Assembly (NCBI RefSeq): GCF_030160115.1 | Contig: NZ_BSNS01000022.1 | Location: 62,001 to 126,000, forward strand | DNA: 64,000 bases | DNA from: Devosia nitrariae | GTDB lineage: Bacteria; Pseudomonadota; Alphaproteobacteria; Rhizobiales; Devosiaceae | Direction of reading: 5' to 3' | Part shown: in pieces, positions 1 to 64,000 of the stretch | Layout of the letters: each line of letters begins with the position of its first letter | Numbering within the stretch: the stretch's first letter is position 1 | Made by a program: the position numbers and the translations under genes | Notes under the pieces: generated by a model | The model's input: only the letters and a program-made list of their open reading frames with translations | Databases searched by the model: none | What the model was told of the DNA's origin: nothing

Positions 1-1
1 C

Positions 2-622
2 ACGGCTCTCGGCCTGACCGCGGATGTCGCCGACGAGGCGGCGATGGAAGCAGCCGTGGCGCAGCTCGCTTCCGCTTACGGGCGGATCGACATTCTCGTT
101 GCCAATGCCGGCATCAATGGCGTCTGGGCGCCGATAGACGACCTGACGCCGCAGGAATGGGACACGACCATAAGAGTAAACCTGCGCGGTACCTATCTCA
201 CCCTGCACTTTGCCGTCCCGCACCTCAAACGCTCCGGCGGCGGCTCGATCGTCATCGTCTCTTCAATCAACGGCTCGCGCACCTTCTCGACCGCCGGCGC
301 CACCGCCTATTCGGCGACCAAGGCCGCCCAAGTGGCGATCGCCCAGCAACTCGCTGTGGAACTCGGCCGGCAGGGCATCCGGGTCAATGCGGTCCTGCCC
401 GGCTCGATCGCCACCTCGATTGGAGCAAGTACGGTCAGGCGTAACGCGGACTCGGTGCGCTTCCCCGTCGAGTTTCCGGAAGGCACCATCCCGCTCTCGC
501 GCGAGAGTACCGGCAAGAGCGAGGACGTCGCTGACGTCATCGCGTTCCTGGCGTCCAACGCGGCGCGCCACGTGACCGGAATGCCCGTCTATGTCGATGG
601 CGGCCAATCGCTGGTGCGCTAA
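2..622 (+). CDS. Short-chain dehydrogenase/reductase (5' end outside window)
   Basis: The C-terminal part of a classical SDR oxidoreductase, which would use NAD(P)H to oxidise or reduce an alcohol or ketone, often a sugar or sugar acid. The reading frame is open to the window edge, so the start and the nucleotide-binding TGxxxGIG motif lie upstream. Visible are the NAG motif (VANAGING), the catalytic Ser region (IVSSINGS), the active-site YxxxK (YSATK) and the typical C-terminal ending VYVDGGQSLVR. It converges on the enolase-superfamily genes downstream and probably belongs to the same catabolic locus as an earlier operon. The substrate cannot be told from the sequence. Confidence 0.9.
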   Translation, partial: TALGLTADVADEAAMEAAVAQLASAYGRIDILVANAGINGVWAPIDDLTPQEWDTTIRVNLRGTYLTLHFAVPHLKRSGGGSIVIVSSINGSRTFSTAGATAYSATKAAQVAIAQQLAVELGRQGIRVNAVLPGSIATSIGASTVRRNADSVRFPVEFPEGTIPLSRESTGKSEDVADVIAFLASNAARHVTGMPVYVDGGQSLVR

Positions 623-744
623 TCAGTCGAACGCGGCGACCCCTGTGTAGGCCACCAAGCACATCCCCCACCGCTGTCATCGTGGGTGGTGGGGTGGCAG
701 CGCCGAAACCGCCGCACCGTCTCCGCATCATCGCCCCAGGTCAC

Positions 745-1944
745 CTAATCGAAGAAATTCGTGTCCTCCTCGAGGAGATACTTGCGCGCCCCCTCTGGAT
801 CGATGTCGAGGCCAAGACCGGGCGCTTCGAGCAGCTCGACATGGCTGTTCTTGACGATGGGGTCGGGCAGGCCGATGACGATCTCCTCCCACCATGGGTC
901 CGAGGCGCTGGGGTATTCGAAGGCGATGTAGTTGGCCGGGAGCGTCGCGCAGACATTGATCAGCGCGCCAAGCCCCAAGAGCCCGTTGGCCGTGCCGTGC
1001 GGCGCCATCATGATCGAGTGCATATAGGCGTGCTCGGCCACCCATTTGAGCTCGGCGATGCCCCCGATATCGGCCGGATCCGGGCCGATGACCCGCACCG
1101 CCTGCGTCTCGATGAGCTCTTTGAAATTGTGCCGGAGATAGATCTGCTCGCCTGTATGAATGGGCGTCGAGGTCGACTGGGTGAGCTCGCGATAGGCCTG
1201 CGAGTTGACCCACGGCACATAGTCGCCGGTCAGCATGTCCTCGAGCCACATCAGATTGTACTTCTCGACCGCCCGGGCAAACCGGATCGCGTCGTTGAGG
1301 AACCAGCCGGGGCCGCAGTCAAGGGCGAGGGAGACCTTGTCGCCGAGGACGTCCTTCATCGCAATGACGCAGTCGATCAGGTGCGCCATGCCGCGCTCAC
1401 TGATCTGGCCCTGGTCCATGGCGCCGTGATAGCCGGATTTGACCTGCCGCACGCCGTAGTGGAAATCCTCGACAGTGTGCTTCATGTTCGAGTGGAAGCT
1501 GATGCCCTGCTTGACCATGAAAAAGTTCTCGGGCCGCTCCATCATCCATTTGACGTCGGCGGCATAGTCTTCTGGCCGGTCGCCGGTGCGCTTGCGGCGG
1601 ATCGAGCCGTTGTAGACGCGCACCCGATCGCGCACCTTGCCGCCAAGGAGTTTGTAGACCGGCACCCCCGCCGCCTTGCCGGCAATGTCCCAGAGGGCAT
1701 GCTCGATGGCGCTGACCGCGGCGCCATAGGGCTTGAACGAGCCGCGCTGGCGGATCTTGAGCATGCAACGCTCGACATCAGTCGGGTCCTCCCCGATCAA
1801 GGCCTCGCGAAAGTGCAGCACCCAGGGTTTGAGATAAGGCTTGGTGTACTCCACCTCGCCCAGCCCATAGAGCCCCTCGTCGGTCACGATACGCACGATC
1901 GGGTGCCGGCCGATGACGGCACAGCGCAGGTCCGTGATTTTCAT
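745..1944 (-). CDS. Enolase-superfamily (mandelate racemase/muconate lactonizing) sugar-acid dehydratase-like protein
   Basis: A 399-residue member of the mandelate racemase/muconate lactonizing group, enzymes that abstract the proton alpha to a carboxylate, mostly as acid-sugar dehydratases. The N-terminal cap starts MKITDLRCAV and contains GLGEVEY. The barrel carries the three expected Mg2+ ligands in ALDCGPG (Asp), WLEDM (Glu) and HTGEQIY (Glu), followed by MAPHGTANG, which supplies the usual late His. Length is normal for the family. It is the last gene of a minus-strand set GntR - enolase-like - enolase-like, 63 bases after its neighbour. Galactonate, rhamnonate, gluconate and similar acids are all possible substrates; the sequence does not decide. 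Confidence 0.88.
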   Translation of the reverse strand: MKITDLRCAVIGRHPIVRIVTDEGLYGLGEVEYTKPYLKPWVLHFREALIGEDPTDVERCMLKIRQRGSFKPYGAAVSAIEHALWDIAGKAAGVPVYKLLGGKVRDRVRVYNGSIRRKRTGDRPEDYAADVKWMMERPENFFMVKQGISFHSNMKHTVEDFHYGVRQVKSGYHGAMDQGQISERGMAHLIDCVIAMKDVLGDKVSLALDCGPGWFLNDAIRFARAVEKYNLMWLEDMLTGDYVPWVNSQAYRELTQSTSTPIHTGEQIYLRHNFKELIETQAVRVIGPDPADIGGIAELKWVAEHAYMHSIMMAPHGTANGLLGLGALINVCATLPANYIAFEYPSASDPWWEEIVIGLPDPIVKNSHVELLEAPGLGLDIDPEGARKYLLEEDTNFFD

Positions 1945-2007
1945 TTGTCTACTTCTCTGCCCCTTGAGAAATCGTCCAACCTACCCTGGCGCTAGAGCGC
2001 GACACCC

Positions 2008-3378
2008 TCAGCTCCAGGTACGGTCCCAGGAGTATTCCTGATCCCAGTGATCGGTCGGCTGCCAAATGCCTTTGACGCCCTCCTGCAGGTGCTGGCTAAT
2101 GACCTCATCGACGACGTCGTCGATGCCGAGCCCCGGCTTGTCGGGCACGGTGATGAACCCGTCCTTGACCAGGGGCTTGGGAAGACCGGTGACGATATCG
2201 TCCCACCACGGCACGTCGACGGTGTGATACTCGAGCGCCATGAAGTTTTCCGTCGCGACCGCCACATGCGCGGCCGCCATCGCCGCGATCGGGCTTTCCG
2301 CCATATGGATGGCCATGGCGATGCCATGTTCCTGGGCGGCGTCGCCGATCTTCTTGGTCTCAAGGATGCCACCTGCAGTCAACAGGTCAGGGTGAATGAC
2401 CGAGATGCCCGATTTCAGCAAAGGCTCGAAGCCTTCCCGCAGATAAATGTCTTCGCCCGTGCAGATCGGTACGGTCGTGGCCTCCTGCAGTTGCCGGTAC
2501 TGGTCGGCGTATTGCCAGGGGATCACGTCCTCGAGCCAGGCGGGCACGTATTTTTCGATCCGTCGCGCCAGCCGGATGCCGTTCTGCAGCGAGATGTGGC
2601 CGACATGGTCGATGGCAAGCGGTATCTCCATGCCGATCACCTCGCGAACCTCGGCAATGTACTGCTCGAGGAGGTCCAGGCCCTTGTCGCTGAACTGGAG
2701 ACCCGTGAAGGGGTGGCGAACGTTGTGCAGATCATAGACCGCGTTGCGGGCGCGGCGATCCTCCATTGTTTTGACCGGACCGCGGCCGGGGTGAACACGG
2801 TAGCCCTCGAGCGAACCGGCCGGGGCGACGACCGCGCCTGGGACATCGGCGATCTGCATGAGACCCAGATCCATCTTGAGGAACGTATAGCCGAGTTCCA
2901 TGCGCTCCTTGAGGCGCTTGCCGGTCTCGGTACCGCTCGGAACGGTCGCGTCGGTGTCGCAGTACATGCGCACCTTCTCGCGGAACCGTCCGCCAAGCAT
3001 CTGATAGATCGGCACGCCATAGGCCTTGCCGACGATATCCCAGAGCGCGATCTCCACGGCCGATACGCCGCCGCCCTGCCGACCGTGGCCACCGAACTGC
3101 TTGATGCGGCGGAACAGCCGATCGACATCGCAGGGGTTCTCGCCCAGCAGCCGGCTCTTGAGCATCAGCGCATAGGTCGCGCTCGCGCCGTCACGCACTT
3201 CGCCCAGGCCCACAATGCCCTGGTTCGTGTAGATCTTGAGGAGCGCCGAGGTAAACGGAGCGCCGACGATCTCGGCAACGCGCATGTCGGTGATGCGCAG
3301 ATCGCTCGGGCGCGAACTCGTGCGGACGTTGTCCTCTATGACCTCGCCGGCCGTGCGTTCGTTGAGTTCGATCTCCAT
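2008..3378 (-). CDS. Enolase-superfamily protein, long variant
   Basis: A 456-residue mandelate racemase/muconate lactonizing-type protein, longer than the usual 380-400 residues because of an extended N-terminus and an insertion around residues 170-220 (rich in Pro, Gly and Arg). The cap shows [11 protein letters not shown]; the barrel shows KMDLG, the Mg2+-ligand segments [15 protein letters not shown] and CTGEDIY, and later AIHMAES. A good ribosome site (GAGGAGGGG) precedes the chosen ATG. It lies between the GntR gene (54-base gap) and a second family member, so all three are probably one transcript. It could be a dehydratase or racemase for a sugar acid; the insertion suggests a substrate unlike that of its neighbour. 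Confidence 0.86.
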
Positions 3379-3432
3379 TATCCCCTCCTCATATGCTTTG
3401 ATCTGAAAGTTGAGACGCTCAGCCGTCGGCCC

Positions 3433-4122
3433 TTATGGCCTCAGACGCTTTGCGGCGCCCATCTGCTCAATGATGTGCCGGCCGGATCCCTCGACGTGCT
3501 GGGCGACGACCGCCGCCGCCCCGTCGGCATCCTGCGCCTTGATGCGCGCGATGAGCTCGCGATGCTCGGAAAGCACTGCGGCGCGGCGACTGAGCGAGGT
3601 CGGATAGCGCCGGGCAATGGCGCGCAGGATCTCGCGGTGTTTCCACCAGAGTTCGGCAGCGTGCCTGTTGTAGTGGCGATCGTAGATCAACTGGTGAAAC
3701 CGTGTGTCGAGCTGGCCGTGCCGGGTCGCATCGCTGAAGTTCACCGCCTCGATCTCGGCCTGGGCAGCCTCGAGGGCGGCGATGTCGGCGTCCGTCGCAA
3801 TCGAAACGAACCAACGGGTCAGCGTTGGCTCGATCAACACCTCGATCTCGATAATGTCGCGCACGAATGCTTCGTCGATCGGCAGCACGCGCGCGCCCCG
3901 GTTTGGCTCCATGATGACGAAGCCCTCTCCGCGCAGCTGCTGCAGCGCCTCGCGCACCGGATTGGTCGACGTGCCGTAGCGATCGGAAAGTTCGGCCACC
4001 TTGAGGCGTTCGTTGGGCTCCAGCCTCCCCGAAATGATGTCCTCGCGGATCATCTCGAACACCGACACGGGTTGTTCGAGACCGCTCTGGGGTAGGCCCG
4101 GTGAAATGCTGACGTCGCTCAT
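3433..4122 (-). CDS. GntR-family regulator (FCD subfamily)
   Basis: A 229-residue transcription factor. Residues about 20-85 form the winged helix-turn-helix (SDRYGTSTNPVREALQQLRGEGFV), and the rest is an all-helical FCD ligand domain with the Asp/His-rich pattern seen in metal-dependent members (DTRFHQLIYDRHYN). FCD regulators of catabolic clusters usually sense a sugar acid or related carboxylate. It is the first gene of the minus-strand set with two enolase-like enzymes and is divergent from the importer at 4352, so it is the obvious regulator of both directions. A symmetric site in the shared intergenic region is a candidate operator. Confidence 0.9.
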   Translation of the reverse strand: MSDVSISPGLPQSGLEQPVSVFEMIREDIISGRLEPNERLKVAELSDRYGTSTNPVREALQQLRGEGFVIMEPNRGARVLPIDEAFVRDIIEIEVLIEPTLTRWFVSIATDADIAALEAAQAEIEAVNFSDATRHGQLDTRFHQLIYDRHYNRHAAELWWKHREILRAIARRYPTSLSRRAAVLSEHRELIARIKAQDADGAAAVVAQHVEGSGRHIIEQMGAAKRLRP

Positions 4123-4218
4123 AGCGCCCTGTTTATGCGGGTTTTAAGAGCAAGCCAAGTCTGTTCGCACGCGAAAATTCAAAAATAATGTACGATCCAA
4201 TCAATATTGACAGATAGT

Positions 4219-4231
4219 TTTCAGTCTGAAA
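4219..4231. promoter_or_regulatory. Candidate GntR operator in divergent promoter region
   Basis: The 229 bases between the GntR gene and the importer hold an AT-rich stretch with a perfect 13-base palindrome, TTTCAG-T-CTGAAA, and a TTGACA hexamer just before it (4207-4212), a possible -35 for the importer. The position is right for a repressor acting on the importer promoter. Binding by the adjacent GntR protein is inferred. Confidence 0.4.
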
Positions 4232-4351
4232 CTCTCTTCAGTGGAGAGACGGGGAATAAGCCCGGCCCGAAGGAGGCACAGCGAAGGCTGTGGGGAATCT
4301 GGTCCGATCAAGTGGTCGAACTGGTATCCAATGTGGAGGAGGGATTTTTCC

Positions 4352-5851
4352 ATGACGAAGTTGCAGGGCCGCGGCATGCGGTCTGCCGCGCCGACTCGTC
4401 GGCGTTTGATTGGGCGCGCGGTGGCGACTGTGACAGTCGCCTCGCTGTTGTCGAGCACTGTCTATGCGCAGAGCGTCGACCTCAGCCAGTGGTCGCCCGA
4501 ATATGTCCGCTCGATCGCCGGCACCGAGGAGGTCGACACCGCCGAGCATTGCGCAAGCGTCGTCCCGCTCGATTATGAGGGACGCCTCACCTACTGGTGG
4601 ACTGGGCCGAACGAAGCGTCGCCCCAGATCGAGCGCGACATCAATGAGCAGTTCTGGGCAGCCTGGGAGGAAACCTACCCCAATATCGAAACCGACGCGC
4701 AGAACATCGACTACAACCAGTTGCTCGACAAACTGCGCACTGCGCTTCTCGGCAATGCCGGACCGATGGTGCTGCGTCTGCAGATCCTCGGCGGCGTCGA
4801 GTTCGCCTCCAAGGGCTATTTCCAGGAACTGAAGCCCGAGGATGTCGGCTACCCAACCGCCGATTTCTGGCCCGGCGCCATGAAGTCGGTGACCTGGGAG
4901 GGCACCACCTACGGTATCCCGACCAACAACGAGACGATGGCGTTCATCTGGAATGCCGACATCTTCGAACGGGCCGGGCTCGATCCGGAAACGCCGCCTG
5001 CAACCTGGGAAGATGTTGTCGCCTATTCCAAGCAGATCCACGACGAACTGGGTATTGCCGGCTACGGCCTCGTTGCCCGCCAGAATGCCGGCAACACACC
5101 CTTCCGCTTCATGCCGCAGCTCTGGGCCTTTGGCGGCGGCGCGCTCGATGAATCCACCGACAGCCCGACCTACGAAACGGTGATGCTCAACAACGAGGGT
5201 GCCAAAGCGGCTTTGCAGGCGTCCTACGACATGTATGTGCGTGACAAATCGGTGCCCGCGTCGGCGCTTACCAATACGCAGAACGAGAACCAGGCCCCGT
5301 TCATCGCCGGCCAGCTCGCCATGATGATCGCCCACCCGGCCGAATACGCCAAGATGGTCGATCTGGCCGGACAGGCAACCGGCGCAGACAAGGAGGTCGC
5401 CGACACCGTCGTCGCCAATATGCGCTACGGGCTCATCCCCGAAGGGCCGGAGCGGCGCGCCGTGGTCTTCGGCGGTTCCAACATGCACTTCATCGAGGAT
5501 GAATATGTCGACGGCGGCTTCGACGAGATGGCGGCCAAGGCTTTCGCCTGCTTCTGGAACAGCCCCGAATGGTCGACCAAGCTCGCCTGGACCGGCTCCA
5601 ACCCGGGTAACCTGCGCGGCTTCAAGACCGAGTGGATGAAGGAGCGGCTCGATACCATCAAGTTCCTCGATGTCACGACCTCGATGCTGCCCAACGGCGT
5701 CCCCTTCCCGGTCGTCCCGGAAGCCACCGAGATCATGAACATCATCGTCCCGGACATGCTGCAGAACGCGTTGACCGAGCGGATGACCGTCGAGGAAGCG
5801 GCCGACGACGCCGCCGCCAAGGTGGAATCCCTGATGGGCGGCGGCCTCTAA
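4352..5851 (+). CDS. Sugar ABC importer, extracellular solute-binding protein (family 1)
   Basis: A 499-residue periplasmic binding protein of the maltose-type (family 1) importers. I start it at 4352, where GGAGGAGGG lies about 10 bases upstream, rather than at an earlier in-frame ATG. The N-terminus is an export signal with a basic stretch containing consecutive arginines (PTRRRLIGRA), a hydrophobic core and a VYA-QS cleavage site; the arginines leave Tat export open. The mature part has typical segments such as YWWTGPNE, YGIPTNNETMAFIWN and PATWEDVVAYSK. It heads an operon with two permeases, an ATPase, a dehydratase and an RraA-like protein. The ligand is probably a sugar-acid oligomer or glycoside, inferred only from these neighbours. 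Confidence 0.92.
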   Translation: MTKLQGRGMRSAAPTRRRLIGRAVATVTVASLLSSTVYAQSVDLSQWSPEYVRSIAGTEEVDTAEHCASVVPLDYEGRLTYWWTGPNEASPQIERDINEQFWAAWEETYPNIETDAQNIDYNQLLDKLRTALLGNAGPMVLRLQILGGVEFASKGYFQELKPEDVGYPTADFWPGAMKSVTWEGTTYGIPTNNETMAFIWNADIFERAGLDPETPPATWEDVVAYSKQIHDELGIAGYGLVARQNAGNTPFRFMPQLWAFGGGALDESTDSPTYETVMLNNEGAKAALQASYDMYVRDKSVPASALTNTQNENQAPFIAGQLAMMIAHPAEYAKMVDLAGQATGADKEVADTVVANMRYGLIPEGPERRAVVFGGSNMHFIEDEYVDGGFDEMAAKAFACFWNSPEWSTKLAWTGSNPGNLRGFKTEWMKERLDTIKFLDVTTSMLPNGVPFPVVPEATEIMNIIVPDMLQNALTERMTVEEAADDAAAKVESLMGGGL

Positions 5852-5861
5852 CCTCCCAAGG

Positions 5862-5883
5862 CCGGCGGCGTACGCGCCGCCGG
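5862..5883 (+). promoter_or_regulatory. Intercistronic hairpin after binding-protein gene
   Basis: A perfect 9-base-pair stem (CCGGCGGCG / CGCCGCCGG) with a TACG loop lies just after the stop of the binding-protein gene and before the first permease. No run of T follows, so it is more likely to be an mRNA-stabilising or partial-termination structure that keeps binding-protein transcript in excess. Confidence 0.6.
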
Positions 5884-5978
5884 TCGCTTGCCCTGTAGCT
5901 GGATGCGAAAAGCCGGAACGGGTGTTTCGCAAAACGTCCGGCAATAACAACGCTAGAGCGTGAGAAAGGACGGGCCCC

Positions 5979-6938
5979 GTGAGCATTGCGACGCAACAGG
6001 CCGCAAGCCCCCCGGCCACCGGCACGGTGCAGAAACGGTCCGGCTTCCTCTCTCGTATCGTTGCGCACCGCACCGACTATCTCTACGTCCTGCCAGCCCT
6101 GATCGTCATGCTGGTGGTGATTGCCTATCCGATCTATTACACGATCGAGCTCAGCTTTTTCCGGACCCCGCCCAACCTGCAGATGCGGGACAAGGTCTGG
6201 ACCGGGATCGACAACTATGTCCGGGTCCTCAGCTCACCGGTGTTCCACGAGGTCACGATCCAGACGATTATCTGGACGCTCGCCTCCACCGTCATCTCTT
6301 TCCTGCTGGGCCTCGGCGCCGCGCTTTCGCTTCACCGCGAGTTCGTCGGCCGCGGCCTGATGCGCGCCCTGCTGCTGATCCCTTACGTGATCAGCGCGGT
6401 CGCCGCCTCCTATGTCTGGAAGTGGCTCTACCATTCCGATTTCGGAGTGATCGGAGCCATTTCCGTCCAACTCGGCATTACGGCCGAACCGATAAACTTC
6501 CTCGACAATCGCCAGACGGTCCTCGCCTCGCTGATCGTGGTCAATATATGGAAGGAATTCTCGTTTGCCATGGTCATGCTCATGGCGGGACTCCAGACCG
6601 TACCGGATCAACTTCTACGGGCCGCCCAGGTGGACGGCGCCAACACCTGGAACCGTTTCTGGCACGTGACCTTCCCGCACCTTAAAGGCGTGTCGATGGT
6701 CACTGTGCTGCTGCTGATGGTGGCTAACTTCAACTCCTTCATCATCCCGTTCGTGATGACCGGCGGCGGCCCTGCCGATGCCTCGCACATCTGGATCACC
6801 CACATCTACCAGCTCGCGTTCGGGCGCCAGCAATGGGGCGTGGCCTCGGCCTACGCGGTGATCCTGTTCATCGTGATGATGTTCCTCGGCTACTTCTATG
6901 TGAAGGCGCTGACGCGTGGCGACGAAGCGAGGGCATGA
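5979..6938 (+). CDS. Sugar ABC importer permease (MalF type)
   Basis: A 319-residue inner-membrane permease with about six hydrophobic segments, the first at residues 30-52 (YVLPALIVMLVVIAYPIYY). The ATPase-contacting EAA loop is visible as RAAQVDGANTWNRFWHVTFP. It follows the binding-protein gene by 127 bases, with a hairpin in between, and overlaps the next permease by four bases (ATGA), which suggests coupled translation. It forms the heterodimeric channel with the product of the following gene. Confidence 0.92.
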   Translation: MSIATQQAASPPATGTVQKRSGFLSRIVAHRTDYLYVLPALIVMLVVIAYPIYYTIELSFFRTPPNLQMRDKVWTGIDNYVRVLSSPVFHEVTIQTIIWTLASTVISFLLGLGAALSLHREFVGRGLMRALLLIPYVISAVAASYVWKWLYHSDFGVIGAISVQLGITAEPINFLDNRQTVLASLIVVNIWKEFSFAMVMLMAGLQTVPDQLLRAAQVDGANTWNRFWHVTFPHLKGVSMVTVLLLMVANFNSFIIPFVMTGGGPADASHIWITHIYQLAFGRQQWGVASAYAVILFIVMMFLGYFYVKALTRGDEARA

Positions 6939-7819
6939 TGGCTGCGATCGAAACTGCCCAGCGTCCCGTCGTCAGGAAGCCCATCGACTGGTGGCGGTGG
7001 GCTGGGCGCGTGTTCCTCACCTTCCTGATGCTCTTTACCGTGCTGCCCATGGCCTGGATGATCCTGACCTCGGTCAAATCCCAGTTCGCCGCCATGCAGT
7101 ACCCGCCGCAATGGTGGCCGAGCGAGCCGACGCTCAACAACTATTTCAAGCTCCTCGATCCGACTAACCGCATCGGCAGGGAATTCCTGCGCTACTTCTG
7201 GAACAGCTTCTACGTCTCGCTCCTCACCACGATCCTCGGCGTGGTCGTGGCGGTGCCGGCGGCCTATGCCTTCTCGCGCTTCCGCTTCCCGGGCCGCACA
7301 TTCCTGTTCTTTTCGGTGCTGGTGCGCAACATGTTCCCGGCGGTCGTGTTCCTGATGCCCCTCTTCCTGCTCATGCGCTGGATGGGACTGGTCAACACCC
7401 ACGGCTCGCTGATCCTGACCTACCTGACCTTCGGCCTGCCGCTCTCGATCTGGCTGCTAAAGGGGTTCTACGACAACATCCCGATCCAGCTCGAGCAGGC
7501 GGCCCGCATCGACGGGGCAACGCGCTTCCAGGCGTTCATCCTCATCGTCATGCCGCTATCCTCGCCCGGCATCATCGCCACCTCGATCTTCTCGTTCATC
7601 GGCGCCTGGAACGAATACGTCTACGCCTACACGTTCCTCTCGCGCGACGACCAGATGACGCTGCCCGTCGGCATCCAGCGGTTTTTCACCGAATTCGCCA
7701 CGGACTGGCCGGGGCTCATGTCGGCGACATTCCTGATGAGCGTGCCGGTCGTTGTGCTGTTCCTGGTCCTGCAGAAATATTTCGTGCGTGCCCTCACCGA
7801 GGGCGCGGTCAAGCACTAG
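6935..7819 (+). CDS. Sugar ABC importer permease (MalG type)
   Basis: The second channel subunit, 294 residues. Two consecutive ATG codons at 6935 and 6938 could both serve; the first overlaps the upstream stop. Six membrane spans are expected, beginning VFLTFLMLFTVLPMAWMILT, and the EAA loop reads EQAARIDGATRFQAFILIVMP. The C-terminus (YFVRALTEGAVKH) is typical of MalG-like subunits. It is followed after 25 bases by the ATPase gene. Confidence 0.92.
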   Translation: MMAAIETAQRPVVRKPIDWWRWAGRVFLTFLMLFTVLPMAWMILTSVKSQFAAMQYPPQWWPSEPTLNNYFKLLDPTNRIGREFLRYFWNSFYVSLLTTILGVVVAVPAAYAFSRFRFPGRTFLFFSVLVRNMFPAVVFLMPLFLLMRWMGLVNTHGSLILTYLTFGLPLSIWLLKGFYDNIPIQLEQAARIDGATRFQAFILIVMPLSSPGIIATSIFSFIGAWNEYVYAYTFLSRDDQMTLPVGIQRFFTEFATDWPGLMSATFLMSVPVVVLFLVLQKYFVRALTEGAVKH

Positions 7820-7844
7820 CGTTTCAAGAGTTGGGAGACGGCCC

Positions 7845-8945
7845 ATGGCCGAAGTGGTCCTCAAGGACGTCATGAAGAATTACGGCAGCCTCTATGCCGT
7901 CAACAACGTCTCCTTTGCCGTCGAGCACGGCGAGTTCGTGGCGCTTGTCGGTCCTTCCGGCTGCGGCAAGACGACGACGCTCAACCTCATCGCCGGTCTC
8001 ATACCGATGTCGGGCGGCGACATCGTCATCGGCGACCGCGTGGTCAACGATCTCGATCCCAAGGACCGCGACATCGCCATGGTCTTCCAGAACTACGCGC
8101 TCTACCCCAACAAGAGCGTGTTCAAGAACCTCGCTTTCCCCCTGCAGATGAGAAAGCTGCCCAAGGCCGAGATCGAGGCCAAGGTGATGGCAGCCGCCAA
8201 GGTGCTCGATATCTCCCATCTTCTGGAGCGCCGACCCCGTGAGCTCTCGGGCGGACAGCAGCAGCGCGTGGCGCTCGGCCGGGCGCTGGTGCGCGACCCC
8301 GCCGCTTTCCTGATGGACGAGCCGCTCTCCAACCTCGATGCGAAGCTTCGTGTCGCCATGCGCTCGGAATTGAAGCGCTTCCACCACAACCTCAATGCCA
8401 CGGTTATCTACGTCACGCACGACCAGCTCGAGGCTGTAACCATGGCCGACAAGATGGCGGTGATGCATGGCGGCGTGCTCCAGCAATACGACACGCCCGC
8501 CAACGTCTTCGGCAATCCGGTCAACACCTTCGTTGCCAGCTTCGTCGGCAGTCCCGCCATGAGCCTCATCCCACTCGACGTGGTGAGCAAGGGCACAGAG
8601 GTGGCGCTCAGGAGTCCGGAGGAGGGCTGGGAGCTGCCGCTTTCACCAATGAACGCCAGGAAGGCTTCCGCCTCGTCCAACGGCAAGCTGGTGCTGGGAG
8701 CGCGGCACTCGACCTTGAAGCTCCACAAGTCGGCCGCGGCCGGCGCCGCGCCCGGCAAGGTCTATACGGTCGAGCCGACCGGCGACGTGACCTTCGCCCA
8801 GATCTTCGTGAACGGCGCCGTGGTCAACATCAGCCTCGATCCGACCGTAGCGATTGAGCCGGATGAAGCCGTCTGGATCGAGTTCGACCAGGACCGCATG
8901 CATCTCTTCGACGGAGAGACAACCATGGCGCTGAAGGCGGCGTAA
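7845..8945 (+). CDS. Sugar ABC importer ATPase (UgpC/MsmK type)
   Basis: A 366-residue cytoplasmic ATPase that powers the importer. It has Walker A (GPSGCGKTTT), the Q-loop (MVFQNYALYP), the signature LSGGQQQR, Walker B ([12 protein letters not shown]) and the switch His (YVTHD), then a C-terminal MOP/TOBE-like regulatory domain from about residue 235. The start at 7845 has a GGGAGA ribosome site and matches the family N-terminus (MAEVVLKDV). It ends only eight bases before the next gene, so the dehydratase is in the same operon. Confidence 0.93.
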   Translation: MAEVVLKDVMKNYGSLYAVNNVSFAVEHGEFVALVGPSGCGKTTTLNLIAGLIPMSGGDIVIGDRVVNDLDPKDRDIAMVFQNYALYPNKSVFKNLAFPLQMRKLPKAEIEAKVMAAAKVLDISHLLERRPRELSGGQQQRVALGRALVRDPAAFLMDEPLSNLDAKLRVAMRSELKRFHHNLNATVIYVTHDQLEAVTMADKMAVMHGGVLQQYDTPANVFGNPVNTFVASFVGSPAMSLIPLDVVSKGTEVALRSPEEGWELPLSPMNARKASASSNGKLVLGARHSTLKLHKSAAAGAAPGKVYTVEPTGDVTFAQIFVNGAVVNISLDPTVAIEPDEAVWIEFDQDRMHLFDGETTMALKAA

Positions 8946-8953
8946 CCCACTAA

Positions 8954-10108
8954 ATGAAAATCACCGCAATCCACCCCTACCCCGTGTGGGTCGGCATCCG
9001 AAACCAGCTCATCGTCAAGGTCGAGACAAACGAAGGCATAGTTGGCTGGGGTGAGAGCGGCCTGTCCGGCCGCGAAAAAGCCGTCGTCGGCGCCATCGAG
9101 CACTACCGGGAGTTCCTCATCGGCCGCGACCCGATGGCGATCGGCGCGCTCTGGCAGGAAATGTACCGCAGCCAGTATTTCGAGGGCGGACGGGTGCTGA
9201 CGGCCGCCATCTCGGCCATCGACATCGCGCTTCATGACATCAAAGGCAAGGCGCTGGGCGTGCCTGTCTACCAGCTACTGGGCGGTAAGCAGCGTCGCCA
9301 TATACCAACCTTCGCCACGACTCGCGGCCCCTGTGGGCCGGAGATGATCGAGCAGGCAAAGGAATTGATGGCCGGCGGCTGGACAGCCATACGCCTGTTT
9401 CCGGCAAGCCACGACAGCCGCGGTGTCTATGAGCCGCGAGCGAGCATTGCCGAGACCGCCAAGTGGTGCGTGAAAGCCCGCGAGGAACTGGGCGACGAGG
9501 TGGTGCTCGGCGTCGACTACCACCACCGCCTCTCGGTCGCCGAGGCGGCGAGCTACTGCCAGAAGATGCCCTCGGGAACACTCGATTTCCTCGAGGAGCC
9601 GATCCGCGACGAAACACCTGAAGCCTATGAAGCGTTGCGGCGGATGACCGGCGTACCGTTCGCCATCGGCGAGGAGTTCGCCAGCAAGTGGCAGTTCCTG
9701 CCCTACATCGAACGCGACATCCACCAGTTCAACCGCATTGACGTGTGCAATGTGGGCGGCTTGACTGAGGCCATGAAAGTCGCCGGCTGGAGCGAGGCGC
9801 ATTATGTCGACATGATGCCCCACAACCCGTTGGGACCAATCTGTACAGCCGCGACCATCCACTTCGCGGCTTCTGTTGCAAACTTTTCCTGGCTCGAGAC
9901 CCGCGCCTCGCCCGGGGAGCTCTATCACGGCTTCGACGACATCGAGATCTTCCCCGTGCAGCCGCGGCTCGAGGGCGCCGTCTATAAGGTGCCCGATACG
10001 CCTGGTCTTGGCGTCGAGGTCGACGAAGATCTGGTCAAGAAACAGAGCTTTAAGTTCTGGGAAGCCCCCCATCTGCAGCGCATCGACGGATCCGTCACCA
10101 ACTGGTAG
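8954..10108 (+). CDS. Enolase-superfamily sugar-acid dehydratase (galactonate dehydratase-like)
   Basis: A 384-residue mandelate racemase-group enzyme expected to dehydrate an aldonic or aldaric acid to a 2-keto-3-deoxy acid. The cap has GIVGWGESGLSGRE; metal-ligand and catalytic segments are GVDYHHR (Asp plus His), LDFLEEP (Glu), AIGEEF (Glu) and DMMPHNPLGP (His), the pattern of DgoD-like dehydratases. It sits eight bases after the importer ATPase and 28 bases before an RraA/HMG-aldolase-like gene. That order, importer - dehydratase - possible aldolase, suggests a complete uptake and cleavage path. It is clearly different from the DgoD-like protein at 18321, so a different substrate is likely. 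Confidence 0.9.
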   Translation: MKITAIHPYPVWVGIRNQLIVKVETNEGIVGWGESGLSGREKAVVGAIEHYREFLIGRDPMAIGALWQEMYRSQYFEGGRVLTAAISAIDIALHDIKGKALGVPVYQLLGGKQRRHIPTFATTRGPCGPEMIEQAKELMAGGWTAIRLFPASHDSRGVYEPRASIAETAKWCVKAREELGDEVVLGVDYHHRLSVAEAASYCQKMPSGTLDFLEEPIRDETPEAYEALRRMTGVPFAIGEEFASKWQFLPYIERDIHQFNRIDVCNVGGLTEAMKVAGWSEAHYVDMMPHNPLGPICTAATIHFAASVANFSWLETRASPGELYHGFDDIEIFPVQPRLEGAVYKVPDTPGLGVEVDEDLVKKQSFKFWEAPHLQRIDGSVTNW

Positions 10109-10136
10109 CCGCGCTTATTTAAAGGAGATTTCAGCC

Positions 10137-10877
10137 ATGACGCATACGCCCGATATCGTGCGCCCACCACAGGACCTCATTGACGCCTTGAAGGGCATCG
10201 GCGCTGCGACCGTCGCCGGAACCCTCGGCCATATGGGCATCCGCAATCCGCACATCATGGGTCCGGTACCCCAGAATCCCGGCAAATCGATCGTCGGTCC
10301 GGCGCTGACCCTGCAGTTCATGCCCAAGCGCGAGGATCTTTACGACGAAGGCGAATATTCCGACCCGGAAAAGCAACTCCACCGCCACGTGCTCTATCAC
10401 GTGCAGCCCGGCGACGTGGTGGTGGTCGATGCGCGCGGCGACATGAGCTCGGGCGTCTTTGGCGACATGATGTCCACCTATTTCAAGGGCCGGGGCGGCG
10501 CCGGCATCGTGGTCGACGGGTGCCTGCGCGATTATCCGAACCTCAAGAAGCTCGACTTGCCGCTATGGCTGCGCGGCTGGACGCCGAACTTCCACACCCA
10601 GACCGGCCTCATGCCCTTTGCCGTCAACGTGCCCATCGCCTGCGGCGGCGTCACCGTGATCCCCGGCGACATCATCATTGCCGACGATGACGGGGCCGTG
10701 GTGCTGCCGATCGCCCTGGCGCCCGAGGTGATTGCCAAGGCGACCGAACACCACGAGTGGGAGGACTACTCCCGCATGAAGCTGATGGAAGGCGCCCCGC
10801 TGCAGCGCTACTACCCCCTCCACGCCGACGCGCGCAGCGAATACGAGGAGTGGCGCAAGCTCAATCCGGTGAAGTAG
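10137..10877 (+). CDS. RraA / HMG-aldolase family protein
   Basis: A 246-residue protein of the RraA-like fold, which includes the RNase E inhibitor RraA and divalent-metal pyruvate aldolases such as 4-hydroxy-4-methyl-2-oxoglutarate aldolase. The active-site signature GRGGAGIVVDGCLRD (Arg and Asp binding metal and pyruvate) is intact, which favours a lyase role. The start at 10137 has a strong AAAGGAGA ribosome site. As the last gene after a dehydratase, a retro-aldol cleavage of a 2-keto-3-deoxy sugar acid is a sensible inference, but regulatory RraA activity cannot be excluded from sequence. Confidence 0.82.
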   Translation: MTHTPDIVRPPQDLIDALKGIGAATVAGTLGHMGIRNPHIMGPVPQNPGKSIVGPALTLQFMPKREDLYDEGEYSDPEKQLHRHVLYHVQPGDVVVVDARGDMSSGVFGDMMSTYFKGRGGAGIVVDGCLRDYPNLKKLDLPLWLRGWTPNFHTQTGLMPFAVNVPIACGGVTVIPGDIIIADDDGAVVLPIALAPEVIAKATEHHEWEDYSRMKLMEGAPLQRYYPLHADARSEYEEWRKLNPVK

Positions 10878-10906
10878 CTGTAGGCCGTGTTGCCATTTAC
10901 AACCAC

Positions 10907-10939
10907 GGAGTCGTTCCGCTTTCGAAAGCGGGAATCTCC
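10907..10939 (+). terminator. Terminator-like hairpin after RraA-like gene
   Basis: A perfect 16-base palindrome (CCGCTTTCGAAAGCGG, 10916-10931), extended by GGAG/CTCC outer pairs, lies 30 bases after the stop codon. Only a short T run (GTTTG) follows, so it may be a weak terminator. A second smaller stem (TCCTCGC / GCGAGGA, 10968-10992) follows. Together with the repeat at 11031 it fills the 355-base gap between two convergent operons; I see no gene there. Confidence 0.5.
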
Positions 10940-11030
10940 GTTTGCCAGGGCGCAAAAGAAACAGAGGTCCTCGCTTTCGTGTTTCGCGAGGATGACCCGG
11001 TGGGAAGGACAATCAGGGGCGCCATGAACA

Positions 11031-11211
11031 CCCCCCTCCCATCCTCCCCCACAAGGGGGGAGGTGCCGGTCTGGCGGACGTGGTGAAGACGTGCCGTGGC
11101 ACCCGGACTAATCCAGTGTACGCCTCGATCCCGCCAAACCCACAGGCGCCCACCTCCCCCTTGATGGGGGAGGCAGGAGGGGGGTGACGCGATGCCGACA
11201 CACGCACAATC
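11031..11211. repeat. Dispersed GC-rich palindromic repeat, copy 1 (long form)
   Basis: About 180 bases bounded by poly-C/poly-G hairpins: the left one around 11043-11063 (CCTCCCCC-ACAA-GGGGGGAGG) and the right one around 11150-11173 (CACCTCCCCC-TTGA-TGGGGGAGG). The right end runs into a tail with GACGCGATGCCGACAC. The first 44 or so bases and the tail are nearly identical to a second copy at 49141-49265, but the middle here is longer by about 55 bases. It lies between convergent gene ends. It is a non-coding dispersed element of the kind frequent in Hyphomicrobiales. Confidence 0.75.
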
Positions 11212-11232
11212 GCGTCGGCAAGTGAAACGGGC

Positions 11233-12293
<1,061 letters not shown>

Positions 12294-12297
<4 letters not shown>

Positions 12298-14999
12298 GCC
12301 CTGATCCTTTCCCACCATGCCGCGACCGCTTCGGCCTCGATCGCCGGCGCGTCGTTCTTGCCTGCGGCCGCATAATCGGCGACCGCATTGCGCAGAGCCC
12401 GGGCCACGGGCCGTTTTTCGAGATCGCCCTCCAGGTCGACCCCGGAAACGATCAGACGGCCACTGCCGATGCGCGCCTCGGCCAGCATGACGAGATCGCG
12501 GTTCTCGTTCCAGTCGTCGACGACGCGGATGACCGGAGCAAAGCCGACGCCGGCGATGTCGAGGGCGCGGCGGGCAAAGGTCAATTCCCACAGGTGCCAG
12601 TCGCTGTGGCGGGCGATAGGGAAGCCGGCAAGCACGGGATGATCGGTTTCATTGAGCAGGCCCAGCGTATGCGGCTCCTGTCCGTCGGTCCACAGCGTGT
12701 TCCAGAAGGCGCAGGTGTGGCCGAGCGCGGCATTGGGCTTCATCGCCTCCGGCGGTGGGCTGAAAACGACGGCTTCGCCAGCGGCGACACGAGCCAGGAC
12801 ATCGGCGTCGAGAGCCTCGACGATGGCGACGGGCTTCGCCGCCTTGTCGGCGGGCATCACCCAGACACCCCAGCGGTTGCGATAGTCCGTACCTTCGAGC
12901 GAGACGACGAGCTCGTAGCTGCGCGGAGCGGCAAGGTCATCGGTTGCGATCTCGACGCGGCCGACATCGTGAAGGTGGCCGGTCGCGAGCTTGCCCGGCT
13001 CCAGCACGCCGGAAGCGACGGTCTCTTGCCCGTCGCTGAGCGACCAGGCGATGCGCGGCGTATCGAGGTCACCCGGACCGAACTGGGCGATCTGCACGTC
13101 GGCGGAGAAGACCTCTCCCGTCTCGCACATGAATTTGCCGGCCCGCACCAACGGCACGATCGGCGCACAGAACTCGCGGAACGCTTGGGGCGAGACATAG
13201 GGCTTTTCGTCCCAGAAGGAGTCGACGACGCCGACAAGGGCGGTACCCTGGCCCGGGAAATCCTGGAGGCCGAGGAGCTGCGTGCCGGCGAAATCGCGGG
13301 TGCGCAGCGCCGCTTCCATCTCTTCCTTGTAGAGCTGGGTCTGCAGCGCCCCGCTCGCCAGCATATAGTCGCGCGCCAGGGGCAACAGGCCCTTTTTCTC
13401 GAGGTCGTCGCGTACCATGACGAAGTTACGCGCTTCGAGGACGCCGGTATACTTCTCGATCTCCTCGAGGTTCGGGTAAACGCACCACTGACCCGTCTCG
13501 TGGCTGACGAGCGGCATGGGCACGCTGTCGCGCCAGTCGCTCCAATCGGTCAGCGTCTCGAGCGGACGGGCATTGAGGCGCCCGGCAAGCCCCTCACCCC
13601 AGCGCTGGTTGCGCGGTTCGGGCTTGGAGATGTAGTCGGCGCGCTTGAGCGTCGGCCAGCCGGAGCCACCGGTATAGACGCGCCGGTCGTCGCGGCTCTT
13701 CCAATGGTCGACGAAGCGCTCGAGGAAGGCGTGAACGCCCGACCCGTTCACCTCGTTGCCGACGCACAGCATCACGAAGCTCGGATGGTTGCCGTAGTCG
13801 CGCACGATCCGTTCGGCTTCAGCATGGATGTAGCGATCGAGGTGCGGGTCGGAGCCGAGCACCGGCCAGACCGGCGTTTCGACATGCAAGAGCATTCCCA
13901 TTTCGTCGGCCACCTCGAAGGCGGCACGCGGCGGGCAGTAGGAGTGGTAGCGGATATGGTTGAGACCATAGGCCTTGGCCGTCTCGAAGACCTTGCGCCA
14001 GCCCGCATGGTCGGTGGGCGGATAGCCGGTCAGCGGGAAGATGCAGCAATCGAGCGTGCCGCGCAGGAACACCGGCCGGTCGTTGAGCGTCAGCCGCTTT
14101 CCCTCGCGCTTGAAGCTGCGGATGCCGAAGGAGACGGCGCGCCGGTCCTGCGGCACCCCGTCCCGCAGCCATTCGACGATGAGGCGATGGACCACCGGAT
14201 TGATCTCATCCCAGCGCCCTACCTCGGCCGGGAGTTCGACCTCGAACTCGACCGACGTATAGCCGCTGTCGATGGTGACCGGATAGGTCAGCTCAAGCGG
14301 CGCCGTACCGTCGCCGAACGCGAAACTGAGTTTCAGTTCATCCTGGTGCGGCTCGGTCCAAAAGGTCGGCCAACGGTTGTCCGGATCGAACGCATCGAGT
14401 TCGATGCGCACGAGCGCCTTGTGGTGCGGCGCGAAAACGTCGACGCGCGCAACGGATGCCCGCGCCGCCTCGATGCGCAGATACCCGACGACGCCGTTCC
14501 AGTTGGTCTGGGTGTGCTCGGTCTTCGAATGGGCGACGTCCGCCATCTTCGGGCCGTTGCGGGCAATCGCGTCACCCACCGCCTCGAAGCGCGAATTGTC
14601 GATCATCATCACCAGGCGGTGCGTGCCGGTCGCGAGCGGCCCGATGAGGAAACGGTTCTCGGTGGAAAGACTCTCGTCGCGGCCGAGCTTGAGGCCGTCG
14701 ATCCAGACGTTCACTTCACCATGGGGACGCTCGAGGGCGAGATGGTGGAAGAGCCCATCGGCCTGCGCAGCGACGTCGAACTCACGCGCGTACCAGGCCT
14801 TGCCGACATAGGGGTGACGGCGGCTGAGATACGACATGGTGCCGCCTTCGGTCGGCGGAGTCTTCTTCGCCTCGTCGACGCTGCCGGGCAGATGGATGGT
14901 GTCGGAAAGCTCGGCCCTGAACCAGGCTTCGGCTTCGCCGCGCCCTTCCGGGTCGAGCGCAAAAAACCATTCGCCGTCGAGCGAGGTGGAAAACAGCAT
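12294..14999 (-). CDS. Glycoside hydrolase family 2-type enzyme (beta-galactosidase/glucuronidase superfamily)
   Basis: A 901-residue retaining glycosidase. The order is an N-terminal sugar-binding jelly roll (about 1-180, with [11 protein letters not shown]), an immunoglobulin-like domain (to about 300), a TIM barrel (about 300-600) and further beta domains. The barrel shows the GH2 hallmarks RYHSYCPP, the acid/base segment [13 protein letters not shown] (Glu) and a likely nucleophile in LVSHETGQW (Glu). There is no signal peptide, so it acts on imported sugar in the cytoplasm. It lies inside an importer operon, between the binding protein and the ATPase, and faces galactonate-type catabolic genes, so a beta-galactoside or beta-glucuronide substrate is plausible; the exact sugar is not known. 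Confidence 0.85.
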
Positions 15000-15027
15000 T
15001 TGAGAACCCTGACAATGAAACGTGGAA

Positions 15028-15052
15028 CGGCGGGCGCATCGAGCGCCCGCCG
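15028..15052 (-). promoter_or_regulatory. Intercistronic hairpin after binding-protein gene
   Basis: A perfect 10-base-pair stem (CGGCGGGCGC / GCGCCCGCCG) with a five-base loop lies between the binding-protein gene and the GH2 gene. No T run follows on the transcribed strand, so mRNA protection or partial termination is more likely than full termination. Confidence 0.6.
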
Positions 15053-15071
15053 GAAAGTGAGCCGTGTCAGC

Positions 15072-16355
15072 CTACATCTTGGCTTCGACTTCCGCCTTGG
15101 CGGCAGCGAGGGCCTCGTCGACCGTGGCCACGCCCCGGGCGACGTTGTTGATGGCCGTGCGCATGGCGGCGATGGCGATTGTGTCGCGCTCGTCGAGCTC
15201 TACGGGCACCATCTCGGCCTGCACGGGCGCGAAGATCTCGTTGACGTTTTGCCCGCCGTAATAGGGATCCTCGAAGTTCATCCAGTCCTGCTCGAGCGCC
15301 GGCATATAAGCGGGATAGAGATCGTCGTTCTGGTATTGCTGCTTCAGACTCTCGTCATTAGTGACGAGCCAGTGGACGAAGGCCCAGGCAGCTTCCTTGT
15401 TCTGCGACGTCTCGAGGATGCCGATATAGTCCCCGCCGCTGTTGAATGAGCGGTTTCCGTCCGTGCCCGGCGCCGAAGCGACGGCCCATTGGCCCGACTG
15501 GTCGGTGGCATAGGCGCGCTTCAGAAGACCGCCGAACCAGTTGCCGTAGAGGACAGTCGCCAGCTGACCGCGCTGGAAGGCACCCTGCCATTCCGGCGAC
15601 CAGGCGGTGAAGGGCGAGATGAGCCCGGCTTCACCAGCCTCACGAACGCGCTCCAACGCCTCGCGGTAGACAGGCTCGTCGAACAGCAAATTGCCGTCGG
15701 CATCGAAATAGCTGATGCCTGTCTGAGCGGTCATGGCGCGCAGGATCTCCTCGCCATTGCCGATCAGCCAGCGCTCGTTGGGCACCACGAGCTTCTTGCC
15801 TTCCTCGATGAAGGAATCCCAATCGGAAAGAAGCGCCGCGACCTCCTCCGGCTCGGTCGGCAGGCCCGCCTCCTCGAAAATGTCGTGCCGGTAGAACATG
15901 CCGCCCGGCCCGGTGTGCTTGGGCAGCGCCACGATCTTGCCTTCCGACAGGGTGACATTTGAGACTGTGAACGGCGCAAAATCCTCGATGAACTCGCCGG
16001 CATTATAGGGCGCCTGGCGGAGGTCCACCCATTGCGGGCGCTCGCGCAGCAGCGCCATCATTGAGATCTCGATCATCGCCACGTCCGGTCCGCTGCCGCT
16101 CAACAGCGCGCGCTGCAAGTTGTTGAGATAGGCGTCGTTGGCGGTGGGAAAGCCCTGCACGTTTACGGTGATGTTGGGATAGGCCTCGTTGAAGGTGGGC
16201 ATCAGCGCCGCAAAAGTGCGGTCGTTGTTGGGCCAGGTCCAGACGCTGATGGTGCCCGAGATGTCGGTGTTGGGCGTCGCCTCCTGCGCGAGCGTCGGCA
16301 CGGCCAGCGCAGCGCCAAGGGAAAGGGCCGCCAGACCCTTGAGCCAGAGTTTCAT
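15072..16355 (-). CDS. Sugar ABC importer, solute-binding protein (family 1)
   Basis: A 427-residue periplasmic binding protein. Translation is placed at 16355 (MKLWLKGLAALSLG), where GGAGGAA precedes at about eight bases; the in-frame ATG 15 bases upstream would disrupt the signal peptide. Signal cleavage is expected near TLA-QE. The mature protein has family features: WTWPNNDRTF, GSGPDVAMIE, ALPKHTGPGGMFYR and a late FVHWLVTND. Its two permeases are upstream (16429, 17268) and a GH2 glycosidase is directly downstream, so it should bind an oligosaccharide that the GH2 enzyme cleaves. Confidence 0.92.
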   Translation of the reverse strand: MKLWLKGLAALSLGAALAVPTLAQEATPNTDISGTISVWTWPNNDRTFAALMPTFNEAYPNITVNVQGFPTANDAYLNNLQRALLSGSGPDVAMIEISMMALLRERPQWVDLRQAPYNAGEFIEDFAPFTVSNVTLSEGKIVALPKHTGPGGMFYRHDIFEEAGLPTEPEEVAALLSDWDSFIEEGKKLVVPNERWLIGNGEEILRAMTAQTGISYFDADGNLLFDEPVYREALERVREAGEAGLISPFTAWSPEWQGAFQRGQLATVLYGNWFGGLLKRAYATDQSGQWAVASAPGTDGNRSFNSGGDYIGILETSQNKEAAWAFVHWLVTNDESLKQQYQNDDLYPAYMPALEQDWMNFEDPYYGGQNVNEIFAPVQAEMVPVELDERDTIAIAAMRTAINNVARGVATVDEALAAAKAEVEAKM

Positions 16356-16428
16356 GAGCAGTTCCTCCACTTGCTTGATTCCCGCCGCCCTCGCGGCGTT
16401 TCCAGTCCGGCAGGATGGTTCCGCCGGC

Positions 16429-17271
16429 TCATTTGACGGCGCCCGAGGTCAGTCCGGCGATAAACTGCCGGCTGAGGAGCGCAAACAGTACGAACACCGG
16501 CACCAGCCCCATGAGGGTCGCGAGCATCACCGCCGGCATGTCCGAATAGTGCGTGGTCGAGAGCATGGTGAGCGCCAGCGGCACGGTGAACCGCGAACCC
16601 TCGGCGAGCACCACCAGCGGGAGCTGGAAATCGTTCCAGGTGCTGATCAGGGTCCAGACCGCGAGCGCCGCCAGCCCCGGCCGGATGATCGGCAGCACCA
16701 CGAAGAAGAACGTCGCCAGCCCCTTGGCCCCGTCCATCTCGGCCGCCTCGTAGAGCTCGCGCGGCACCGTCGAGCCGATATAGGTGTACATCCATACCAC
16801 CCCGAAGCCCGAGGCGAGCGCCGGCACGATCAGCGGCCAGAAGGTGTTGAGCCAGCCGAACCAGCTCATCTGTAAAAAGAACGGGATGAGCGCCAGCGAG
16901 GGCGGGAAAAACAGTGTCGCAAAGGTCATGACCAGCAGCAGCCGATGGCCCGGCGCGCGGGTGTAGCGGGCAAAGCCGTAGCCCGCGAGCGCGCTGACCA
17001 GCACCAGCCCCACGGTCTTGGGCACGGCCACGATAAGGCTGTTCCAGATCGGCCGGAACGGCGGAAAGACATTGGCGATGTTGAAGTAGTTCTGGACGAT
17101 GTTCCCGCCATACCAGACGGGCGGCGGGAACTGGAACACCTCCGAGAGGGTGCGGGTGGCAAAGACCGTCGTCCAGTAGAGGGGCAGAACGAACAGCAGC
17201 GAAACGACGGCCAGCGCCGCCGTGACCAGCAGGTTGAAGCGGCGCTCGCGATTGGCAAGGAGCTTCCTCAT
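16429..17271 (-). CDS. Sugar ABC importer permease (MalG type)
   Basis: A 280-residue membrane protein with six expected spans (first FNLLVTAALAVVSLLFVLPLYW) and the EAA loop YEAAEMDGAKGLATFFFVVLP. It ends in GLTSGAVK, usual for MalG-like subunits. Its start overlaps the end of the upstream permease by four bases. It forms the channel for the binding protein encoded 73 bases downstream. Confidence 0.92.
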   Translation of the reverse strand: MRKLLANRERRFNLLVTAALAVVSLLFVLPLYWTTVFATRTLSEVFQFPPPVWYGGNIVQNYFNIANVFPPFRPIWNSLIVAVPKTVGLVLVSALAGYGFARYTRAPGHRLLLVMTFATLFFPPSLALIPFFLQMSWFGWLNTFWPLIVPALASGFGVVWMYTYIGSTVPRELYEAAEMDGAKGLATFFFVVLPIIRPGLAALAVWTLISTWNDFQLPLVVLAEGSRFTVPLALTMLSTTHYSDMPAVMLATLMGLVPVFVLFALLSRQFIAGLTSGAVK

Positions 17272-18188
17272 GCCGCCGCCCCCGCCTGCGACCGCCGCAC
17301 GATCGCCTGATAGACGACGGTGAAGACGACAACCGCCGCAAAGATGTACCAGGAGACCGCCGAGCCGAGCCCGAAATTGAACTGGGTGAAAGCGGTGGCA
17401 TAAAGATACATTCCGAGCGTCGTTGCCGCGTTGTTGGTACCGCCCGTGCCTTGCGTCAGGACATAAGGCTCGTCGAACATCTGCAGGCCGCCGAGCGTCG
17501 CCGTGATGATCGAGAAGGCGAGCGAGGGCAGAAGCAGCGGCACGGTGATGCGCGAAAAGATCGGCCAGCGACCGACGCCGTCCATGCGCGCCGCCTCGTA
17601 GATGTCGCGCGGAATGGCCTGGAGGCCCGCAAGGAAGATGATCATGTGCCAGCCCGTCCAGCGCCAGACGACGAGCAGCACGACGAGCGGCTTGATCCAG
17701 GCTTCCGATCCCAGCCAGTCGAAATAGCTCGGCGTGCCGGTGACGGCGCCGCTGAGCAGATTCACCAGCCCACCATTCGAGGTGAAGAAGACGCGAAGGA
17801 TAATGGCCGCGATCGCCGGCGCAACGAGCAGCGGCAGGAGGAAGACCATGCGGAAATAGGTCTTGCCGGCAAGCACGTACTCGTTGACGAGCACCGCCAG
17901 CACCAGGGCAAGGCCGACCGTGACGAGCGTCGACCAGAACCAGAGGTAGACCGTGTTGCCGATCGCCTTCTGAAAGACCGGATCGCGCAGGGCCTGCGCA
18001 TAGTTGGCAAACCCGACGAATTCCGGGTCGCTAAACCCGTCCCAGCGGTTGAAGCCGAGATAGAACGAGAACACGACCGGAAAGACCGAGAACACCAGGA
18101 AGATGACCAGGAACGGCGCGATGGCGACATAGAACGCGCCGTTCCGCCTGATCCTCGTCATGCTCTTGCCGCCCGGGCCGCGCGTCAT
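17268..18188 (-). CDS. Sugar ABC importer permease (MalF type)
   Basis: A membrane permease of 306 residues if started at 18188 (MTRGPGGKSM), where AAAGGTGA sits about seven bases upstream; an in-frame ATG at 18206 would add six residues but lacks a ribosome site. Membrane spans begin at FYVAIAPFLVIFLVFSVFPV; the EAA loop is YEAARMDGVGRWPIFSRITVP. It is the first gene of the minus-strand importer/GH2 operon and is transcribed from the divergent promoter region it shares with the dehydratase at 18321. Confidence 0.9.
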   Translation of the reverse strand: MTRGPGGKSMTRIRRNGAFYVAIAPFLVIFLVFSVFPVVFSFYLGFNRWDGFSDPEFVGFANYAQALRDPVFQKAIGNTVYLWFWSTLVTVGLALVLAVLVNEYVLAGKTYFRMVFLLPLLVAPAIAAIILRVFFTSNGGLVNLLSGAVTGTPSYFDWLGSEAWIKPLVVLLVVWRWTGWHMIIFLAGLQAIPRDIYEAARMDGVGRWPIFSRITVPLLLPSLAFSIITATLGGLQMFDEPYVLTQGTGGTNNAATTLGMYLYATAFTQFNFGLGSAVSWYIFAAVVVFTVVYQAIVRRSQAGAAA

Positions 18189-18209
18189 GCTCGCGTCACC
18201 TTTCATCTA

Positions 18210-18234
18210 TCTACATTCAAATAATCAGATGTTT
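18210..18234. promoter_or_regulatory. Operator-like repeat 1 (importer side of divergent promoter)
   Basis: A 25-base block matching 19 of 25 positions with the block at 18285-18309 in the same orientation. Its right part is an imperfect palindrome AATAATC-A-GATGTTT. It overlaps a possible -10 (GATTAT on the minus strand, 18221-18226) that is 16 bases from a TTGACA on the minus strand (18243-18248). It is a likely site for the DgoR-like GntR regulator encoded at 20327. Confidence 0.5.
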
Positions 18235-18243
18235 AAGCAGGGT

Positions 18244-18268
18244 GTCAAGCCAACTACTATGGCTTGAC
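18244..18268. promoter_or_regulatory. Back-to-back -35 elements in a perfect inverted repeat
   Basis: GTCAAGCCA and TGGCTTGAC form perfect 9-base arms around a 7-base centre. The left arm carries TTGACA for leftward transcription, and the right arm carries TTGACC (18264-18269) for rightward transcription, so the symmetry may simply reflect two facing-away promoters. It sits between the two operator-like repeats. A second regulator binding here is the alternative. Confidence 0.45.
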
Positions 18269-18284
18269 CGACCTTTCCATGCCG

Positions 18285-18309
18285 TCTACATCTGAAACAT
18301 CTGATGTTT
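18285..18309. promoter_or_regulatory. Operator-like repeat 2 (dehydratase side of divergent promoter)
   Basis: The second copy of the 25-base block. It ends in a 15-base palindrome AAACATC-T-GATGTTT (18295-18309). The spacing between the two copies is 75 bases, close to seven helical turns, so both lie on the same face of the helix, which would allow looping. It overlaps the expected -10 for the rightward promoter and lies just upstream of the GTG start at 18321. Confidence 0.5.
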
Positions 18310-18320
18310 GGGTGCGTCGC

Positions 18321-19493
18321 GTGAAAATCACTTCCGTCTCGACCCGCGTCGTCAACGCGGAAATGCGCAACTGGGTGTTCGTCAAGGTCGGGACCGACGA
18401 TCCCGGTCTCTTCGGCTGGGGAGAGGCAACGCTGGAATGGAAGACCCGTGCCGTGGTCGGCGCCATAGAGGACCTCGCCCCGCTGATCGTCGGGCGCGAC
18501 CCGCGCGACATCGAGCAGGCGGTGCGGGCCATGACCAAGCAGTCGTTCTGGCGGCTAGGCGCGGTCGGCATGAGCGCGGTCTCGGGCATCGAACTCGCGC
18601 TCTGGGACATTTTTGGCAAGCACCTCGACGTGCCCGTCTGGCGCCTGCTCGGCGGCAAGGTGCGCGACAAGGTCGGCGTCTATACCCACCTCGGCATGGG
18701 CGACATGCGCGCCGTCTATGAGACGAACGAAGTCGAACCGCTGATCGAGCGGGCCCGCGAGGTGGTGGAACAGGGATACCGGGCCTTCAAGGCCGTCATC
18801 GTCCCCTATACGCACTTCCACGCGCCGCTGCCGGAAGTCGACAAGGTCGCCCGCATGATGCAGGGCCTGCGCGAGGCAGTTGGCGAGGAGGTTGAGATCA
18901 TGGTCGACTTCCACGGCCGTCCTGCTTCCGCCGGCGCGGCGCTCGCCTATATCGAGGCGCTTGCTCCCGGCCGGCCGATGTTCGTCGAAGAGCCGGTGCA
19001 GCCGGGTGATTTCGCCAGCCTCACCAATCTTGCCCGACGCACCTCGGTGCCGCTGGCGACGGGCGAGCGGTTGATCGACCGCGGCGAGTTCGACGCCCTC
19101 TTTGCCACCGGCGCCATCGATATCGTCCAGCCCGACATCTGCCACTGCGGTGGGCTCCTCGAGGCGAAGAAGATCGCCGCCCGCGCCGAGGTGCTGGGCA
19201 TCGGCGTTGCCCCGCACAACCCGCTTGGCCCCATCGCCGGCGTGGCAGCGCTGCATTTCGCGGTCTCGACGCCCAACCACGTGATCCAGGAGGAGATGGT
19301 CGGCGCCGTGCCCTGGTACTACGAGGTCGTCGACGGGCCGATACGACAGGTCGACGGTTTTTGGCAGGTGCCGGAGGCACCCGGTCTCGGCATCACCGTC
19401 GACGAGGCTGCATGCGCGCGCCACCCCTATGCCCAGGAAGTCCTCCACACCCAGAACGCGGTGCTGGCGGACGGAACCATCGTCGACTGGTAA
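18321..19493 (+). CDS. D-galactonate dehydratase-like enzyme (enolase superfamily)
   Basis: A 390-residue enzyme closely resembling DgoD, which converts D-galactonate to 2-keto-3-deoxygalactonate. Visible are the cap segment FGWGEATLEWKTRAVVGA, the metal and catalytic segments MVDFHGRP (Asp, His), FVEEPV (Glu), TGERL (Glu) and GVAPHNPLGPIAG (His), and the ending GTIVDW. I place the start at GTG 18321, giving the usual MKITSV N-terminus. In-frame TTG 18264 and ATG 18279 lie within promoter and operator sequence and have no ribosome site; the 18321 ribosome site is itself weak. It is followed by an SDR and a DgoR-like regulator. Specificity for galactonate is likely but not proven by sequence. 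Confidence 0.85.
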   Translation: MKITSVSTRVVNAEMRNWVFVKVGTDDPGLFGWGEATLEWKTRAVVGAIEDLAPLIVGRDPRDIEQAVRAMTKQSFWRLGAVGMSAVSGIELALWDIFGKHLDVPVWRLLGGKVRDKVGVYTHLGMGDMRAVYETNEVEPLIERAREVVEQGYRAFKAVIVPYTHFHAPLPEVDKVARMMQGLREAVGEEVEIMVDFHGRPASAGAALAYIEALAPGRPMFVEEPVQPGDFASLTNLARRTSVPLATGERLIDRGEFDALFATGAIDIVQPDICHCGGLLEAKKIAARAEVLGIGVAPHNPLGPIAGVAALHFAVSTPNHVIQEEMVGAVPWYYEVVDGPIRQVDGFWQVPEAPGLGITVDEAACARHPYAQEVLHTQNAVLADGTIVDW

Positions 19494-19498
19494 GCCCC

Positions 19499-20260
19499 AT
19501 GCGCCTGAAAGACAAAGTCGCCATCGTCACAGGATCCGGCCGCGGCATCGGCAAGGCCATCGCCGAGGCATTCGTGCGGGAAGGTGCAACGGTCGTCATC
19601 GCCGAGCGGGACGCGGAGACCGGCAAGAAGACCCAGGTCGAGCTTGGCGCACGCACCCGTTTCATCGAGACCGACGTGACCGATCAGGCCTCGGTCGACG
19701 CGGCGCGCGATGCAGTGCTCGCCGCGCACGGGCGCATCGATGTGCTGGTCAACAACGCCGGCATCAACGTCTTCCATGACCCCTTGGAAACGAGCGACGC
19801 CGAATGGGCGCGGTGCCTCTCGGTCGACCTGGAGGGCGTCTGGCGCATGTGCCGAGCGACGCTTCCGGCGATGCGCGAGCAAAAGCAAGGCTCGATCGTC
19901 AACATCGCCTCCTCGCATGCCTTCACAATCATTCCCGGCACCTTCCCCTACCCCGTCGCCAAGCATGGCCTGCTCGGCCTCACCCGCTCCCTCGGTATCG
20001 AATATGCCGCCGACAACGTGCGGGTGAACGCCATATCGCCCGGCTATATCGAAACGCAGCTCGCCCTCGACTATTGGGATGGATTCCCGGACCCGGCCGC
20101 CGAGCGGCAGCGTACCTATGACCTCCATCCGCCCAAGCGCATCGGCAGGCCCGAGGAGGTGGCGATGACCGCCGTATTCCTCGCCAGCGACGAGGCGCCC
20201 TTCATCAACGCCGCCAACATCGTCATCGATGGCGGCCGTTCGGTGCTCTACCATGAGTAG
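19499..20260 (+). CDS. Short-chain dehydrogenase/reductase
   Basis: A 253-residue classical SDR with TGSGRGIGKA (nucleotide binding), NNAGIN, the catalytic Ser in IASSHAF, YPVAK (YxxxK) and a C-terminal NIVIDGGRSVLY. The start at 19499 lies five bases after the dehydratase stop. The later NAD/NADP choice is unclear; ERDAE after the second beta strand carries an acidic residue that usually favours NAD. In this operon it may oxidise a free sugar or its lactone precursor, for example galactose-type dehydrogenase activity that would supply the dehydratase; this is inference from position. Confidence 0.88.
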   Translation: MRLKDKVAIVTGSGRGIGKAIAEAFVREGATVVIAERDAETGKKTQVELGARTRFIETDVTDQASVDAARDAVLAAHGRIDVLVNNAGINVFHDPLETSDAEWARCLSVDLEGVWRMCRATLPAMREQKQGSIVNIASSHAFTIIPGTFPYPVAKHGLLGLTRSLGIEYAADNVRVNAISPGYIETQLALDYWDGFPDPAAERQRTYDLHPPKRIGRPEEVAMTAVFLASDEAPFINAANIVIDGGRSVLYHE

Positions 20261-20326
20261 GCCCGATTGCCGCTCGCCTGGGCGATTGCTATCGCAGGCA
20301 ACGATCTCTCGCGGAAAGGCGCGCAT

Positions 20327-21043
20327 GTGACCCTGGAACCGGACGCAAGGACGCTGATCAAACCGCGCGTGCACAGGCACGTGGTCAAGACGCTGGCCCA
20401 GCGGATCCTCAGCGAACAATTGAAGCCTGGTTCTCTCCTGCCCCCCGAAGCCGAACTCTGCGACGAGCTTAACATCAGCCGCAGCGCCTTGCGCGAAGCG
20501 GTCAAGGTTCTCGGCAATATGGGCCTCGTCACGACCCGCCCGCGCACCGGCACCCAGGTGCGCAAGCGCGATGAATGGAACCTGCTCGACCAGGACCTCC
20601 TCGCCTGGTCGATGGAGATCGCCCCGAGCCCCGAATTGGTGCTGAGCCTTATCGAGGCGCGCCAGGCGATCGAGCCGGCCGCGGCGCGCCTTGCCGCGCT
20701 GCGCGCCGGCGCAGCCGAGCTGGCGCCGCTCGAGGACGCATACCGGCGCATGAGTGAGGCCAAGGCCCGGCAGGACTTCGCGACGTTCAACCAGGCCGAC
20801 ATCGACTTCCATACCGCGCTCTTGCGCGCGAGCGGCAACATCGTCTTTCAGCAGCTGTCCAACACCATCGGCGCGGCGCTCGCCTATTCGTTCCGCATGA
20901 CCGTCGAGCGGGCGCGCGAGCCGGGCGCGTCGCTGCCCAACCATGGCGAGGTCATCGAGCGCATCCGCGAGCGCGACAGCGAAGGCGCCGCCGCCTCGAT
21001 GGCGCGGCTGCTGCGGATCGCGGTCATCGACCTCGGTTTGTGA
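20327..21043 (+). CDS. GntR/FCD regulator, DgoR-like
   Basis: A 238-residue regulator of the FadR type. The start is taken as GTG 20327, preceded by GGAAAGG; the frame stays open upstream but without a start signal. The winged helix includes PGSLLPPEAELCDELNISRS and LREAVKVL, and the sequence RDEWNLLDQDLLAW strongly recalls DgoR, the galactonate repressor of enteric bacteria. The FCD domain follows from about residue 85. As third gene after the DgoD-like dehydratase and SDR, it most likely controls the divergent promoter at 18207-18320 and responds to a galactonate-like ligand. Confidence 0.85.
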   Translation: MTLEPDARTLIKPRVHRHVVKTLAQRILSEQLKPGSLLPPEAELCDELNISRSALREAVKVLGNMGLVTTRPRTGTQVRKRDEWNLLDQDLLAWSMEIAPSPELVLSLIEARQAIEPAAARLAALRAGAAELAPLEDAYRRMSEAKARQDFATFNQADIDFHTALLRASGNIVFQQLSNTIGAALAYSFRMTVERAREPGASLPNHGEVIERIRERDSEGAAASMARLLRIAVIDLGL

Positions 21044-21052
21044 GCGATTATA

Positions 21053-21095
21053 GTGTTTTCAGCAAAAGTGGACACCACTTTGCGGTTCGAAAAGG
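21053..21095. repeat. Imperfect palindrome between DgoR-like and DUF1801 genes
   Basis: A stem GCAAAAGTGG-ACA-CCACTTTGC (21062-21083, one bulged base) with T-rich and A-rich flanks (GTGTTTTC before, TTCGAAAA after). It could act as a terminator after the regulator gene. It also resembles short palindromes scattered between genes in Hyphomicrobiales genomes. A single copy is present in this window. Confidence 0.45.
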
Positions 21096-21107
21096 CATAC
21101 TGTCAGC

Positions 21108-21464
21108 ATGACGAAGAAAGACAACCATGACGCCTATATAGCCGCCGCACCGGAGCAGTTTCGCGCCATGTTGGGTCAACTGCGTGCACTGCTATCGCGG
21201 GCGCTACCAGACGCCGAAGAAGTCGTGAAGTACGATATGCCCGGATTTCAGATCGAAGAAACGATTATCGCGGGCTATGCTGCCTTCGGTAAACAATGCG
21301 GTCTATATGTTGACCCGGGTGCAATTGCTGCCCACGCAGATGAGATCGCTTCTTTAAGACTCAAGGCAACTAAGACCGGAGTTACGTTCTCGGTGAGCAA
21401 GCCTATCACTGATGAACTAGTTGAGAAATTGGCAATTAGTTCGCGCAGCAAAAAGGGATTCTAG
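21108..21464 (+). CDS. DUF1801 / YdhG-like small protein
   Basis: A 118-residue protein of the DUF1801 (YdhG-like, frataxin-type fold) group. Typical elements are the N-terminal helix with APEQFRAMLGQLRALLSRALPDAEEVVKYDMPGFQ, then YAAFGKQCGLYVDP and a C-terminal SKKGF. Members have been linked to iron handling in some bacteria, but the function is mostly unknown. The coding sequence is visibly less GC-rich than all neighbours (codons such as TCTTTAAGACTC and GAACTAGTTGAG), and it sits alone between two catabolic operons, so recent acquisition is possible. It overlaps the end of the convergent 836-residue gene by four bases. Confidence 0.78.
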   Translation: MTKKDNHDAYIAAAPEQFRAMLGQLRALLSRALPDAEEVVKYDMPGFQIEETIIAGYAAFGKQCGLYVDPGAIAAHADEIASLRLKATKTGVTFSVSKPITDELVEKLAISSRSKKGF

Positions 21465-23971
21465 AACCGCCGCGCAGCGAGGCTGGTCACTGTCGGCCCG
21501 ACCGTGGGATTGGGAAATGCCCAGCGCGCGCCGTCGACGACAAGCCCGTCGTGCCAGTTCAGCGTGAGATCCGGCGCATCCGGTCGAATGAGCCTCAGCG
21601 TCATGGTCGCCTCATCGAGCGTCAACCGGGCGCTTTCAAGAGCTGACCGGAAGGCGTCGAACGCCTCCGTCCCTTTGCCGTCGGCAACGATGACGGCCCA
21701 TCCCGTGCGCGGGCCGATGACGCGGAACTCGCGACCCGAACCGGGACCTGTTTCGACCGGAAGAATGGGCCCGGTCGCACCGAACGCCGCGAGCCCCTCG
21801 CCCGATTGCACGATCAGCCAGTTGCCGTGGAGCTCCCGGCGCTCGAAGCCGTCGGTCGCCACATAGGCGTGGGTGAAGTCGATGCGGGCCCTGTCGCCAA
21901 GGTCGAAGAGCATCAGGGCGGTGTTCTGACACTGGCCGACGCGGGGCATGACGCCGTTGCCGGCCCAGTAGGAGGGACGATGGTGGCCCCACGGATCGTC
22001 CTCGCCCGGATGATTGACCCAGGCGCGTGCGAAGGGGTGCGCGGCAAGGCGCACGTCCACCAGGTGCTGCTGATGCCCCTCAAGCCCCGGCCGCCCATCG
22101 ACGGTCGCCGACAGCTGGACATGACGGGTCTTGTAGAGGGCAAGCCGACCCGCCTGGCCATGCCCCTGCACGTAGTGGGCGGTGATGGCCTTGCCTTCGG
22201 CGGGCTTGGCATAGTCGGCGAGCCCCTCGGGCGGTGTGTAGCGGCCAAGCACGAGCTGAGGTAGGGAGGCGACGCCGGCATTGAGCCAGCCTTCGCCAAA
22301 GGCGACGGCAGCAAAGGGGGCAAGTTCCGTCAGCGGCCCGGCGCGCAGCTCCTTGTCATAGGCGCGGCCCATGCTGCCGGCCGGAACGCCGCCCAGCGTA
22401 TGGAGCGCGATCATGGTGAAGAGCCGGTCGATCAGGGCGCGGGCACGGCGGGCAATCGCATCGGGCGCGAGCTCGGCGAGCGCCAGGAGCCCGATGAAGT
22501 CGACCGGGTAATAGGCGGCCGAGTTCCACTCGGCGAGCCCGTCCCGCTCCACCGTGTCGAACCAGCGGTCGAGCCGATGTTCGGCAAGCCGCGCCTGCTC
22601 GGCGCCGGTGCGCCCCGAGGCAAGGAACTCATCATCAGGAAAGAGGCGCCCGGCCAGCAGCTGCGAGACGTGGAAACAGAGGACGTGGTTCTCGCTCCAG
22701 AACCACATGACATCGTTGCCGGGCTCATCGACCCAGTAGCGGTAGTCGAGCGCAGCGCAACGGGTGCGCTCCGCAAGATCGTCCGGGAAGCGCGCGGGAT
22801 AGGCGCCATAGGCCCAGAGCAGCGGCACCATGACGAAATCCGAGCAATCCCGTCGCTCCTCGATACTGAGAAGGGTCTCTTCGAGGATCGGGCGCAGCCG
22901 CTCGTCGTCCTGTCGGCCGGTCGCCAGCAGTACCAGGGCCGTGCCCATGCGGCTCTCGCCGTGGCTGGCGAGATGCTCGAGGGCGGCAAGCTTGCGCTCT
23001 TCGAACGACGCGCCGAGCGGTGCCGGCGCGACATCGTGCAGCACTGCGCAGCCGACGGTCCGCGCGACCCGCGCCTCACCCACCGAAAAGGTGAGATGCA
23101 CGTCATGATAGCCCTGCTGCAGGTCGCTTCCCTGGCAGATGTCGAGCGTCGATGTGCGGGCCGCAAGCGTCAGTGCACGCTCGAAGAGGACGGCGCGGGC
23201 ATGCGAGGCGCGGCGGATGGCGACGTGGACGCCGACGGCCTCCTCGACCGGTGTATCGAAGACGAGGCGGAGAGGAGCGGTGCCCCTAACGAATTCTCCA
23301 GCAGGCCGCACGCTTCCGGCCAGTGCCTCCAGCGTCGCGCTCGATGCGACCGGCACCGCGCCCGGCAGGCGCACATGCATGGGCGTCGGCGAGACGAGGG
23401 CGAACTCGAAGAACCAGTTGGTGTCGCGCTCGGCCATCTCCTCGGTCAGGACCACGATCTCGCTGCCCGCAGCCTTCAGCGGCAGGCCGATCTCGCGGCG
23501 CTGTTCGACATTGCGGATGTAGGGTTCGAAGCGGGTCTGCAGCTCGCCGTCCACCCAGATGTGGACGCCGCCGCAGGTCGCGATCTCGAAGCGATATTCG
23601 CCATCGGTCGGCGGCACCAGCACCGTGCGGCACCAGCGACTCAATCGCGTCGGACGGTGCCGGAACTGGGTGAACTCCACCCTTCGGCTTGCGCCCGGCA
23701 GGTTGAGGCTTTCGACCGGCCAGTCGTTGTCGAGGGCGGGCACGCGACCCGCCAGCTCCTTGAACAGCGCGATACGGCAGGGAAGCGTGCCGACATCGAC
23801 GAAGCCGTTGATGAAGCGGTAGTCGACCCGGTCCTCGGCGAGCGCCGGCTCGCCCGGATAATAGCGCGCCTCGACCGGCGACAGCGCCCAGGCGGTGACG
23901 CTCCCGCCGGGCAGCAGCGCAAAGAGCACTCCGACATCGGAAGCGGACGACAGGGTCGCCTTGTCATTCAT
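21461..23971 (-). CDS. Uncharacterised three-domain protein; possible cytoplasmic polysaccharide lyase-like enzyme
   Basis: 836 residues; I do not recognise the family with certainty. The start at 23971 (MNDKATLSSA) overlaps the stop of the ATPase gene as ATGA. Residues about 40-200 look like a PA14/jelly-roll beta domain (GEYRFEIATCGGVHIWVDG), 200-315 like an immunoglobulin-type domain, 320-590 are helix-rich like an (alpha/alpha) toroid, and 595-836 are a second large beta region (ARAWVNHPGEDDPWGHH). Conserved-looking polar patches are SENHVL (Asn428, His429), AEWNSAAYYP (Tyr487/488) and GSMGRAYDKE (Arg536, Tyr538). That order, Asn-His-Tyr-Arg between a helical barrel and a beta sandwich, recalls PL8-type lyases. 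No signal peptide. It is the last gene of an Opp-type importer operon. The lyase idea is inference. Confidence 0.7.
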   Translation of the reverse strand: MNDKATLSSASDVGVLFALLPGGSVTAWALSPVEARYYPGEPALAEDRVDYRFINGFVDVGTLPCRIALFKELAGRVPALDNDWPVESLNLPGASRRVEFTQFRHRPTRLSRWCRTVLVPPTDGEYRFEIATCGGVHIWVDGELQTRFEPYIRNVEQRREIGLPLKAAGSEIVVLTEEMAERDTNWFFEFALVSPTPMHVRLPGAVPVASSATLEALAGSVRPAGEFVRGTAPLRLVFDTPVEEAVGVHVAIRRASHARAVLFERALTLAARTSTLDICQGSDLQQGYHDVHLTFSVGEARVARTVGCAVLHDVAPAPLGASFEERKLAALEHLASHGESRMGTALVLLATGRQDDERLRPILEETLLSIEERRDCSDFVMVPLLWAYGAYPARFPDDLAERTRCAALDYRYWVDEPGNDVMWFWSENHVLCFHVSQLLAGRLFPDDEFLASGRTGAEQARLAEHRLDRWFDTVERDGLAEWNSAAYYPVDFIGLLALAELAPDAIARRARALIDRLFTMIALHTLGGVPAGSMGRAYDKELRAGPLTELAPFAAVAFGEGWLNAGVASLPQLVLGRYTPPEGLADYAKPAEGKAITAHYVQGHGQAGRLALYKTRHVQLSATVDGRPGLEGHQQHLVDVRLAAHPFARAWVNHPGEDDPWGHHRPSYWAGNGVMPRVGQCQNTALMLFDLGDRARIDFTHAYVATDGFERRELHGNWLIVQSGEGLAAFGATGPILPVETGPGSGREFRVIGPRTGWAVIVADGKGTEAFDAFRSALESARLTLDEATMTLRLIRPDAPDLTLNWHDGLVVDGARWAFPNPTVGPTVTSLAARRF

Positions 23972-25011
23972 GCGGCAACGCCCGCCAGCTCGAGTTCCTC
24001 GGCGAAGTGACAGCGCACCTGGCGGCCGGCGACGGGACGCAGCGCCGGCACCTCGGTGCGGCAACGCTCCTGCGCATAGGGGCAGCGCGGATGGAAGGTG
24101 CAGCCCGAAGGCGGATTGGCCGGATTGGCGATCTCACCCTTGACCTGAATGCGCTTGCGCGCCCGGTTGCCGCGCGGATCCGGCTGCGGCACGGAGGCCA
24201 TCAGCGCTTCGGTATAGGGGTGGAGGGGCTTGGAGAACAGGTCCTTGGTCTGCGCAATCTCCATCAGCCGGCCCAGATACATCACTCCGATGCGGTCCGA
24301 GATGTGCTCGACCATGCCGAGGTCGTGGGTGATGAAGAGATAGGTAAGGCCGAACTGCTCCTGCAGGTCCTGCAGAAGGTTGATGTTCTGGGCAGCAACC
24401 GACACGTCGAGCGCCGACACCGCCTCGTCGGCAGCGATGAACGAGGGGTTGAGCGCGAGCGCGCGGGCGATGCCGATGCGCTGGCGCTGCCCGCCCGAGA
24501 AGGCGTGCGGGTAGCGCAGGAGAAATTCCGGCCTCAGCCCCACCACCCGCAGCAGCTCGGCCACCCGATCTCGGATTTCGGCCCGCGAGCCGACGCCGTG
24601 AATGACCAGCGGCTCGCCCACCAGCTCGAGCAGGTTCATGCGCGGGTTGAGCGAGGAATAGGGATCTTGGAAGATCATCTGCATCTCGCTGCGCATCTCG
24701 CGCATCTGCCGTTCGGAAAGGCTGGAGATGTCGACGACGTCGCCGCTCCCGCGCCGGAAGAGGATGCTTCCGTCGGTGAGCGTATAGGCGCGCAGCATCA
24801 GCCGCGCGACAGTCGACTTGCCCGAGCCGCTCTCGCCCACCAGCCCGAAGGTCTCGCCCTTGCGGATGTCGAGCGAGACGTCGTCGATGGCCTTGACCTC
24901 GCCGATCTGCCGGCGCAGCCATCCGGCATGGATGGGGAAGTGCTTCTTGAGGTTGCGCACTGAGATCAGCACGTCGTCGGCGAGCGCCGGCATGTTTGCC
25001 TTGTCAAGCAT
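23968..25011 (-). CDS. Opp-type ABC importer ATPase (OppF/DppF-like)
   Basis: A 347-residue ATPase with Walker A (GESGSGKST), Q-loop (MIFQDPYSSLNPRM), signature FSGGQRQRIGIARAL, Walker B (FIAADEAVSALDV) and a C-terminal iron-sulfur/zinc-type cysteine cluster, CTFHPRCPYAQERC, found in oligopeptide importer ATPases. The start at 25011 (MLDKANM) overlaps the preceding ATPase gene by eight bases; 24993 is an alternative. It pairs with the OppD-like ATPase and is followed with ATGA overlap by the 836-residue unknown enzyme. Opp-type systems import oligosaccharides as well as peptides; the context here favours sugar. Confidence 0.92.
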   Translation of the reverse strand: MLDKANMPALADDVLISVRNLKKHFPIHAGWLRRQIGEVKAIDDVSLDIRKGETFGLVGESGSGKSTVARLMLRAYTLTDGSILFRRGSGDVVDISSLSERQMREMRSEMQMIFQDPYSSLNPRMNLLELVGEPLVIHGVGSRAEIRDRVAELLRVVGLRPEFLLRYPHAFSGGQRQRIGIARALALNPSFIAADEAVSALDVSVAAQNINLLQDLQEQFGLTYLFITHDLGMVEHISDRIGVMYLGRLMEIAQTKDLFSKPLHPYTEALMASVPQPDPRGNRARKRIQVKGEIANPANPPSGCTFHPRCPYAQERCRTEVPALRPVAGRQVRCHFAEELELAGVAA

Positions 25012-26041
25012 GGACGGCCTCGGCGAGTTGTTCGGCAAAGTGGCAGCGCGCCGCCTGCCCGTTGGCGAAGCGGTGCTGCTCGGGTGCGGTGACGTCGCAG
25101 ACGCCCGGCACGGCATGCGCGCAGCGCGGGTTGAACGAGCACCCCGCCGGCACGCTAAACGGATCCGGCACCATGCCCGGAATGGTCGGCAAGCGCCGGC
25201 CCTGCTCGACGCCGAGCCGCGGGATCGAGTTGAGCAGTGCCTTGGTATAGGGGTGCTTGGGCGCATAGAAGACGTCGTCGACCGTGGCGGTCTCGACGAC
25301 GCGGCCCAGATACATCACCGCCACGCGGTCGGCGATGTCGGCGACCACGCCAAAATTGTGGGTGATGAAGACGATTGCCATGCCCGTCTCGGCCTGCAGT
25401 TCCTTGAGCAGCTCCAGGATCTGCGCTTCCGTCGTCACGTCCAGCGCCGTCGTCGGTTCGTCGGCGATCAGAAGGCTCGGGTCGCACGAAATGGCGAGCG
25501 CGATCATGGCGCGCTGCCGCATGCCGCCCGAGAGCTGGTGCGGGTAGTTGTCGAGCATCTGCTGAGGGCGCGGCATGCGCACCCTGGCGAGAAGCTCGGC
25601 CGCCCGCTTGCGCGCCGCTTGCCGGTCGAACCCCATATGAAGCTGGATGGTGCGGCAGATCTGGTCGCCGATCGAATGCACGGGCGATAACGCCGTCATC
25701 GGCTCCTGGAAGATCATGCCGATATGGCGTCCGCGCACCTGCCGTACTGCGCGGCTGTTGCGCTCGAGGGCGGAAAGCTCGAACTCCTCGCCCGTGCGCG
25801 GCCGGAATCGGATGCAGCCGCCCGCCTCGCGCGCATTGCGCGGCAGCAGGCGCATGATGGCACGCGCGGTGATCGATTTGCCCGAGCCGCTTTCGCCGAC
25901 GATCCCCAGCACCTCACCTTTGTCGACGTGGTAGCTGACGCCGTTGACCGCCTTGACCAGCCCCTCGCGCATCGGGAAGTGCACATGCACGTCCTCGACG
26001 TCGAGTAGGCGTTCGGCGGGCATGGAATGGCTTGCGGTCAT
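25004..26041 (-). CDS. Opp-type ABC importer ATPase (OppD/DppD-like)
   Basis: About 345 residues from the ATG at 26041 ([10 protein letters not shown]). An in-frame ATG at 26077 lies inside the upstream permease gene, so I prefer the later start. It has Walker A ([11 protein letters not shown]), Q-loop ([13 protein letters not shown]), signature [12 protein letters not shown], Walker B ([13 protein letters not shown]), switch His (FITHN) and the C-terminal cysteine motif [15 protein letters not shown]. It is the partner of the OppF-like ATPase. Confidence 0.92.
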
Positions 26042-26051
26042 CGGATCTCTC

Positions 26052-27188
26052 TTACTGGCCGTAAGGATCGGCGGCATCGCGCAGGCCGTCGCCGAGGAAG
26101 TTGAAGGCCAACACCGTCAGCACCACCGCGACGCCCGGTGAGAGCAGCCATGGGGCGAGCGAGATGGACCGCAGGTTCTGCGCGTCCTGCAGCAGCACGC
26201 CCCAGGAGACAACCGGCGGCCTCAGCCCGAGCCCGAGGAAGGAGAGCGCCGTCTCGCCGAGGATCATTTCCGGCACCGCCAGCGTCAGCGCCGCGATGAT
26301 GTAGGAGGTCATCGCCGGCAGCATGTGCTTGGTGATGATGCGGTATTCGGAGGCGCCGGCAAGGCGCGCGGCCATCACGTAGTCCTCGTCGCGGATGGCG
26401 AAGAACTGCCCACGCACCACCCGCGCCAGATGCGTCCAGCCGATGAGCGCCAGGATGAGGGTAATGAGGACGTAGACGAAGACCGGATCCCAGGCGATGG
26501 GCAGCGCCGCGGCGAGCCCCATCCACAGCGGGATCGTCGGCACCGACCGGATGAACTCCATCAGGCGCTGGATGCTGGCGTCGACCCAGCCGCCGAAATA
26601 ACCCGAGATCGAGCCGAGGGTGAGGCCGAGGACAAAAGCGAAAGCCACCCCGACAAGCCCTGCCGAGAGAGTGACGCGCGCGCCGTGGATAAGGCGCGAG
26701 AACACGTCACGGCCAAGACCATCGGTGCCGAGCAGATTGATCTTGGCGCGCCGGTCGTCGACGCCGAAGAGGTGGATGTCGGTCTCGAAGAGGCCAAGCA
26801 GGTTGTATTCGTCGCCCGAGACGAAGAACTGGATCGGCAGCGGCTTCTCGAAGTCGTCCTCGTAGAGGACGCGGGCGGTCACCGGATCGCGTTCGCGCTT
26901 CAAGGCGTAAACGAAGGGCCAGGTGAGTTGTCCATTGTGGACGATGCGCACCGCAGTCGGCTGCGAGAAGGTCAATAGCCGCTCGATGCCGAAGGGATTG
27001 TAGGGCGCAACGACGTCGGCAAAGATCGCCATGAAGGCCAGGATCACCAGGAACCACAGCGAGATCATGGCAAGCACATGCTTGCGGAAACGCCACCAGA
27101 CCAGCGTCCACGGCCTGGCGGTGTAGAGGTTCTCCTTGGCGGCGGCCGGGGCCGGCGTGGCGACGGGATCGAGGGCCTGATCGGTCAT
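26052..27188 (-). CDS. Opp-type ABC importer permease (OppC-like)
   Basis: A 378-residue inner-membrane protein. The first span (MISLWFLVILAFMAIFADVV) is followed by an unusually long periplasmic segment of about 110 residues before the core spans, a feature of one OppC subclass. The core has GTDGLGRDVFSRLIHGARVTL and the coupling motif MAARLAGASEYRIITKHMLP. It lies ten bases after the OppB-like permease gene and pairs with it. Confidence 0.92.
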   Translation of the reverse strand: MTDQALDPVATPAPAAAKENLYTARPWTLVWWRFRKHVLAMISLWFLVILAFMAIFADVVAPYNPFGIERLLTFSQPTAVRIVHNGQLTWPFVYALKRERDPVTARVLYEDDFEKPLPIQFFVSGDEYNLLGLFETDIHLFGVDDRRAKINLLGTDGLGRDVFSRLIHGARVTLSAGLVGVAFAFVLGLTLGSISGYFGGWVDASIQRLMEFIRSVPTIPLWMGLAAALPIAWDPVFVYVLITLILALIGWTHLARVVRGQFFAIRDEDYVMAARLAGASEYRIITKHMLPAMTSYIIAALTLAVPEMILGETALSFLGLGLRPPVVSWGVLLQDAQNLRSISLAPWLLSPGVAVVLTVLAFNFLGDGLRDAADPYGQ

Positions 27189-27198
27189 GGCACGGTCC

Positions 27199-28185
27199 TT
27201 ACGCGTAACGGATGCGTGGGTCCGACCACGCGAGGAGAACGTCGGACACCAGCGTGCCGACGATGGTAAAGACGCTGAGGATAAGTATGAAGCTGCCCGC
27301 CAGATACATGTCCTGCATCTGCAGCGCCTTCAGCAGCAGCGGACCGGTGGTCGGAAGGTTGAGCACCACGGCGGTGATGATGTCGCCGGAAAACAGCGCC
27401 GGCAGCGCCCAGCCGACGGTCGAAATGAACGGGTTCAGCGCCACGCGTACCGGATAGTTCCAGACCACCTGACCCTCGGAGAGCCCCTGGGCATAAGCCG
27501 TCTCAACATAGGGCTTGCCCAGTTCATCGAGCATGTTGGCGCGCATGACGCGGATGAGGCCGGCCGCGCCGCCGGTGGCCAGCACCAGGATGGGGATCCA
27601 CAGGTGAACGAGCAGGTCGACGACTTTGGCGGCGCTCCAGGGCGCCGTCTGAAACTCGGGTGAGAACAGGCCCCCGACGTTGAGATTGAGATAGACGAAG
27701 CTGATCCACATCAGGACGAGGGCGAGCAGGAAATCCGGGATGCCTTTGCCGAGGAACCCGAAAACGGTGAAGATGTAGTCGAACACCGAATACTGTCGCG
27801 TGGCCGAATAGACGCCAACCGGGATAGCGATTGCCCAGGTGAACAGCATCGAGAGCGACGAGATGGCCAGCGTCAGCCCCAGTCTGTCCCAGATCAGGGT
27901 ACTGACGGGAGCGTTCCACTCGAGCGAGTGACCGAAGTCGCCGTGAAGGACGATGTCGGAAATCCAGCGCCAGTACTGGACGAGGACGGGGTCATTAAGC
28001 CCCATCTGCTGACGCATGGCCTCTTCCTGGACGGCGGTGATGTACTCGCCGCCGTGACGCAGTTGCGCAGCATAGGCGGTGACGTAATCGCCCGGCGGCA
28101 GCTGGATGATGATGAAGGAAATCAGCGATACGAAGATCAGCGTGGGGATGGCCCAAAAGGCCCTCCGGAGGATGAAGCCGATCAT
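27199..28185 (-). CDS. Opp-type ABC importer permease (OppB-like)
   Basis: A 328-residue permease beginning MIGFILRRAFWAIPTLIFVS, a standard OppB/DppB start, with SFIIIQLPPGDYV next. The coupling motif is VETAYAQGLSEGQVVWNYPV. Six spans are expected. It is separated from the binding-protein gene by 94 bases holding a strong hairpin, as is common in importer operons where the binding protein is made in excess. Confidence 0.92.
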   Translation of the reverse strand: MIGFILRRAFWAIPTLIFVSLISFIIIQLPPGDYVTAYAAQLRHGGEYITAVQEEAMRQQMGLNDPVLVQYWRWISDIVLHGDFGHSLEWNAPVSTLIWDRLGLTLAISSLSMLFTWAIAIPVGVYSATRQYSVFDYIFTVFGFLGKGIPDFLLALVLMWISFVYLNLNVGGLFSPEFQTAPWSAAKVVDLLVHLWIPILVLATGGAAGLIRVMRANMLDELGKPYVETAYAQGLSEGQVVWNYPVRVALNPFISTVGWALPALFSGDIITAVVLNLPTTGPLLLKALQMQDMYLAGSFILILSVFTIVGTLVSDVLLAWSDPRIRYA

Positions 28186-28239
28186 GATGTCTCCCTACCT
28201 CATGCAGGCCGCCTGCCCCGGGGAATGGCAAGAGGGAAG

Positions 28240-28265
28240 GCGGGACGGACTATGGTCCGCCCCGC
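28240..28265 (-). promoter_or_regulatory. Intercistronic hairpin after Opp binding-protein gene
   Basis: An 11-base-pair stem (GCGGGACGGAC / GTCCGCCCCGC, one mismatch) with a TATG loop lies between the binding-protein and OppB-like genes. Its loop-proximal half is the same sequence as that of the terminator at 53225, but here no T run follows, so it more likely stabilises the upstream message or reduces read-through. Confidence 0.6.
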
Positions 28266-28279
28266 TCCGATGGCGTGTG

Positions 28280-30187
28280 CTACTGGTCCATCCACATCTG
28301 CTGGGTCTGGCCGAGGCCGATGCCGCGCGCAACGTCATCGGAGACCAATCCGGCCCGCATGTTGTGGAAGTTGTTGCCGACGATGTTCGGAACGGTCGAC
28401 TCGCCGACCACGCCGATCACAAAGCCATTGGTCACGAACGTCTCGATCATCTCATTGACCGCCGCATCGGCCTCTTCGATGCTGCCGGCGGTCGAGGCGA
28501 CGTCCCAGGCCGCCCACATGTCGCGGATCGGATGATCGGCCGGCGGCTCGACGCCCGACTCGCCGTCGGTCGAGTACCAGACGAAGTACTGGTGGCCGTA
28601 GCTGTCGCTGCCCATCATGTTGCGCGGATCGGCCGGCACTACCGAGAGGCGGTCGAACGGGGTCCACTGCATCTGGAAGTCGTTGTTGTCGCGGTTCGAG
28701 TCCCACTGGGTACGGTCGATGATGCGCGGCAGGAGCTCGATGCCGACATCGGCGAAATTGTCGGCCAGCAATTCGAGGGTATTGCCCCAGGCGGCGTCGT
28801 TGGCCTCGACCACCAGTGTCAGGCGCTGTCCGTCCGGCCGCAGGCGATAGCCGTCGGCATCGCGCTCCGAAAGACCGGCGCTGTCGAGCAGCTCTTCGGC
28901 AAGGTCCGGATCGTATTCCGTCCAGTGCTGCTCGAGCTCGGCGTTGAAATAGGGCGATCCAGTGATCGGGGATGCCTGGCGCGGTTCCGAAAGACCCGAA
29001 AAGGCCACTTCGTTGACCAACTCTCGGTCGATGGCGACGCTCAGCGCCTGGCGGAAATCGATATTGGCGAAAAGCTCGGCCAGGACCTCGTCCTTGGTCG
29101 TCAGGTTCGGCACCAGCGACATGGTGTCGGCGCTGATCCAGTCGACGGTGTGATAGTTGCCGCGCTCCTCGTTCTCCTTGTAGAACGAATAGTCCTGCAG
29201 GCTCACATAGCGCCCCTGCATGTCGATCTGCCCCTGGACGACCATCAGGTTGAAGGTTTCCTGCTGCTCGAACAGCTTGTGCTCGATGCGATCGATATAG
29301 GGGAGCTGGTTACCCTCCTGGTCGACGGCGTAATAATAGGGGTTGCGCACCATGGTGACGATGTCGGCGGGCGCCGGCGTCTCGATCTTCCAGGCGGTGA
29401 TGACCGGCAGGTCGGGGTTCGACCACCAGGCGGTGATGATGCCTTTGGACCCCCAGAGGTCGGTCCACTTCTCGACACTGTATTTGGCGGCGGCGGCCGT
29501 CAGCTCGTCCTCCGAGGCATATTTGTCGTTGAACTGGGAGAGGTAGTGCTTGGGGAAGAGAAAGCTCGGCCGATCGAGGCTCGGCTCACCGGTGGAATCC
29601 TTGGCGAGGATCGTCAGGAAATAGACGTAGGGCTCCTCGAATTTGACGATGAACGTCTTCTCGTCGACGATTTCGACCGTCAACGGCTTGCCGCCCGGCG
29701 AGAAGGTCGGATCGATTGTCGGATTGATCGCCGGATTGAGGAAAATGTCCTCGTACCAAAAGCGCACATCCTCAGTAGTGACCGGGTGTCCGTCCGACCA
29801 CTTCAGGCCTTCGAGCAGGGTGAAGGTGAATTCCGTCGAAGTCTCGTTGACCGAGTAGGTTTCGATGTAGCCCGGCACCAGCTCCAGGCCGCCGTCTTCC
29901 CCGGGCGCCCATTTGAGCACGCGCTCTTCCATCAGCTTGGTCGGCCCCCAGCGGTCGCCAGGGCCCTTATAGGCGCGCTGCCAGGTGCCGCCATACTGCC
30001 CGACCTCGACGGCCTCGATGACGGTCGGGTTGGCAGGCAAGCGCTCGTCAACCGGTGGAAGCGTGCCGGCCTCGACCTGCTCGGTGAGCATCGGCGATTC
30101 CTGGAATGCGAGAGCCGCGGGAACGAGGCAGGTCGTCAAGACCAAGCCTGCAGCGAGTGCAGTCGATAGACCGGTGGTGAACTTCAA
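28280..30187 (-). CDS. Opp-type ABC importer, solute-binding protein (family 5)
   Basis: A 635-residue periplasmic binding protein, longer than peptide-binding OppA (about 540) and in the range of the family-5 proteins that bind oligosaccharides. The signal peptide is MKFTTGLSTALAAGLVL followed by PAALA-FQ. Mature features include GGTWQRAYKGPGDRWGPT, LLEGLKWSDGHPVTTEDV, FRQALSVAIDREL and GLSERDADGYRL, all typical of family 5. It heads the operon binding protein - OppB - OppC - OppD - OppF - 836-residue enzyme. Ligand unknown; a glycan fragment is favoured by the setting. Confidence 0.92.
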   Translation of the reverse strand: MKFTTGLSTALAAGLVLTTCLVPAALAFQESPMLTEQVEAGTLPPVDERLPANPTVIEAVEVGQYGGTWQRAYKGPGDRWGPTKLMEERVLKWAPGEDGGLELVPGYIETYSVNETSTEFTFTLLEGLKWSDGHPVTTEDVRFWYEDIFLNPAINPTIDPTFSPGGKPLTVEIVDEKTFIVKFEEPYVYFLTILAKDSTGEPSLDRPSFLFPKHYLSQFNDKYASEDELTAAAAKYSVEKWTDLWGSKGIITAWWSNPDLPVITAWKIETPAPADIVTMVRNPYYYAVDQEGNQLPYIDRIEHKLFEQQETFNLMVVQGQIDMQGRYVSLQDYSFYKENEERGNYHTVDWISADTMSLVPNLTTKDEVLAELFANIDFRQALSVAIDRELVNEVAFSGLSEPRQASPITGSPYFNAELEQHWTEYDPDLAEELLDSAGLSERDADGYRLRPDGQRLTLVVEANDAAWGNTLELLADNFADVGIELLPRIIDRTQWDSNRDNNDFQMQWTPFDRLSVVPADPRNMMGSDSYGHQYFVWYSTDGESGVEPPADHPIRDMWAAWDVASTAGSIEEADAAVNEMIETFVTNGFVIGVVGESTVPNIVGNNFHNMRAGLVSDDVARGIGLGQTQQMWMDQ

Positions 30188-30264
30188 TGGAACCTCCCTG
30201 GATCAGCGATATGGTGCGAGCCGGGCTTCAACCGGCAATTCACCCAGCATTTGCGGGAAACTTT

Positions 30265-30282
30265 GATGAAAATATTTTCATC
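30265..30282. promoter_or_regulatory. 18-base perfect palindrome, candidate LacI-family operator
   Basis: GATGAAAATATTTTCATC reads the same on both strands and lies 78 bases upstream of the Opp binding-protein start in an AT-rich 370-base gap that holds no gene. A weaker look-alike (GAAAATTCTTTC) begins at 30400. The LacI-type regulator whose gene ends at 30558 is the natural candidate to bind it. Confidence 0.55.
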
Positions 30283-30557
30283 GAACCTCCCACATTCCTG
30301 CTCGACATTGGATCGGACTGCGCGGTTTACCCCCGCTTTTCCGCCTGAACGCGAGCCTGTGGACCGAACCATTGCGCTAAAATCGCACCAAATCAACGGG
30401 AAAATTCTTTCACGACCACTCTTTTTCACCGTTTGGTTACATCTATGAAATGGAACGGATGTGCTGAACGAGAGAGAAATGGAACAAAGTCAGCAGTTTG
30501 CGGTCCCGGACTGCTGCGGCTCCTGATGGCTGCAATCGGGTACAAATTTTTGCTGAA

Positions 30558-31640
30558 TCAGCGGGGCGATGTGCCCGCCGGGCCTGGCGCCACGCTCGCG
30601 CGCACGATCAGCCTGCATCCGAGCTCCAGGCGATGCGACGCGCGGTCTAGCCGGTTGCTCGTCACCCGCTGCTCGATGAGATGGAGCGCTGCCGGCCCCA
30701 TCTGATCGAGCGGCACGTTCACGGTGGTCAGGCTCGGCGTGGTGAATTCACCGGGCGCCACGCCATCGAATCCCATGACCGAGATATCGCTGGGGATCTT
30801 ATATCCGGCTGTCTGCAGGCCCCGCATCACGCCGAGGGCGAGATTGTCGGCGGCGCAGAAAATGGCCGTGATCTCCCCCAGCCCCTTGTTGGCAACAAGC
30901 CATTCGCCGATCGCCTTCTCGCCGAGATGCGGTTCGTACCCCTCGGCAAAGAGGAACTGCGCATCCTCGCGCGGCAGGCCGTTGTCGACGAAGGCGTCGA
31001 CGAAACCATCGCCACGGCGCCGAATAGTGGCCCGGCCGCGCCAGGTGATGTGCAGGATCTTGCGGTGGCCTTGCCGGATCAGCCAGTCGGTCGCCAGCCG
31101 CGCGCCGAACCGGTTGCCGGGCGTCACGCTGTCGAGCTGCATCGAGCTGTCCTCGCCATTGATCAGCACCGCGGCGACCCCCGCGCCGGCAATGCCCTCG
31201 ACAAGCTCGCGCCTGTCGACGTTGAGCAGGATAATGCCGCCAGCCTTCTCGCTCCGTGCCGCCTCGACGATGGCCTTGGCGGAGTTCGCAAGGCCTTCGA
31301 GCGGGAAAGGTACCAGCCTGATGCCCCTCCGTTCACTCTCCTTGCCGAGCGCGCTCAGCACAGTCCAGGAGACGAAGTTGAGATTGTTCTGCGGCAGGGT
31401 GTCCGGCGGTACCGCCAGAAGGATCGTGTCGAGGGCAGTGATCGAGGCTTTGGCTTGCCGGTGCGCCAGATAGCCCAATCGCCGCGCCGCCTCGAGCACC
31501 CGCGTCCTGACGGCCGGCGAGATAGAAGCCGTGCCATTGAGGACATGCGAGACGGTCGAGATCGACACCCCCGCTTCTCGCGAGATGTCCTTTACGCCGA
31601 CCTTCCTGCTTCGCCCGTCGTCAGTCGCGGTCTTGCCCAT
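30558..31640 (-). CDS. LacI-family transcriptional regulator
   Basis: A 360-residue repressor. The DNA-binding part has VGVKDISREAGVSISTVSHVLNGTASISPAVRTRVLEAARRLGY (residues about 14-57), and a periplasmic-binding-protein-like sensor domain follows. The sensor has WLIRQGHRKILHI, PSDISVMGFDG and TTVNVPLDQMGPAAL, all usual for the family. It follows the alpha-mannosidase gene by only 15 bases, so both share a transcript, and it precedes the Opp importer promoter. It probably senses a sugar from the mannosidase/Opp substrate. Confidence 0.92.
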   Translation of the reverse strand: MGKTATDDGRSRKVGVKDISREAGVSISTVSHVLNGTASISPAVRTRVLEAARRLGYLAHRQAKASITALDTILLAVPPDTLPQNNLNFVSWTVLSALGKESERRGIRLVPFPLEGLANSAKAIVEAARSEKAGGIILLNVDRRELVEGIAGAGVAAVLINGEDSSMQLDSVTPGNRFGARLATDWLIRQGHRKILHITWRGRATIRRRGDGFVDAFVDNGLPREDAQFLFAEGYEPHLGEKAIGEWLVANKGLGEITAIFCAADNLALGVMRGLQTAGYKIPSDISVMGFDGVAPGEFTTPSLTTVNVPLDQMGPAALHLIEQRVTSNRLDRASHRLELGCRLIVRASVAPGPAGTSPR

Positions 31641-31655
31641 CTGCGGCTCCTGGTT

Positions 31656-34600
31656 TCACCCTCGCATCAGTCTCAGGGTCTTGATCTCGAACGGCTTGAA
31701 CGCAAGTAATTGACCCGCATCCACCGACCTCGGCTCGCGCTCAAGCAGGTCGACTTCGACGGCATTTGCAAAACCCGCCGGCAGCCCGACACGGCACGCA
31801 GCACGCACGCCGCGTGTCTCGCAGAGCCGCACGATGACGTCTTCGTTGTCCTCGGCAAGCTTGAGAGCCTCGAGTACGACACTCTCGCCGGTAACGGAGA
31901 GGAACGGCTCGCCTGTTCCCTCGGAAGGCCCTACCCCACCTTCAAGCACCAACAGGGGCATGTTGAAGTCCTCCGCCGCCGCCGCGACGGCGCCGATATC
32001 GCCGTCATGGACCATGACGGCGTAACGCATGCGGTGCTCGCCCTGATCGGCCTGCGGCCACGGATAGGTCGGCGAGCGCAGCAGCGTCAGGCGGATTGTG
32101 GTGTCCCTGACGTCGTACCCGTACTTGCAGTCGTTGAGGAAGGCGACGCCGAAATCGGACTCGCTCATTTCCACCCAGCGCTGCATGGAACATTCGTAAC
32201 GCGCTTCGTCCCAGCTCGTATTGGCGTGCGTTGCTCGCTCGACATGACCGAACTGGATCTCGGCACGCACCTTGGCGGCGTTGATCGCCAGCGGAAAGGC
32301 GGCCTTGAGCAGCGTGTTGTGCTCGTTCCAATCGACGAAAGTTTCAACCTCGACCTGCCGGGCGTCGGCCTCGAGCGAGATCACCTGCACGATACGCGAA
32401 CGCTCATAGGCCCATTCTAGGCGCAATGCGGCGCGATAGGGTCCCGTTTCGGTGACGCGGACGGATTTGAGGTCGTCGATCTCCCAGACCTGGTCCTCGA
32501 ACGAGCGGTCGATGTCCCAGGCATCGAACTGAGCTGGCCTGTCGCGATAGGCCTGCAGGCGATTGCCCACGGCGCCGTCCTCGAGCACCTGCCGACCCGT
32601 CTTGCGGTCGAGGATCGAGGTCACGCGACCGGCATCGTCGAAGCGGATCTCGATATGGGCATTGCCGAGATGGCCGGTCGAGACCGAAAGCTCGCCCTTC
32701 GCCGGCGCCTCGGCCAACGGCATCGCGGCGAGAGCCGGAACTGAGACGACGCGCGCGACGCACGCCATGCGCCCGTCGGCATGCTCGATCGGCTGTCCGG
32801 TACCGTCGCGGGTCTCGACGAGCCCCGAGCGATCTCGGCCGGCAACGTTGAACACAACCGCCTGCCCGGCCGGCGCCAAGGCCTGGCCAAGTTGCGCGCG
32901 GAGGGCCTCGGCCTGCTCGAAGAAGCGCTGATAGTCGCGGTCGCTGTCGTCGTAGACCGCGCCGATCGACGAGCCGGGCAGGATGTCGTGGAACTGGTTG
33001 AGCAGCACGATCTTCCAGAGCGCGTCGAGCTCCTGACGGGGGTACGCGACCACGGCCCTGACGGCCGCAATGGTCGCCAGAGTCTCGATCTCGCGGAGAA
33101 CCGTCTCGGCGCGGCGGTTGTTGGCCTTGTTCTTGGCAACCGACGTCAGCGTGCCGCGATGGTATTCGAGGTAGAGTTCCCCGACCCAGGTCGGGAAGTG
33201 GTTCGGCTCGGCCGCCATCCGCGCCAGCAGCCGATCGAAGAACGGCCGCATCGGCTCGTGGCTGACCTTGGGGCAACCGGGAATGCCGCGCTCCATGCGC
33301 CGGACATTCTCCAGCATCTCGCGCGTCGGCCCGCCTCCGCCGTCGCCATGGCCGTAAACGAGGAACAGCTCGTCGTTGATCGGCTGCTGTCCGTAGCGCT
33401 TCCAGGCGCCCATGACGTGGGTCGGCTTGAGGTCTGGGCAGTATGTCGTGCCGATGCTCGTTGCCGTATAGGGCTGGGTGGTGAGGAAATAGGCTGGCAC
33501 TTTCGTGCCGTCGATCCCTTGCCAGTGGAAGGTTTCGTAGGGCATGCGATTAGTGTCGTTCCAGCTAAGCTTGTGGGTGATGAACGTGTCGAGCCCCGAC
33601 CTCTCCATGAGTTGTGGCAGGGCCGCCGAATAGCCGAATGTGTCGGGCAGCCAGAGGATACGCGGACGCACGCCGAACGTCGCCTCGTGGTAGCGCATCC
33701 CATAAAGGATATGGCGCACCAGCGACTCGCCGCTCGATACGTTGACGTCGGGCTCGAGCCACAGCGCCCCTTCGATCTCGAACTGCCCGTCCCCGACCTT
33801 CTGCCGGATGCGCGCAAAGAGCTCGGGATAGTCCTCGGCCAGGTACTCCAGCAACACGCACTGGTTGTACATGAACCGGTAGTCGGGATAGGCGTCCATC
33901 AGCGACAGCGCCGTTGCCATCGACCGCGCCATCTTCTGGCGCGTCTCGCGCACCCGCCAGAGCCAGGCGACGTCGATATGGGTATGGCCCGTGGCGACGA
34001 TCTTCGGCATGGCCTCGGTATCGGCAAGTCCATAGATCGCGTCGGCGTGCCGCTCGGCAGCAACGAGGCCCTTCCGGAAGCGGTCAGCGTTGCCGGGGCG
34101 GAGGTCAAGCACGGCGAGCGCAGCCTCGACGTGCCGCAGGATAGCATGACGCCGGTTGTCATCGGCCGGCAACAGTCGCGCTACATCGCACGGCACCTTG
34201 AGGTCATAGTAGATTTTCTCGGCCAGCCGGTCGTGGGTGACCAGCTCGCAGGCAAACCCGAGCTGCCGACGGTCCTCAATGGTGCCGGCCTCAATGAGGA
34301 TGTCGTACCGCTCCCCACTCCTCGCCTGTCCGGCAAGCAGCACCGTGCGATGGTTGGCATCGACCCCCTGGGCGATGCGGCCGTTGACCCGCATCAGGCA
34401 TTGCGGGTCCGAGCGCCCCATGACATTGCCGAACTGCGCATCGATCCGCATGTGGACATTCATGCCGTCGAGCGTCTCCGGGATGGCGATCTCGCCGCCG
34501 AACCAGTAGTATCCGTCCGGCTCTCCCCAGATGAGGTTCGAGTCGACCGGCTCCCATTGGGTGCGATCCTCGCCGGGCACGGCAGCCCGCTCGTCATATC

Positions 34601-34712
34601 GGGCAGGCCGGTATCGCAGGGGAACGAAGACGCCGGTGGGCGTGAAGATGCGCTTCTTCAGCGCAGCCAGCAGGGTGTCGATCGCCTCCAGCCGCTTCGC
34701 GATGTCGCCCAT
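31656..34712 (-). CDS. Alpha-mannosidase, glycoside hydrolase family 38
   Basis: A 1018-residue GH38 enzyme that removes alpha-linked mannose. After an N-terminal beta domain (about 1-235), the catalytic barrel begins with GHTHIDVAWLW, in which His245 and Asp247 should bind zinc, and WLPDTFGYSAALPQ holds the nucleophile Asp357. Next come KLSWNDTNRMPYETFHWQGIDGT and VYGHGDGGGGPT, then large C-terminal beta domains. No signal peptide is visible, so it acts in the cytoplasm on imported mannosides. It is cotranscribed with a LacI regulator and adjacent to an Opp-type importer. Length and motifs fit bacterial alpha-mannosidases of about 1000 residues. Confidence 0.93.
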   Translation of the reverse strand: MGDIAKRLEAIDTLLAALKKRIFTPTGVFVPLRYRPARYDERAAVPGEDRTQWEPVDSNLIWGEPDGYYWFGGEIAIPETLDGMNVHMRIDAQFGNVMGRSDPQCLMRVNGRIAQGVDANHRTVLLAGQARSGERYDILIEAGTIEDRRQLGFACELVTHDRLAEKIYYDLKVPCDVARLLPADDNRRHAILRHVEAALAVLDLRPGNADRFRKGLVAAERHADAIYGLADTEAMPKIVATGHTHIDVAWLWRVRETRQKMARSMATALSLMDAYPDYRFMYNQCVLLEYLAEDYPELFARIRQKVGDGQFEIEGALWLEPDVNVSSGESLVRHILYGMRYHEATFGVRPRILWLPDTFGYSAALPQLMERSGLDTFITHKLSWNDTNRMPYETFHWQGIDGTKVPAYFLTTQPYTATSIGTTYCPDLKPTHVMGAWKRYGQQPINDELFLVYGHGDGGGGPTREMLENVRRMERGIPGCPKVSHEPMRPFFDRLLARMAAEPNHFPTWVGELYLEYHRGTLTSVAKNKANNRRAETVLREIETLATIAAVRAVVAYPRQELDALWKIVLLNQFHDILPGSSIGAVYDDSDRDYQRFFEQAEALRAQLGQALAPAGQAVVFNVAGRDRSGLVETRDGTGQPIEHADGRMACVARVVSVPALAAMPLAEAPAKGELSVSTGHLGNAHIEIRFDDAGRVTSILDRKTGRQVLEDGAVGNRLQAYRDRPAQFDAWDIDRSFEDQVWEIDDLKSVRVTETGPYRAALRLEWAYERSRIVQVISLEADARQVEVETFVDWNEHNTLLKAAFPLAINAAKVRAEIQFGHVERATHANTSWDEARYECSMQRWVEMSESDFGVAFLNDCKYGYDVRDTTIRLTLLRSPTYPWPQADQGEHRMRYAVMVHDGDIGAVAAAAEDFNMPLLVLEGGVGPSEGTGEPFLSVTGESVVLEALKLAEDNEDVIVRLCETRGVRAACRVGLPAGFANAVEVDLLEREPRSVDAGQLLAFKPFEIKTLRLMRG

Positions 34713-34844
34713 GCCTCTCGGCCTCCCGAATGAAATTTATTGCATGGCTACATCGGGAAGAGCCCAAAGGAAAGAGGTTGCGGCAGCCTGCGCGGCGTTC
34801 TCCTCGTGAAAACTATTTCGTGATGCCACCCGCAAGCGGCCGGC

Positions 34845-35990
34845 TCAGGCGCGGCGGGCCTGCGCCTCGAGGTTCTCGTTCCTGAAACCGTGACGCTCGA
34901 GCGACCGCCCCTCATCATCGAAGAGGTAGACATTGGCTGGATCGACCGAGAACTGCGTCTCGACACCAGGCCGGATGAACAGGTGCTTGTCGAGGCGCGC
35001 GATGAGCTCGCTCTCAGTCCCCTTCAGCGTGCCGTACCAGAAGGAGGAATGCCCCATATTCTCGACCTGCCGCGCCGTGCCGGTGAGCAGCAGGTGGCCG
35101 GGAGCCGGCGCGTCGGCGCGCAGATCCTCGGCCCGCAGCCCTATTTCGACGGCATCGCCGGCCGCAAGCCGCGATCCGTCGGCATCGACCACGATCGTCT
35201 CCGGGCTGATGCCGTCGGCATGGACCTTGATCTGCCTTCTGTCGCTGGCAACGACCGTGGCAGGGATGAACCGCATGCGCGGCGATCCAACAAAGCCGGC
35301 AACGAACTTGTTGCCCGGGTGGTAGTAGACTTCGAGCGGCGAGCCGACCTGCTGCAGCACGCCGCGGTCGAGGATGACGATCTTGCTGCCGAGCGTCATC
35401 GCCTCGACCTGGTCGTGGGTGACGTAGATCATCGTGGCCGCAAGGCTCTGATGGAGGTTCGCCAGTTCCAGCCGCATGTCGACGCGCAGTTCCGCATCGA
35501 GGTTCGACAGGGGTTCGTCGAAGAGGAAAACCTGCGGCTCGCGCACCAGCGCCCGCCCGATGGCGACGCGCTGACGCTGTCCGCCGGATAGCTCGCGCGG
35601 CAGACGGGCGAGATAGTCAGTCAGGCGGAGCTTGGCCGCCGCCTCGTCGACCTTCTCGGCGATGCGCGCCTTGGGCTCGCCGCGCATGCGCATGCCGAAG
35701 GCGATGTTCTTGTAGACGTTGAGGTGCGGGAAGAGCGCGTAGGTCTGGAACACCATGCCGATCTCGCGCTCGGCAGCCGGTACGTCGTCGACGACGCGCT
35801 CGCCGATGCAGATGGAGCCCGAGGTGATGCCCTCGAGACCGGCGATGGAGCGCAGAAGCGTGGTCTTGCCGCAACCCGAAGGGCCAAGGATGACTGCGAA
35901 GTCGCCGTCATCGATGGTCAGGTCGATGCCCTTGAGAACCTCGATGGGCCCGAAGCTCTTGCGCACGCCGGTGAGAACGACTTCCGCCAT
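34845..35990 (-). CDS. Sugar ABC importer ATPase (UgpC/MsmK type)
   Basis: A 381-residue ATPase with Walker A (GPSGCGKTTLL), Q-loop (MVFQTYALFP), signature LSGGQRQR, Walker B ([12 protein letters not shown]), switch His (YVTHD) and an extended regulatory C-terminus (IGLRAEDLRA). The start MAEVVLTGV at 35990 has an AGGAGG ribosome site; the frame further upstream is antisense-free but lies inside the permease gene. It ends the operon led by the GH78 gene at 41911. Confidence 0.92.
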   Translation of the reverse strand: MAEVVLTGVRKSFGPIEVLKGIDLTIDDGDFAVILGPSGCGKTTLLRSIAGLEGITSGSICIGERVVDDVPAAEREIGMVFQTYALFPHLNVYKNIAFGMRMRGEPKARIAEKVDEAAAKLRLTDYLARLPRELSGGQRQRVAIGRALVREPQVFLFDEPLSNLDAELRVDMRLELANLHQSLAATMIYVTHDQVEAMTLGSKIVILDRGVLQQVGSPLEVYYHPGNKFVAGFVGSPRMRFIPATVVASDRRQIKVHADGISPETIVVDADGSRLAAGDAVEIGLRAEDLRADAPAPGHLLLTGTARQVENMGHSSFWYGTLKGTESELIARLDKHLFIRPGVETQFSVDPANVYLFDDEGRSLERHGFRNENLEAQARRA

Positions 35991-35998
35991 AGTCCCTC

Positions 35999-36838
35999 CT
36001 ATATGCCTTCGATCCCGCGCAGGAACTGGCGCGTGAACAGGCTGAACACGATGATGAGCGGTGCCGAGATGGTGACATAAGCGGCAAAGATCGCCCCATA
36101 GTCGACATTCTCGTTGCCGCGGAACAACAGGGCCGTCGGTCCGACCGGCAGATTGCTCTGGTCCGACATGGTCACGATCGGCCAGATCAGGTCGTTCCAG
36201 GTAAACAGCAGGTCGATGATCGCCACCGACCCCAGGCCCGGCAGCGCCAGTGGGATGGCGACGAACACCAGCACCTTCCACTCGCTCGCCCCTTCGACGC
36301 GCGCCGCATGGAAAAGCTCGCGCGGCAACCGCTCGAAGAAGAGGCGCATCAGATAGATGCCGAAGACCATCTCGAACCCGGTCCACGGAAAGACCAGCGC
36401 CGCCCAGGTGTTCATGAAGCCGAACTGCCGTATCTGCACGAAGAGCGGCACGATGGTGAGGATCCCCGGCACCATCAGCAGCATGAGGATGGCAAGGAAT
36501 ATCAGGTCCTTGCCGCGGAAGTTGAAGCGCCCGAACGCGTAGCCGCCGAGTAGCGACATGAAGAGCGTCAGCGCCAGCGTGAGCGAGGAATAGAGGAGGG
36601 AGTTGAGGACGGCCCGCGACACGCGCGGCCACACCTCGACATAGTTCATCCAGTCGAAGGGAAAGGTGAACCACCAATAGCTTTCGAAGAACTGCTGGCG
36701 GGTCTTGAGCGACGTCGCCAGCATGAAGATGAACGGGTACCAGGTGACGATGGCAAAGAAAACGAGCCCCGCCGTCGGCACCACCAGGCTCCAGGGAAAG
36801 CGCGGGCGCCGCACGCCCACAGCGTCACTGACCGACAT
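35999..36838 (-). CDS. Sugar ABC importer permease (MalG type)
   Basis: A 279-residue permease starting MSVSDAVGVRRPRFPWSL, with the first span at LVVPTAGLVFFAIVTWYPF and EAA loop FHAARVEGASEWKVLVFVAIP. It overlaps the upstream permease by 14 bases and stops eight bases before the ATPase gene. Its last residues, FLRGIEGI, are normal for the family. Confidence 0.92.
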   Translation of the reverse strand: MSVSDAVGVRRPRFPWSLVVPTAGLVFFAIVTWYPFIFMLATSLKTRQQFFESYWWFTFPFDWMNYVEVWPRVSRAVLNSLLYSSLTLALTLFMSLLGGYAFGRFNFRGKDLIFLAILMLLMVPGILTIVPLFVQIRQFGFMNTWAALVFPWTGFEMVFGIYLMRLFFERLPRELFHAARVEGASEWKVLVFVAIPLALPGLGSVAIIDLLFTWNDLIWPIVTMSDQSNLPVGPTALLFRGNENVDYGAIFAAYVTISAPLIIVFSLFTRQFLRGIEGI

Positions 36839-37775
36839 CGTAGGCTCCTTTGTAGCGGGCGCGCACGGTGTAGTAGGAAAAGACCAGGCCGACGATGACC
36901 ATGACGACGCCGGCCGCCGCTGCGAGCCCGAACTCGCCATATTGGAATGCGGCCCGGTAGACATACCAGCCGGGTGATTCCGTCGCCGTACCCGGTCCGC
37001 CCTTGGTCAGCACCAGTTGCGGCTCGACCGCCTGAATGCCCGAGAGCACCAGCAGCACCGCAATGAAGATCAGCGACCCGCGCAGCATCGGAATGTCGAC
37101 CTCGAACACCCGGCGTAGCCGCCCGCAACCCTCAATCTCGCAGGCATCCAGGACATCCTTTGGGATACCCTCGAGCGCGGAGACGAAGACGATGAAGGAG
37201 AGGCCTGAAATGAAGGGGAACTGCACGAAGGCGATGGAGAAAAGTGCCGTGGCGGAGCTGCCGAGCCACGGCCGGGCCATGTCGGCAAGTCCGATCGCCT
37301 CCAGCAGGGAATTCAGCATGCCGTTCTGCGGCGCGAGAATGAATCCCCACAGCAGATAGATGACCGAAAGCGGCACGACCATGGGAAGCACGAAGACGAT
37401 CTTCCAGAACGTACGCACCGTCGCGCTCTTGAAACTGATGACGAATTCGGCGGCAAGGAAAGCGAAGGTGATCAGCAGCACGACGCGCAGCGACGTGTAG
37501 ATGACCATGTTCTTCAAGCCTTCGAGGAAAACGTAGTCGTTGAACAGGTCCTCGAAATTGCGCAGGCCCAGGAACCGGCGGATGCGGATGCCGTCCCAGT
37601 CGGTCAAGGAATAGAAGAAGGCCGCGAAGGTCGGGACGTAGCGAAAGATAATGAGGTGGACGAGCACTGGAGCCAGCAAGATCCACGGCAGATATTTGTT
37701 GACGTAGGAACTCGCCGACCGGCGTTCGCCTGTCCTCGTCCGGCTGGCCTCGACGCTGCCGCTCACTGAACTCAT
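36825..37775 (-). CDS. Sugar ABC importer permease (MalF type)
   Basis: A 316-residue permease starting MSSVSGSVEAS at 37775 with ribosome site AGGAGGG. Spans begin at YLPWILLAPVLVHLIIF. The coupling loop is LDACEIEGCGRLRRVFEVDIP, with Cys in place of the second Ala, a tolerated change. A 168-base palindromic element separates it from the binding-protein gene upstream. Confidence 0.92.
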   Translation of the reverse strand: MSSVSGSVEASRTRTGERRSASSYVNKYLPWILLAPVLVHLIIFRYVPTFAAFFYSLTDWDGIRIRRFLGLRNFEDLFNDYVFLEGLKNMVIYTSLRVVLLITFAFLAAEFVISFKSATVRTFWKIVFVLPMVVPLSVIYLLWGFILAPQNGMLNSLLEAIGLADMARPWLGSSATALFSIAFVQFPFISGLSFIVFVSALEGIPKDVLDACEIEGCGRLRRVFEVDIPMLRGSLIFIAVLLVLSGIQAVEPQLVLTKGGPGTATESPGWYVYRAAFQYGEFGLAAAAGVVMVIVGLVFSYYTVRARYKGAYDVGQ

Positions 37776-37809
37776 CTGCTGACCCTCCTGCGTCGTGGTC
37801 CGCCTGCAC

Positions 37810-37977
37810 CTCCCTCCCCCTTGTGGGGAGGGTGGCCCGCGTAGCGGGTCGGGTGGGGGTATGCCTCGGCAGGAACCGTAGCATCGCGTTTTGCCGCGAC
37901 GTCCCCCACCCTGCTCGATCACGGACTTAGCTGGCGCTAAGTCCTATCTCGCTTCCCTCCCCACAAGGGGGAGGGAG
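37810..37977. repeat. Palindromic element with 23-base perfect terminal inverted repeats
   Basis: The ends, 37810-37832 and 37955-37977, are exact reverse complements over 23 bases (CTCCCTCCCCCTTGTGGGG... and its complement). Inside are a stem CCCGC-GTA-GCGGG and a perfect 8-base stem GGACTTAG / CTAAGTCC (37923-37944). No coding capacity. It sits within an operon, between the binding-protein and permease genes, where the other importers here have a simple hairpin. It resembles the non-autonomous palindromic elements common in Hyphomicrobiales. Confidence 0.8.
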
Positions 37978-38015
37978 GCGAAGAACCGCAGATGCGATCC
38001 TTCCGAACGTCGTGA

Positions 38016-39461
38016 CTACTCAGCGCACCAGGCCCATTCGTCTCCGGCCTCGAAGCACATGTCCTCGACAGCCCGTTCGAGCGCGCGCCGGTACTGCCCC
38101 TTGAGCTGCTCGGCATCCATCTCGCCCAGCATGAAGCTCTGCATCAGCCGGTTGTGCTCGGAACCAAACTTCTGGTTGAGGCGAGCGATCGGATCGGTGA
38201 GCGCCCGCTCGGGCAACTGCGCGATCTCCTGGAAAGCCTTGGCGACCGCCGGCGGCTCGACCCCTTCGATCACCGGAATGTAGCCGGCGTCGGCCGCCGC
38301 CACCCGCGCATAGTTCTGCGGGGCAGTGAAGAACCTGAGGAAATCGATGGCCGTCTCGGCCGTGCCGCGCTCGACGGTCGAGGCCGTCACGCCGAACTGA
38401 CCCGAACTCGACGGCCCGCCCACGCGGTAAGAGGTGTCGTGGATGGCGTAGGGGCTTTCGTCCTTGCTGAAGGGGGGCATATAGCTTGAGCCGACCTTGA
38501 ACGGCACGTCGGCAAGGCTGGGTGCCGACCACGCGCCGAGCCAGACCATGGCAACCTGTTCGTTGTAGAACATGTTGAACAGCGTGTCGTATTCGGGAAT
38601 GCCGGCAAAGCCTTCCACCAGGCAATTGTCGGCCATTTCCTTGGTCAGCGACAGATAGGTGTCGAACCGCGGGTCATCTACCGAGAACTTGCCGTCCTTG
38701 ACCGCCTTGGCGAACTCCTCGCGGGTGAGCTGGCGCCAGGGCAGGAACTCGTTGGCGTATTTGTCCATGTACCAGCTCTGGGCGACATCGGCGAAGGCGC
38801 CGGTGATGATGATGTCGTCGAGCCATTGATAGGTGCTCCATTCGGGCGTCATGAACACCCCGATCGGCTGGATGCCCTTGGACCGCAGCTCCTTGCAGGT
38901 CTCGATCATGTCACCCCAGTCTTCCCAACCGGAGATGTCGACGTCATTGGCGGCGAGCAGGTGCTCGTTGACGTAGAAGCCGGTTTCCACCCAGTTGGTG
39001 TTGACCTGGTACCAGTTGCCGTCACCGCCGCGGATCTGGGCCAGGACGTTCTCGAAGAAGATGTCGCCCCAGCGGTCGTGGCCGTTCTCGCCCTCCGGGA
39101 TATAGGGGTTCGGCTGCTCGAGATATTCGTTGAGGGCCAGCCAGTTGTCCGTCCCTTCCGTGTTGCGCTGGTAGAACTGCTGCCAGGTGATGTCCGGCTC
39201 GTCACCGGCCGTGAAGCGGGTGGTCAGCCACGCTTGGTAGGCGTTGACGTCGGCGATGTGCGGAATGAGGTTGATCTTGACGTCAGGATGCTCCGCCTCG
39301 TACTCGGCGACCAGTTCCTGCGTCACCTTGGTGACCTCCGGATTGGTCTCGGGCGCATAGAACTGGTTGACGTACATGCTGAGATTGGTCTGGGCCATGA
39401 CTGGCGAGGCCGCCATCAGGGCAATGCCGGCTGTGACAGCCGTCAGTCTGCAAGCGTTCAT
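38016..39461 (-). CDS. Sugar ABC importer, solute-binding protein (family 1)
   Basis: A 481-residue binding protein with signal peptide MNACRLTAVTAGIALMAASPVMA-QT. The mature part shows VAEYEAEHPDVKINLIPH, TAGDEPDITWQQFYQRN, YNEQVAMVWLGAWSAPS and FLRFFTAPQNYARVAAADAGYIPV, all typical for family 1. It follows the GH78 alpha-L-rhamnosidase gene by 86 bases and precedes its permeases. Therefore a rhamnose-containing oligosaccharide is the best guess for the ligand. Confidence 0.92.
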   Translation of the reverse strand: MNACRLTAVTAGIALMAASPVMAQTNLSMYVNQFYAPETNPEVTKVTQELVAEYEAEHPDVKINLIPHIADVNAYQAWLTTRFTAGDEPDITWQQFYQRNTEGTDNWLALNEYLEQPNPYIPEGENGHDRWGDIFFENVLAQIRGGDGNWYQVNTNWVETGFYVNEHLLAANDVDISGWEDWGDMIETCKELRSKGIQPIGVFMTPEWSTYQWLDDIIITGAFADVAQSWYMDKYANEFLPWRQLTREEFAKAVKDGKFSVDDPRFDTYLSLTKEMADNCLVEGFAGIPEYDTLFNMFYNEQVAMVWLGAWSAPSLADVPFKVGSSYMPPFSKDESPYAIHDTSYRVGGPSSSGQFGVTASTVERGTAETAIDFLRFFTAPQNYARVAAADAGYIPVIEGVEPPAVAKAFQEIAQLPERALTDPIARLNQKFGSEHNRLMQSFMLGEMDAEQLKGQYRRALERAVEDMCFEAGDEWAWCAE

Positions 39462-39547
39462 TGCGTTCTCCTCCTTAAACGCTCGATTGTCGGATCCGGC
39501 CGAACCGGTGCGCTACTCCTCAAGCGCATCCGGCAGCGGTCGTGGCG

Positions 39548-41911
39548 TTAGTTCCCTTGGACCCGGAAACTGATCTCGTGTCGGCCCGGCGAAAGCCGTG
39601 CCGTTGTCTTGCCGCCATCGGCGGCGGTCAGGACGGATGATCCGTCGACGACGATGTCACGGTAGTCCGGTGCCAGCACCAGCAAGCCCTCGGCGCCCTC
39701 GGGCACGCTGACGTCATAGGCGACCTTGTTCCCATCGAGCGCCCATCCCGCCTCGATACGCCCGACCCTGCTGTCGTGGTGGGCAGCGACCGGCGAGAGC
39801 GCGGCAATGACGGTCGGCTCGAAAATGATCCGCTTGAAACCCGGCATCTCCGGGTCTGGCCGGAAGCCGGCGACGGCCTCGAAAAGCCACTGACAGACCG
39901 CGCCATAGGCGTAGTGGTTGTAGGAGTTCATGCCTTCAGGGTGCGTGGATCCATCCGGCATGACGGCGTCCCACCGCTCCCAGATGGTCGTTGCCCCCTT
40001 CTTGACCTGATAGAGCCAGCCGGGCAGTTCCTCCTGCAGGAACACCTGCCCGGCGAGCTCCGTTTCGCCGATCTTGACCAGCGCCGGCAGCAGCGCCGGG
40101 GTGCCGATGAACCCCGTGCCGATGCGCCCGTCGCAGCGCGCGATCGCCGCCTTGAAATAGCCCTTGGCCGCCTCGACATGCTCGGCCGGGATCAGGTCGT
40201 GCATGAAGGCGAGCGCATACGACGTCTGGTCGTCATAGGCGAGCCGTCCGGATCCGGTGACGAACTCGCGCATGAAAGCCTTCTTGACCGCTTCCGCGCG
40301 CTCACCCATGCGCTGGGCGACGGCGTCGTCGCCGACGATTTCCGCGGCCCTCGCCGTCAGCACCGACGAGATGTAGAGGTAAATGGTTGCCGCCGCGTCG
40401 TCCCCGATTGTCGGCAGCGGCTTGACGCTCGGTCCGCTCGGCTGCAGCCAGTCGCCAAAGGTGAAGCCGCGCTTGCCCCAACCGCGCGGCGGCTTGACGA
40501 TCGGCCCGTCCGAAATGCTCCAGACGAAGTCGACCCATTTCACCATCGCCGGCAGCGTTTCCTCGAAGACCGAAGCATCGCCATAGTGCTCGTAGAGCAC
40601 GTGCGGGATGACGCAGATGACATCGCCCCACCCGGTCGAGCCGAAAAAGCCCGGTGCGGCCTGCGGATGCATGCGTGTCGGATCGGGCGTGACATGGGCG
40701 ATGGCGCCGTCCTCGCGCTGGTCAGCCATCACGTCGCGCAGCCATTTGCGCAAGAATGTCTCGCTGTCGTTGAGGTAGCATGCGGTCGGCGCGAACACCT
40801 GCGCATCGCCCGTCCATCCGAGCCGCTCATCGCGCTGCGGACAGTCAGTTGGCACCTCGACGAAGTTGGCGCGCTGCGACCACAGAGTATTCTCGACCAG
40901 CCGGTTGACCAGGGGATGGCCGGAGGTGAATGCGGCTGTCGGATGCGCCGCAGAGGAGACGGGCACCGAGGCGATCGATTTGATCTCGGCCCTGCCCTCG
41001 ATCGTAATCCGCGCATAGCGGAAGCCCTGGAAGGTGAAATAGGGTCGATAGCTCTCTACATCGCCGCCTTTAAGCACGTATTCGATGCGCGCCTCCGCGG
41101 TTCGAAGGCTCGCCCGGTCGAACTGGCCGTGCTTGTCGAGGATTTCGGCATGGTCGACGACGATCTGCGCACCCGGCTCGCCCGCGACGGTAAACGCCAC
41201 GTAGCCGGCGCTGTTCTGGCCGAAATCGTAGACCGTGCGCCCTTCTTCGTCGGTGAAGGACGATACCACCGGCAGCGGCTCGAGTTCCATGACCCCGGTG
41301 GTCTCATGCGCAACGAGGATGCTCTTGTCGAACGGCAGCACCTCGCCGCCGCCGATCGCGGGCAGGTCTTCCTGGCGGGCATCATAGATCTCGCCGAAAT
41401 AGATGCCGGACTTGAGGATGGGCAGCAGTCCGCTTTTCCAGGAACCGTCGGTGGCAAGGATCGGATCAAGTCCGTCACCGCGGATCTCGGCGATCGCCCC
41501 TATCTTGTCGCCCCAGCAATTGATGATATTGCTCGACGGCCACATCATGCGCGACCGGTACCAGCCGTCGGCCAGCCAGATATCGATGACGTTGCGGCCG
41601 GGCCTGAGAAGGTCCGCGATATCGTAGGTCTGGTAGGACAGCCGCACGTCATAGCAGGTCCAGCCGGGCGTCAGCACGTCCTCGCCCACCCGCTTTCCGT
41701 TGATGAAGGCGCGATAGAGCCCCTGGGCGCTAATCAGCAAACGCTCATTGCCGCCAACATTGGCGAGGTCGAATTCCTTGCGCAGGAACGAAGCCTGCGC
41801 GCCCACTCCCGCATCGACGGTCGGACGCACCATCTCGGCGGTCCAAGCGGCCGGGTTGTGGCTGACTCGTGCTTCGGCCGAGCTTTCCGGCGCGACTATG
41901 GTGTCGGACAT
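39548..41911 (-). CDS. Alpha-L-rhamnosidase, glycoside hydrolase family 78
   Basis: A 787-residue inverting alpha-L-rhamnosidase. N-terminal beta domains include the carbohydrate-binding segment LYRAFINGKRVGEDVLTPGWTCYD. The (alpha/alpha)6 barrel begins with the family signature PTDCPQRDERLGWTGDAQ, in which Glu362 is the presumed general acid, and a later WERWD segment holds the presumed base. There is no signal peptide, so it works on imported oligosaccharide. It is the first gene of the operon GH78 - binding protein - permease - permease - ATPase, and a palindrome CTTGTC-T-GACAAG lies about 50 bases upstream of its start. Confidence 0.93.
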   Translation of the reverse strand: MSDTIVAPESSAEARVSHNPAAWTAEMVRPTVDAGVGAQASFLRKEFDLANVGGNERLLISAQGLYRAFINGKRVGEDVLTPGWTCYDVRLSYQTYDIADLLRPGRNVIDIWLADGWYRSRMMWPSSNIINCWGDKIGAIAEIRGDGLDPILATDGSWKSGLLPILKSGIYFGEIYDARQEDLPAIGGGEVLPFDKSILVAHETTGVMELEPLPVVSSFTDEEGRTVYDFGQNSAGYVAFTVAGEPGAQIVVDHAEILDKHGQFDRASLRTAEARIEYVLKGGDVESYRPYFTFQGFRYARITIEGRAEIKSIASVPVSSAAHPTAAFTSGHPLVNRLVENTLWSQRANFVEVPTDCPQRDERLGWTGDAQVFAPTACYLNDSETFLRKWLRDVMADQREDGAIAHVTPDPTRMHPQAAPGFFGSTGWGDVICVIPHVLYEHYGDASVFEETLPAMVKWVDFVWSISDGPIVKPPRGWGKRGFTFGDWLQPSGPSVKPLPTIGDDAAATIYLYISSVLTARAAEIVGDDAVAQRMGERAEAVKKAFMREFVTGSGRLAYDDQTSYALAFMHDLIPAEHVEAAKGYFKAAIARCDGRIGTGFIGTPALLPALVKIGETELAGQVFLQEELPGWLYQVKKGATTIWERWDAVMPDGSTHPEGMNSYNHYAYGAVCQWLFEAVAGFRPDPEMPGFKRIIFEPTVIAALSPVAAHHDSRVGRIEAGWALDGNKVAYDVSVPEGAEGLLVLAPDYRDIVVDGSSVLTAADGGKTTARLSPGRHEISFRVQGN

Positions 41912-41961
41912 GGGGCTCCTCCTTGAGCATCCGTGGGCTGTTGACCAACCTCTGCTGCCAT

Positions 41962-41974
41962 CTTGTCTGACAAG
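41962..41974. promoter_or_regulatory. GntR-type operator candidate, site 1 (GH78 operon)
   Basis: A perfect 13-base palindrome CTTGTC-T-GACAAG, followed by TAGCTAAC. Two close relatives lie upstream of the GntR gene (44019) and the GH106-like gene (48204), each followed by GTTAGC. It is about 50 bases upstream of the GH78 start, in the 320-base divergent region shared with the LacI gene at 42232. Confidence 0.6.
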
Positions 41975-42073
41975 TAGCTAACTTGCAAGGCCTCAATGAC
42001 CTGCATGGAAACAATCCCTGTCGGCAGCGAAGCATGGGCGTAGACCGTTCTACATAGCACCAAGCAATCACGG

Positions 42074-42085
42074 TTTGGCGCCAAA
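42074..42085. promoter_or_regulatory. LacI-type operator candidate upstream of LacI gene
   Basis: A perfect 12-base palindrome TTTGGCGCCAAA, flanked by CAAGCA (42061-42066) and TGCTTG (42094-42099), which are also inverted repeats. It lies about 150 bases upstream of the LacI gene at 42232 in the divergent region and is distinct from the GntR-type site. Autoregulation or control of the GH78 operon are both possible. Confidence 0.4.
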
Positions 42086-42231
42086 AGCAATCATGCTTGT
42101 GCATCTTCATGCAGAACCCGTCACAGCGTGAGCAGAACCTGCGGAAAATCCATGTCCGCAGAACTTTGGGGTCTTGCGGCAATGCCGGTGACAGGTGAAT
42201 TCTCTCCTCACCCGTCGTCACAGGATCCGCC

Positions 42232-43260
42232 ATGGCCTCCAGCCGCACGACCGACCGCACCACCATCCGCACTGTGGCCGCCGATGCTGGCGTCTCGGTT
42301 GCCGCCGTTTCCAAGGTCCTGCGCAACGCCTACGGGGTCAGCGACGAGTTGCGCGCCCGGGTCGAGACGTCGATCGCCCGCCTCGGCTATCGGCCACGCG
42401 CCGCCGCCCGTGCCATGCGCGGCCAGACCGATACCATCGGCGTGCTGCTCGCCGACATTCGCAATCCGTTCTTTTCCGATATCATGGACGGCGTCCACTC
42501 GGCCCTCGAGCGTACGAAATACCAGAGCCTGGTGGGCATCAGCCAGTCGGCGCTCAGTATCGAGCTGGCATTGGTCGACGCCATGACGGACAGGCCGATG
42601 GATGGGTTGATTCTGGTGGCACCGCGCATGGTGGCCGCCGACGTGACGGTCACGGCCCTGCGCTCCCCCACCGTCCTCATCGGCCATCATGAACCGCAGG
42701 CGACACTCTTCGACACGGTCAACGACAACGACCGGCTGGGCGCTCAACTGGTGGTGGAGCATCTCGTTGCCACCGGGCGGAGCGACATCGCCTTCCTCAG
42801 CCTCGAGATCGACGATCCGATCAATGCCCTGGTCACCAGCCAGCGAGAGATCGGCTATCGCGCCGCCATGGCCGAGAACGGGCTCTCGGCCCATGTCGAC
42901 ATCGTGCGCGCCGGTCAGAGTTCGCGCGAAACCCAGGCGGCGGCGCGCCGCATGCTCAAGAGCGGCGAGCGGCCCGAAGCCATCTTCTGCTGGACCGATT
43001 TCGTCGCGCTCGAAGTACTAAGCGTCGCCCGTGAGCTGGGCCTGTCGGTTCCCGAGGACGTTGCCGTCGTCGGCTACGACAACACCAGTTATTGCGACCT
43101 CGCCCAGAACGACCTGACCAGTGTAGACCAGTCGGGCCACACTCTCGGGCTGCAGGCGGCGCGCCTGCTGATCGAACGCATCAAGGGCCGTATCAGCCCC
43201 GAACACTTCGTCGTCACGCCGCGGCTGGTCGCGCGCGGCAGCTCCCGACCGCGGACATAA
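42232..43260 (+). CDS. LacI-family transcriptional regulator
   Basis: A 342-residue regulator with the DNA-binding segment TTIRTVAADAGVSVAAVSKVLRNAYGVSDELRARVETSIARLGYRP (residues about 8-52) split by family-typical residues, followed by a sugar-binding sensor domain (TIGVLLADIRNPFFSDIMDG, VPEDVAVVGYDNTSY, TSVDQSGHTLGLQAA). It is divergent from the GH78/importer operon and its stop is 13 bases from the end of the convergent GntR gene. It probably co-regulates rhamnoside uptake. Confidence 0.92.
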   Translation: MASSRTTDRTTIRTVAADAGVSVAAVSKVLRNAYGVSDELRARVETSIARLGYRPRAAARAMRGQTDTIGVLLADIRNPFFSDIMDGVHSALERTKYQSLVGISQSALSIELALVDAMTDRPMDGLILVAPRMVAADVTVTALRSPTVLIGHHEPQATLFDTVNDNDRLGAQLVVEHLVATGRSDIAFLSLEIDDPINALVTSQREIGYRAAMAENGLSAHVDIVRAGQSSRETQAAARRMLKSGERPEAIFCWTDFVALEVLSVARELGLSVPEDVAVVGYDNTSYCDLAQNDLTSVDQSGHTLGLQAARLLIERIKGRISPEHFVVTPRLVARGSSRPRT

Positions 43261-43272
43261 AACGAGAACGCT

Positions 43273-44016
43273 TCAGGCTTCGTCCATCACCGCCAGCGTG
43301 GTGCGGCGGATGTTCTCGACATGGACGCTCATGGCTTCACGCGCCGCCTCGGGATCGCGCCCGGCGATCGCCGCGCAGATGGCTGCGTGATCGGCGGCTG
43401 AGACCTCGAGCACGCCGGGCTTGGCCGACGCCTTGCGCCGTTGCTCGATGGCAAGGCTGTAAAGGCTTCCCGACACCTTTTCGAGAAAGTCGTTGTTGGC
43501 GGCAACGGCGATCAGCTCGTGGAACTGTGCGTCCATGACGCGAAACCCGACCGGATCGTCGATGAGCTTATAACCGGCATCGACGAGTTCCGAGAGCGAG
43601 GCAATCTGCTCGTCCGTCGCGTAACGCGCCGCCTCCGCTGCAATGCCGGTATCGATGACCTGCCGGGCACGAAACAGGCTCTCGATGTTGTAGTCATTGA
43701 GGGACAGGGCGAAGGAGAGTGGCGCCATAAGCCGCTGCGGCTTCAGGTCCGTGACATAGCACCCGCCACCCTGGCGGCTGGCGACGATCCCCATCATCGC
43801 CAGCCCGCGCAGCGCCTCGCGCACCACCGGCCGCGATACCTGCAGCGCCTTGGAGAGCTCGTTCTCGCTCGGCAGCTTGTCGCCGGGCGCGATGTTGCCC
43901 GAGGAGATGAGGCCGATGAGGCGCTCGGCCACGCGCTCGGAAGCGGACGGCTTCTGATCGATTGGTGTCAGTTTATCGAGTGTGGTCATAGTCATGCGCG
44001 TGCCCCGCCGGCTCAT
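43273..44016 (-). CDS. GntR-family regulator (FCD subfamily)
   Basis: A regulator of up to 247 residues. The winged helix shows PGDKLPSENELSKALQVSRPVVREALRGLAMMGIV and the FCD domain follows from about residue 95 (VIDTGIAAEAARYAT, MDAQFHELIAVAANNDFL). The start is uncertain: the ATG at 44016 lies only two bases from a candidate operator (44019-44031), so the ATG at 43995 (MTMTTLDK) may be the real one. The same motif precedes the GH78 operon and the GH106-like gene, which makes this the likely regulator of all three. Confidence 0.88.
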   Translation of the reverse strand: MSRRGTRMTMTTLDKLTPIDQKPSASERVAERLIGLISSGNIAPGDKLPSENELSKALQVSRPVVREALRGLAMMGIVASRQGGGCYVTDLKPQRLMAPLSFALSLNDYNIESLFRARQVIDTGIAAEAARYATDEQIASLSELVDAGYKLIDDPVGFRVMDAQFHELIAVAANNDFLEKVSGSLYSLAIEQRRKASAKPGVLEVSAADHAAICAAIAGRDPEAAREAMSVHVENIRRTTLAVMDEA

Positions 44017-44018
44017 GC

Positions 44019-44031
44019 CTTGTCATACAGG
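44019..44031. promoter_or_regulatory. GntR-type operator candidate, site 2 (GntR gene)
   Basis: CTTGTCATACAGG followed by GTTAGC; it agrees with site 1 at 10 of 13 positions. It sits directly in front of the GntR gene, as expected for autoregulation. Confidence 0.5.
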
Positions 44032-44083
44032 TTAGCAAGTCAGCCGGAACGGTTCATCTCCTCTCGCTTCCATCACACAGAAT

Positions 44084-47000
44084 TCAGCAAAGCCGCACCG
44101 GTCCGAAGAGACCGGAGACGTCCTGTCCGCCAAAGATCGAGCGGGTCGGCGAAGCGCCCTTGAGATAGGGGGCCAGCGTGTTGAACACCGTGACGGTGAG
44201 GCGGTTCTCGCCGGGGCGCAGCTTGCCGGCAATGTCGAACCTGTATGGCGACCAGACGCGCACGCCTGCCGCCTGCCCGTTGACCTCAACCTCCGCCGTC
44301 CCGCGCAAGCCGCCGAGATCGAGCACCGTCCAGGCCGAGGGATCCTCGATGGTGAGCGTCTGCTCATAGGCAAGGCCACCCGAATAGAATTCGAGGCCGT
44401 TGTCCGCCCAGGCGCCCAGCGCGATGCGGCCCTCCGCGACATCGAACTCGACCGGCGCTTCCCACACGGCGCCGCCGAGCCGGCCGTCCTGAGGCAGCAC
44501 GCGCACCATCAACTGAGCGCCCGCCAGCGTCTCAGCAGGAAGGATGACCTCGCCATCCGCAACCGCCAGTTCGGCGTCGCCCAAGGACGCCGTGACCCGC
44601 GCCCCAGTGATGGGAAGTCTGGCGATCCGCGCACCGGGCGGCAGCGGCAGGCGGAACCACTGGGCAACCCTCTCGCGCCCCGGATTGGGTTCGGGAACGA
44701 TGTCGAGGACGCCCTCGAGCGGCGCGTCGGGGTCGATCCAATTGCTGCGCGGCAGGGGGTGCGGGCGTGGCCGCAGCCAATAGAACCGCGCATCGTGGCG
44801 CTGGTTGATCCGCATGGTGAGCTCGACCGGTGTGCCCTCGCGTTCGGCTGCCCAGTTCATGTCGCTCACCAGATAGCGCTCGCCGCCATCGGGCGAAGTG
44901 ATGACACCATCGAGGAAAAAAGCGAGCACCTTGCCATCGTCGGTGAACCGCGCCTCGATGAGATTGTCGCCCGGCTTAAGGTATGAGGTGAGGTCGTAGC
45001 GCATGACCCGCGCGTTGCGCCAGACCTCATAGGGCTCGAACGCCCCCTGCATCGCGACCTCGTGTCCATTGACCAGCAACCGCGCAACGCCGATCGAACC
45101 AAAATGCACAACAAGGCTGTCGCCTTGCTGCGTGGTGAGGCTCCGGCGGATCGAGAGCGTCGTGCCGGCCTTCCAGCCATCGGCCGGTTCCAGCCATTCC
45201 GGCCGTGCAAAGGCTTCCGAGTCGCTGGTCAGTGCCCAATAGGCCTCGAGGTCGCCCGCTTCGACGGCGCTCACCCGCGACTCCAGGAGGTTGAGTCCGG
45301 CCTTCGCCTCGACCGGCTGCATGTAGAGATAGCCGCCGGTATCTTCGGCAAGGCGCACGCCGTTCCACCAGACCTCTTTGCGCCCGTTGCCGCCGATCGC
45401 TAGCGTCAACGAGCCGGCCGTTTCGACCGGCAGGCAGGTGCGCACCTGCACCGTCTCGCTTGCCGCAACGCTCGCCAGCCGGATCATTGGTTCGAGCACG
45501 CGCCCCTTGGGGCCTAATGTCTTGTCGTGCTGGAAATCGTGATCGATGCCGCGCGAAAGCGAATAGTCGACCGCTTGCCAGCCCTCGCCACCAAGCTCGC
45601 CCTGGTGCCCGGCCGGCAGGGGCGCCGGCAGTTTACCGGACTGGGCAGGTCCGAACGACCAGGCCCTGACGCCATCCGTCAGCGGCACGCGCTGCCAGCC
45701 TTCCACATCCGCCGGAGGCGACTCGGCCGCGTCCTCGCGCCAGTCCGCCTGCCAGATCTGCACGGGCAGCGGCCCCGGGCTCGCCGGCAGGATGAAGTCG
45801 CCGTGACGATTGTCCATGGTGGGGATGACGCGCGACGTCCAACTGGCATTGAGAACCAACTCCCTGCCGCTCTCGCGCGCAGGTGCGGCCTCCGCCTCGC
45901 CCTTCGTCGACCAGACCAGCACGGTCATCGGCGACTGCGAGAAGTCGACCTCGGCCTCCGTGATGCCGGACAGCTGCGTCACGGCCACGGGCCTCGTTTC
46001 ACCCGTTCCCGGGTCCCATTGCTCGATGGCGCCGACCGGACCGGCGATCCGCACCGTTGCGCTCTTGCGCTGTGAAGCCAGGTCAAAGCCGATACCGCTC
46101 TCGCGCAGCTCGCGGTTGTAGCGCGGCATGGAGATATGGTCGGTATCGTACCCCCACTCGGCCCAGGGCAACCGTCCCTCGGCACTGGCCGCGCCGATAG
46201 CCGCGGCGGTGATGAACAGCATGCTGACATCCCCGTCCCGCCGCAGAAGCGTCGGCGAATCCGTCACAACCTCGGCAGGCAATGTCGCCAGCGCTGCCTC
46301 AAGCCTCGCCTCGATGCCCGCGCCACCCGCCACGACCTGAGCCTTGCCGTTGGCAACGAGAGCCTTCAGCGTCGCGATCGCCGCCTCGCCTTCGACACGG
46401 TCGGCAACCTCGGGCGGATGATCGATGAAAATCAGCAGCCCGCCCGCCTCGGCAAAGGCGGAAAGCTTTTGCGCGGTGGCTGTTTCCAGCATCCACATGG
46501 CCGGCACGATGATCGCTTTGTAGAGCTCGCCGCGCGTATGGAGAGCACCCTCCGCAATGCGCGCAGCCGCGACGGTATCGTCGTCCAGCACGTCGAAATC
46601 GCGCCGAAGCCGCTTGAGCGGCCCTGACCGTGCATTGAACCAGGTCATCTGCCCGACGAGGTCCTGATAGGTCCCGTGAGCCGCGCGAGCGGTCTGGCCG
46701 CAGCTGTCGAGAAAGAGATCGGCCTGCACCGTGGCGCTCGGGAACAGCAGGCCGATATCGCATTGATGCTCACCGCGCGTCGCCAGCCAGCAGAGACGGC
46801 TGACGGCATCGGCGAAGTGCTTGTAGTGGCGCCAATAGGGCTGCCGCCAGCAAGTCGATGGCGCCGCCCATTCCCATTGTCCGCCGCGCGTCGAATAATA
46901 GACCGCATGCGGATCGTAGAGGTTGGCGCCCGCCAGCAGCCAGGGCTGCAACCAGTCGAAGGTCTCCTCGAGCGTGCCGCCCCAACCGGACGAATGGAAC

Positions 47001-48097
47001 GCCTCGATCCACGTGCGAGGCCGCCCGTAATTGTGGGCAAGCGAGGAATGGAACTTGGCGTCGCCCCAATGGTCGCTGCCCGGTGCCGAGTACCAGCGGT
47101 GGGTACGCGCATAGTCGGCATATTGATCCACCGTCGAAATCGGCTGGGCGGCGCGCGAGGGGCTCTGCTGGTCGAAGCCGATGGTCAGTCCATGCTTTTC
47201 ATGCCAATCGAACACCGGCTTGAACAGGGCCTCCTCGGCAAGCTGAGCGCGCACCCGCTGATAGTCGATGCGGATGCGGGCGCTCGCGAGGCCCCAATCT
47301 TCCCAGAGCGCGGCAACCTTGTCGGTCAGCCGATAGCCGCAGCGCTTCTCGAACTCGCCCGCGAACCGCGCGCTCCAGGTCGGCACGGATGGCAGCTCGT
47401 CCTGGAACGAACCGACGATGGCGCTGCCGAAATACTTGCCGAGGCGTTTTTCGAACGCGTGGTGGACGATATCCATCAGCGCCCGGCACGCCTCGGGCGA
47501 ATGATAGTCGTATCCCTTGCGGATGGCATAGGCGAGGATCAGTCGCGCCCTGCCCTCTCCCCGCCAGCTGATGACGCCGTCCTCGAGTGCAAGGTTCACC
47601 GGTTCCCCCGCCACGCACCCGTCCGCCGAAAGCGGCAGCACTTGGCCGGCAACGAACACCCCGGCCTCCGGCAGCGCGATCTCACCCTCGCCCGCTACAT
47701 CCAGCGTCACGCGGTTGAGGTCCATGCCGACGAAAGCCGGATTTTTGACTGCCAGCCGTCCCTGCAGGTTGGCGCCCGAAAACCCGATCTGGTCGTAGAA
47801 CCAGAAGCACATGCCAACTTTCCGGGCGTGATCGCAAACCCCCTCCCACAGCGCCCACCATTCCTCGGTGAGGAAGTGCGGATTATCGCTCAAGGCGCCG
47901 TACATCGGCCCGGTAGGTGCGAGGTTCAGCACCACGGCATTGTGGACGCCCTGCGAGACGAGCTGGTCGACCTGCCAGGTCATCCTGTCGAGTGCGAGCT
48001 CATCGCCGCTCCACCACCAGATCGGTACGGGCGAATATTCCGGGTTCGGGACCGCGAAACCTTCATGGAGCGCGGCGCTGACCTGGCTCTTCGACAT
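44084..48097 (-). CDS. GH106-like alpha-L-rhamnosidase family protein
   Basis: A 1337-residue protein resembling family GH106. The N-terminal barrel begins PVPIWWWSGDELALDRMTWQ, then GVHNAVVLNLAP, the possible catalytic segment SFQDELPSVPTW, and WIEAFHSSGWGGTLEETFDW. C-terminal parts are beta-rich with GH2-type sugar-binding folds, such as LARLLVNGHEVAMQG-like and VEVNGQAAGVRVWSPYRFDI segments. No signal peptide, unlike many GH106 enzymes of Bacteroidetes, so a cytoplasmic role is likely. It follows an operator-like site shared with the GH78 operon and the adjacent GntR gene. The catalytic assignment is by resemblance; another glycosidase activity is possible. Confidence 0.78.
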   Translation of the reverse strand: MSKSQVSAALHEGFAVPNPEYSPVPIWWWSGDELALDRMTWQVDQLVSQGVHNAVVLNLAPTGPMYGALSDNPHFLTEEWWALWEGVCDHARKVGMCFWFYDQIGFSGANLQGRLAVKNPAFVGMDLNRVTLDVAGEGEIALPEAGVFVAGQVLPLSADGCVAGEPVNLALEDGVISWRGEGRARLILAYAIRKGYDYHSPEACRALMDIVHHAFEKRLGKYFGSAIVGSFQDELPSVPTWSARFAGEFEKRCGYRLTDKVAALWEDWGLASARIRIDYQRVRAQLAEEALFKPVFDWHEKHGLTIGFDQQSPSRAAQPISTVDQYADYARTHRWYSAPGSDHWGDAKFHSSLAHNYGRPRTWIEAFHSSGWGGTLEETFDWLQPWLLAGANLYDPHAVYYSTRGGQWEWAAPSTCWRQPYWRHYKHFADAVSRLCWLATRGEHQCDIGLLFPSATVQADLFLDSCGQTARAAHGTYQDLVGQMTWFNARSGPLKRLRRDFDVLDDDTVAAARIAEGALHTRGELYKAIIVPAMWMLETATAQKLSAFAEAGGLLIFIDHPPEVADRVEGEAAIATLKALVANGKAQVVAGGAGIEARLEAALATLPAEVVTDSPTLLRRDGDVSMLFITAAAIGAASAEGRLPWAEWGYDTDHISMPRYNRELRESGIGFDLASQRKSATVRIAGPVGAIEQWDPGTGETRPVAVTQLSGITEAEVDFSQSPMTVLVWSTKGEAEAAPARESGRELVLNASWTSRVIPTMDNRHGDFILPASPGPLPVQIWQADWREDAAESPPADVEGWQRVPLTDGVRAWSFGPAQSGKLPAPLPAGHQGELGGEGWQAVDYSLSRGIDHDFQHDKTLGPKGRVLEPMIRLASVAASETVQVRTCLPVETAGSLTLAIGGNGRKEVWWNGVRLAEDTGGYLYMQPVEAKAGLNLLESRVSAVEAGDLEAYWALTSDSEAFARPEWLEPADGWKAGTTLSIRRSLTTQQGDSLVVHFGSIGVARLLVNGHEVAMQGAFEPYEVWRNARVMRYDLTSYLKPGDNLIEARFTDDGKVLAFFLDGVITSPDGGERYLVSDMNWAAEREGTPVELTMRINQRHDARFYWLRPRPHPLPRSNWIDPDAPLEGVLDIVPEPNPGRERVAQWFRLPLPPGARIARLPITGARVTASLGDAELAVADGEVILPAETLAGAQLMVRVLPQDGRLGGAVWEAPVEFDVAEGRIALGAWADNGLEFYSGGLAYEQTLTIEDPSAWTVLDLGGLRGTAEVEVNGQAAGVRVWSPYRFDIAGKLRPGENRLTVTVFNTLAPYLKGASPTRSIFGGQDVSGLFGPVRLC

Positions 48098-48203
48098 TGA
48101 TGATCACCCATGATGCGGTTCGTCTGGTCGCAGACGAGCATGCGTCCGCCTGTACCGGCGCCACACCTCCTCCACTCGCCCGAGGTTTGCACCGACCTGA
48201 CAA

Positions 48204-48216
48204 TTTGTCAAACAAG
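48204..48216. promoter_or_regulatory. GntR-type operator candidate, site 3 (GH106-like gene)
   Basis: TTTGTCAAACAAG followed by GTTAGC; 10 of 13 positions match site 1 at 41962, and the TTGTC/ACAAG half-sites match. It lies about 110 bases upstream of the GH106-like gene and on the other side faces the DUF72 gene. Confidence 0.55.
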
Positions 48217-48300
48217 TTAGCGAACAAAAGAACGGTCAAAACCGGGATGTTTTGGCGAGGGTTTTCCGGATAGGTTGTCGCCCGCAACCGCAGCGGGAGG

Positions 48301-49113
48301 ATGACTCAATTGGCCAACAAGCAGTCCGGCATCCATATCGGCATCGGCGGATGGACCTACGAGCCCTGGCGCGGCACCTTCTATCCCGAAGGTCTGACGC
48401 AGAAGCGCGAACTCGAATACGCCGCGAGCAAGCTCACTTCCATCGAGATCAACGGCACCTTCTATGGGTCTCAGAAACCCGAGAGCTTCGCGAAGTGGCA
48501 TGACGAAACCCCCGAGGATTTCATCTTCTCGCTCAAGGGCCCGCGTTTTGCCACCAACCGACGGGTTCTTGCCGAAGCCGGTGATTCGGTGGAGCGGTTC
48601 CTCATGGGCGGCGTGCTCGAACTCAAGGACAAGCTCGGCGCAATCAACTGGCAGTTCGCTCCGACCAAGAGGTTCGATCCCGAGGATTTCGAGGGTTTCC
48701 TCAAGCTCCTGCCCAAAAGCATCGAGGGTCGCCAGATCCGCCACGCACTCGAAGTGCGACACGAGAGTTTTCGCGATCCGGCGTTCATCGCGCTTGCCCG
48801 TAAATACGGCGCCGCCGTCATCACGGCCGCCGACGCCAAATACACTCAGATCGCCGACATCACCGCGCCGTTCGCGTATCTACGTATCATGGGCACCAGC
48901 GAGGACGAGCCGCTCGGCTATTCCGATGCTGCGCTCGACACCTGGGCCGAACGCGCAAGGACGCTGGCGGCGGGCGACGTGCCTGAGGGTCTCGACGCCG
49001 TCGAGGAAAAGCCCGCTAACGCCGGCCCGACCGAAGTCTTCCTCTACGTCATCTCCGGATTCAAGGAGCGAAACCCGGCCGCTGCCATGGCGCTGATCGA
49101 GCGGTTGAGGTGA
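48301..49113 (+). CDS. DUF72 (YecE-like) protein
   Basis: A 270-residue DUF72 TIM-barrel protein of unknown function. Conserved elements are IGIGGWTYEPWRGTFYP, IEINGTFYGSQKP, FSLKGPRFATN, ALEVRHESF and YLRIMGTSED. The GGGAGG ribosome site directly abuts the ATG at 48301, which is too close; the in-frame TTG at 48310 has correct spacing and could be the true start. It is divergent from the GH106-like gene, apparently transcribed alone, and is followed by a repeat element. No link to the sugar clusters can be shown. Confidence 0.88.
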   Translation: MTQLANKQSGIHIGIGGWTYEPWRGTFYPEGLTQKRELEYAASKLTSIEINGTFYGSQKPESFAKWHDETPEDFIFSLKGPRFATNRRVLAEAGDSVERFLMGGVLELKDKLGAINWQFAPTKRFDPEDFEGFLKLLPKSIEGRQIRHALEVRHESFRDPAFIALARKYGAAVITAADAKYTQIADITAPFAYLRIMGTSEDEPLGYSDAALDTWAERARTLAAGDVPEGLDAVEEKPANAGPTEVFLYVISGFKERNPAAAMALIERLR

Positions 49114-49140
49114 CTCGGACTGGCTCGGTCACCTGAGCCA

Positions 49141-49265
49141 CCCCCCTCCCAACCTCCCCCACAAGGGGGGAGGTGCCGGTCTGGTGGGCTTGGCAAGGTC
49201 GTGCCACGAGCACCATGGATGGGGGAGGCCGGGAGGGGGTGACGCGATGCCGACACGCGCACAAT
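49141..49265. repeat. Dispersed GC-rich palindromic repeat, copy 2 (short form)
   Basis: The first 44 bases are almost identical to those of the copy at 11031 (differences at one or two positions), and the tail with GACGCGATGCCGACAC is shared, but the middle is about 55 bases shorter. It again lies between two convergent gene ends. Non-coding. Confidence 0.75.
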
Positions 49266-49293
49266 CTCAAAAAGCGGGCACTTGCTGTGCCGA

Positions 49294-50136
49294 CTAAACT
49301 GCCTCGGCGACCTTCTCGTCCACGCCCGACGACATCGCCTTCCGGCTCGCCGGAATGCACACCGGACTGCCGTGGACGGGATCGGTGATGATAGTGGCAT
49401 GGACGCCGAACACGTCTTCGATGAGCTTTGCCGACATCAGTTCGGCCGGCGTTCCGCGCGCAGCGATCCGTCCCTCGCGCACAAACACCAGCTGATCGGC
49501 ATAGCGCGCGGCAAGGTTGAGGTCGTGCAGCACCAGAACGATGGTGCGCCCATGTTCGCGATTGAGGCGCTTGACGAGATCGAGGCACTCGAGCTGGTGG
49601 GCGATATCGAGATGGTTGACCGGTTCGTCGAGGCAGATGACGTCGGTCTCCTGGGCGAGAACCAGCGCGATCCACACCCGCTGCAGCTGCCCACCCGAGA
49701 GCGAGCTGATCGGCCGGGTGCGCAATCCGGTGACGCCGGTACCCGCCATCGCCCGCTCCACTGCCTCGGCGTCGCGCGGGCTCCACGGCTGCATCATCGT
49801 CTGGTGCGGATAGCGCCCGAGCCGCACCAGTTCCTCGACGCTCATATCGCCGGGGGCCGATGGGCTTTGCGCGAGGAGGCCGATCTGCAGAGCCAGATCC
49901 TTGCCGCTCATCCGGTCAATGTCGACATCGTCGAGCAGCACTTGGCCCGCAGACCCGCGCAGGAGCCTGCGGATGGCGCGCAGCAGCGTCGACTTTCCGC
50001 AGCCATTCGGTCCGGCGAGCACCGTCACCTTGCCGCGCTCGATCGGAAGGGTCAGCGCATCGAGTACCCGCGTCGTCCCATAGGCGAGCGTCAGGTTCTC
50101 GACCGCGATGCGGTGTTGGGTACGATCATCCGTCAT
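49294..50136 (-). CDS. Iron-siderophore ABC importer ATPase (FecE/FepC type)
   Basis: A 280-residue ATPase with Walker A ([11 protein letters not shown]), signature LSGGQLQRVWIALVLAQ, Walker B (VICLDEPVNHLD) and switch His (VLHDLN). The segment RLGRYPHQ before the signature is usual in siderophore importer ATPases. The start at 50136 overlaps the end of the permease gene by 11 bases. It is the last gene of the minus-strand trio FecC - FecD - FecE, which is divergent from its probable binding protein at 52276. Confidence 0.93.
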   Translation of the reverse strand: MTDDRTQHRIAVENLTLAYGTTRVLDALTLPIERGKVTVLAGPNGCGKSTLLRAIRRLLRGSAGQVLLDDVDIDRMSGKDLALQIGLLAQSPSAPGDMSVEELVRLGRYPHQTMMQPWSPRDAEAVERAMAGTGVTGLRTRPISSLSGGQLQRVWIALVLAQETDVICLDEPVNHLDIAHQLECLDLVKRLNREHGRTIVLVLHDLNLAARYADQLVFVREGRIAARGTPAELMSAKLIEDVFGVHATIITDPVHGSPVCIPASRKAMSSGVDEKVAEAV

Positions 50137-51169
50137 AGCTTTGCTTTCGCATGAGGAGATAGAGGAAATAGGGAGCCCCGAGAATGGCGGTGACGGTGCC
50201 CGCCGGCACTTCGACCGGGGCGAAGGCGACACGCACGAGAAGGTCGGCGGCGAGGAGCATCATCGCCCCGATAACGAAGCTGCCAACGATCCCGAGATGG
50301 ACGCCGCGCCCCATGAGCATGCGCGCAAGGTGCGGCGCCATCAGGCCGATGAAGCCGACGCCGCCGACGAACGCCACGCCGACCGCGGTGAGCACCGCCG
50401 CGAGGACGAAGATGAACAGCCGCACGACCGGCAGGTTGAGTCCGACGCTCTGGGCCGAAACCTCGTCGAGGTCGGCGGGCGGCAGGCGGCGTGCGACGAG
50501 GAGCGTGATGACCAGCAGCGGCACCAGCGCGAGGAAGGTGATCTGGATCTCGCTCCAGTTGACCTCGTTGACCGCTCCGGCGATCCAACGCGCCGCCTGG
50601 GTGGTGCGGTAGATCGGGCCGACCAGCATCATGATCATGGTCAGCGCCTTGGCCACCGCCGCCACCGCGATGCCGAAGAGCAGGAGCCGCACCGCCGAGG
50701 AGGCCTGGCGGCCCGATAGCGCAAAGACGAGAGCGATGGCCGTCAGTCCGCCGATGGCCGCCGCAAGGGGTTGATAGGCGATGCTGGTGACCAGCGCATT
50801 GGACTCGTCGGAAAGGGCGGCAAGGAAGATGACAACACCGAGCGCCGCGCCATCGACGACACCGAGGACGCCCGGCGAGGCCAGTTCATTGCGGGTGACC
50901 TTCTGCAGGAGGTACCCGGCGACCGCGATCGCCCCGCCCGACAGGATCGCTGCAACCACCCGCGGTAGACGCAACTGCAGCACGATGAGGTTCTGTGTCT
51001 TGTCGCCGAAACCGAGGATGACTCTGGCGACGTCCTCGAGCGGTATCCAGGTCGACCCGAAAGCCACTCCCGAAAGCCCCAGCACCGCGAAAAGAACAAC
51101 CATCGCGGTAAGCACCAGCGGGGCGCGCGCAACTCCGGGTCTGGCGGGGCGGGCTGCAATTGCCGTCAT
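50126..51169 (-). CDS. Iron-siderophore ABC importer permease (FecCD family)
   Basis: A 347-residue permease with about ten membrane spans. FecCD hallmarks are RLPRVVAAILSGGAIAVAGYLLQ, VTRNELASPGVLGVVDGAALG and a C-terminal FVGGVGFIGLMAPHLARML. Its start overlaps the end of the preceding permease by four bases. Pairs with the next gene upstream to form the channel. Confidence 0.93.
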   Translation of the reverse strand: MTAIAARPARPGVARAPLVLTAMVVLFAVLGLSGVAFGSTWIPLEDVARVILGFGDKTQNLIVLQLRLPRVVAAILSGGAIAVAGYLLQKVTRNELASPGVLGVVDGAALGVVIFLAALSDESNALVTSIAYQPLAAAIGGLTAIALVFALSGRQASSAVRLLLFGIAVAAVAKALTMIMMLVGPIYRTTQAARWIAGAVNEVNWSEIQITFLALVPLLVITLLVARRLPPADLDEVSAQSVGLNLPVVRLFIFVLAAVLTAVGVAFVGGVGFIGLMAPHLARMLMGRGVHLGIVGSFVIGAMMLLAADLLVRVAFAPVEVPAGTVTAILGAPYFLYLLMRKQSYDG

Positions 51170-52134
51170 GCCGCCCTCCGCCGCAGGAGCACGAACAGCA
51201 CGACGCCGCCGACGACGGCCGTGACCGCCCCGACTGGCGCCTCGACCGGATAGATGACGAAACGGGCGGCGACGTCCGCGGCGGTCGTATAGACCGCGCC
51301 GATCAGCGCAGCGGCCACGATCTGGCGCGAGTGACGCAAGCCTACCAGGCGCCGGGCCGCATGCGGCACCACCAGGCCGACGAAGCCGACCGGCCCCGCC
51401 ATCGCCACCGATGCTCCGGTCAGCAACGAGACCGAAAGGAACGCAGCCCCGCGCACCAGGAACAGGGGTACCCCGAGACTTGCCGCCGTCGAGTCGTCCG
51501 CCTGCAGCGCATCGAGCGCCCGCGACAGGACGAGTGCGATCAGCGCCCCGGCGGCCATGAACGGTGCGCCGTTGGCGGCGAGCGCCAGCGGCCGGTCGAC
51601 GAAGGCACCCGAGAGCCAGAAGAGCAACTGCTGCATCTGCGCCTCGTTTGTGGTCAGCACCACCTCGACGACCGAATGGCCGAGCCCGGCGAAGGTGACC
51701 CCGACGAGGACAATGCGCAACGGCGAGAGCCCGCCCGCTGTCGCCGCGATACCGAAGACGAGGAGCGCGGCGAGCAGCGCACCGAGCGCCGCCGCCAGCG
51801 ACAGCCCCATCAACGAGGACACGCCCACCACCGAGCTTGCCATCACCACGCTCAGCGATGCTCCGGCATTGAGCCCGAGCGTGTCGGGAGAGGCAATGCG
51901 GTTACGCGAAAGCGTTTGCACCAGCACCCCGGCGATGCCGAGCGCGGCGCCGACCATCGGCGCCACCACCGCACGCGGCAGGCGCAGGTTCGCGATGATC
52001 ACCGAGGTTTCCGTGCCGTCGAAGGCAAAGAGCGCCCGCGCCACCTGGTCGAGTGAATAGATGCGATAGCCGAGCGTCAGGCTTGCCGCCATAACCAGCA
52101 GCAGCCCAGTCGCCAGCGCGCCATAGGTCGCCAT
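51166..52134 (-). CDS. Iron-siderophore ABC importer permease (FecCD family)
   Basis: A 322-residue permease with LRLPRAVVAPMVGAALGIAGVLVQ, RNRIASPDTLGLNAGAS and AGPVGFVGLVVPHAARRLVG. It is the first gene of the minus-strand trio, transcribed from the region divergent from the binding protein at 52276. Confidence 0.93.
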   Translation of the reverse strand: MATYGALATGLLLVMAASLTLGYRIYSLDQVARALFAFDGTETSVIIANLRLPRAVVAPMVGAALGIAGVLVQTLSRNRIASPDTLGLNAGASLSVVMASSVVGVSSLMGLSLAAALGALLAALLVFGIAATAGGLSPLRIVLVGVTFAGLGHSVVEVVLTTNEAQMQQLLFWLSGAFVDRPLALAANGAPFMAAGALIALVLSRALDALQADDSTAASLGVPLFLVRGAAFLSVSLLTGASVAMAGPVGFVGLVVPHAARRLVGLRHSRQIVAAALIGAVYTTAADVAARFVIYPVEAPVGAVTAVVGGVVLFVLLRRRAA

Positions 52135-52216
52135 AACCGGCCAGGCGAACGTCGCTTCCCGGCGATGGGGTACGGTCAGATCGGACAGGACGCGCCTCTG
52201 AACTGGATGTTGACAG

Positions 52217-52232
52217 TCAGATTAAATTCTGA
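52217..52232. promoter_or_regulatory. Candidate operator in divergent iron-transport promoter
   Basis: TCAGATTAAATTCTGA has perfect five-base arms (TCAGA / TCTGA) and lies in the only AT-rich part of the 141-base divergent region. A TTGACA hexamer (52210-52215) is just left of it. Iron regulators of this group (RirA, Irr, Fur/Mur) would be expected here, but the sequence does not match a consensus I can name with certainty. Confidence 0.4.
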
Positions 52233-52275
52233 TGTTTGCCACAACCATTATCTGAAGACGGTTGTCAAGTTTGGG

Positions 52276-53205
52276 ATGCAAGAAATGACCATACTCCGCC
52301 ACGGTCTGGCAGCGCTGGCTGTCGTCGCCGCGCTCCTGTCGGCCCCTGCGACGCTGGCCCGCGAAATCACCCATGCCATGGGCGTGACCGATGTGCCCGA
52401 CGATCCGCAGCGCATCGTCATCCTCACCAACGAGGGCACCGAAGCCCTCCTCGCCGTCGGCATCACCCCGGTCGGTGCGGTCCGCTCCTGGACCGGCGAC
52501 CCCTGGTACAGTCACATCGCCGACGAGATGGCGGACGTGACCGTCGTCGGCGAGGAGTCGGCGGTCAACCTCGAGGCGATCGCGGCGCTTCAGCCCGACC
52601 TCATCATCGGCAACAAGACTCGTCAGGAGAAGATCTACGAGCAGCTTTCCGCCATCGCACCGACCGTGATGGCCGAACGCCTGCGCGGCGACTGGAAGAT
52701 CAACATGGCGCTCTACACCGACGCCGCCGGCAAGGGCGAAGAAGGGCAGGCCGCGCTCGATGCCTTTGCCGCCCGCGAGGCCAAGCTCGCCGAGGAACTC
52801 GGCGACGCGCTCAACGAGGAAATCTCGCTGGTGCGCTTCGGCTCGGCCATGACCCGCATCTACTATCTCGATACCTTCGCCGGCCTCATCCTCGGCGAGA
52901 TCGGCTTCGCCCGGCCGGCGATCCAGAACAAGCAGGAATTTGCCGACGACGTGGGAAAGGAACGCATCCCCGATTTCGAGGGCGACCGCATGTTCTACTT
53001 CACCTATGAAACCGGCGACGGCGGCGGTGACGCCCAGGAAGCCGAATGGACAGTCGATCCGCTCTGGCAGAGCCTCGAAGTGGTCAAGGCGGGCAAGGCA
53101 CACCAGGTGGACGACGCCGTCTGGAACACCGCCGGCGGCTATATCGCCGCCAATCTGCTGCTCGACGACATCGAGAAGATCTACAGCGTCGCCTCGACCC
53201 GCTGA
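52276..53205 (+). CDS. Iron-siderophore ABC importer, binding protein
   Basis: A periplasmic siderophore-binding protein of 309 residues from 52276, or 306 from the ATG at 52285, which begins the signal peptide proper (MTILRHGLAALAVVAALL, cleavage near TLA-RE). The longer frame upstream runs through the promoter region and is not used. Family features: ITHAMGVTDVPDDPQRIVIL, ALQPDLIIGNK and a late AVWNTAGGYIAANLLLDDI. It is divergent from the FecCDE trio and probably its partner, and is followed by a strong terminator. Confidence 0.9.
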   Translation: MQEMTILRHGLAALAVVAALLSAPATLAREITHAMGVTDVPDDPQRIVILTNEGTEALLAVGITPVGAVRSWTGDPWYSHIADEMADVTVVGEESAVNLEAIAALQPDLIIGNKTRQEKIYEQLSAIAPTVMAERLRGDWKINMALYTDAAGKGEEGQAALDAFAAREAKLAEELGDALNEEISLVRFGSAMTRIYYLDTFAGLILGEIGFARPAIQNKQEFADDVGKERIPDFEGDRMFYFTYETGDGGGDAQEAEWTVDPLWQSLEVVKAGKAHQVDDAVWNTAGGYIAANLLLDDIEKIYSVASTR

Positions 53206-53224
53206 TTCGATTGATACTGCTGGA

Positions 53225-53262
53225 GGGCGGGCCGGACCAAGTCCGCCCCGCCCTTGCTTTTA
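53225..53262 (+). terminator. Rho-independent terminator after siderophore-binding protein gene
   Basis: A 13-base-pair GC stem (53225-53237 with 53241-53253, one mismatch, CAA loop) is followed by TTGCTTTTATC. It separates the first binding-protein gene from the second importer operon, so the latter should have its own promoter in the next 60 bases. Confidence 0.8.
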
Positions 53263-53321
53263 TCTTGATAGGTGCTGTCAGCTTTGGTAGTCACCGCAAA
53301 ACCTGACGACGAGAGTCAGCT

Positions 53322-54188
53322 ATGCGGGGACAGACCGTGCACGCGAGGCAAGGCAGAAACGAAAGCGATAGCGAAGCGCCTTCGCGGCTGGAGGCTCTCG
53401 GTATCGACGCCGGCTATGCCGGGGCGGATATCCTTAGGGGCGTCGACCTCGCCGTTCCCTCCGGTAAGGTCACCATCCTCATCGGCCCCAACGGCAGCGG
53501 CAAGTCCACCCTTCTGAAGACGCTCGCCCGCATCCTGTCGCCAAGCGCCGGCGCCGTGCTTCTCGACGGCAAGGACATCCACCGCACCAATACCCGTACC
53601 GTTGCCGAAAAGCTCGGCCTGCTGCCGCAGGGGCCCGTTGCGCCGGAGGGCCTGACCCTGCGCGAGCTTGTCGCCCAGGGCCGCTACCCGCACCAGTCGC
53701 TGCTGCGTCAATGGTCTCGGGCCGACGAAGCGGCGGTGATCCATGCCATGGACATCGCTGGCGTTGCCGATTTCGCCGACCGCCCGGTCGATACGCTTTC
53801 CGGAGGTCAGCGCCAGCGCTGCTGGATCGCCATGGTTCTGGCCCAGGAAACCGACCTGCTGCTGCTCGACGAGCCGACAACCTTCCTTGATCTCAAGGTG
53901 CAGGTCGACCTGATGGAGTTGCTCGCCGGGCTTGCACATCGCACCGGCCGTACGCTGGTCGTCGTGCTCCATGAACTCAGCCTTGCCGCCGCCTATGCCG
54001 ACTACCTGGTGATGATGCGCGACGGTCGCATCGCCTGCGCCGGCGCGCCCAGCGCCGTGTTCACCACGGAGCACTTGCGCGAAGTGTTCGACCTCGAGGC
54101 TCACGTGCTCCACGATCCGGTAACCGGACGGCTGGTCTGCGTGCCGTTCGGCGCCCGCGCCGCCGCCCGCACGCCGCAACCGGCATGA
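53322..54188 (+). CDS. Iron-siderophore ABC importer ATPase (FecE/FepC type)
   Basis: A 288-residue ATPase with Walker A (GPNGSGKSTLL), signature [17 protein letters not shown], Walker B (LLLLDEPTTFLD) and switch His (VLHELS). A small stem CTGAC / GTCAG (53303-53319) overlaps the region just before the ATG and could shield the ribosome site. It is the first gene of a seven-gene iron operon and overlaps the next by four bases. Confidence 0.92.
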   Translation: MRGQTVHARQGRNESDSEAPSRLEALGIDAGYAGADILRGVDLAVPSGKVTILIGPNGSGKSTLLKTLARILSPSAGAVLLDGKDIHRTNTRTVAEKLGLLPQGPVAPEGLTLRELVAQGRYPHQSLLRQWSRADEAAVIHAMDIAGVADFADRPVDTLSGGQRQRCWIAMVLAQETDLLLLDEPTTFLDLKVQVDLMELLAGLAHRTGRTLVVVLHELSLAAAYADYLVMMRDGRIACAGAPSAVFTTEHLREVFDLEAHVLHDPVTGRLVCVPFGARAAARTPQPA

Positions 54189-55210
54189 CCGGGATCGTCG
54201 ACAGCCCCGTTCCGCGCACCGATCAAGCCCGCGCCTGGACCGGCATGCCGCTGCTCCTTGCCGGCCTCGTCCTCGTCTTCATCTTCCATATTGCCGTGGG
54301 TGCCAAGGGCCTGCCGGTTGGCACCGTGTTCGACGCCCTGGTCTCCTACGACCCGACGGAGTTCAACCACGTCATCGTGCGCGACCTGCGTCTGCCGCGC
54401 GCCATGGTCGCCGTCGTCGTCGGCGCCTCGCTCTCGGTCGCCGGCGCGCTCATGCAAGGCGTGACCCGCAACCCTCTGGCGGACCCGGGCCTGCTCGGCC
54501 TCACCGCCGGCGCTTCCTTTGCGGTCGTCGTCGGCACGGCCTGGTTCGGCCTTTCCAGCACTATGTGGGTTCCCTGGGTCGCCTCCGGCGGGGCGCTCGC
54601 CGCTGCCCTCATCGTCTATCTCATCGCACGATGGGTTCCGGGTGGCGCGACGCCCTTGAGCCTCACCCTCGCTGGCGCCGCGATCAGCGCCTTCCTCGCC
54701 GCGTGCGTGTCCATCGCCCATCTTTTGAGCCAGGACACCTTCGAGAACCTGCGAGTTTGGCTCACCGGCTCGCTTGCCGGCCGCGACATCGGCATCCTTG
54801 CCGTCACCGGTCCGTGGATGGCGCTCGCCATGCTGCTGGCGCTCGCCCTTGCCCGGCAGGTGACAGTTCTTGCCATGGGTGACGAGGTGGCGCGGGGCCT
54901 CGGCGTCAAGACAGGCTTCCTCAAGGTACAACTGCTCCTGGCCGTCGTCGTCCTCACCGCCTGCTCGGTGGCGCTCGCCGGACCGCTGGGCTTCATCGGC
55001 CTCGTCATTCCCCACGTGGTGCGGCTCTATGTCGGCGCCGACTATCGCTGGATCGTCCCTTATTCCGCCCTCGCCGGCGCCGCCTACCTTCTTGCCATCG
55101 ATATCGTGGCGCGCATCGCCATTGCGCCGCAGGAGGTCTCGACCGGCATCATCACCGCAATGGTCGGCGCGCCGCTCTTCGTCCACCTGGTGCGCCGGAG
55201 AGCGCGATGA
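54185..55210 (+). CDS. Iron-siderophore ABC importer permease (FecCD family)
   Basis: A 341-residue permease with RDLRLPRAMVAVVVGASLSVAGALMQ, VTRNPLADPGLLGLTAGAS and AGPLGFIGLVIPHVVRLYVG. It overlaps its neighbours on both sides by four bases (ATGA), so the first three genes of the operon are translationally coupled. Confidence 0.93.
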   Translation: MTGIVDSPVPRTDQARAWTGMPLLLAGLVLVFIFHIAVGAKGLPVGTVFDALVSYDPTEFNHVIVRDLRLPRAMVAVVVGASLSVAGALMQGVTRNPLADPGLLGLTAGASFAVVVGTAWFGLSSTMWVPWVASGGALAAALIVYLIARWVPGGATPLSLTLAGAAISAFLAACVSIAHLLSQDTFENLRVWLTGSLAGRDIGILAVTGPWMALAMLLALALARQVTVLAMGDEVARGLGVKTGFLKVQLLLAVVVLTACSVALAGPLGFIGLVIPHVVRLYVGADYRWIVPYSALAGAAYLLAIDIVARIAIAPQEVSTGIITAMVGAPLFVHLVRRRAR

Positions 55211-56271
55211 CCGCTTTCACCGCGCCTCGCCACCTTGTCCTGCGTTCACCCGGCGAGCGCATTGCGCTGCGCCTGCCGGTGCGCGCGCTCGCGGCCCTCG
55301 GCCTTCTCGTACTGGCAATCGTCGCCCTCTCGGCGGTCAGTCTCGCGACTGGCAGCTACGGCGTGTCCCTCTCCGAACTCACCGAGACGCTGCGCGGCAT
55401 CAGCATCAGCCGGGCCATCGACAATGTCGTCTGGGAGTTTCGCTTGCCCCGCACCATCGCCGCAGCCCTCGTCGGCGCGATGATGGCGCTCTCGGGCGCC
55501 GCCTTGCAGACCGTCACCCGCAACGGGCTCGCCGATCCCTCCCTCGTCGGCGTCAGCCAGGGCGCCGCGCTTGCCGTCGTTGCCCTGACTGTGCTCTTTC
55601 CCGAACTCAGCCCAGCCTACCGGCCCTGGCTCGCCTTTGCCGGCTCGATTTGCGTTGCCGTTCTCATCCAGTGGCTCTCCCATACAAGAGAGGGTAGCAA
55701 CGCCATCCGCTTCATCCTGATGGGCATCGGCATTTCCGCCTTCATCTCTTCGATCACCTCGGCCTTGATGACCTATGGTGAGATCGACCGGGCCATGGCC
55801 GCGCTCTCCTGGCTCGCCGGCTCGATCAACGCCGCCTCCTGGCGCGACGTGTGGACGCTAGCCGGTTGGTCGACGGTGTTGCTGCCCGCAATGCTCATGA
55901 TGAGCCGCGCCATGGCGGCGTTGCGCATGGGCGAGGCCGCGGCCACCGGGCTCGGCGCGCCGGTGCACTGGATCCGGCCCGTACTCGTCGCCATCGCTGT
56001 CGGCTTTGCCGCCATCGCCACCTCGGTCGTCGGACCTCTCGGCTTCGTCGGTCTCATCGCCCCGCACGCCGCACGCCGCCTTGCCCATGCCGGCATGGGG
56101 CTCAACCTGCTGATCACCGCCCTTGTCGGCGCGCTGCTGGTCGGCGCCGCCGATCTTGCCGGGCGTGCGCTTTTTGCCCCCATCCAGATCCCGGCCGGGC
56201 TGCTGACCGCCGTTATCGGCGTGCCGGTCTTCATCGTGCTGCTCGCCCGCGCCAAGACCCAATCGTACTGA
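55207..56271 (+). CDS. Iron-siderophore ABC importer permease (FecCD family)
   Basis: A 354-residue permease with EFRLPRTIAAALVGAMMALSGAALQ, VTRNGLADPSLVGVSQGAA and VGPLGFVGLIAPHAARRL. It completes the channel with the preceding gene. The three binding-protein genes of this operon follow from 56283. Confidence 0.93.
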   Translation: MTAFTAPRHLVLRSPGERIALRLPVRALAALGLLVLAIVALSAVSLATGSYGVSLSELTETLRGISISRAIDNVVWEFRLPRTIAAALVGAMMALSGAALQTVTRNGLADPSLVGVSQGAALAVVALTVLFPELSPAYRPWLAFAGSICVAVLIQWLSHTREGSNAIRFILMGIGISAFISSITSALMTYGEIDRAMAALSWLAGSINAASWRDVWTLAGWSTVLLPAMLMMSRAMAALRMGEAAATGLGAPVHWIRPVLVAIAVGFAAIATSVVGPLGFVGLIAPHAARRLAHAGMGLNLLITALVGALLVGAADLAGRALFAPIQIPAGLLTAVIGVPVFIVLLARAKTQSY

Positions 56272-56282
56272 GAAACCGACCG

Positions 56283-57257
56283 ATGCACCGCCTGCTCGCA
56301 GCCCTCGCCCTCATCCTTGCAGCCTTCCTCCCGCCTGCTCTCGGTCAAGAGACCCGCAGCATCGCCGCCGCCAACGGCACGTTCGACATCCCAGTCTCCC
56401 CTCAGCGCATCGTGGCGCTCAACGACCAGATCCTCACGCTCCCGCTATATGAGCTCGGCGCGCCGGTGGTCGGCAGCGCCGGACGGCTAGCCGAGGACGG
56501 CAGCCACTACATGCGAGCGGGTATGGATACCCTCGGCATCGACTTCGCCAACACAAACATCGCCTTCGTCGGCCAGTTCAACGCCCTCGACGTCGAGGCG
56601 ATCGCCGCGCTCCAGCCCGACCTCATCATCGGCGGTACCTATACCGACCCCAATGTCGTCGATCAGCTGCAGTCGGTCGCCCCGACCCTCGTTATCGACA
56701 ATGCCACCCTCGGCCTGGTCGATACGCTCAAGACCCTTGCCGACATCACCGGCACCACAAGCAATTTCGAGCCGCGCTTCGAGCGTTATCTCGCCAATGT
56801 CGAGCGGCTGAAATCCTTCCTCGGCAGCGCCGGGGACATCTCGGTGACGCTCACCTTCATGTTTCCGGCGGGCGAAGAGCTGTGGGTCTACCGCGATAAT
56901 CTCGGCGCCATGACGCGGGTCGTCGCCGATGTCGGCTTCGCCCGGCCCGAGGCCGTTGCCGCGCTTCAGGAGACGCAGGCCTCGTTCAGCCGCGAGCTGA
57001 TCGAGGAGCTGAATGCCGACTTCATTTTCGGCTTCTATCGCCAGCAGCCGGACGCGACCCCACAAGCGATCAACGCCGCCTACGAGAAATTCGCCCCCGG
57101 CTGGTGCCAGGCGCTTTCCGCCTGCCGCAATGGGCAACTCGTCCTCCTGCCGGCTCCCGCCTTCGGCAGCACCATGACCTCGCTGGAGCTCGCGCTCGAA
57201 CTCGTCGAGGCACATATCGCCGCCCGTCCCTTCACTCCGTTCGACGAAGGCAAGTGA
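56283..57257 (+). CDS. Iron-siderophore ABC importer, binding protein 1
   Basis: A 324-residue binding protein starting MHRLLAALALILAAFLPPALG-QE. After the signal it runs ETRSIAAANGTFDIPVSPQRIVAL, then ALQPDLIIGGTYTD and QSVAPTLVIDN. It is related to the two binding proteins downstream (shared ETRS start, PQRI motif, TGVDF-like segment here as LGIDFANT) but is the most different. The start is 12 bases after the permease stop. Confidence 0.9.
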   Translation: MHRLLAALALILAAFLPPALGQETRSIAAANGTFDIPVSPQRIVALNDQILTLPLYELGAPVVGSAGRLAEDGSHYMRAGMDTLGIDFANTNIAFVGQFNALDVEAIAALQPDLIIGGTYTDPNVVDQLQSVAPTLVIDNATLGLVDTLKTLADITGTTSNFEPRFERYLANVERLKSFLGSAGDISVTLTFMFPAGEELWVYRDNLGAMTRVVADVGFARPEAVAALQETQASFSRELIEELNADFIFGFYRQQPDATPQAINAAYEKFAPGWCQALSACRNGQLVLLPAPAFGSTMTSLELALELVEAHIAARPFTPFDEGK

Positions 57258-58162
57258 TGGCCGGTCACGTCTTCTGCCGCGATCTTTGCCTCGAGCGGGG
57301 CGAGCCCCTCCCCGGCACCGGCAACCTCGCCGAACGTGTGCTGCTCCTCGCCTGGCCGCGCGGCAAATGGCGCGTGCCGCGCTTCGAGTCGGTCGGCATG
57401 GACGAGCCGTTGCGCGAGGCAGTGCGGCTGGCGATGAAAGCCGGTATCCACGTCGCCCTCGTCGACCGTGTCGGCGAAAGCGATGCCTTGCCTAGCCTTC
57501 AGGCTGACGGGATCGCTGCCGACTTCCCCGACCAGCAGGCGCTGGCGCAGGCGATTTCCCACTTCACCGCCGGCGAGATGTTCGAGGGTCGTGCCGACCC
57601 GCGTACGGTCGTCCTCTGCTGCACCGACAGCCGGCGCGACGCCTGCTGCGCCCGCTATGGCTTTGCAACCTTCAAGACGCTGAAGGCGGCGGCCGACCCT
57701 GGCCGTTTCAACCTCTTGCAGGCAACCCATGTCGGCGGCTGCCGCTTCGCCGCCTCGCTCGTCGTCTTGCCGCAGCGCCAGCGTTATGGGCGCGTTGCTC
57801 CCGAGGAGGCGGACGAATTCCTCGCCACCCTCGCGCGCGGCGACATCTATCTCCCCGCCTATCGTGGTCGCCCGGGACTGCCACAGACCGCGCAGGTCGC
57901 CGAACACGCCGCCATGGCGTGGGCGCAGGCCCACGGCCTTCCCCAGGCAAGCGTCAGCCTGCCCGACATCGCCTGGCCCGACGACGAGGCGGCCGGCGCC
58001 GAGTTCGCTGTGACCGTCACTGCCGCGGGCACGCCTCTCAGCATGCGCCTCGGAGCAGAGGCAATCCCGGTCCATGGCCGCTGCGACGCACTCGCGGCCG
58101 GCAAAGAACCGGAAATCACCGCGCGCTGGCGGGTCACAGCCTTCGCCGCGCAGAGCCGATGA
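57257..58162 (+). CDS. Sucrase/ferredoxin-like (thioredoxin-fold 2Fe-2S) protein
   Basis: A 301-residue protein of the Suc_Fer-like family, thioredoxin-fold ferredoxins. Features are the N-terminal CRDLCLERGEPLPGTG (Cys7, Cys11), LLLAWPRGKW, the cysteine-rich CCTDSRRDACCARYG (Cys121, 122, 130, 131) and ATHVGGCRFAASLVVLP, matching the family pattern of Cys and His around a 2Fe-2S cluster. Start ATG overlaps the previous stop by one base. Its position inside a siderophore import operon suggests that it reduces ferric siderophore in the cytoplasm and so releases iron, in the way FhuF or other iron-sulfur reductases do; this role is inferred. Confidence 0.85.
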   Translation: MAGHVFCRDLCLERGEPLPGTGNLAERVLLLAWPRGKWRVPRFESVGMDEPLREAVRLAMKAGIHVALVDRVGESDALPSLQADGIAADFPDQQALAQAISHFTAGEMFEGRADPRTVVLCCTDSRRDACCARYGFATFKTLKAAADPGRFNLLQATHVGGCRFAASLVVLPQRQRYGRVAPEEADEFLATLARGDIYLPAYRGRPGLPQTAQVAEHAAMAWAQAHGLPQASVSLPDIAWPDDEAAGAEFAVTVTAAGTPLSMRLGAEAIPVHGRCDALAAGKEPEITARWRVTAFAAQSR

Positions 58163-58185
58163 CGTCCGAGAAAGGAACCTAACCA

Positions 58186-59133
58186 ATGCGCATCCTGTCC
58201 CGCCTTGCCGCTGCGGCGCTGGCCCTGCTCGCCGCCCTGCCCGCGCTCGCTGATGAGACCCGCAGCTTTATCGACGACGCCGGCCGCACCGTCGAGATTC
58301 CCGCCGATCCTCAGCGCATCGCCTCGCTTCACGACCTCTTCTTTTCCGTGCCGCTGATCGAGCTCGGTGTGCTGCCTGTCGGCAGCCATGGCCGCGCAGG
58401 GGACGACGGGGCGACCTTCATGCGCTCTTCCAAGATGATGACCGGCGTCGATTTCGACACCGCCGACGTCGCCTTCCTCGGCACGGGGACCGAGATCTAC
58501 CCGGAAGCCGTCGCCGAAATCGAACCGGATCTCATCATCCTCTCGACTAACCAGGACCCCGAGCTCTTCGCCCATATTGCCCCGGCGATCCTCCTGGACT
58601 TCAACCGCAGCGACAAGTTCGAACTCTATGAGCGTCTGGCCGAGATCACCGGCAGAGAGGACCGACTGGCCCTGCTCGAGGCGCGGTACGAACAGCAGAT
58701 CGGCCAGTTGCGCAGCCTCGTCGACACCGCCAACGTGTCGGTCAACGTTATCGCCGCCGTCGAGGGTCAGGTACGCTCCTACAGCCATTTCGCGGCTCTC
58801 GGGCGCGTACTGCGCGATGCTGGCTTTGCCATGCCCGATGCCGTGGCCAACGTCGATTACGGCCAGTACGCCGATTTCAGCCCCGAACTGCTGCCGCAGA
58901 TGGATGCTGACCTCGTCTTCGTCACCTATCGCGCGGAGTTCGGCGAGACACCCGCGGACGCTTACGGACAGCTCGAAGCGCTCGTCCCCGGCTATTGTGC
59001 GTTCCTCACCGCCTGCCAGAACGGCCGGCTGATCGCCATTCCGCGCGACGAGACATTCGTCTCCTCCTACGGCGCCCTCGGCATGCTCGCCTATACCGTG
59101 CTCGGCCTCACCACGCCGCCGGCCGGCCAATAG
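58186..59133 (+). CDS. Iron-siderophore ABC importer, binding protein 2
   Basis: A 315-residue binding protein with signal MRILSRLAAAALALLAALPALA-DE and mature start ETRSFIDDAGRTVEIPADPQ. It shares long stretches with binding protein 3 (RIASL, VPLIELGV, TGVDFD, EITGREDRLALL, GRVLRDAGF), so the two come from a tandem duplication. It has AEIEPDLIILSTNQDP and ends with a Cys pair (GYCAFLTACQNGRL) also present in the other two. It is 23 bases after the ferredoxin-like gene. Confidence 0.9.
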   Translation: MRILSRLAAAALALLAALPALADETRSFIDDAGRTVEIPADPQRIASLHDLFFSVPLIELGVLPVGSHGRAGDDGATFMRSSKMMTGVDFDTADVAFLGTGTEIYPEAVAEIEPDLIILSTNQDPELFAHIAPAILLDFNRSDKFELYERLAEITGREDRLALLEARYEQQIGQLRSLVDTANVSVNVIAAVEGQVRSYSHFAALGRVLRDAGFAMPDAVANVDYGQYADFSPELLPQMDADLVFVTYRAEFGETPADAYGQLEALVPGYCAFLTACQNGRLIAIPRDETFVSSYGALGMLAYTVLGLTTPPAGQ

Positions 59134-59160
59134 TTCCCTTTCCGGAAAAGGACCCCTCCG

Positions 59161-60121
59161 ATGAAGATCGCCCGTCTGTTTGTCGCCGCCATCAGCGCGC
59201 TTCTTGTCCCAGCCGCCTTTGCTCAGGAGACGCGCAGCTTCACCGATGATCTCGGCCGCACTGTGGAAATCCCGGTCGCGCCGCAGCGCATTGCCTCGCT
59301 CCAGGATCTCGCCCTCACCGTGCCGCTCATCGAACTCGGCGTGATGCCCATCGCCAACCACGGCCGCACTACCCCGGAGGGCGAGGGCTTCATTCGCGCC
59401 AGCAGGGTGTTGACCGGGGTCGACTTCGACAATTCCGATATCGAGTTCCTCGGCAACCTGCCGGTCGATGTCGAGGCGGTCGCGGCCGCCGAGCCCGACC
59501 TCATCATCACCACGCCGTGGCAGACCGCGCCGGTCGAGCAGCTCGAAGCGATCGCCCCGACCATCGTCCTCGATGACGAGGCACGCGGCGATTTCGAGAT
59601 CTATGATGTCCTTGCCGAGATCACCGGGACGCAGGACCGTCTGGCCGTGCTCAAGGACCGCTATGCCGGCCAGGTCGAACAGATCAGGCGCCTGATCGAC
59701 ACCGGCGACATCTCCGTCAATGTCATCCAGGGCGTCGACGGGCAGGTGCTGAGCTGGCACACCTATGGTGCGCTCGGCAAAGTGCTGCGCGATTCAGGCT
59801 TCACCTTTCCCGAGCGGGTCGAGGCGATCCCCCGAGGGTGAGTTCGAGCGCATGAGCGCCGAGACCCTGCCCGAGCTCGACGCCGACTTCCTCTTCGTCA
59901 CCTACCGCACCGACACGCTCGAGACCCCGGCCGACGCCATCGGACATCTCGAGGCGGTCATGCCCAATTTCTGCAAGTTCCTCCACGCCTGCCGGACGAA
60001 CCAGATGATCGTCATGCCGCGCGAACAGGCTTCCGCCTCCTCCTATTACGGCCTCGGGGTCTTGAGCTACACGGTGATCTCGCACATCTCCGGCCGCCGC
60101 TTCGAGTCCAAGGCGGAATAG
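59161..60121 (+). pseudogene. Iron-siderophore ABC importer, binding protein 3, frameshifted
   Basis: A tandem paralogue of binding protein 2 with signal MKIARLFVAAISALLVPAAFA-QE. The first frame ends at 59841 after VEAIPRG, while the continuation EGEFERMSAETLPELDADFLFVTYR, easily aligned with its paralogue (split here across the family motif), follows in the next frame up to 60121. The cause is a run of five C at 59829-59833; with four C the protein would read through as ...VEAIP-EGEFERM... and be about 319 residues. Either the gene is recently broken or this is a base-calling error in the C run. The rest of the reading frame is undamaged, so the event, if real, is recent. Confidence 0.85.
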
Positions 60122-60125
60122 GGCA

Positions 60126-61100
60126 CTAATCGCCGAGTTCGTCGGCAATGTGGGTGGCGACGATCTCGTCGAAGTCGCGGTCCGCGGTAAAGCCGAGCGC
60201 TGTCGCGCGCTCGGCTTTGAATGTCTGCGGCCAGCCGGCAACGATCCGCGCGATCGTCTCGTCCGGCTCCCGCCGGATCAGCGCCACCGCCTTGTCGCCG
60301 GCCGCCCGGCGCAGCGCCTCGATCTCCTCGGCGACGGTTGCGGCAACGCCGGGCATGGTGAGGCTCCGCCGCGCGCCCAGTGATGACGTCTCCATCGCCG
60401 CCGCGTGCAGCAGGAACCCGACCGCGGCCCGGGGGCTGGCGAACCAGTGCCTGACCGTATCGGCGACCGGCAGCACCGCCTCTTCGCCCATCAGCGGCTC
60501 GCGGATGATGCCCGAGAAAAAGCCCGAGGCTGCCTTGTTGGGCTTGTCCGGGCGGATGGCGATGGTCGGCAGGCGGATGCCGACGCCGTCGAGGAAGCCG
60601 CGGCGCGAATAGTCGGCCAGCAGCAGTTCGCCGACAGCCTTCTGCGTGCCGTAGCTGGTCAACGGCGTCAGGTGGAATTCGTCGCCAATCTCTTCCGGGA
60701 ACGGCGCGCCGAACACCGCGATCGAGGAGGTGAAGACAAGGCGAGGCACGTACCCATCCTCGATATGCGCCCGGCGGATCGCCTCGAGGAGGAATCGCGT
60801 GCCGTCGAGATTGATCGTATAGCCCTTGTCGAAATCGGCCTCTGCCTCGCCCGAAACGATCGCCGCCAGGTGGAAGATGAGGTTCGGGCGGCCGGCGATA
60901 AGGCTTTCGGCGACGCCCGGCCGCGACAGGTCTGCAGCGATTGTATCTGCCGGGATCGGCCCTTCGGTCGCCGACGGCGCTACCACGTCGGCGAGCACCA
61001 GGTCCGATACCGGCGTGCCGCCGATAGCCTCGTCAGCTGCAATCCGCGCCGTCAGCTTGCGCCCGATCATACCGGCTGCGCCGATCACCAGAACTTTCAT
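60126..61100 (-). CDS. denD: D-erythronate dehydrogenase-like NAD-dependent epimerase/dehydratase family protein
   Basis: A 324-residue extended-SDR protein with GAAGMIGRKL (NAD binding), FHLAAIVSGEAEADFDKGYTIN, FTSSIAVFG, the catalytic YGTQK (YxxxK) and IRLPTIAIRPDKPNKAASGFFSGIIREPL, which closely resembles DenD, the enzyme that oxidises D-erythronate to 2-keto-D-erythronate in four-carbon acid-sugar catabolism. Ribosome site GGGAGGAC precedes the ATG. The usual partners (a kinase and a decarboxylase of the pathway) are not in this window, so the role in erythronate use is by similarity. It is convergent with the iron operon, five bases from its end. Confidence 0.85.
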   Translation of the reverse strand: MKVLVIGAAGMIGRKLTARIAADEAIGGTPVSDLVLADVVAPSATEGPIPADTIAADLSRPGVAESLIAGRPNLIFHLAAIVSGEAEADFDKGYTINLDGTRFLLEAIRRAHIEDGYVPRLVFTSSIAVFGAPFPEEIGDEFHLTPLTSYGTQKAVGELLLADYSRRGFLDGVGIRLPTIAIRPDKPNKAASGFFSGIIREPLMGEEAVLPVADTVRHWFASPRAAVGFLLHAAAMETSSLGARRSLTMPGVAATVAEEIEALRRAAGDKAVALIRREPDETIARIVAGWPQTFKAERATALGFTADRDFDEIVATHIADELGD

Positions 61101-61146
61101 TGCCTGTCCTCCCTGCTGGCCTATCCGCCAGTCTATTCACGTTCGC

Positions 61147-61176
61147 GCAAAAGAGAACGGCGCCCGTGGGCGCCGT
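61147..61176 (-). terminator. Rho-independent terminator of outer-membrane protein gene
   Basis: A perfect 9-base-pair stem (ACGGCGCCC / GGGCGCCGT, 61157-61176) with a two-base centre; on the minus strand it is followed by TCTCTTTTG. It lies 34 bases after the stop of the outer-membrane protein gene and separates it from denD. Confidence 0.75.
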
Positions 61177-61209
61177 CGTCGATCGTGACAATCCGGCGTT
61201 CTGTCGGGG

Positions 61210-61980
61210 TCAGTTGAAGCGGTAACGGACGGTGCCGCGGACTTCGTGGACCCAGGCGTCCGAAACCGAGAAGCCTTGAGGAGCCGCCGCCTCGTTGGCG
61301 ATTTCGGCGATATAGAGGGCACGATAGCCGAGATCGGCGGTGAAGGCACCGAAGTCGTACCCGAGGCCGACCATGCCAGCCGCCGCAAAGCTGGTATTAT
61401 TGCCGCTATCGATGGGATTGCCGGCCGGAGCGTCGACATCGACCTCGTTGAAGGCAACGCCCGCGCCGGCGCCTACATAAGCGAAGGGGCCGCCCGCGGC
61501 CGAATAGCCGCCGTAGCCATAAGCATCCGAGAAGCTGAAGTCATAGTAGACGTTGGCCAAAACCACCGTCGAGCGCAGGTTGAGCGAGTATTCGCCCGGA
61601 AAGTCGGAGGTCGGTCCCTTGGTGATCGAGGCACCCTCATTGGAAAGGTAATCGACCGTCGCGTCGACCCGCAGGCCTGTGCCCGTCTCGAAACCGAGAC
61701 CGGCGCCCACGCTATAGCCGTAGCCGACTTCGTCCACGTCCCAGGTCCGCTCGACGAACGCACCGCAGGGTTCGCAGCCAAAGGCGGTCACTTCCTTGGC
61801 CCAAAGTACGTTCCCGGCGGCGCTGCCGCGCAGGTAGAACGCGCCCTGCAGACCGTAGTCGACCGGGGGAAGTTCGGGAATTTCGATGACCGGCGGATAG
61901 ACCGGAATGTCGGCCGCCTGGACGGGGGCAGCGATCAGGGCGGCTCCTGCCACCATGATCGCGGCGATGAGCTTGCGCAT
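61210..61980 (-). CDS. Outer-membrane beta-barrel protein (Omp25/31-like)
   Basis: A 256-residue protein starting MRKLIAAIMVAGAALIAAPVQA-AD at 61980 (GAAGGATCG ribosome site); the longer frame upstream covers the promoter. The mature part has alternating aromatic and polar residues (YSVGAGLGFETGTGLRVDATVDYL, NVYYDFSF) and ends with HEVRGTVRYRFN, a beta-strand end fitting outer-membrane insertion although the last residue is Asn after Phe. One Cys pair (FGCEPCGAF) may form a disulfide. Similar proteins are abundant surface proteins in Hyphomicrobiales. A CtrA-type box lies upstream. Confidence 0.88.
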   Translation of the reverse strand: MRKLIAAIMVAGAALIAAPVQAADIPVYPPVIEIPELPPVDYGLQGAFYLRGSAAGNVLWAKEVTAFGCEPCGAFVERTWDVDEVGYGYSVGAGLGFETGTGLRVDATVDYLSNEGASITKGPTSDFPGEYSLNLRSTVVLANVYYDFSFSDAYGYGGYSAAGGPFAYVGAGAGVAFNEVDVDAPAGNPIDSGNNTSFAAAGMVGLGYDFGAFTADLGYRALYIAEIANEAAAPQGFSVSDAWVHEVRGTVRYRFN

Positions 61981-62042
61981 GTCACGATCCTTCAATATTG
62001 CCAAAAAGGCAGTGGAATCGCGAACAATATCGAGCAATTTCC

Positions 62043-62058
62043 TTAAACGACGCTTAAC
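62043..62058. promoter_or_regulatory. CtrA-type box upstream of outer-membrane protein gene
   Basis: TTAA-N7-TTAAC fits the known full-length CtrA recognition sequence exactly. Another TTAAC follows at 62067-62071, and a CTAACG after that, so half-sites are clustered. It lies 63-78 bases upstream of the outer-membrane protein start, a normal distance for activation or repression by the alphaproteobacterial cell-cycle regulator CtrA. The rest of the 240-base divergent gap shows no gene. Confidence 0.55.
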
Positions 62059-62220
62059 CACGCCACTTAACCCTAACGAGCGGCAAAGTTATCGGTAAAG
62101 ATCGCCTACGCCGCAGGTTTCAACGGAGCGGTACTTCATAAATTTGTTCTCGGCGGGAACGAAAGCTCTCTCCCAGGCTTAGTCGGAAACCGGCGTCAGG
62201 CGCCGGAATGGGAGGAGCAA

Positions 62221-62598
62221 ATGATCAGCACCAAAGCCGCTATGGCAACGGTTGCCGTCGCCGATTTTGAGCGTGCGCGCGACTTCTACGAGAAGACGCT
62301 GGAACTGAAACCCACGGGGACCGAGACCCGGGATGCGGCGACCTACGCCACCGGCGGCACGCCGCTCTTCGTCTACCAGTCTCAATATGCCGGCACCAAC
62401 CAGGCAACGACCGTGAGCTGGGATGTCGGGGGCGACATCAAGCCTGTTCTGGACCATCTGCGCGCCAAAGGCGTCACGTTCGAGCATTACGATTTTCCCG
62501 GCGTCTCACGCGACGGCGACATTCACGACATGGAAGGCTTCAAGCTCGCCTGGTTCAAGGATCCGGACGGCAACATCCATGCGCTGATGGGCAGCTAA
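62221..62598 (+). CDS. VOC-family (glyoxalase/bleomycin resistance-like) protein
   Basis: A 125-residue vicinal-oxygen-chelate fold protein with the two-beta-alpha-beta-beta-beta layout: ATVAVADFERARDFYEKTLEL at the start, then TPLFVYQSQYAG, VTFEHYDFPG and FKDPDGNIHALMGS at the end. Such small proteins bind metals and may act as dioxygenases, glyoxalases or resistance proteins; the substrate is not predictable. GGGAGGAG precedes the ATG. It is divergent from the outer-membrane protein gene and convergent with glmM. Confidence 0.9.
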   Translation: MISTKAAMATVAVADFERARDFYEKTLELKPTGTETRDAATYATGGTPLFVYQSQYAGTNQATTVSWDVGGDIKPVLDHLRAKGVTFEHYDFPGVSRDGDIHDMEGFKLAWFKDPDGNIHALMGS

Positions 62599-62694
62599 GG
62601 CGGCCAGCAGCCTCGGACGTTCCAGGACGGCGATGCGCTCCAGGTGTGTTGGGATTCAGGTCAGGCAGAGGCGAAAATGGCCGTTTTCGAGACC

Positions 62695-64000
62695 CTAGGC
62701 GACCTGCTGGATGGCCGCCTCGATCTCGGAAACGATGGAAGTGACGAGCGCGGCGTCGTCCGCTTCGCCCATAACCCGGATGACGGGTTCGGTGCCCGAT
62801 TCGCGGATGACGAGGCGGCCCGCGGAGCCGAGGCGCGCCTGGCTGTCGGCGATGAGCTTCTTGATCATCTTGTCTTCGAGCGGCCGGCCGGCCTTGAATT
62901 GCACGTTGCGCAGGAGCTGCGGCACCTTCTCGAACCGCGAGCAGACCTCCGAGACCGAGCGCTCCTCCTCCTTGATGACGGAGAGGAGCTGCAACGCGGC
63001 CACCAGACCGTCGCCGGTCGTGGTGAAATCGGAGAGAATGATGTGGCCGGACTGTTCGCCGCCGACGTTGAAGCCGCCGGACCGCATCGCCTCGAGCACG
63101 TAGCGGTCACCGACCTGAGTGCGCTCGAGCTTGAGGCCGATCGACGAAAGATACCGTTCGAGCCCCAGATTGGACATGATGGTGGCGACGATCCCGCCGC
63201 CGAGCAGCATGTTGCGCCTCAGCCAGCTCTGGGCGATGACCGCCATAAACTGGTCGCCATCAACCACCTGCCCCTTCTCGTCGACGATGATGACCCGGTC
63301 CGCGTCCCCGTCGAGCGCGATGCCGATATCGGCGCGCATCTCTTTGACTTTGGCGCAGACCGCCTCGGGCGCGGTCGAACCCACCTTGTGGTTGATATTG
63401 AAACCGTCCGGGTTGTCACCAATGGTGATGACCTCCGCCCCGAGTTCCCACAGGGCAAGGGGAGCGACCTTGTAGGCCGCGCCGTTGGCGCAATCGAGCA
63501 CGACACGAATGCCTGTCAGGTCCATGTTCCGCGGCAGGGTGCGCTTGGCGTATTCGATATAGCGCGTGCGCGCCTCGTCGTCGCGATAGGCGCGTCCGAT
63601 GTCATGTCCCTGCGCGAGCTTGGGTAGGAGGTTGGAATCGATAAGGCGCTCGATCTCGGCCTCGACGGTGTCGGAAAGCTTGTAGCCGTCCGGCCGGAAG
63701 AGCTTGATGCCGTTGTCCTCGAACGGATTGTGGGAGGCCGAGATCATCACGCCGAGATCGGCACGCAGCGACCGCGTCAGCATGGCGACCGCCGGAGTCG
63801 GCATGGGACCAAGCAGATAAACGTCCATGCCGACGGCCGTAAAGCCGGCAACGAGCGCGTATTCGATCATGTAGCCGGACCGGCGCGTATCCTTGCCGAT
63901 GACGACGCGGTTGCGGTGGTCGCCGTTGACGAACTTCAGACCCGCGGCCATGCCCACCTTCATGGCAAGGTCGGGCGTGAGCTTGGCCCCGTTAGCCTTG
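62695..64000 (-). CDS. glmM: Phosphoglucosamine mutase (N-terminal end outside window)
   Basis: GlmM interconverts glucosamine-6-phosphate and glucosamine-1-phosphate on the way to UDP-GlcNAc for peptidoglycan and lipopolysaccharide. Visible are [15 protein letters not shown] near the window edge, the phosphoserine loop [16 protein letters not shown], the Mg2+ loop DGDADR, the sugar-binding loop GGEQSGHI and the phosphate-binding loop [12 protein letters not shown]. Only about the first 30 residues are missing, beyond the window end. It is an essential core gene, which marks the right border of the accessory region. Its stop is 97 bases from the end of the convergent VOC gene; a weak stem (CGAAAA / TTTTCG, 62672-62689) lies between them. 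Confidence 0.96.

Follow-up and report, generated by a model that had tools for sequence, protein, structure and literature searches.

In the soil bacterium Devosia nitrariae, three palindromic sites are very probably the operators of a FadR-subfamily GntR regulator encoded beside them (43273..43989, minus strand; positions refer to the 64,000-nucleotide stretch analysed, called the window). Judged from comparative sequence data, this regulator would control four transcription units: the GH78/importer operon, a GH106-like gene, gntR itself and, on an unlinked contig (C7), an L-rhamnose oxidation operon. By sequence similarity it is an orthologue of a regulator encoded in or beside non-phosphorylating L-rhamnose oxidation clusters of other alphaproteobacteria. 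The preliminary description had proposed a small local regulon for rhamnoside use with autoregulation. An operator regulon with autoregulation is supported by our comparisons, and so is the link to rhamnosidases. However, the regulon appears not to be purely local, because the fourth operator lies on another contig, and rhamnoside use describes it only in part, since the usual setting of this GntR is a rhamnose oxidation cluster and not rhamnosidases.

Operator 1 (CTTGTCTGACAAG, 41962..41974; all sites are given without strand) lies between the GH78 and LacI genes, 51 nt upstream of where GH78 starts. Operator 2 (CTTGTCATACAGG, 44019..44031) stands before the GntR gene, about 30 nt from its likely start, and is a candidate autoregulation site. 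Operator 3 (TTTGTCAAACAAG, 48204..48216) is found 107 nt before the GH106-like ORF. Operators 2 and 3 continue into (G)TTAGC, operator 1 into TAGCTAAC. These coordinates and flanks, and the placement of each site upstream of a minus-strand gene (starts 41911, 48097 and, for gntR, likely 43989), had been claimed before and were borne out by exact location in the window. A sigma-70 scan found no promoter at the three sites, so their position with respect to a promoter could not be assigned. The exact pattern TTGTCNNACARG matched the window at three places, four times when both strands are counted, where 0.12 were expected; none of 100 shuffles reached this count. In the whole genome (5.54 Mb) YTTGTCNNACARG occurred at eight places, with nine strand hits and also nine for the reversed control. 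According to a simple ORF caller the remaining five places were all inside coding sequence, so that among these exact matches only those at the three window places are intergenic. Many random genome hits, which the preliminary description had named as evidence against a regulon, were not seen in that the exact hits beyond the locus were all coding. Within one mismatch, CTTGTCNGACAAG was present at 15 places in the genome (control 11 per strand), namely 12 coding ones, operator 1, the C7 site and a site in L106. The L106 site was marked intergenic by the ORF caller, yet it overlaps the start of a FAD-monooxygenase ORF.

The gene behind operator 1 (39548..41911, minus strand) encodes a GH78 alpha-L-rhamnosidase with four Bac_rhamnosid domains above cut-off (Pfam Bac_rhamnosid6H 348 bits) and is the first gene of the importer operon. 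The other minus-strand genes of this operon encode the sugar-binding protein (38016..39461; SBP_bac_8/SBP_bac_1), permease 1 (36825..37922 as called, the true start being probably downstream), permease 2 (35999..36964; both permeases Pfam BPD_transp_1) and the ATPase (34845..35999; Pfam ABC_tran), which lies inside the ORF 34845-36677 and whose approximate upper end was taken from the alignment with D. geojensis. A GH38 alpha-mannosidase gene (31656..34712) follows downstream on the same strand, with synteny retained in D. geojensis, and would belong to the operon as well. Divergent from GH78 is a LacI-family regulator gene (42232..43260, plus strand). Operator 3 precedes a minus-strand gene (44084..48097) for a 1337-aa protein with a rhamnosidase-type jelly-roll domain. 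The label GH106-like given to this protein is weak: the jelly-roll domain scored above cut-off (NCBIfam rhamnoside_JR, 66 bits, cut-off 50), whereas Pfam Glyco_hydro_106 stayed below it (17.3 bits, cut-off 29). AlphaRhamBT4145 gave 86 bits (cut-off 1300), and the match to the structures 5mwk/5mqm covered the C-terminal domain only. By sequence, the protein is at best a distant GH106 relative. Only the own genome reached E 1e-100 in a search of 397 genomes of the order, which is uninformative on co-occurrence, as D. geojensis was absent from the listed same-genus genomes and its copy was found separately. A scan of viral contigs turned up no relative.

The GntR ORF as called spans 43273-44016. 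Its true start is probably 43989 and not 44016, because the gene of D. geojensis begins at the equivalent MTTLEKLTP and GGCGGGG stands shortly upstream in both. The protein is a family member by its N-terminal GntR HTH (Pfam, 73.2 bits, cut-off 27) and its FCD domain (87.9 bits, cut-off 24.3). D160, H164, H208 and H230, candidates for the Asp/His metal-binding residues of many FCD domains, are invariant across seven aligned orthologues. The parts of PMC4494728 considered here give TKGT-N3-ACMA as the consensus operator of the FadR subfamily and describe extra boxes beside the palindrome. Both TKGT/ACMA boxes are exact in operators 1 and 3; operator 2 departs from ACMA in its final base. The best NCBIfam match of the window GntR was NanR, at 142.8 bits well short of the cut-off of 260, and NanR (PDB 6on4) was among the top solved structures matching it. 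NanR is a FadR-type protein that binds zinc and has a sugar acid, Neu5Ac, as its effector, but according to the excerpts used of PMC8012715 it binds GGTATA repeats and not a TTGT-N3-ACAA palindrome. No GGTATA direct-repeat operator was found at our sites; the motif is a CTTG-N5-CAAG palindrome. When all 77 candidates of the own genome were scored, the only clade-like GntRs at E 1e-20 were the window protein and a 32% identical one on contig C20. In a tree, the window GntR clade was supported only partly.

A 19-bp matrix built from nine sites in other genomes, all outside the window, ranked the window sites 1, 2 and 3 of 63,982 positions. With 13- and 23-bp matrices they ranked 1, 2 and 4. Operator 1 came first at all three widths (27.0 bits at 19 bp), operator 3 ranked 4, 2 and 2 at 13, 19 and 23 bp (23.4 bits at 19 bp), and operator 2, the weakest, ranked 2, 3 and 4 (13.6 bits at 19 bp) and 3 or 4 when one training group was left out. 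Each omitted training group in turn was rank 1 in its own locus. The training sites had been chosen for a core match within one mismatch, so that the matrix is not independent of this choice in its core, and there are near copies among the loci (L046/L049 and parts of the L042/L126/L127 group). A word search without a preset core, which is independent in this respect, returned ACTTGTCAGTCAA/CTTGACTGACAAG from eight rhamnose-operon promoters. Its score was 81, whereas 30 mononucleotide shuffles, the only kind of null used, reached 68 at most. On the three window promoters alone the score was 22 against a shuffle maximum of 21.

The fourth site (C7, 498272-498284) has the highest matrix score among the places scored in its genome and precedes an operon for L-rhamnose dehydrogenase, lactonase, L-rhamnonate dehydratase and an SDR. 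The consensus YYTGNNTGACAAR, which was composed to cover the four known sites, was found at 13 places in the own genome, against 5 for the reversed control, and at 16 in D. geojensis, against 3. Five and four of these, respectively, reached 13 bits, a cut-off picked after the operator 2 score had been seen; the same four targets were among them in both genomes, and in D. geojensis there were no others. Genome-wide coverage is that of degenerate consensus scans with the matrix applied to the YYTGNNTGACAAR hits only, so that off-pattern sites would be missed. A score of 13.5 bits was reached at three places in 245 kb of DNA from elsewhere, one of them an unexplained coding site; hence the score of operator 2 alone would not stand out genome-wide. 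A place on contig C3 of the own genome (47370) scored 18.0 bits, above operator 2; some 8 kb from it there is another GntR.

In the close relative D. geojensis all three sites recur at the same places and are 92-100% conserved, in promoters that are otherwise 57-61% identical. Operator 1 keeps 12 of its 13 bases, and operators 2 and 3 lie within identical blocks of 21 and 23 nt, respectively. The ORF caller called the D. geojensis GH106 site coding, which was taken as a spurious antisense ORF.

GntR relatives 62-68% identical to the window protein were found in seven other genomes, in non-phosphorylating L-rhamnose oxidation clusters with the same operator each. The operator was recognized in all seven loci (L045-L049, G335, G164), in six by core match and in L048, which is outside the training set, by the matrix. 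With D. geojensis included, the motif is present at every one of the eight loci beyond the window whose GntR shares 62% identity or more. The opposite case, a motif absent where the GntR is kept, had been put forward as an argument against the regulon and was not encountered among these. Below 62% identity the motif was patchy, with two sites for the three GntRs of G146 and none such in G048 and G074. L-rhamnose 1-dehydrogenase and L-rhamnonate dehydratase were both present in six of the seven orthologue loci (L045, L046, L047, L049, G335, G164; equivalog cut-offs were checked for L049 only). In L048 the dehydratase was present, and Lra1 was not seen in the stretch covered. A lactonase occurred in four of the seven clusters (L045, L046, L047, L049) and a mutarotase in five (L046, L047, L049, G335, G164), with a partial 43% match in L045. 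Gene calls in these loci came from a crude ORF caller, and L125, the same contig as L047, was counted once. The sites, their conservation, their co-location with the regulator gene and the transfer of the motif are results of comparison.

The view that the three palindromes arose by coincidence and have no function would fit two observations, namely that exact core matches are genome-wide no commoner than the reversed control and that operator 2 scores weakly. It does not fit their clustering in the window, the identical blocks at operators 2 and 3 in promoters that are 57% identical, or the transfer of a matrix from other genomes to the window sites. On the grounds of clustering, matrix ranks and D. 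geojensis conservation, chance was rejected as the origin of the sites; its probability is very low. Operator 1 sits between GH78 and lacI, and it could be argued that the divergent LacI protein, or another regulator of the locus, owns this site and those related to it. This is very improbable in view of the GH78 promoters of the genus (30 of 62 GH78 matches, those with loci). The 13-mer was present within one mismatch in two of the 30, both from loci with a window-type GntR, where the matrix maxima were 27.0 and 17.3 bits; the other 28 reached at most 8.6 bits. In four of these 28, TTGCCAAACAA, one mismatch from the 11-base core, was present, at only 4.3-4.6 bits. The GntR search among the 28 siteless loci covered 23 genomes (up to 27 candidates each) and G237 (seven candidates), with G449, G456, G457 and G459 left out. 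A separate CG-centred palindrome, the predicted LacI operator GTAGACCGTTCTAC (42040..42053, without strand), had its reverse complement within three mismatches in 29 of the 30 promoters, including 27 of the 28 siteless ones, and within two in 25; of 600 shuffles, 12 reached three mismatches and none reached two. The GH78 gene is, as far as these promoters tell, probably co-controlled by the LacI regulator, which was rejected as the operator owner because of the 28 promoters without the site. Moreover, the motif co-occurs with a window-type GntR in seven other genomes. A second FCD GntR in the window (20267-21043, 29% identical) was rejected as well, as there is no FadR-type palindrome in 19490-20280.

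A different possibility is that the GntR owns the sites but has targets in the window only; the C7 operon, which has CTTGACTGACAAG, would then answer to some other regulator of the FadR type. Two observations speak for this: the rhamnose operon of D. geojensis has a second GntR beside it, with 36-39% identity to the window type, and a single base in the left half distinguishes the C7 site from operator 1. However, this second GntR and its relatives (G048, G335, G164) have TGGTCnGACCA-type sites at their own promoters. In G335 and G164, which hold both GntRs, the operon with the window-type GntR starts behind CTTGACTGACAAG, and D. nitrariae has kept the site without a close copy of the second GntR. 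We therefore consider this alternative unlikely and favour control of the C7 operon by the window GntR. Beside the rhamnose operon, a paralogous GntR with its own TGGTCnGACCA-type site was found in G056, G048, G335 and G164 (one mismatch in G164). The permease and Lra1 ORFs lie 13 nt apart in D. geojensis; G335 and G164 keep the GntR between these.

A possible mechanism is that a GntR dimer binds CTTG-N5-CAAG plus outer arms and represses. A rhamnose-derived carboxylate (L-rhamnonate or 2-keto-3-deoxy-L-rhamnonate) would bind the FCD domain and free the DNA, and rhamnoside release and uptake, rhamnose oxidation and the regulator would all rise together, with the LacI protein as a second input at GH78. 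Binding, the effector and control across loci are what we infer from the comparisons, and we expect the GntR to repress until an acid of the rhamnonate type releases it. The core is the consensus of the FadR subfamily in general, and the footprinted core TTGTCTGACAA of Pseudomonas LhgR, a regulator that differs in responding to L-2-hydroxyglutarate, is that of operator 1 (PMC8206213, in part); hence the regulator cannot be identified from the motif alone. The regulons of the FadR subfamily treated in the parts of PMC4494728 considered (DgoR, ExuR, LldR, GlcC) share HTH, FCD and the palindromic TKGT-N3-ACMA. In contrast to these, the regulon proposed here comprises an alpha-L-rhamnosidase together with an oligosaccharide importer, a GH106-like enzyme and, unlinked to them, an operon for L-rhamnose oxidation. 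Known rhamnose regulators are RhaS/RhaR (AraC), RhaR (DeoR) and RhaR/RhiR/RhmR (LacI), some of which likewise couple rhamnoside hydrolysis and uptake to rhamnose catabolism (PMC3870299, in part). They differ from a GntR/FadR protein with a non-phosphorylating pathway, and the text of PMC3870299 nowhere contains the word GntR. A search of the open-licence PMC literature yielded no account of a GntR/FadR regulon for rhamnose or rhamnosidases; the parts of the present one are of known kinds.

The chances seem about even that the GntR represents an undescribed FadR-type class of rhamnose regulators, and that the Devosia gene left the oxidation operon and was captured by the rhamnosidase locus, with the old operon controlled in trans. 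If so, the captured GntR would have recruited new operators at the rhamnosidase locus, and paralogous GntRs would be kept distinct by one base pair per half-site (TTGT versus TGGT), by which the split regulon would be insulated. The pattern resembles the rewiring of a regulon in which the regulator changed its locus but held on to its former target, with two paralogues and two variants of the operator in one genome. A GntR/FadR solution would stand beside the AraC, DeoR and LacI types of rhamnose control. The comparisons give an uncharacterised GntR clade a likely function and provide an operator matrix that can be transferred. Lra1 was found in at least 3 of 75 genomes of the genus (G000, G056, G048; up to 30 candidates scored per genome). 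In G048 it lies behind a 44% identical GntR, and the first operon gene is preceded by TTGGACAGACCAA (12.7 bits) and not by the window motif.

The three predicted operators of the preliminary description were found exactly as described when the window sequence was checked. Operator 1 (41962-41974) lies 51 nt upstream of the GH78 gene (start 41911), operator 2 (44019-44031) about 30 nt upstream of 43989, where the GntR gene likely starts, and operator 3 (48204-48216) 107 nt upstream of the start of the GH106-like ORF at 48097. The 64-kb window contains TTGTCNNACARG at three places, against 0.12 matches expected. YTTGTCNNACARG occurs at 8 places in the 5.54-Mb genome, 3 being the window sites and the remaining 5 lying within coding sequence. 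As this raw count equals that of the reversed control, the argument rests on where the sites lie and how they cluster, not on how many there are. Pfam identifies the GH78 gene (39548-41911), a sugar importer (34845-39461), a GH38 gene, a divergent lacI (42232-43260) and the gntR with an FCD domain (43273-43989, minus strand). The label GH106-like stands as a distant relation only: the 1337-aa enzyme reaches 17.3 bits with Pfam GH106, below the cut-off of 29, and 66 bits with the NCBIfam rhamnoside jelly-roll domain, above the cut-off of 50; structures 5mwk/5mqm match in its C-terminal domain only. A second FCD GntR (20267-21043) has no FadR-type palindrome just upstream; in this region (18264-21043) its gene follows a mandelate-racemase-type dehydratase and an SDR reading frame recognised by eye.

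Among the matches listed for 101 relatives, only Devosia geojensis has a close orthologue of the window GntR (87-88% identity; next best 45%). There the entire locus is syntenic, and all three sites recur. Stretches of 21 and 23 nt that include operators 2 and 3, respectively, are identical, the rest of those promoters being 57% identical. In operator 1, 12 of 13 bases (92%) are unchanged, compared with 61% in the surrounding sequence. The conserved blocks reach into the TTAGC side that had been pointed out earlier. In the GH78 promoter two further 12-nt blocks, including the predicted LacI operator, are kept equally well.

The proposal of a local regulon is correct for its three window sites, and the regulon is more connected than first seen. 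An extended-pattern scan of the same genome gave a fourth site, CTTGACTGACAAG at C7:498272-498284, about 140 nt before an operon. Its products are Lra1 (L-rhamnose 1-dehydrogenase), which reaches 433 bits (equivalog cut-off 400), an amidohydrolase that gives 105 bits with the L-fucono-lactonase model, below the cut-off of 400, L-rhamnonate dehydratase, at 446 bits (cut-off 393), and an SDR. These proteins are 46-72% identical to those of the L049 cluster (see below). Lra1 was found, among the matches listed, in at least 3 of 75 genus genomes (this one, D.geojensis and G048). The genome also carries a classical RhaD (rhamnulose-1-phosphate aldolase/dehydrogenase) cluster with a DeoR regulator and mutarotase (C22, about 259-268 kb, L090), where a genome scan with the exact core found no motif. 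It has two rhamnose routes.

A symmetric 19-bp matrix was trained on 9 sites taken from rhamnose clusters of other genomes. Among 63,982 window positions it ranked the GH78 site first (27.0 bits), the GH106-like site second (23.4) and the GntR site third (13.6); with 13- and 23-bp matrices the three sites, as a set, took ranks 1, 2 and 4. A score of 30.5 bits was obtained for the C7 site. In each leave-one-group-out run the omitted sites came first within their own loci, and those of the window kept ranks 1, 2 and 3-4. A scan of 245 kb of other sequence gave three places with at least 13.5 bits (the C7 site, a C3 site and one coding site), thus the case for operator 2 comes from its conservation and position rather than its score. 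Because the training sites were originally found by a one-mismatch core match, discovery was repeated without the core on all 13-mers of 8 rhamnose-operon promoters, including that of C7 and none from the window. The best word, ACTTGTCAGTCAA / CTTGACTGACAAG, scored 81, whereas 30 mononucleotide shuffles reached 68 at most. With only the three window promoters as input the best word was CTTGTCTGACAAG, by a modest margin: it scored 22, and the highest value among 50 shuffles was 21. The refined consensus YYTGNNTGACAAR, drawn up so as to include the four known sites, occurs at 13 places in this genome (reversed control 5) and 16 in D.geojensis (control 3). With a cut-off of 13 bits, chosen after the operator 2 score was known, 5 places remain here (C7 operon, GH78, GH106-like, C3:47370 and gntR) and exactly 4 in D.geojensis, where the four known targets are the ones hit and the place that follows them scores 8.3. 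The C3 site (C3:47370-47382, L131; 18.0 bits) stands before an amidohydrolase gene and was treated as a putative site of a different GntR (27% identical), since the gene of that GntR lies about 8 kb away.

GntR orthologues were found at 62-64% identity in L045-L049 (two Rhizobiaceae MAGs, a Bauldia and a Rhodobacterales MAG, and Nitratireductor; L046 and L049 are near copies) and at 67-68% in G335 and G164. All adjoin L-rhamnose oxidation genes: Lra1-like dehydrogenase plus L-rhamnonate dehydratase in six of the seven loci, L-rhamnose mutarotase in five and a lactonase-type amidohydrolase in four, with dehydratase and SDR only in the stretch of L048 examined. A predicted operator is present in all seven. 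It precedes a divergent importer operon in L045, L046, L047 and L049, precedes the operon as TTCGCAACTTGACTGACAAGTTGCGAA in G335 and G164, and lies between dehydratase and GntR in L048 (a matrix match outside the training set). In G146, whose three GntRs are more distant (48-58%), there are two such sites; the GntRs of G048 (44%) and G074 (45%) have TGGT-type palindromes instead. We infer that the window GntR binds the operators and represses. The L-rhamnose oxidation pathway produces L-rhamnonate and 2-keto-3-deoxy-L-rhamnonate, so one of these would be the likely inducer.

FadR-subfamily GntRs bind TKGT-N3-ACMA palindromes, for which additional flanking boxes are also described (PMC4494728). 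Both boxes are exact in operators 1 and 3, with one deviation in operator 2. Pseudomonas LhgR protects an identical TTGTCTGACAA, the same core as here (PMC8206213), hence the core names the FadR subfamily and not the individual protein. In L045, L046, L048 and L049 a conserved GTCAAGTTGAC stretch directly adjoins the palindrome, perhaps as a second binding box. The rhamnose-use regulators named in the accessible text of PMC3870299, where the word GntR is absent, are of the AraC, DeoR and LacI families, whereas the window regulator is a GntR/FadR protein. In open-licence PMC papers we found no description of a GntR/FadR rhamnose regulon.

Of 75 genus genomes, 53 have an orthologue of the GH78 gene, and the promoters of 30 of 62 matches were compared. 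The 13-mer was present within one mismatch in two, those of this genome and D.geojensis (matrix maxima 27.0 and 17.3 bits); the other 28 reached at most 8.6, four of them containing TTGCCAAACAA, one mismatch from the shorter core (4.3-4.6 bits). For 24 of these 28 genomes without the site, the matches listed held no window-type GntR closer than 44%. A second palindrome, GTAGAACGGTCTAC-like with central CG, was present within 3 mismatches in 29 of 30. By this distribution the first palindrome goes with the GntR, and the CG-centred one probably belongs to LacI. The window's LacI-type palindrome, GTAGACCGTTCTAC at 42040-42053 in the GH78-lacI promoter, is likely a genus-wide rhamnosidase operator.

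In D.geojensis a second GntR adjoins the rhamnose operon. The promoters of its gene and of the related genes in G048, G335 and G164 carry TGGTCnGACCA-type sites, that of G164 with one mismatch; the rhamnose operon itself has CTTGACTGACAAG, which fits the window-type GntR. The latter sits between permease and Lra1 in G335 and G164, and these two ORFs are 13 nt apart in D.geojensis. The simplest history is that the GntR gene left the rhamnose operon for the rhamnosidase locus; the GntR tree, with a long outlier branch, is consistent with the move but supported in part only. In a paralogous GntR clade (L042:9403, L033:9515, L126:1579, L127:4408) the sites are of the TGGTCnGACCA type rather than TTGTCnGACAA; one genome can thus contain both operator variants. 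GntRs of about 40% identity (L036, L037, L039, L040, L041) are associated with TTGTCAGACAA plus a second box at a distance of 15 bp; the sole locus of this set checked by Pfam, L037, holds aldose-oxidation genes, which perhaps serve L-fucose.
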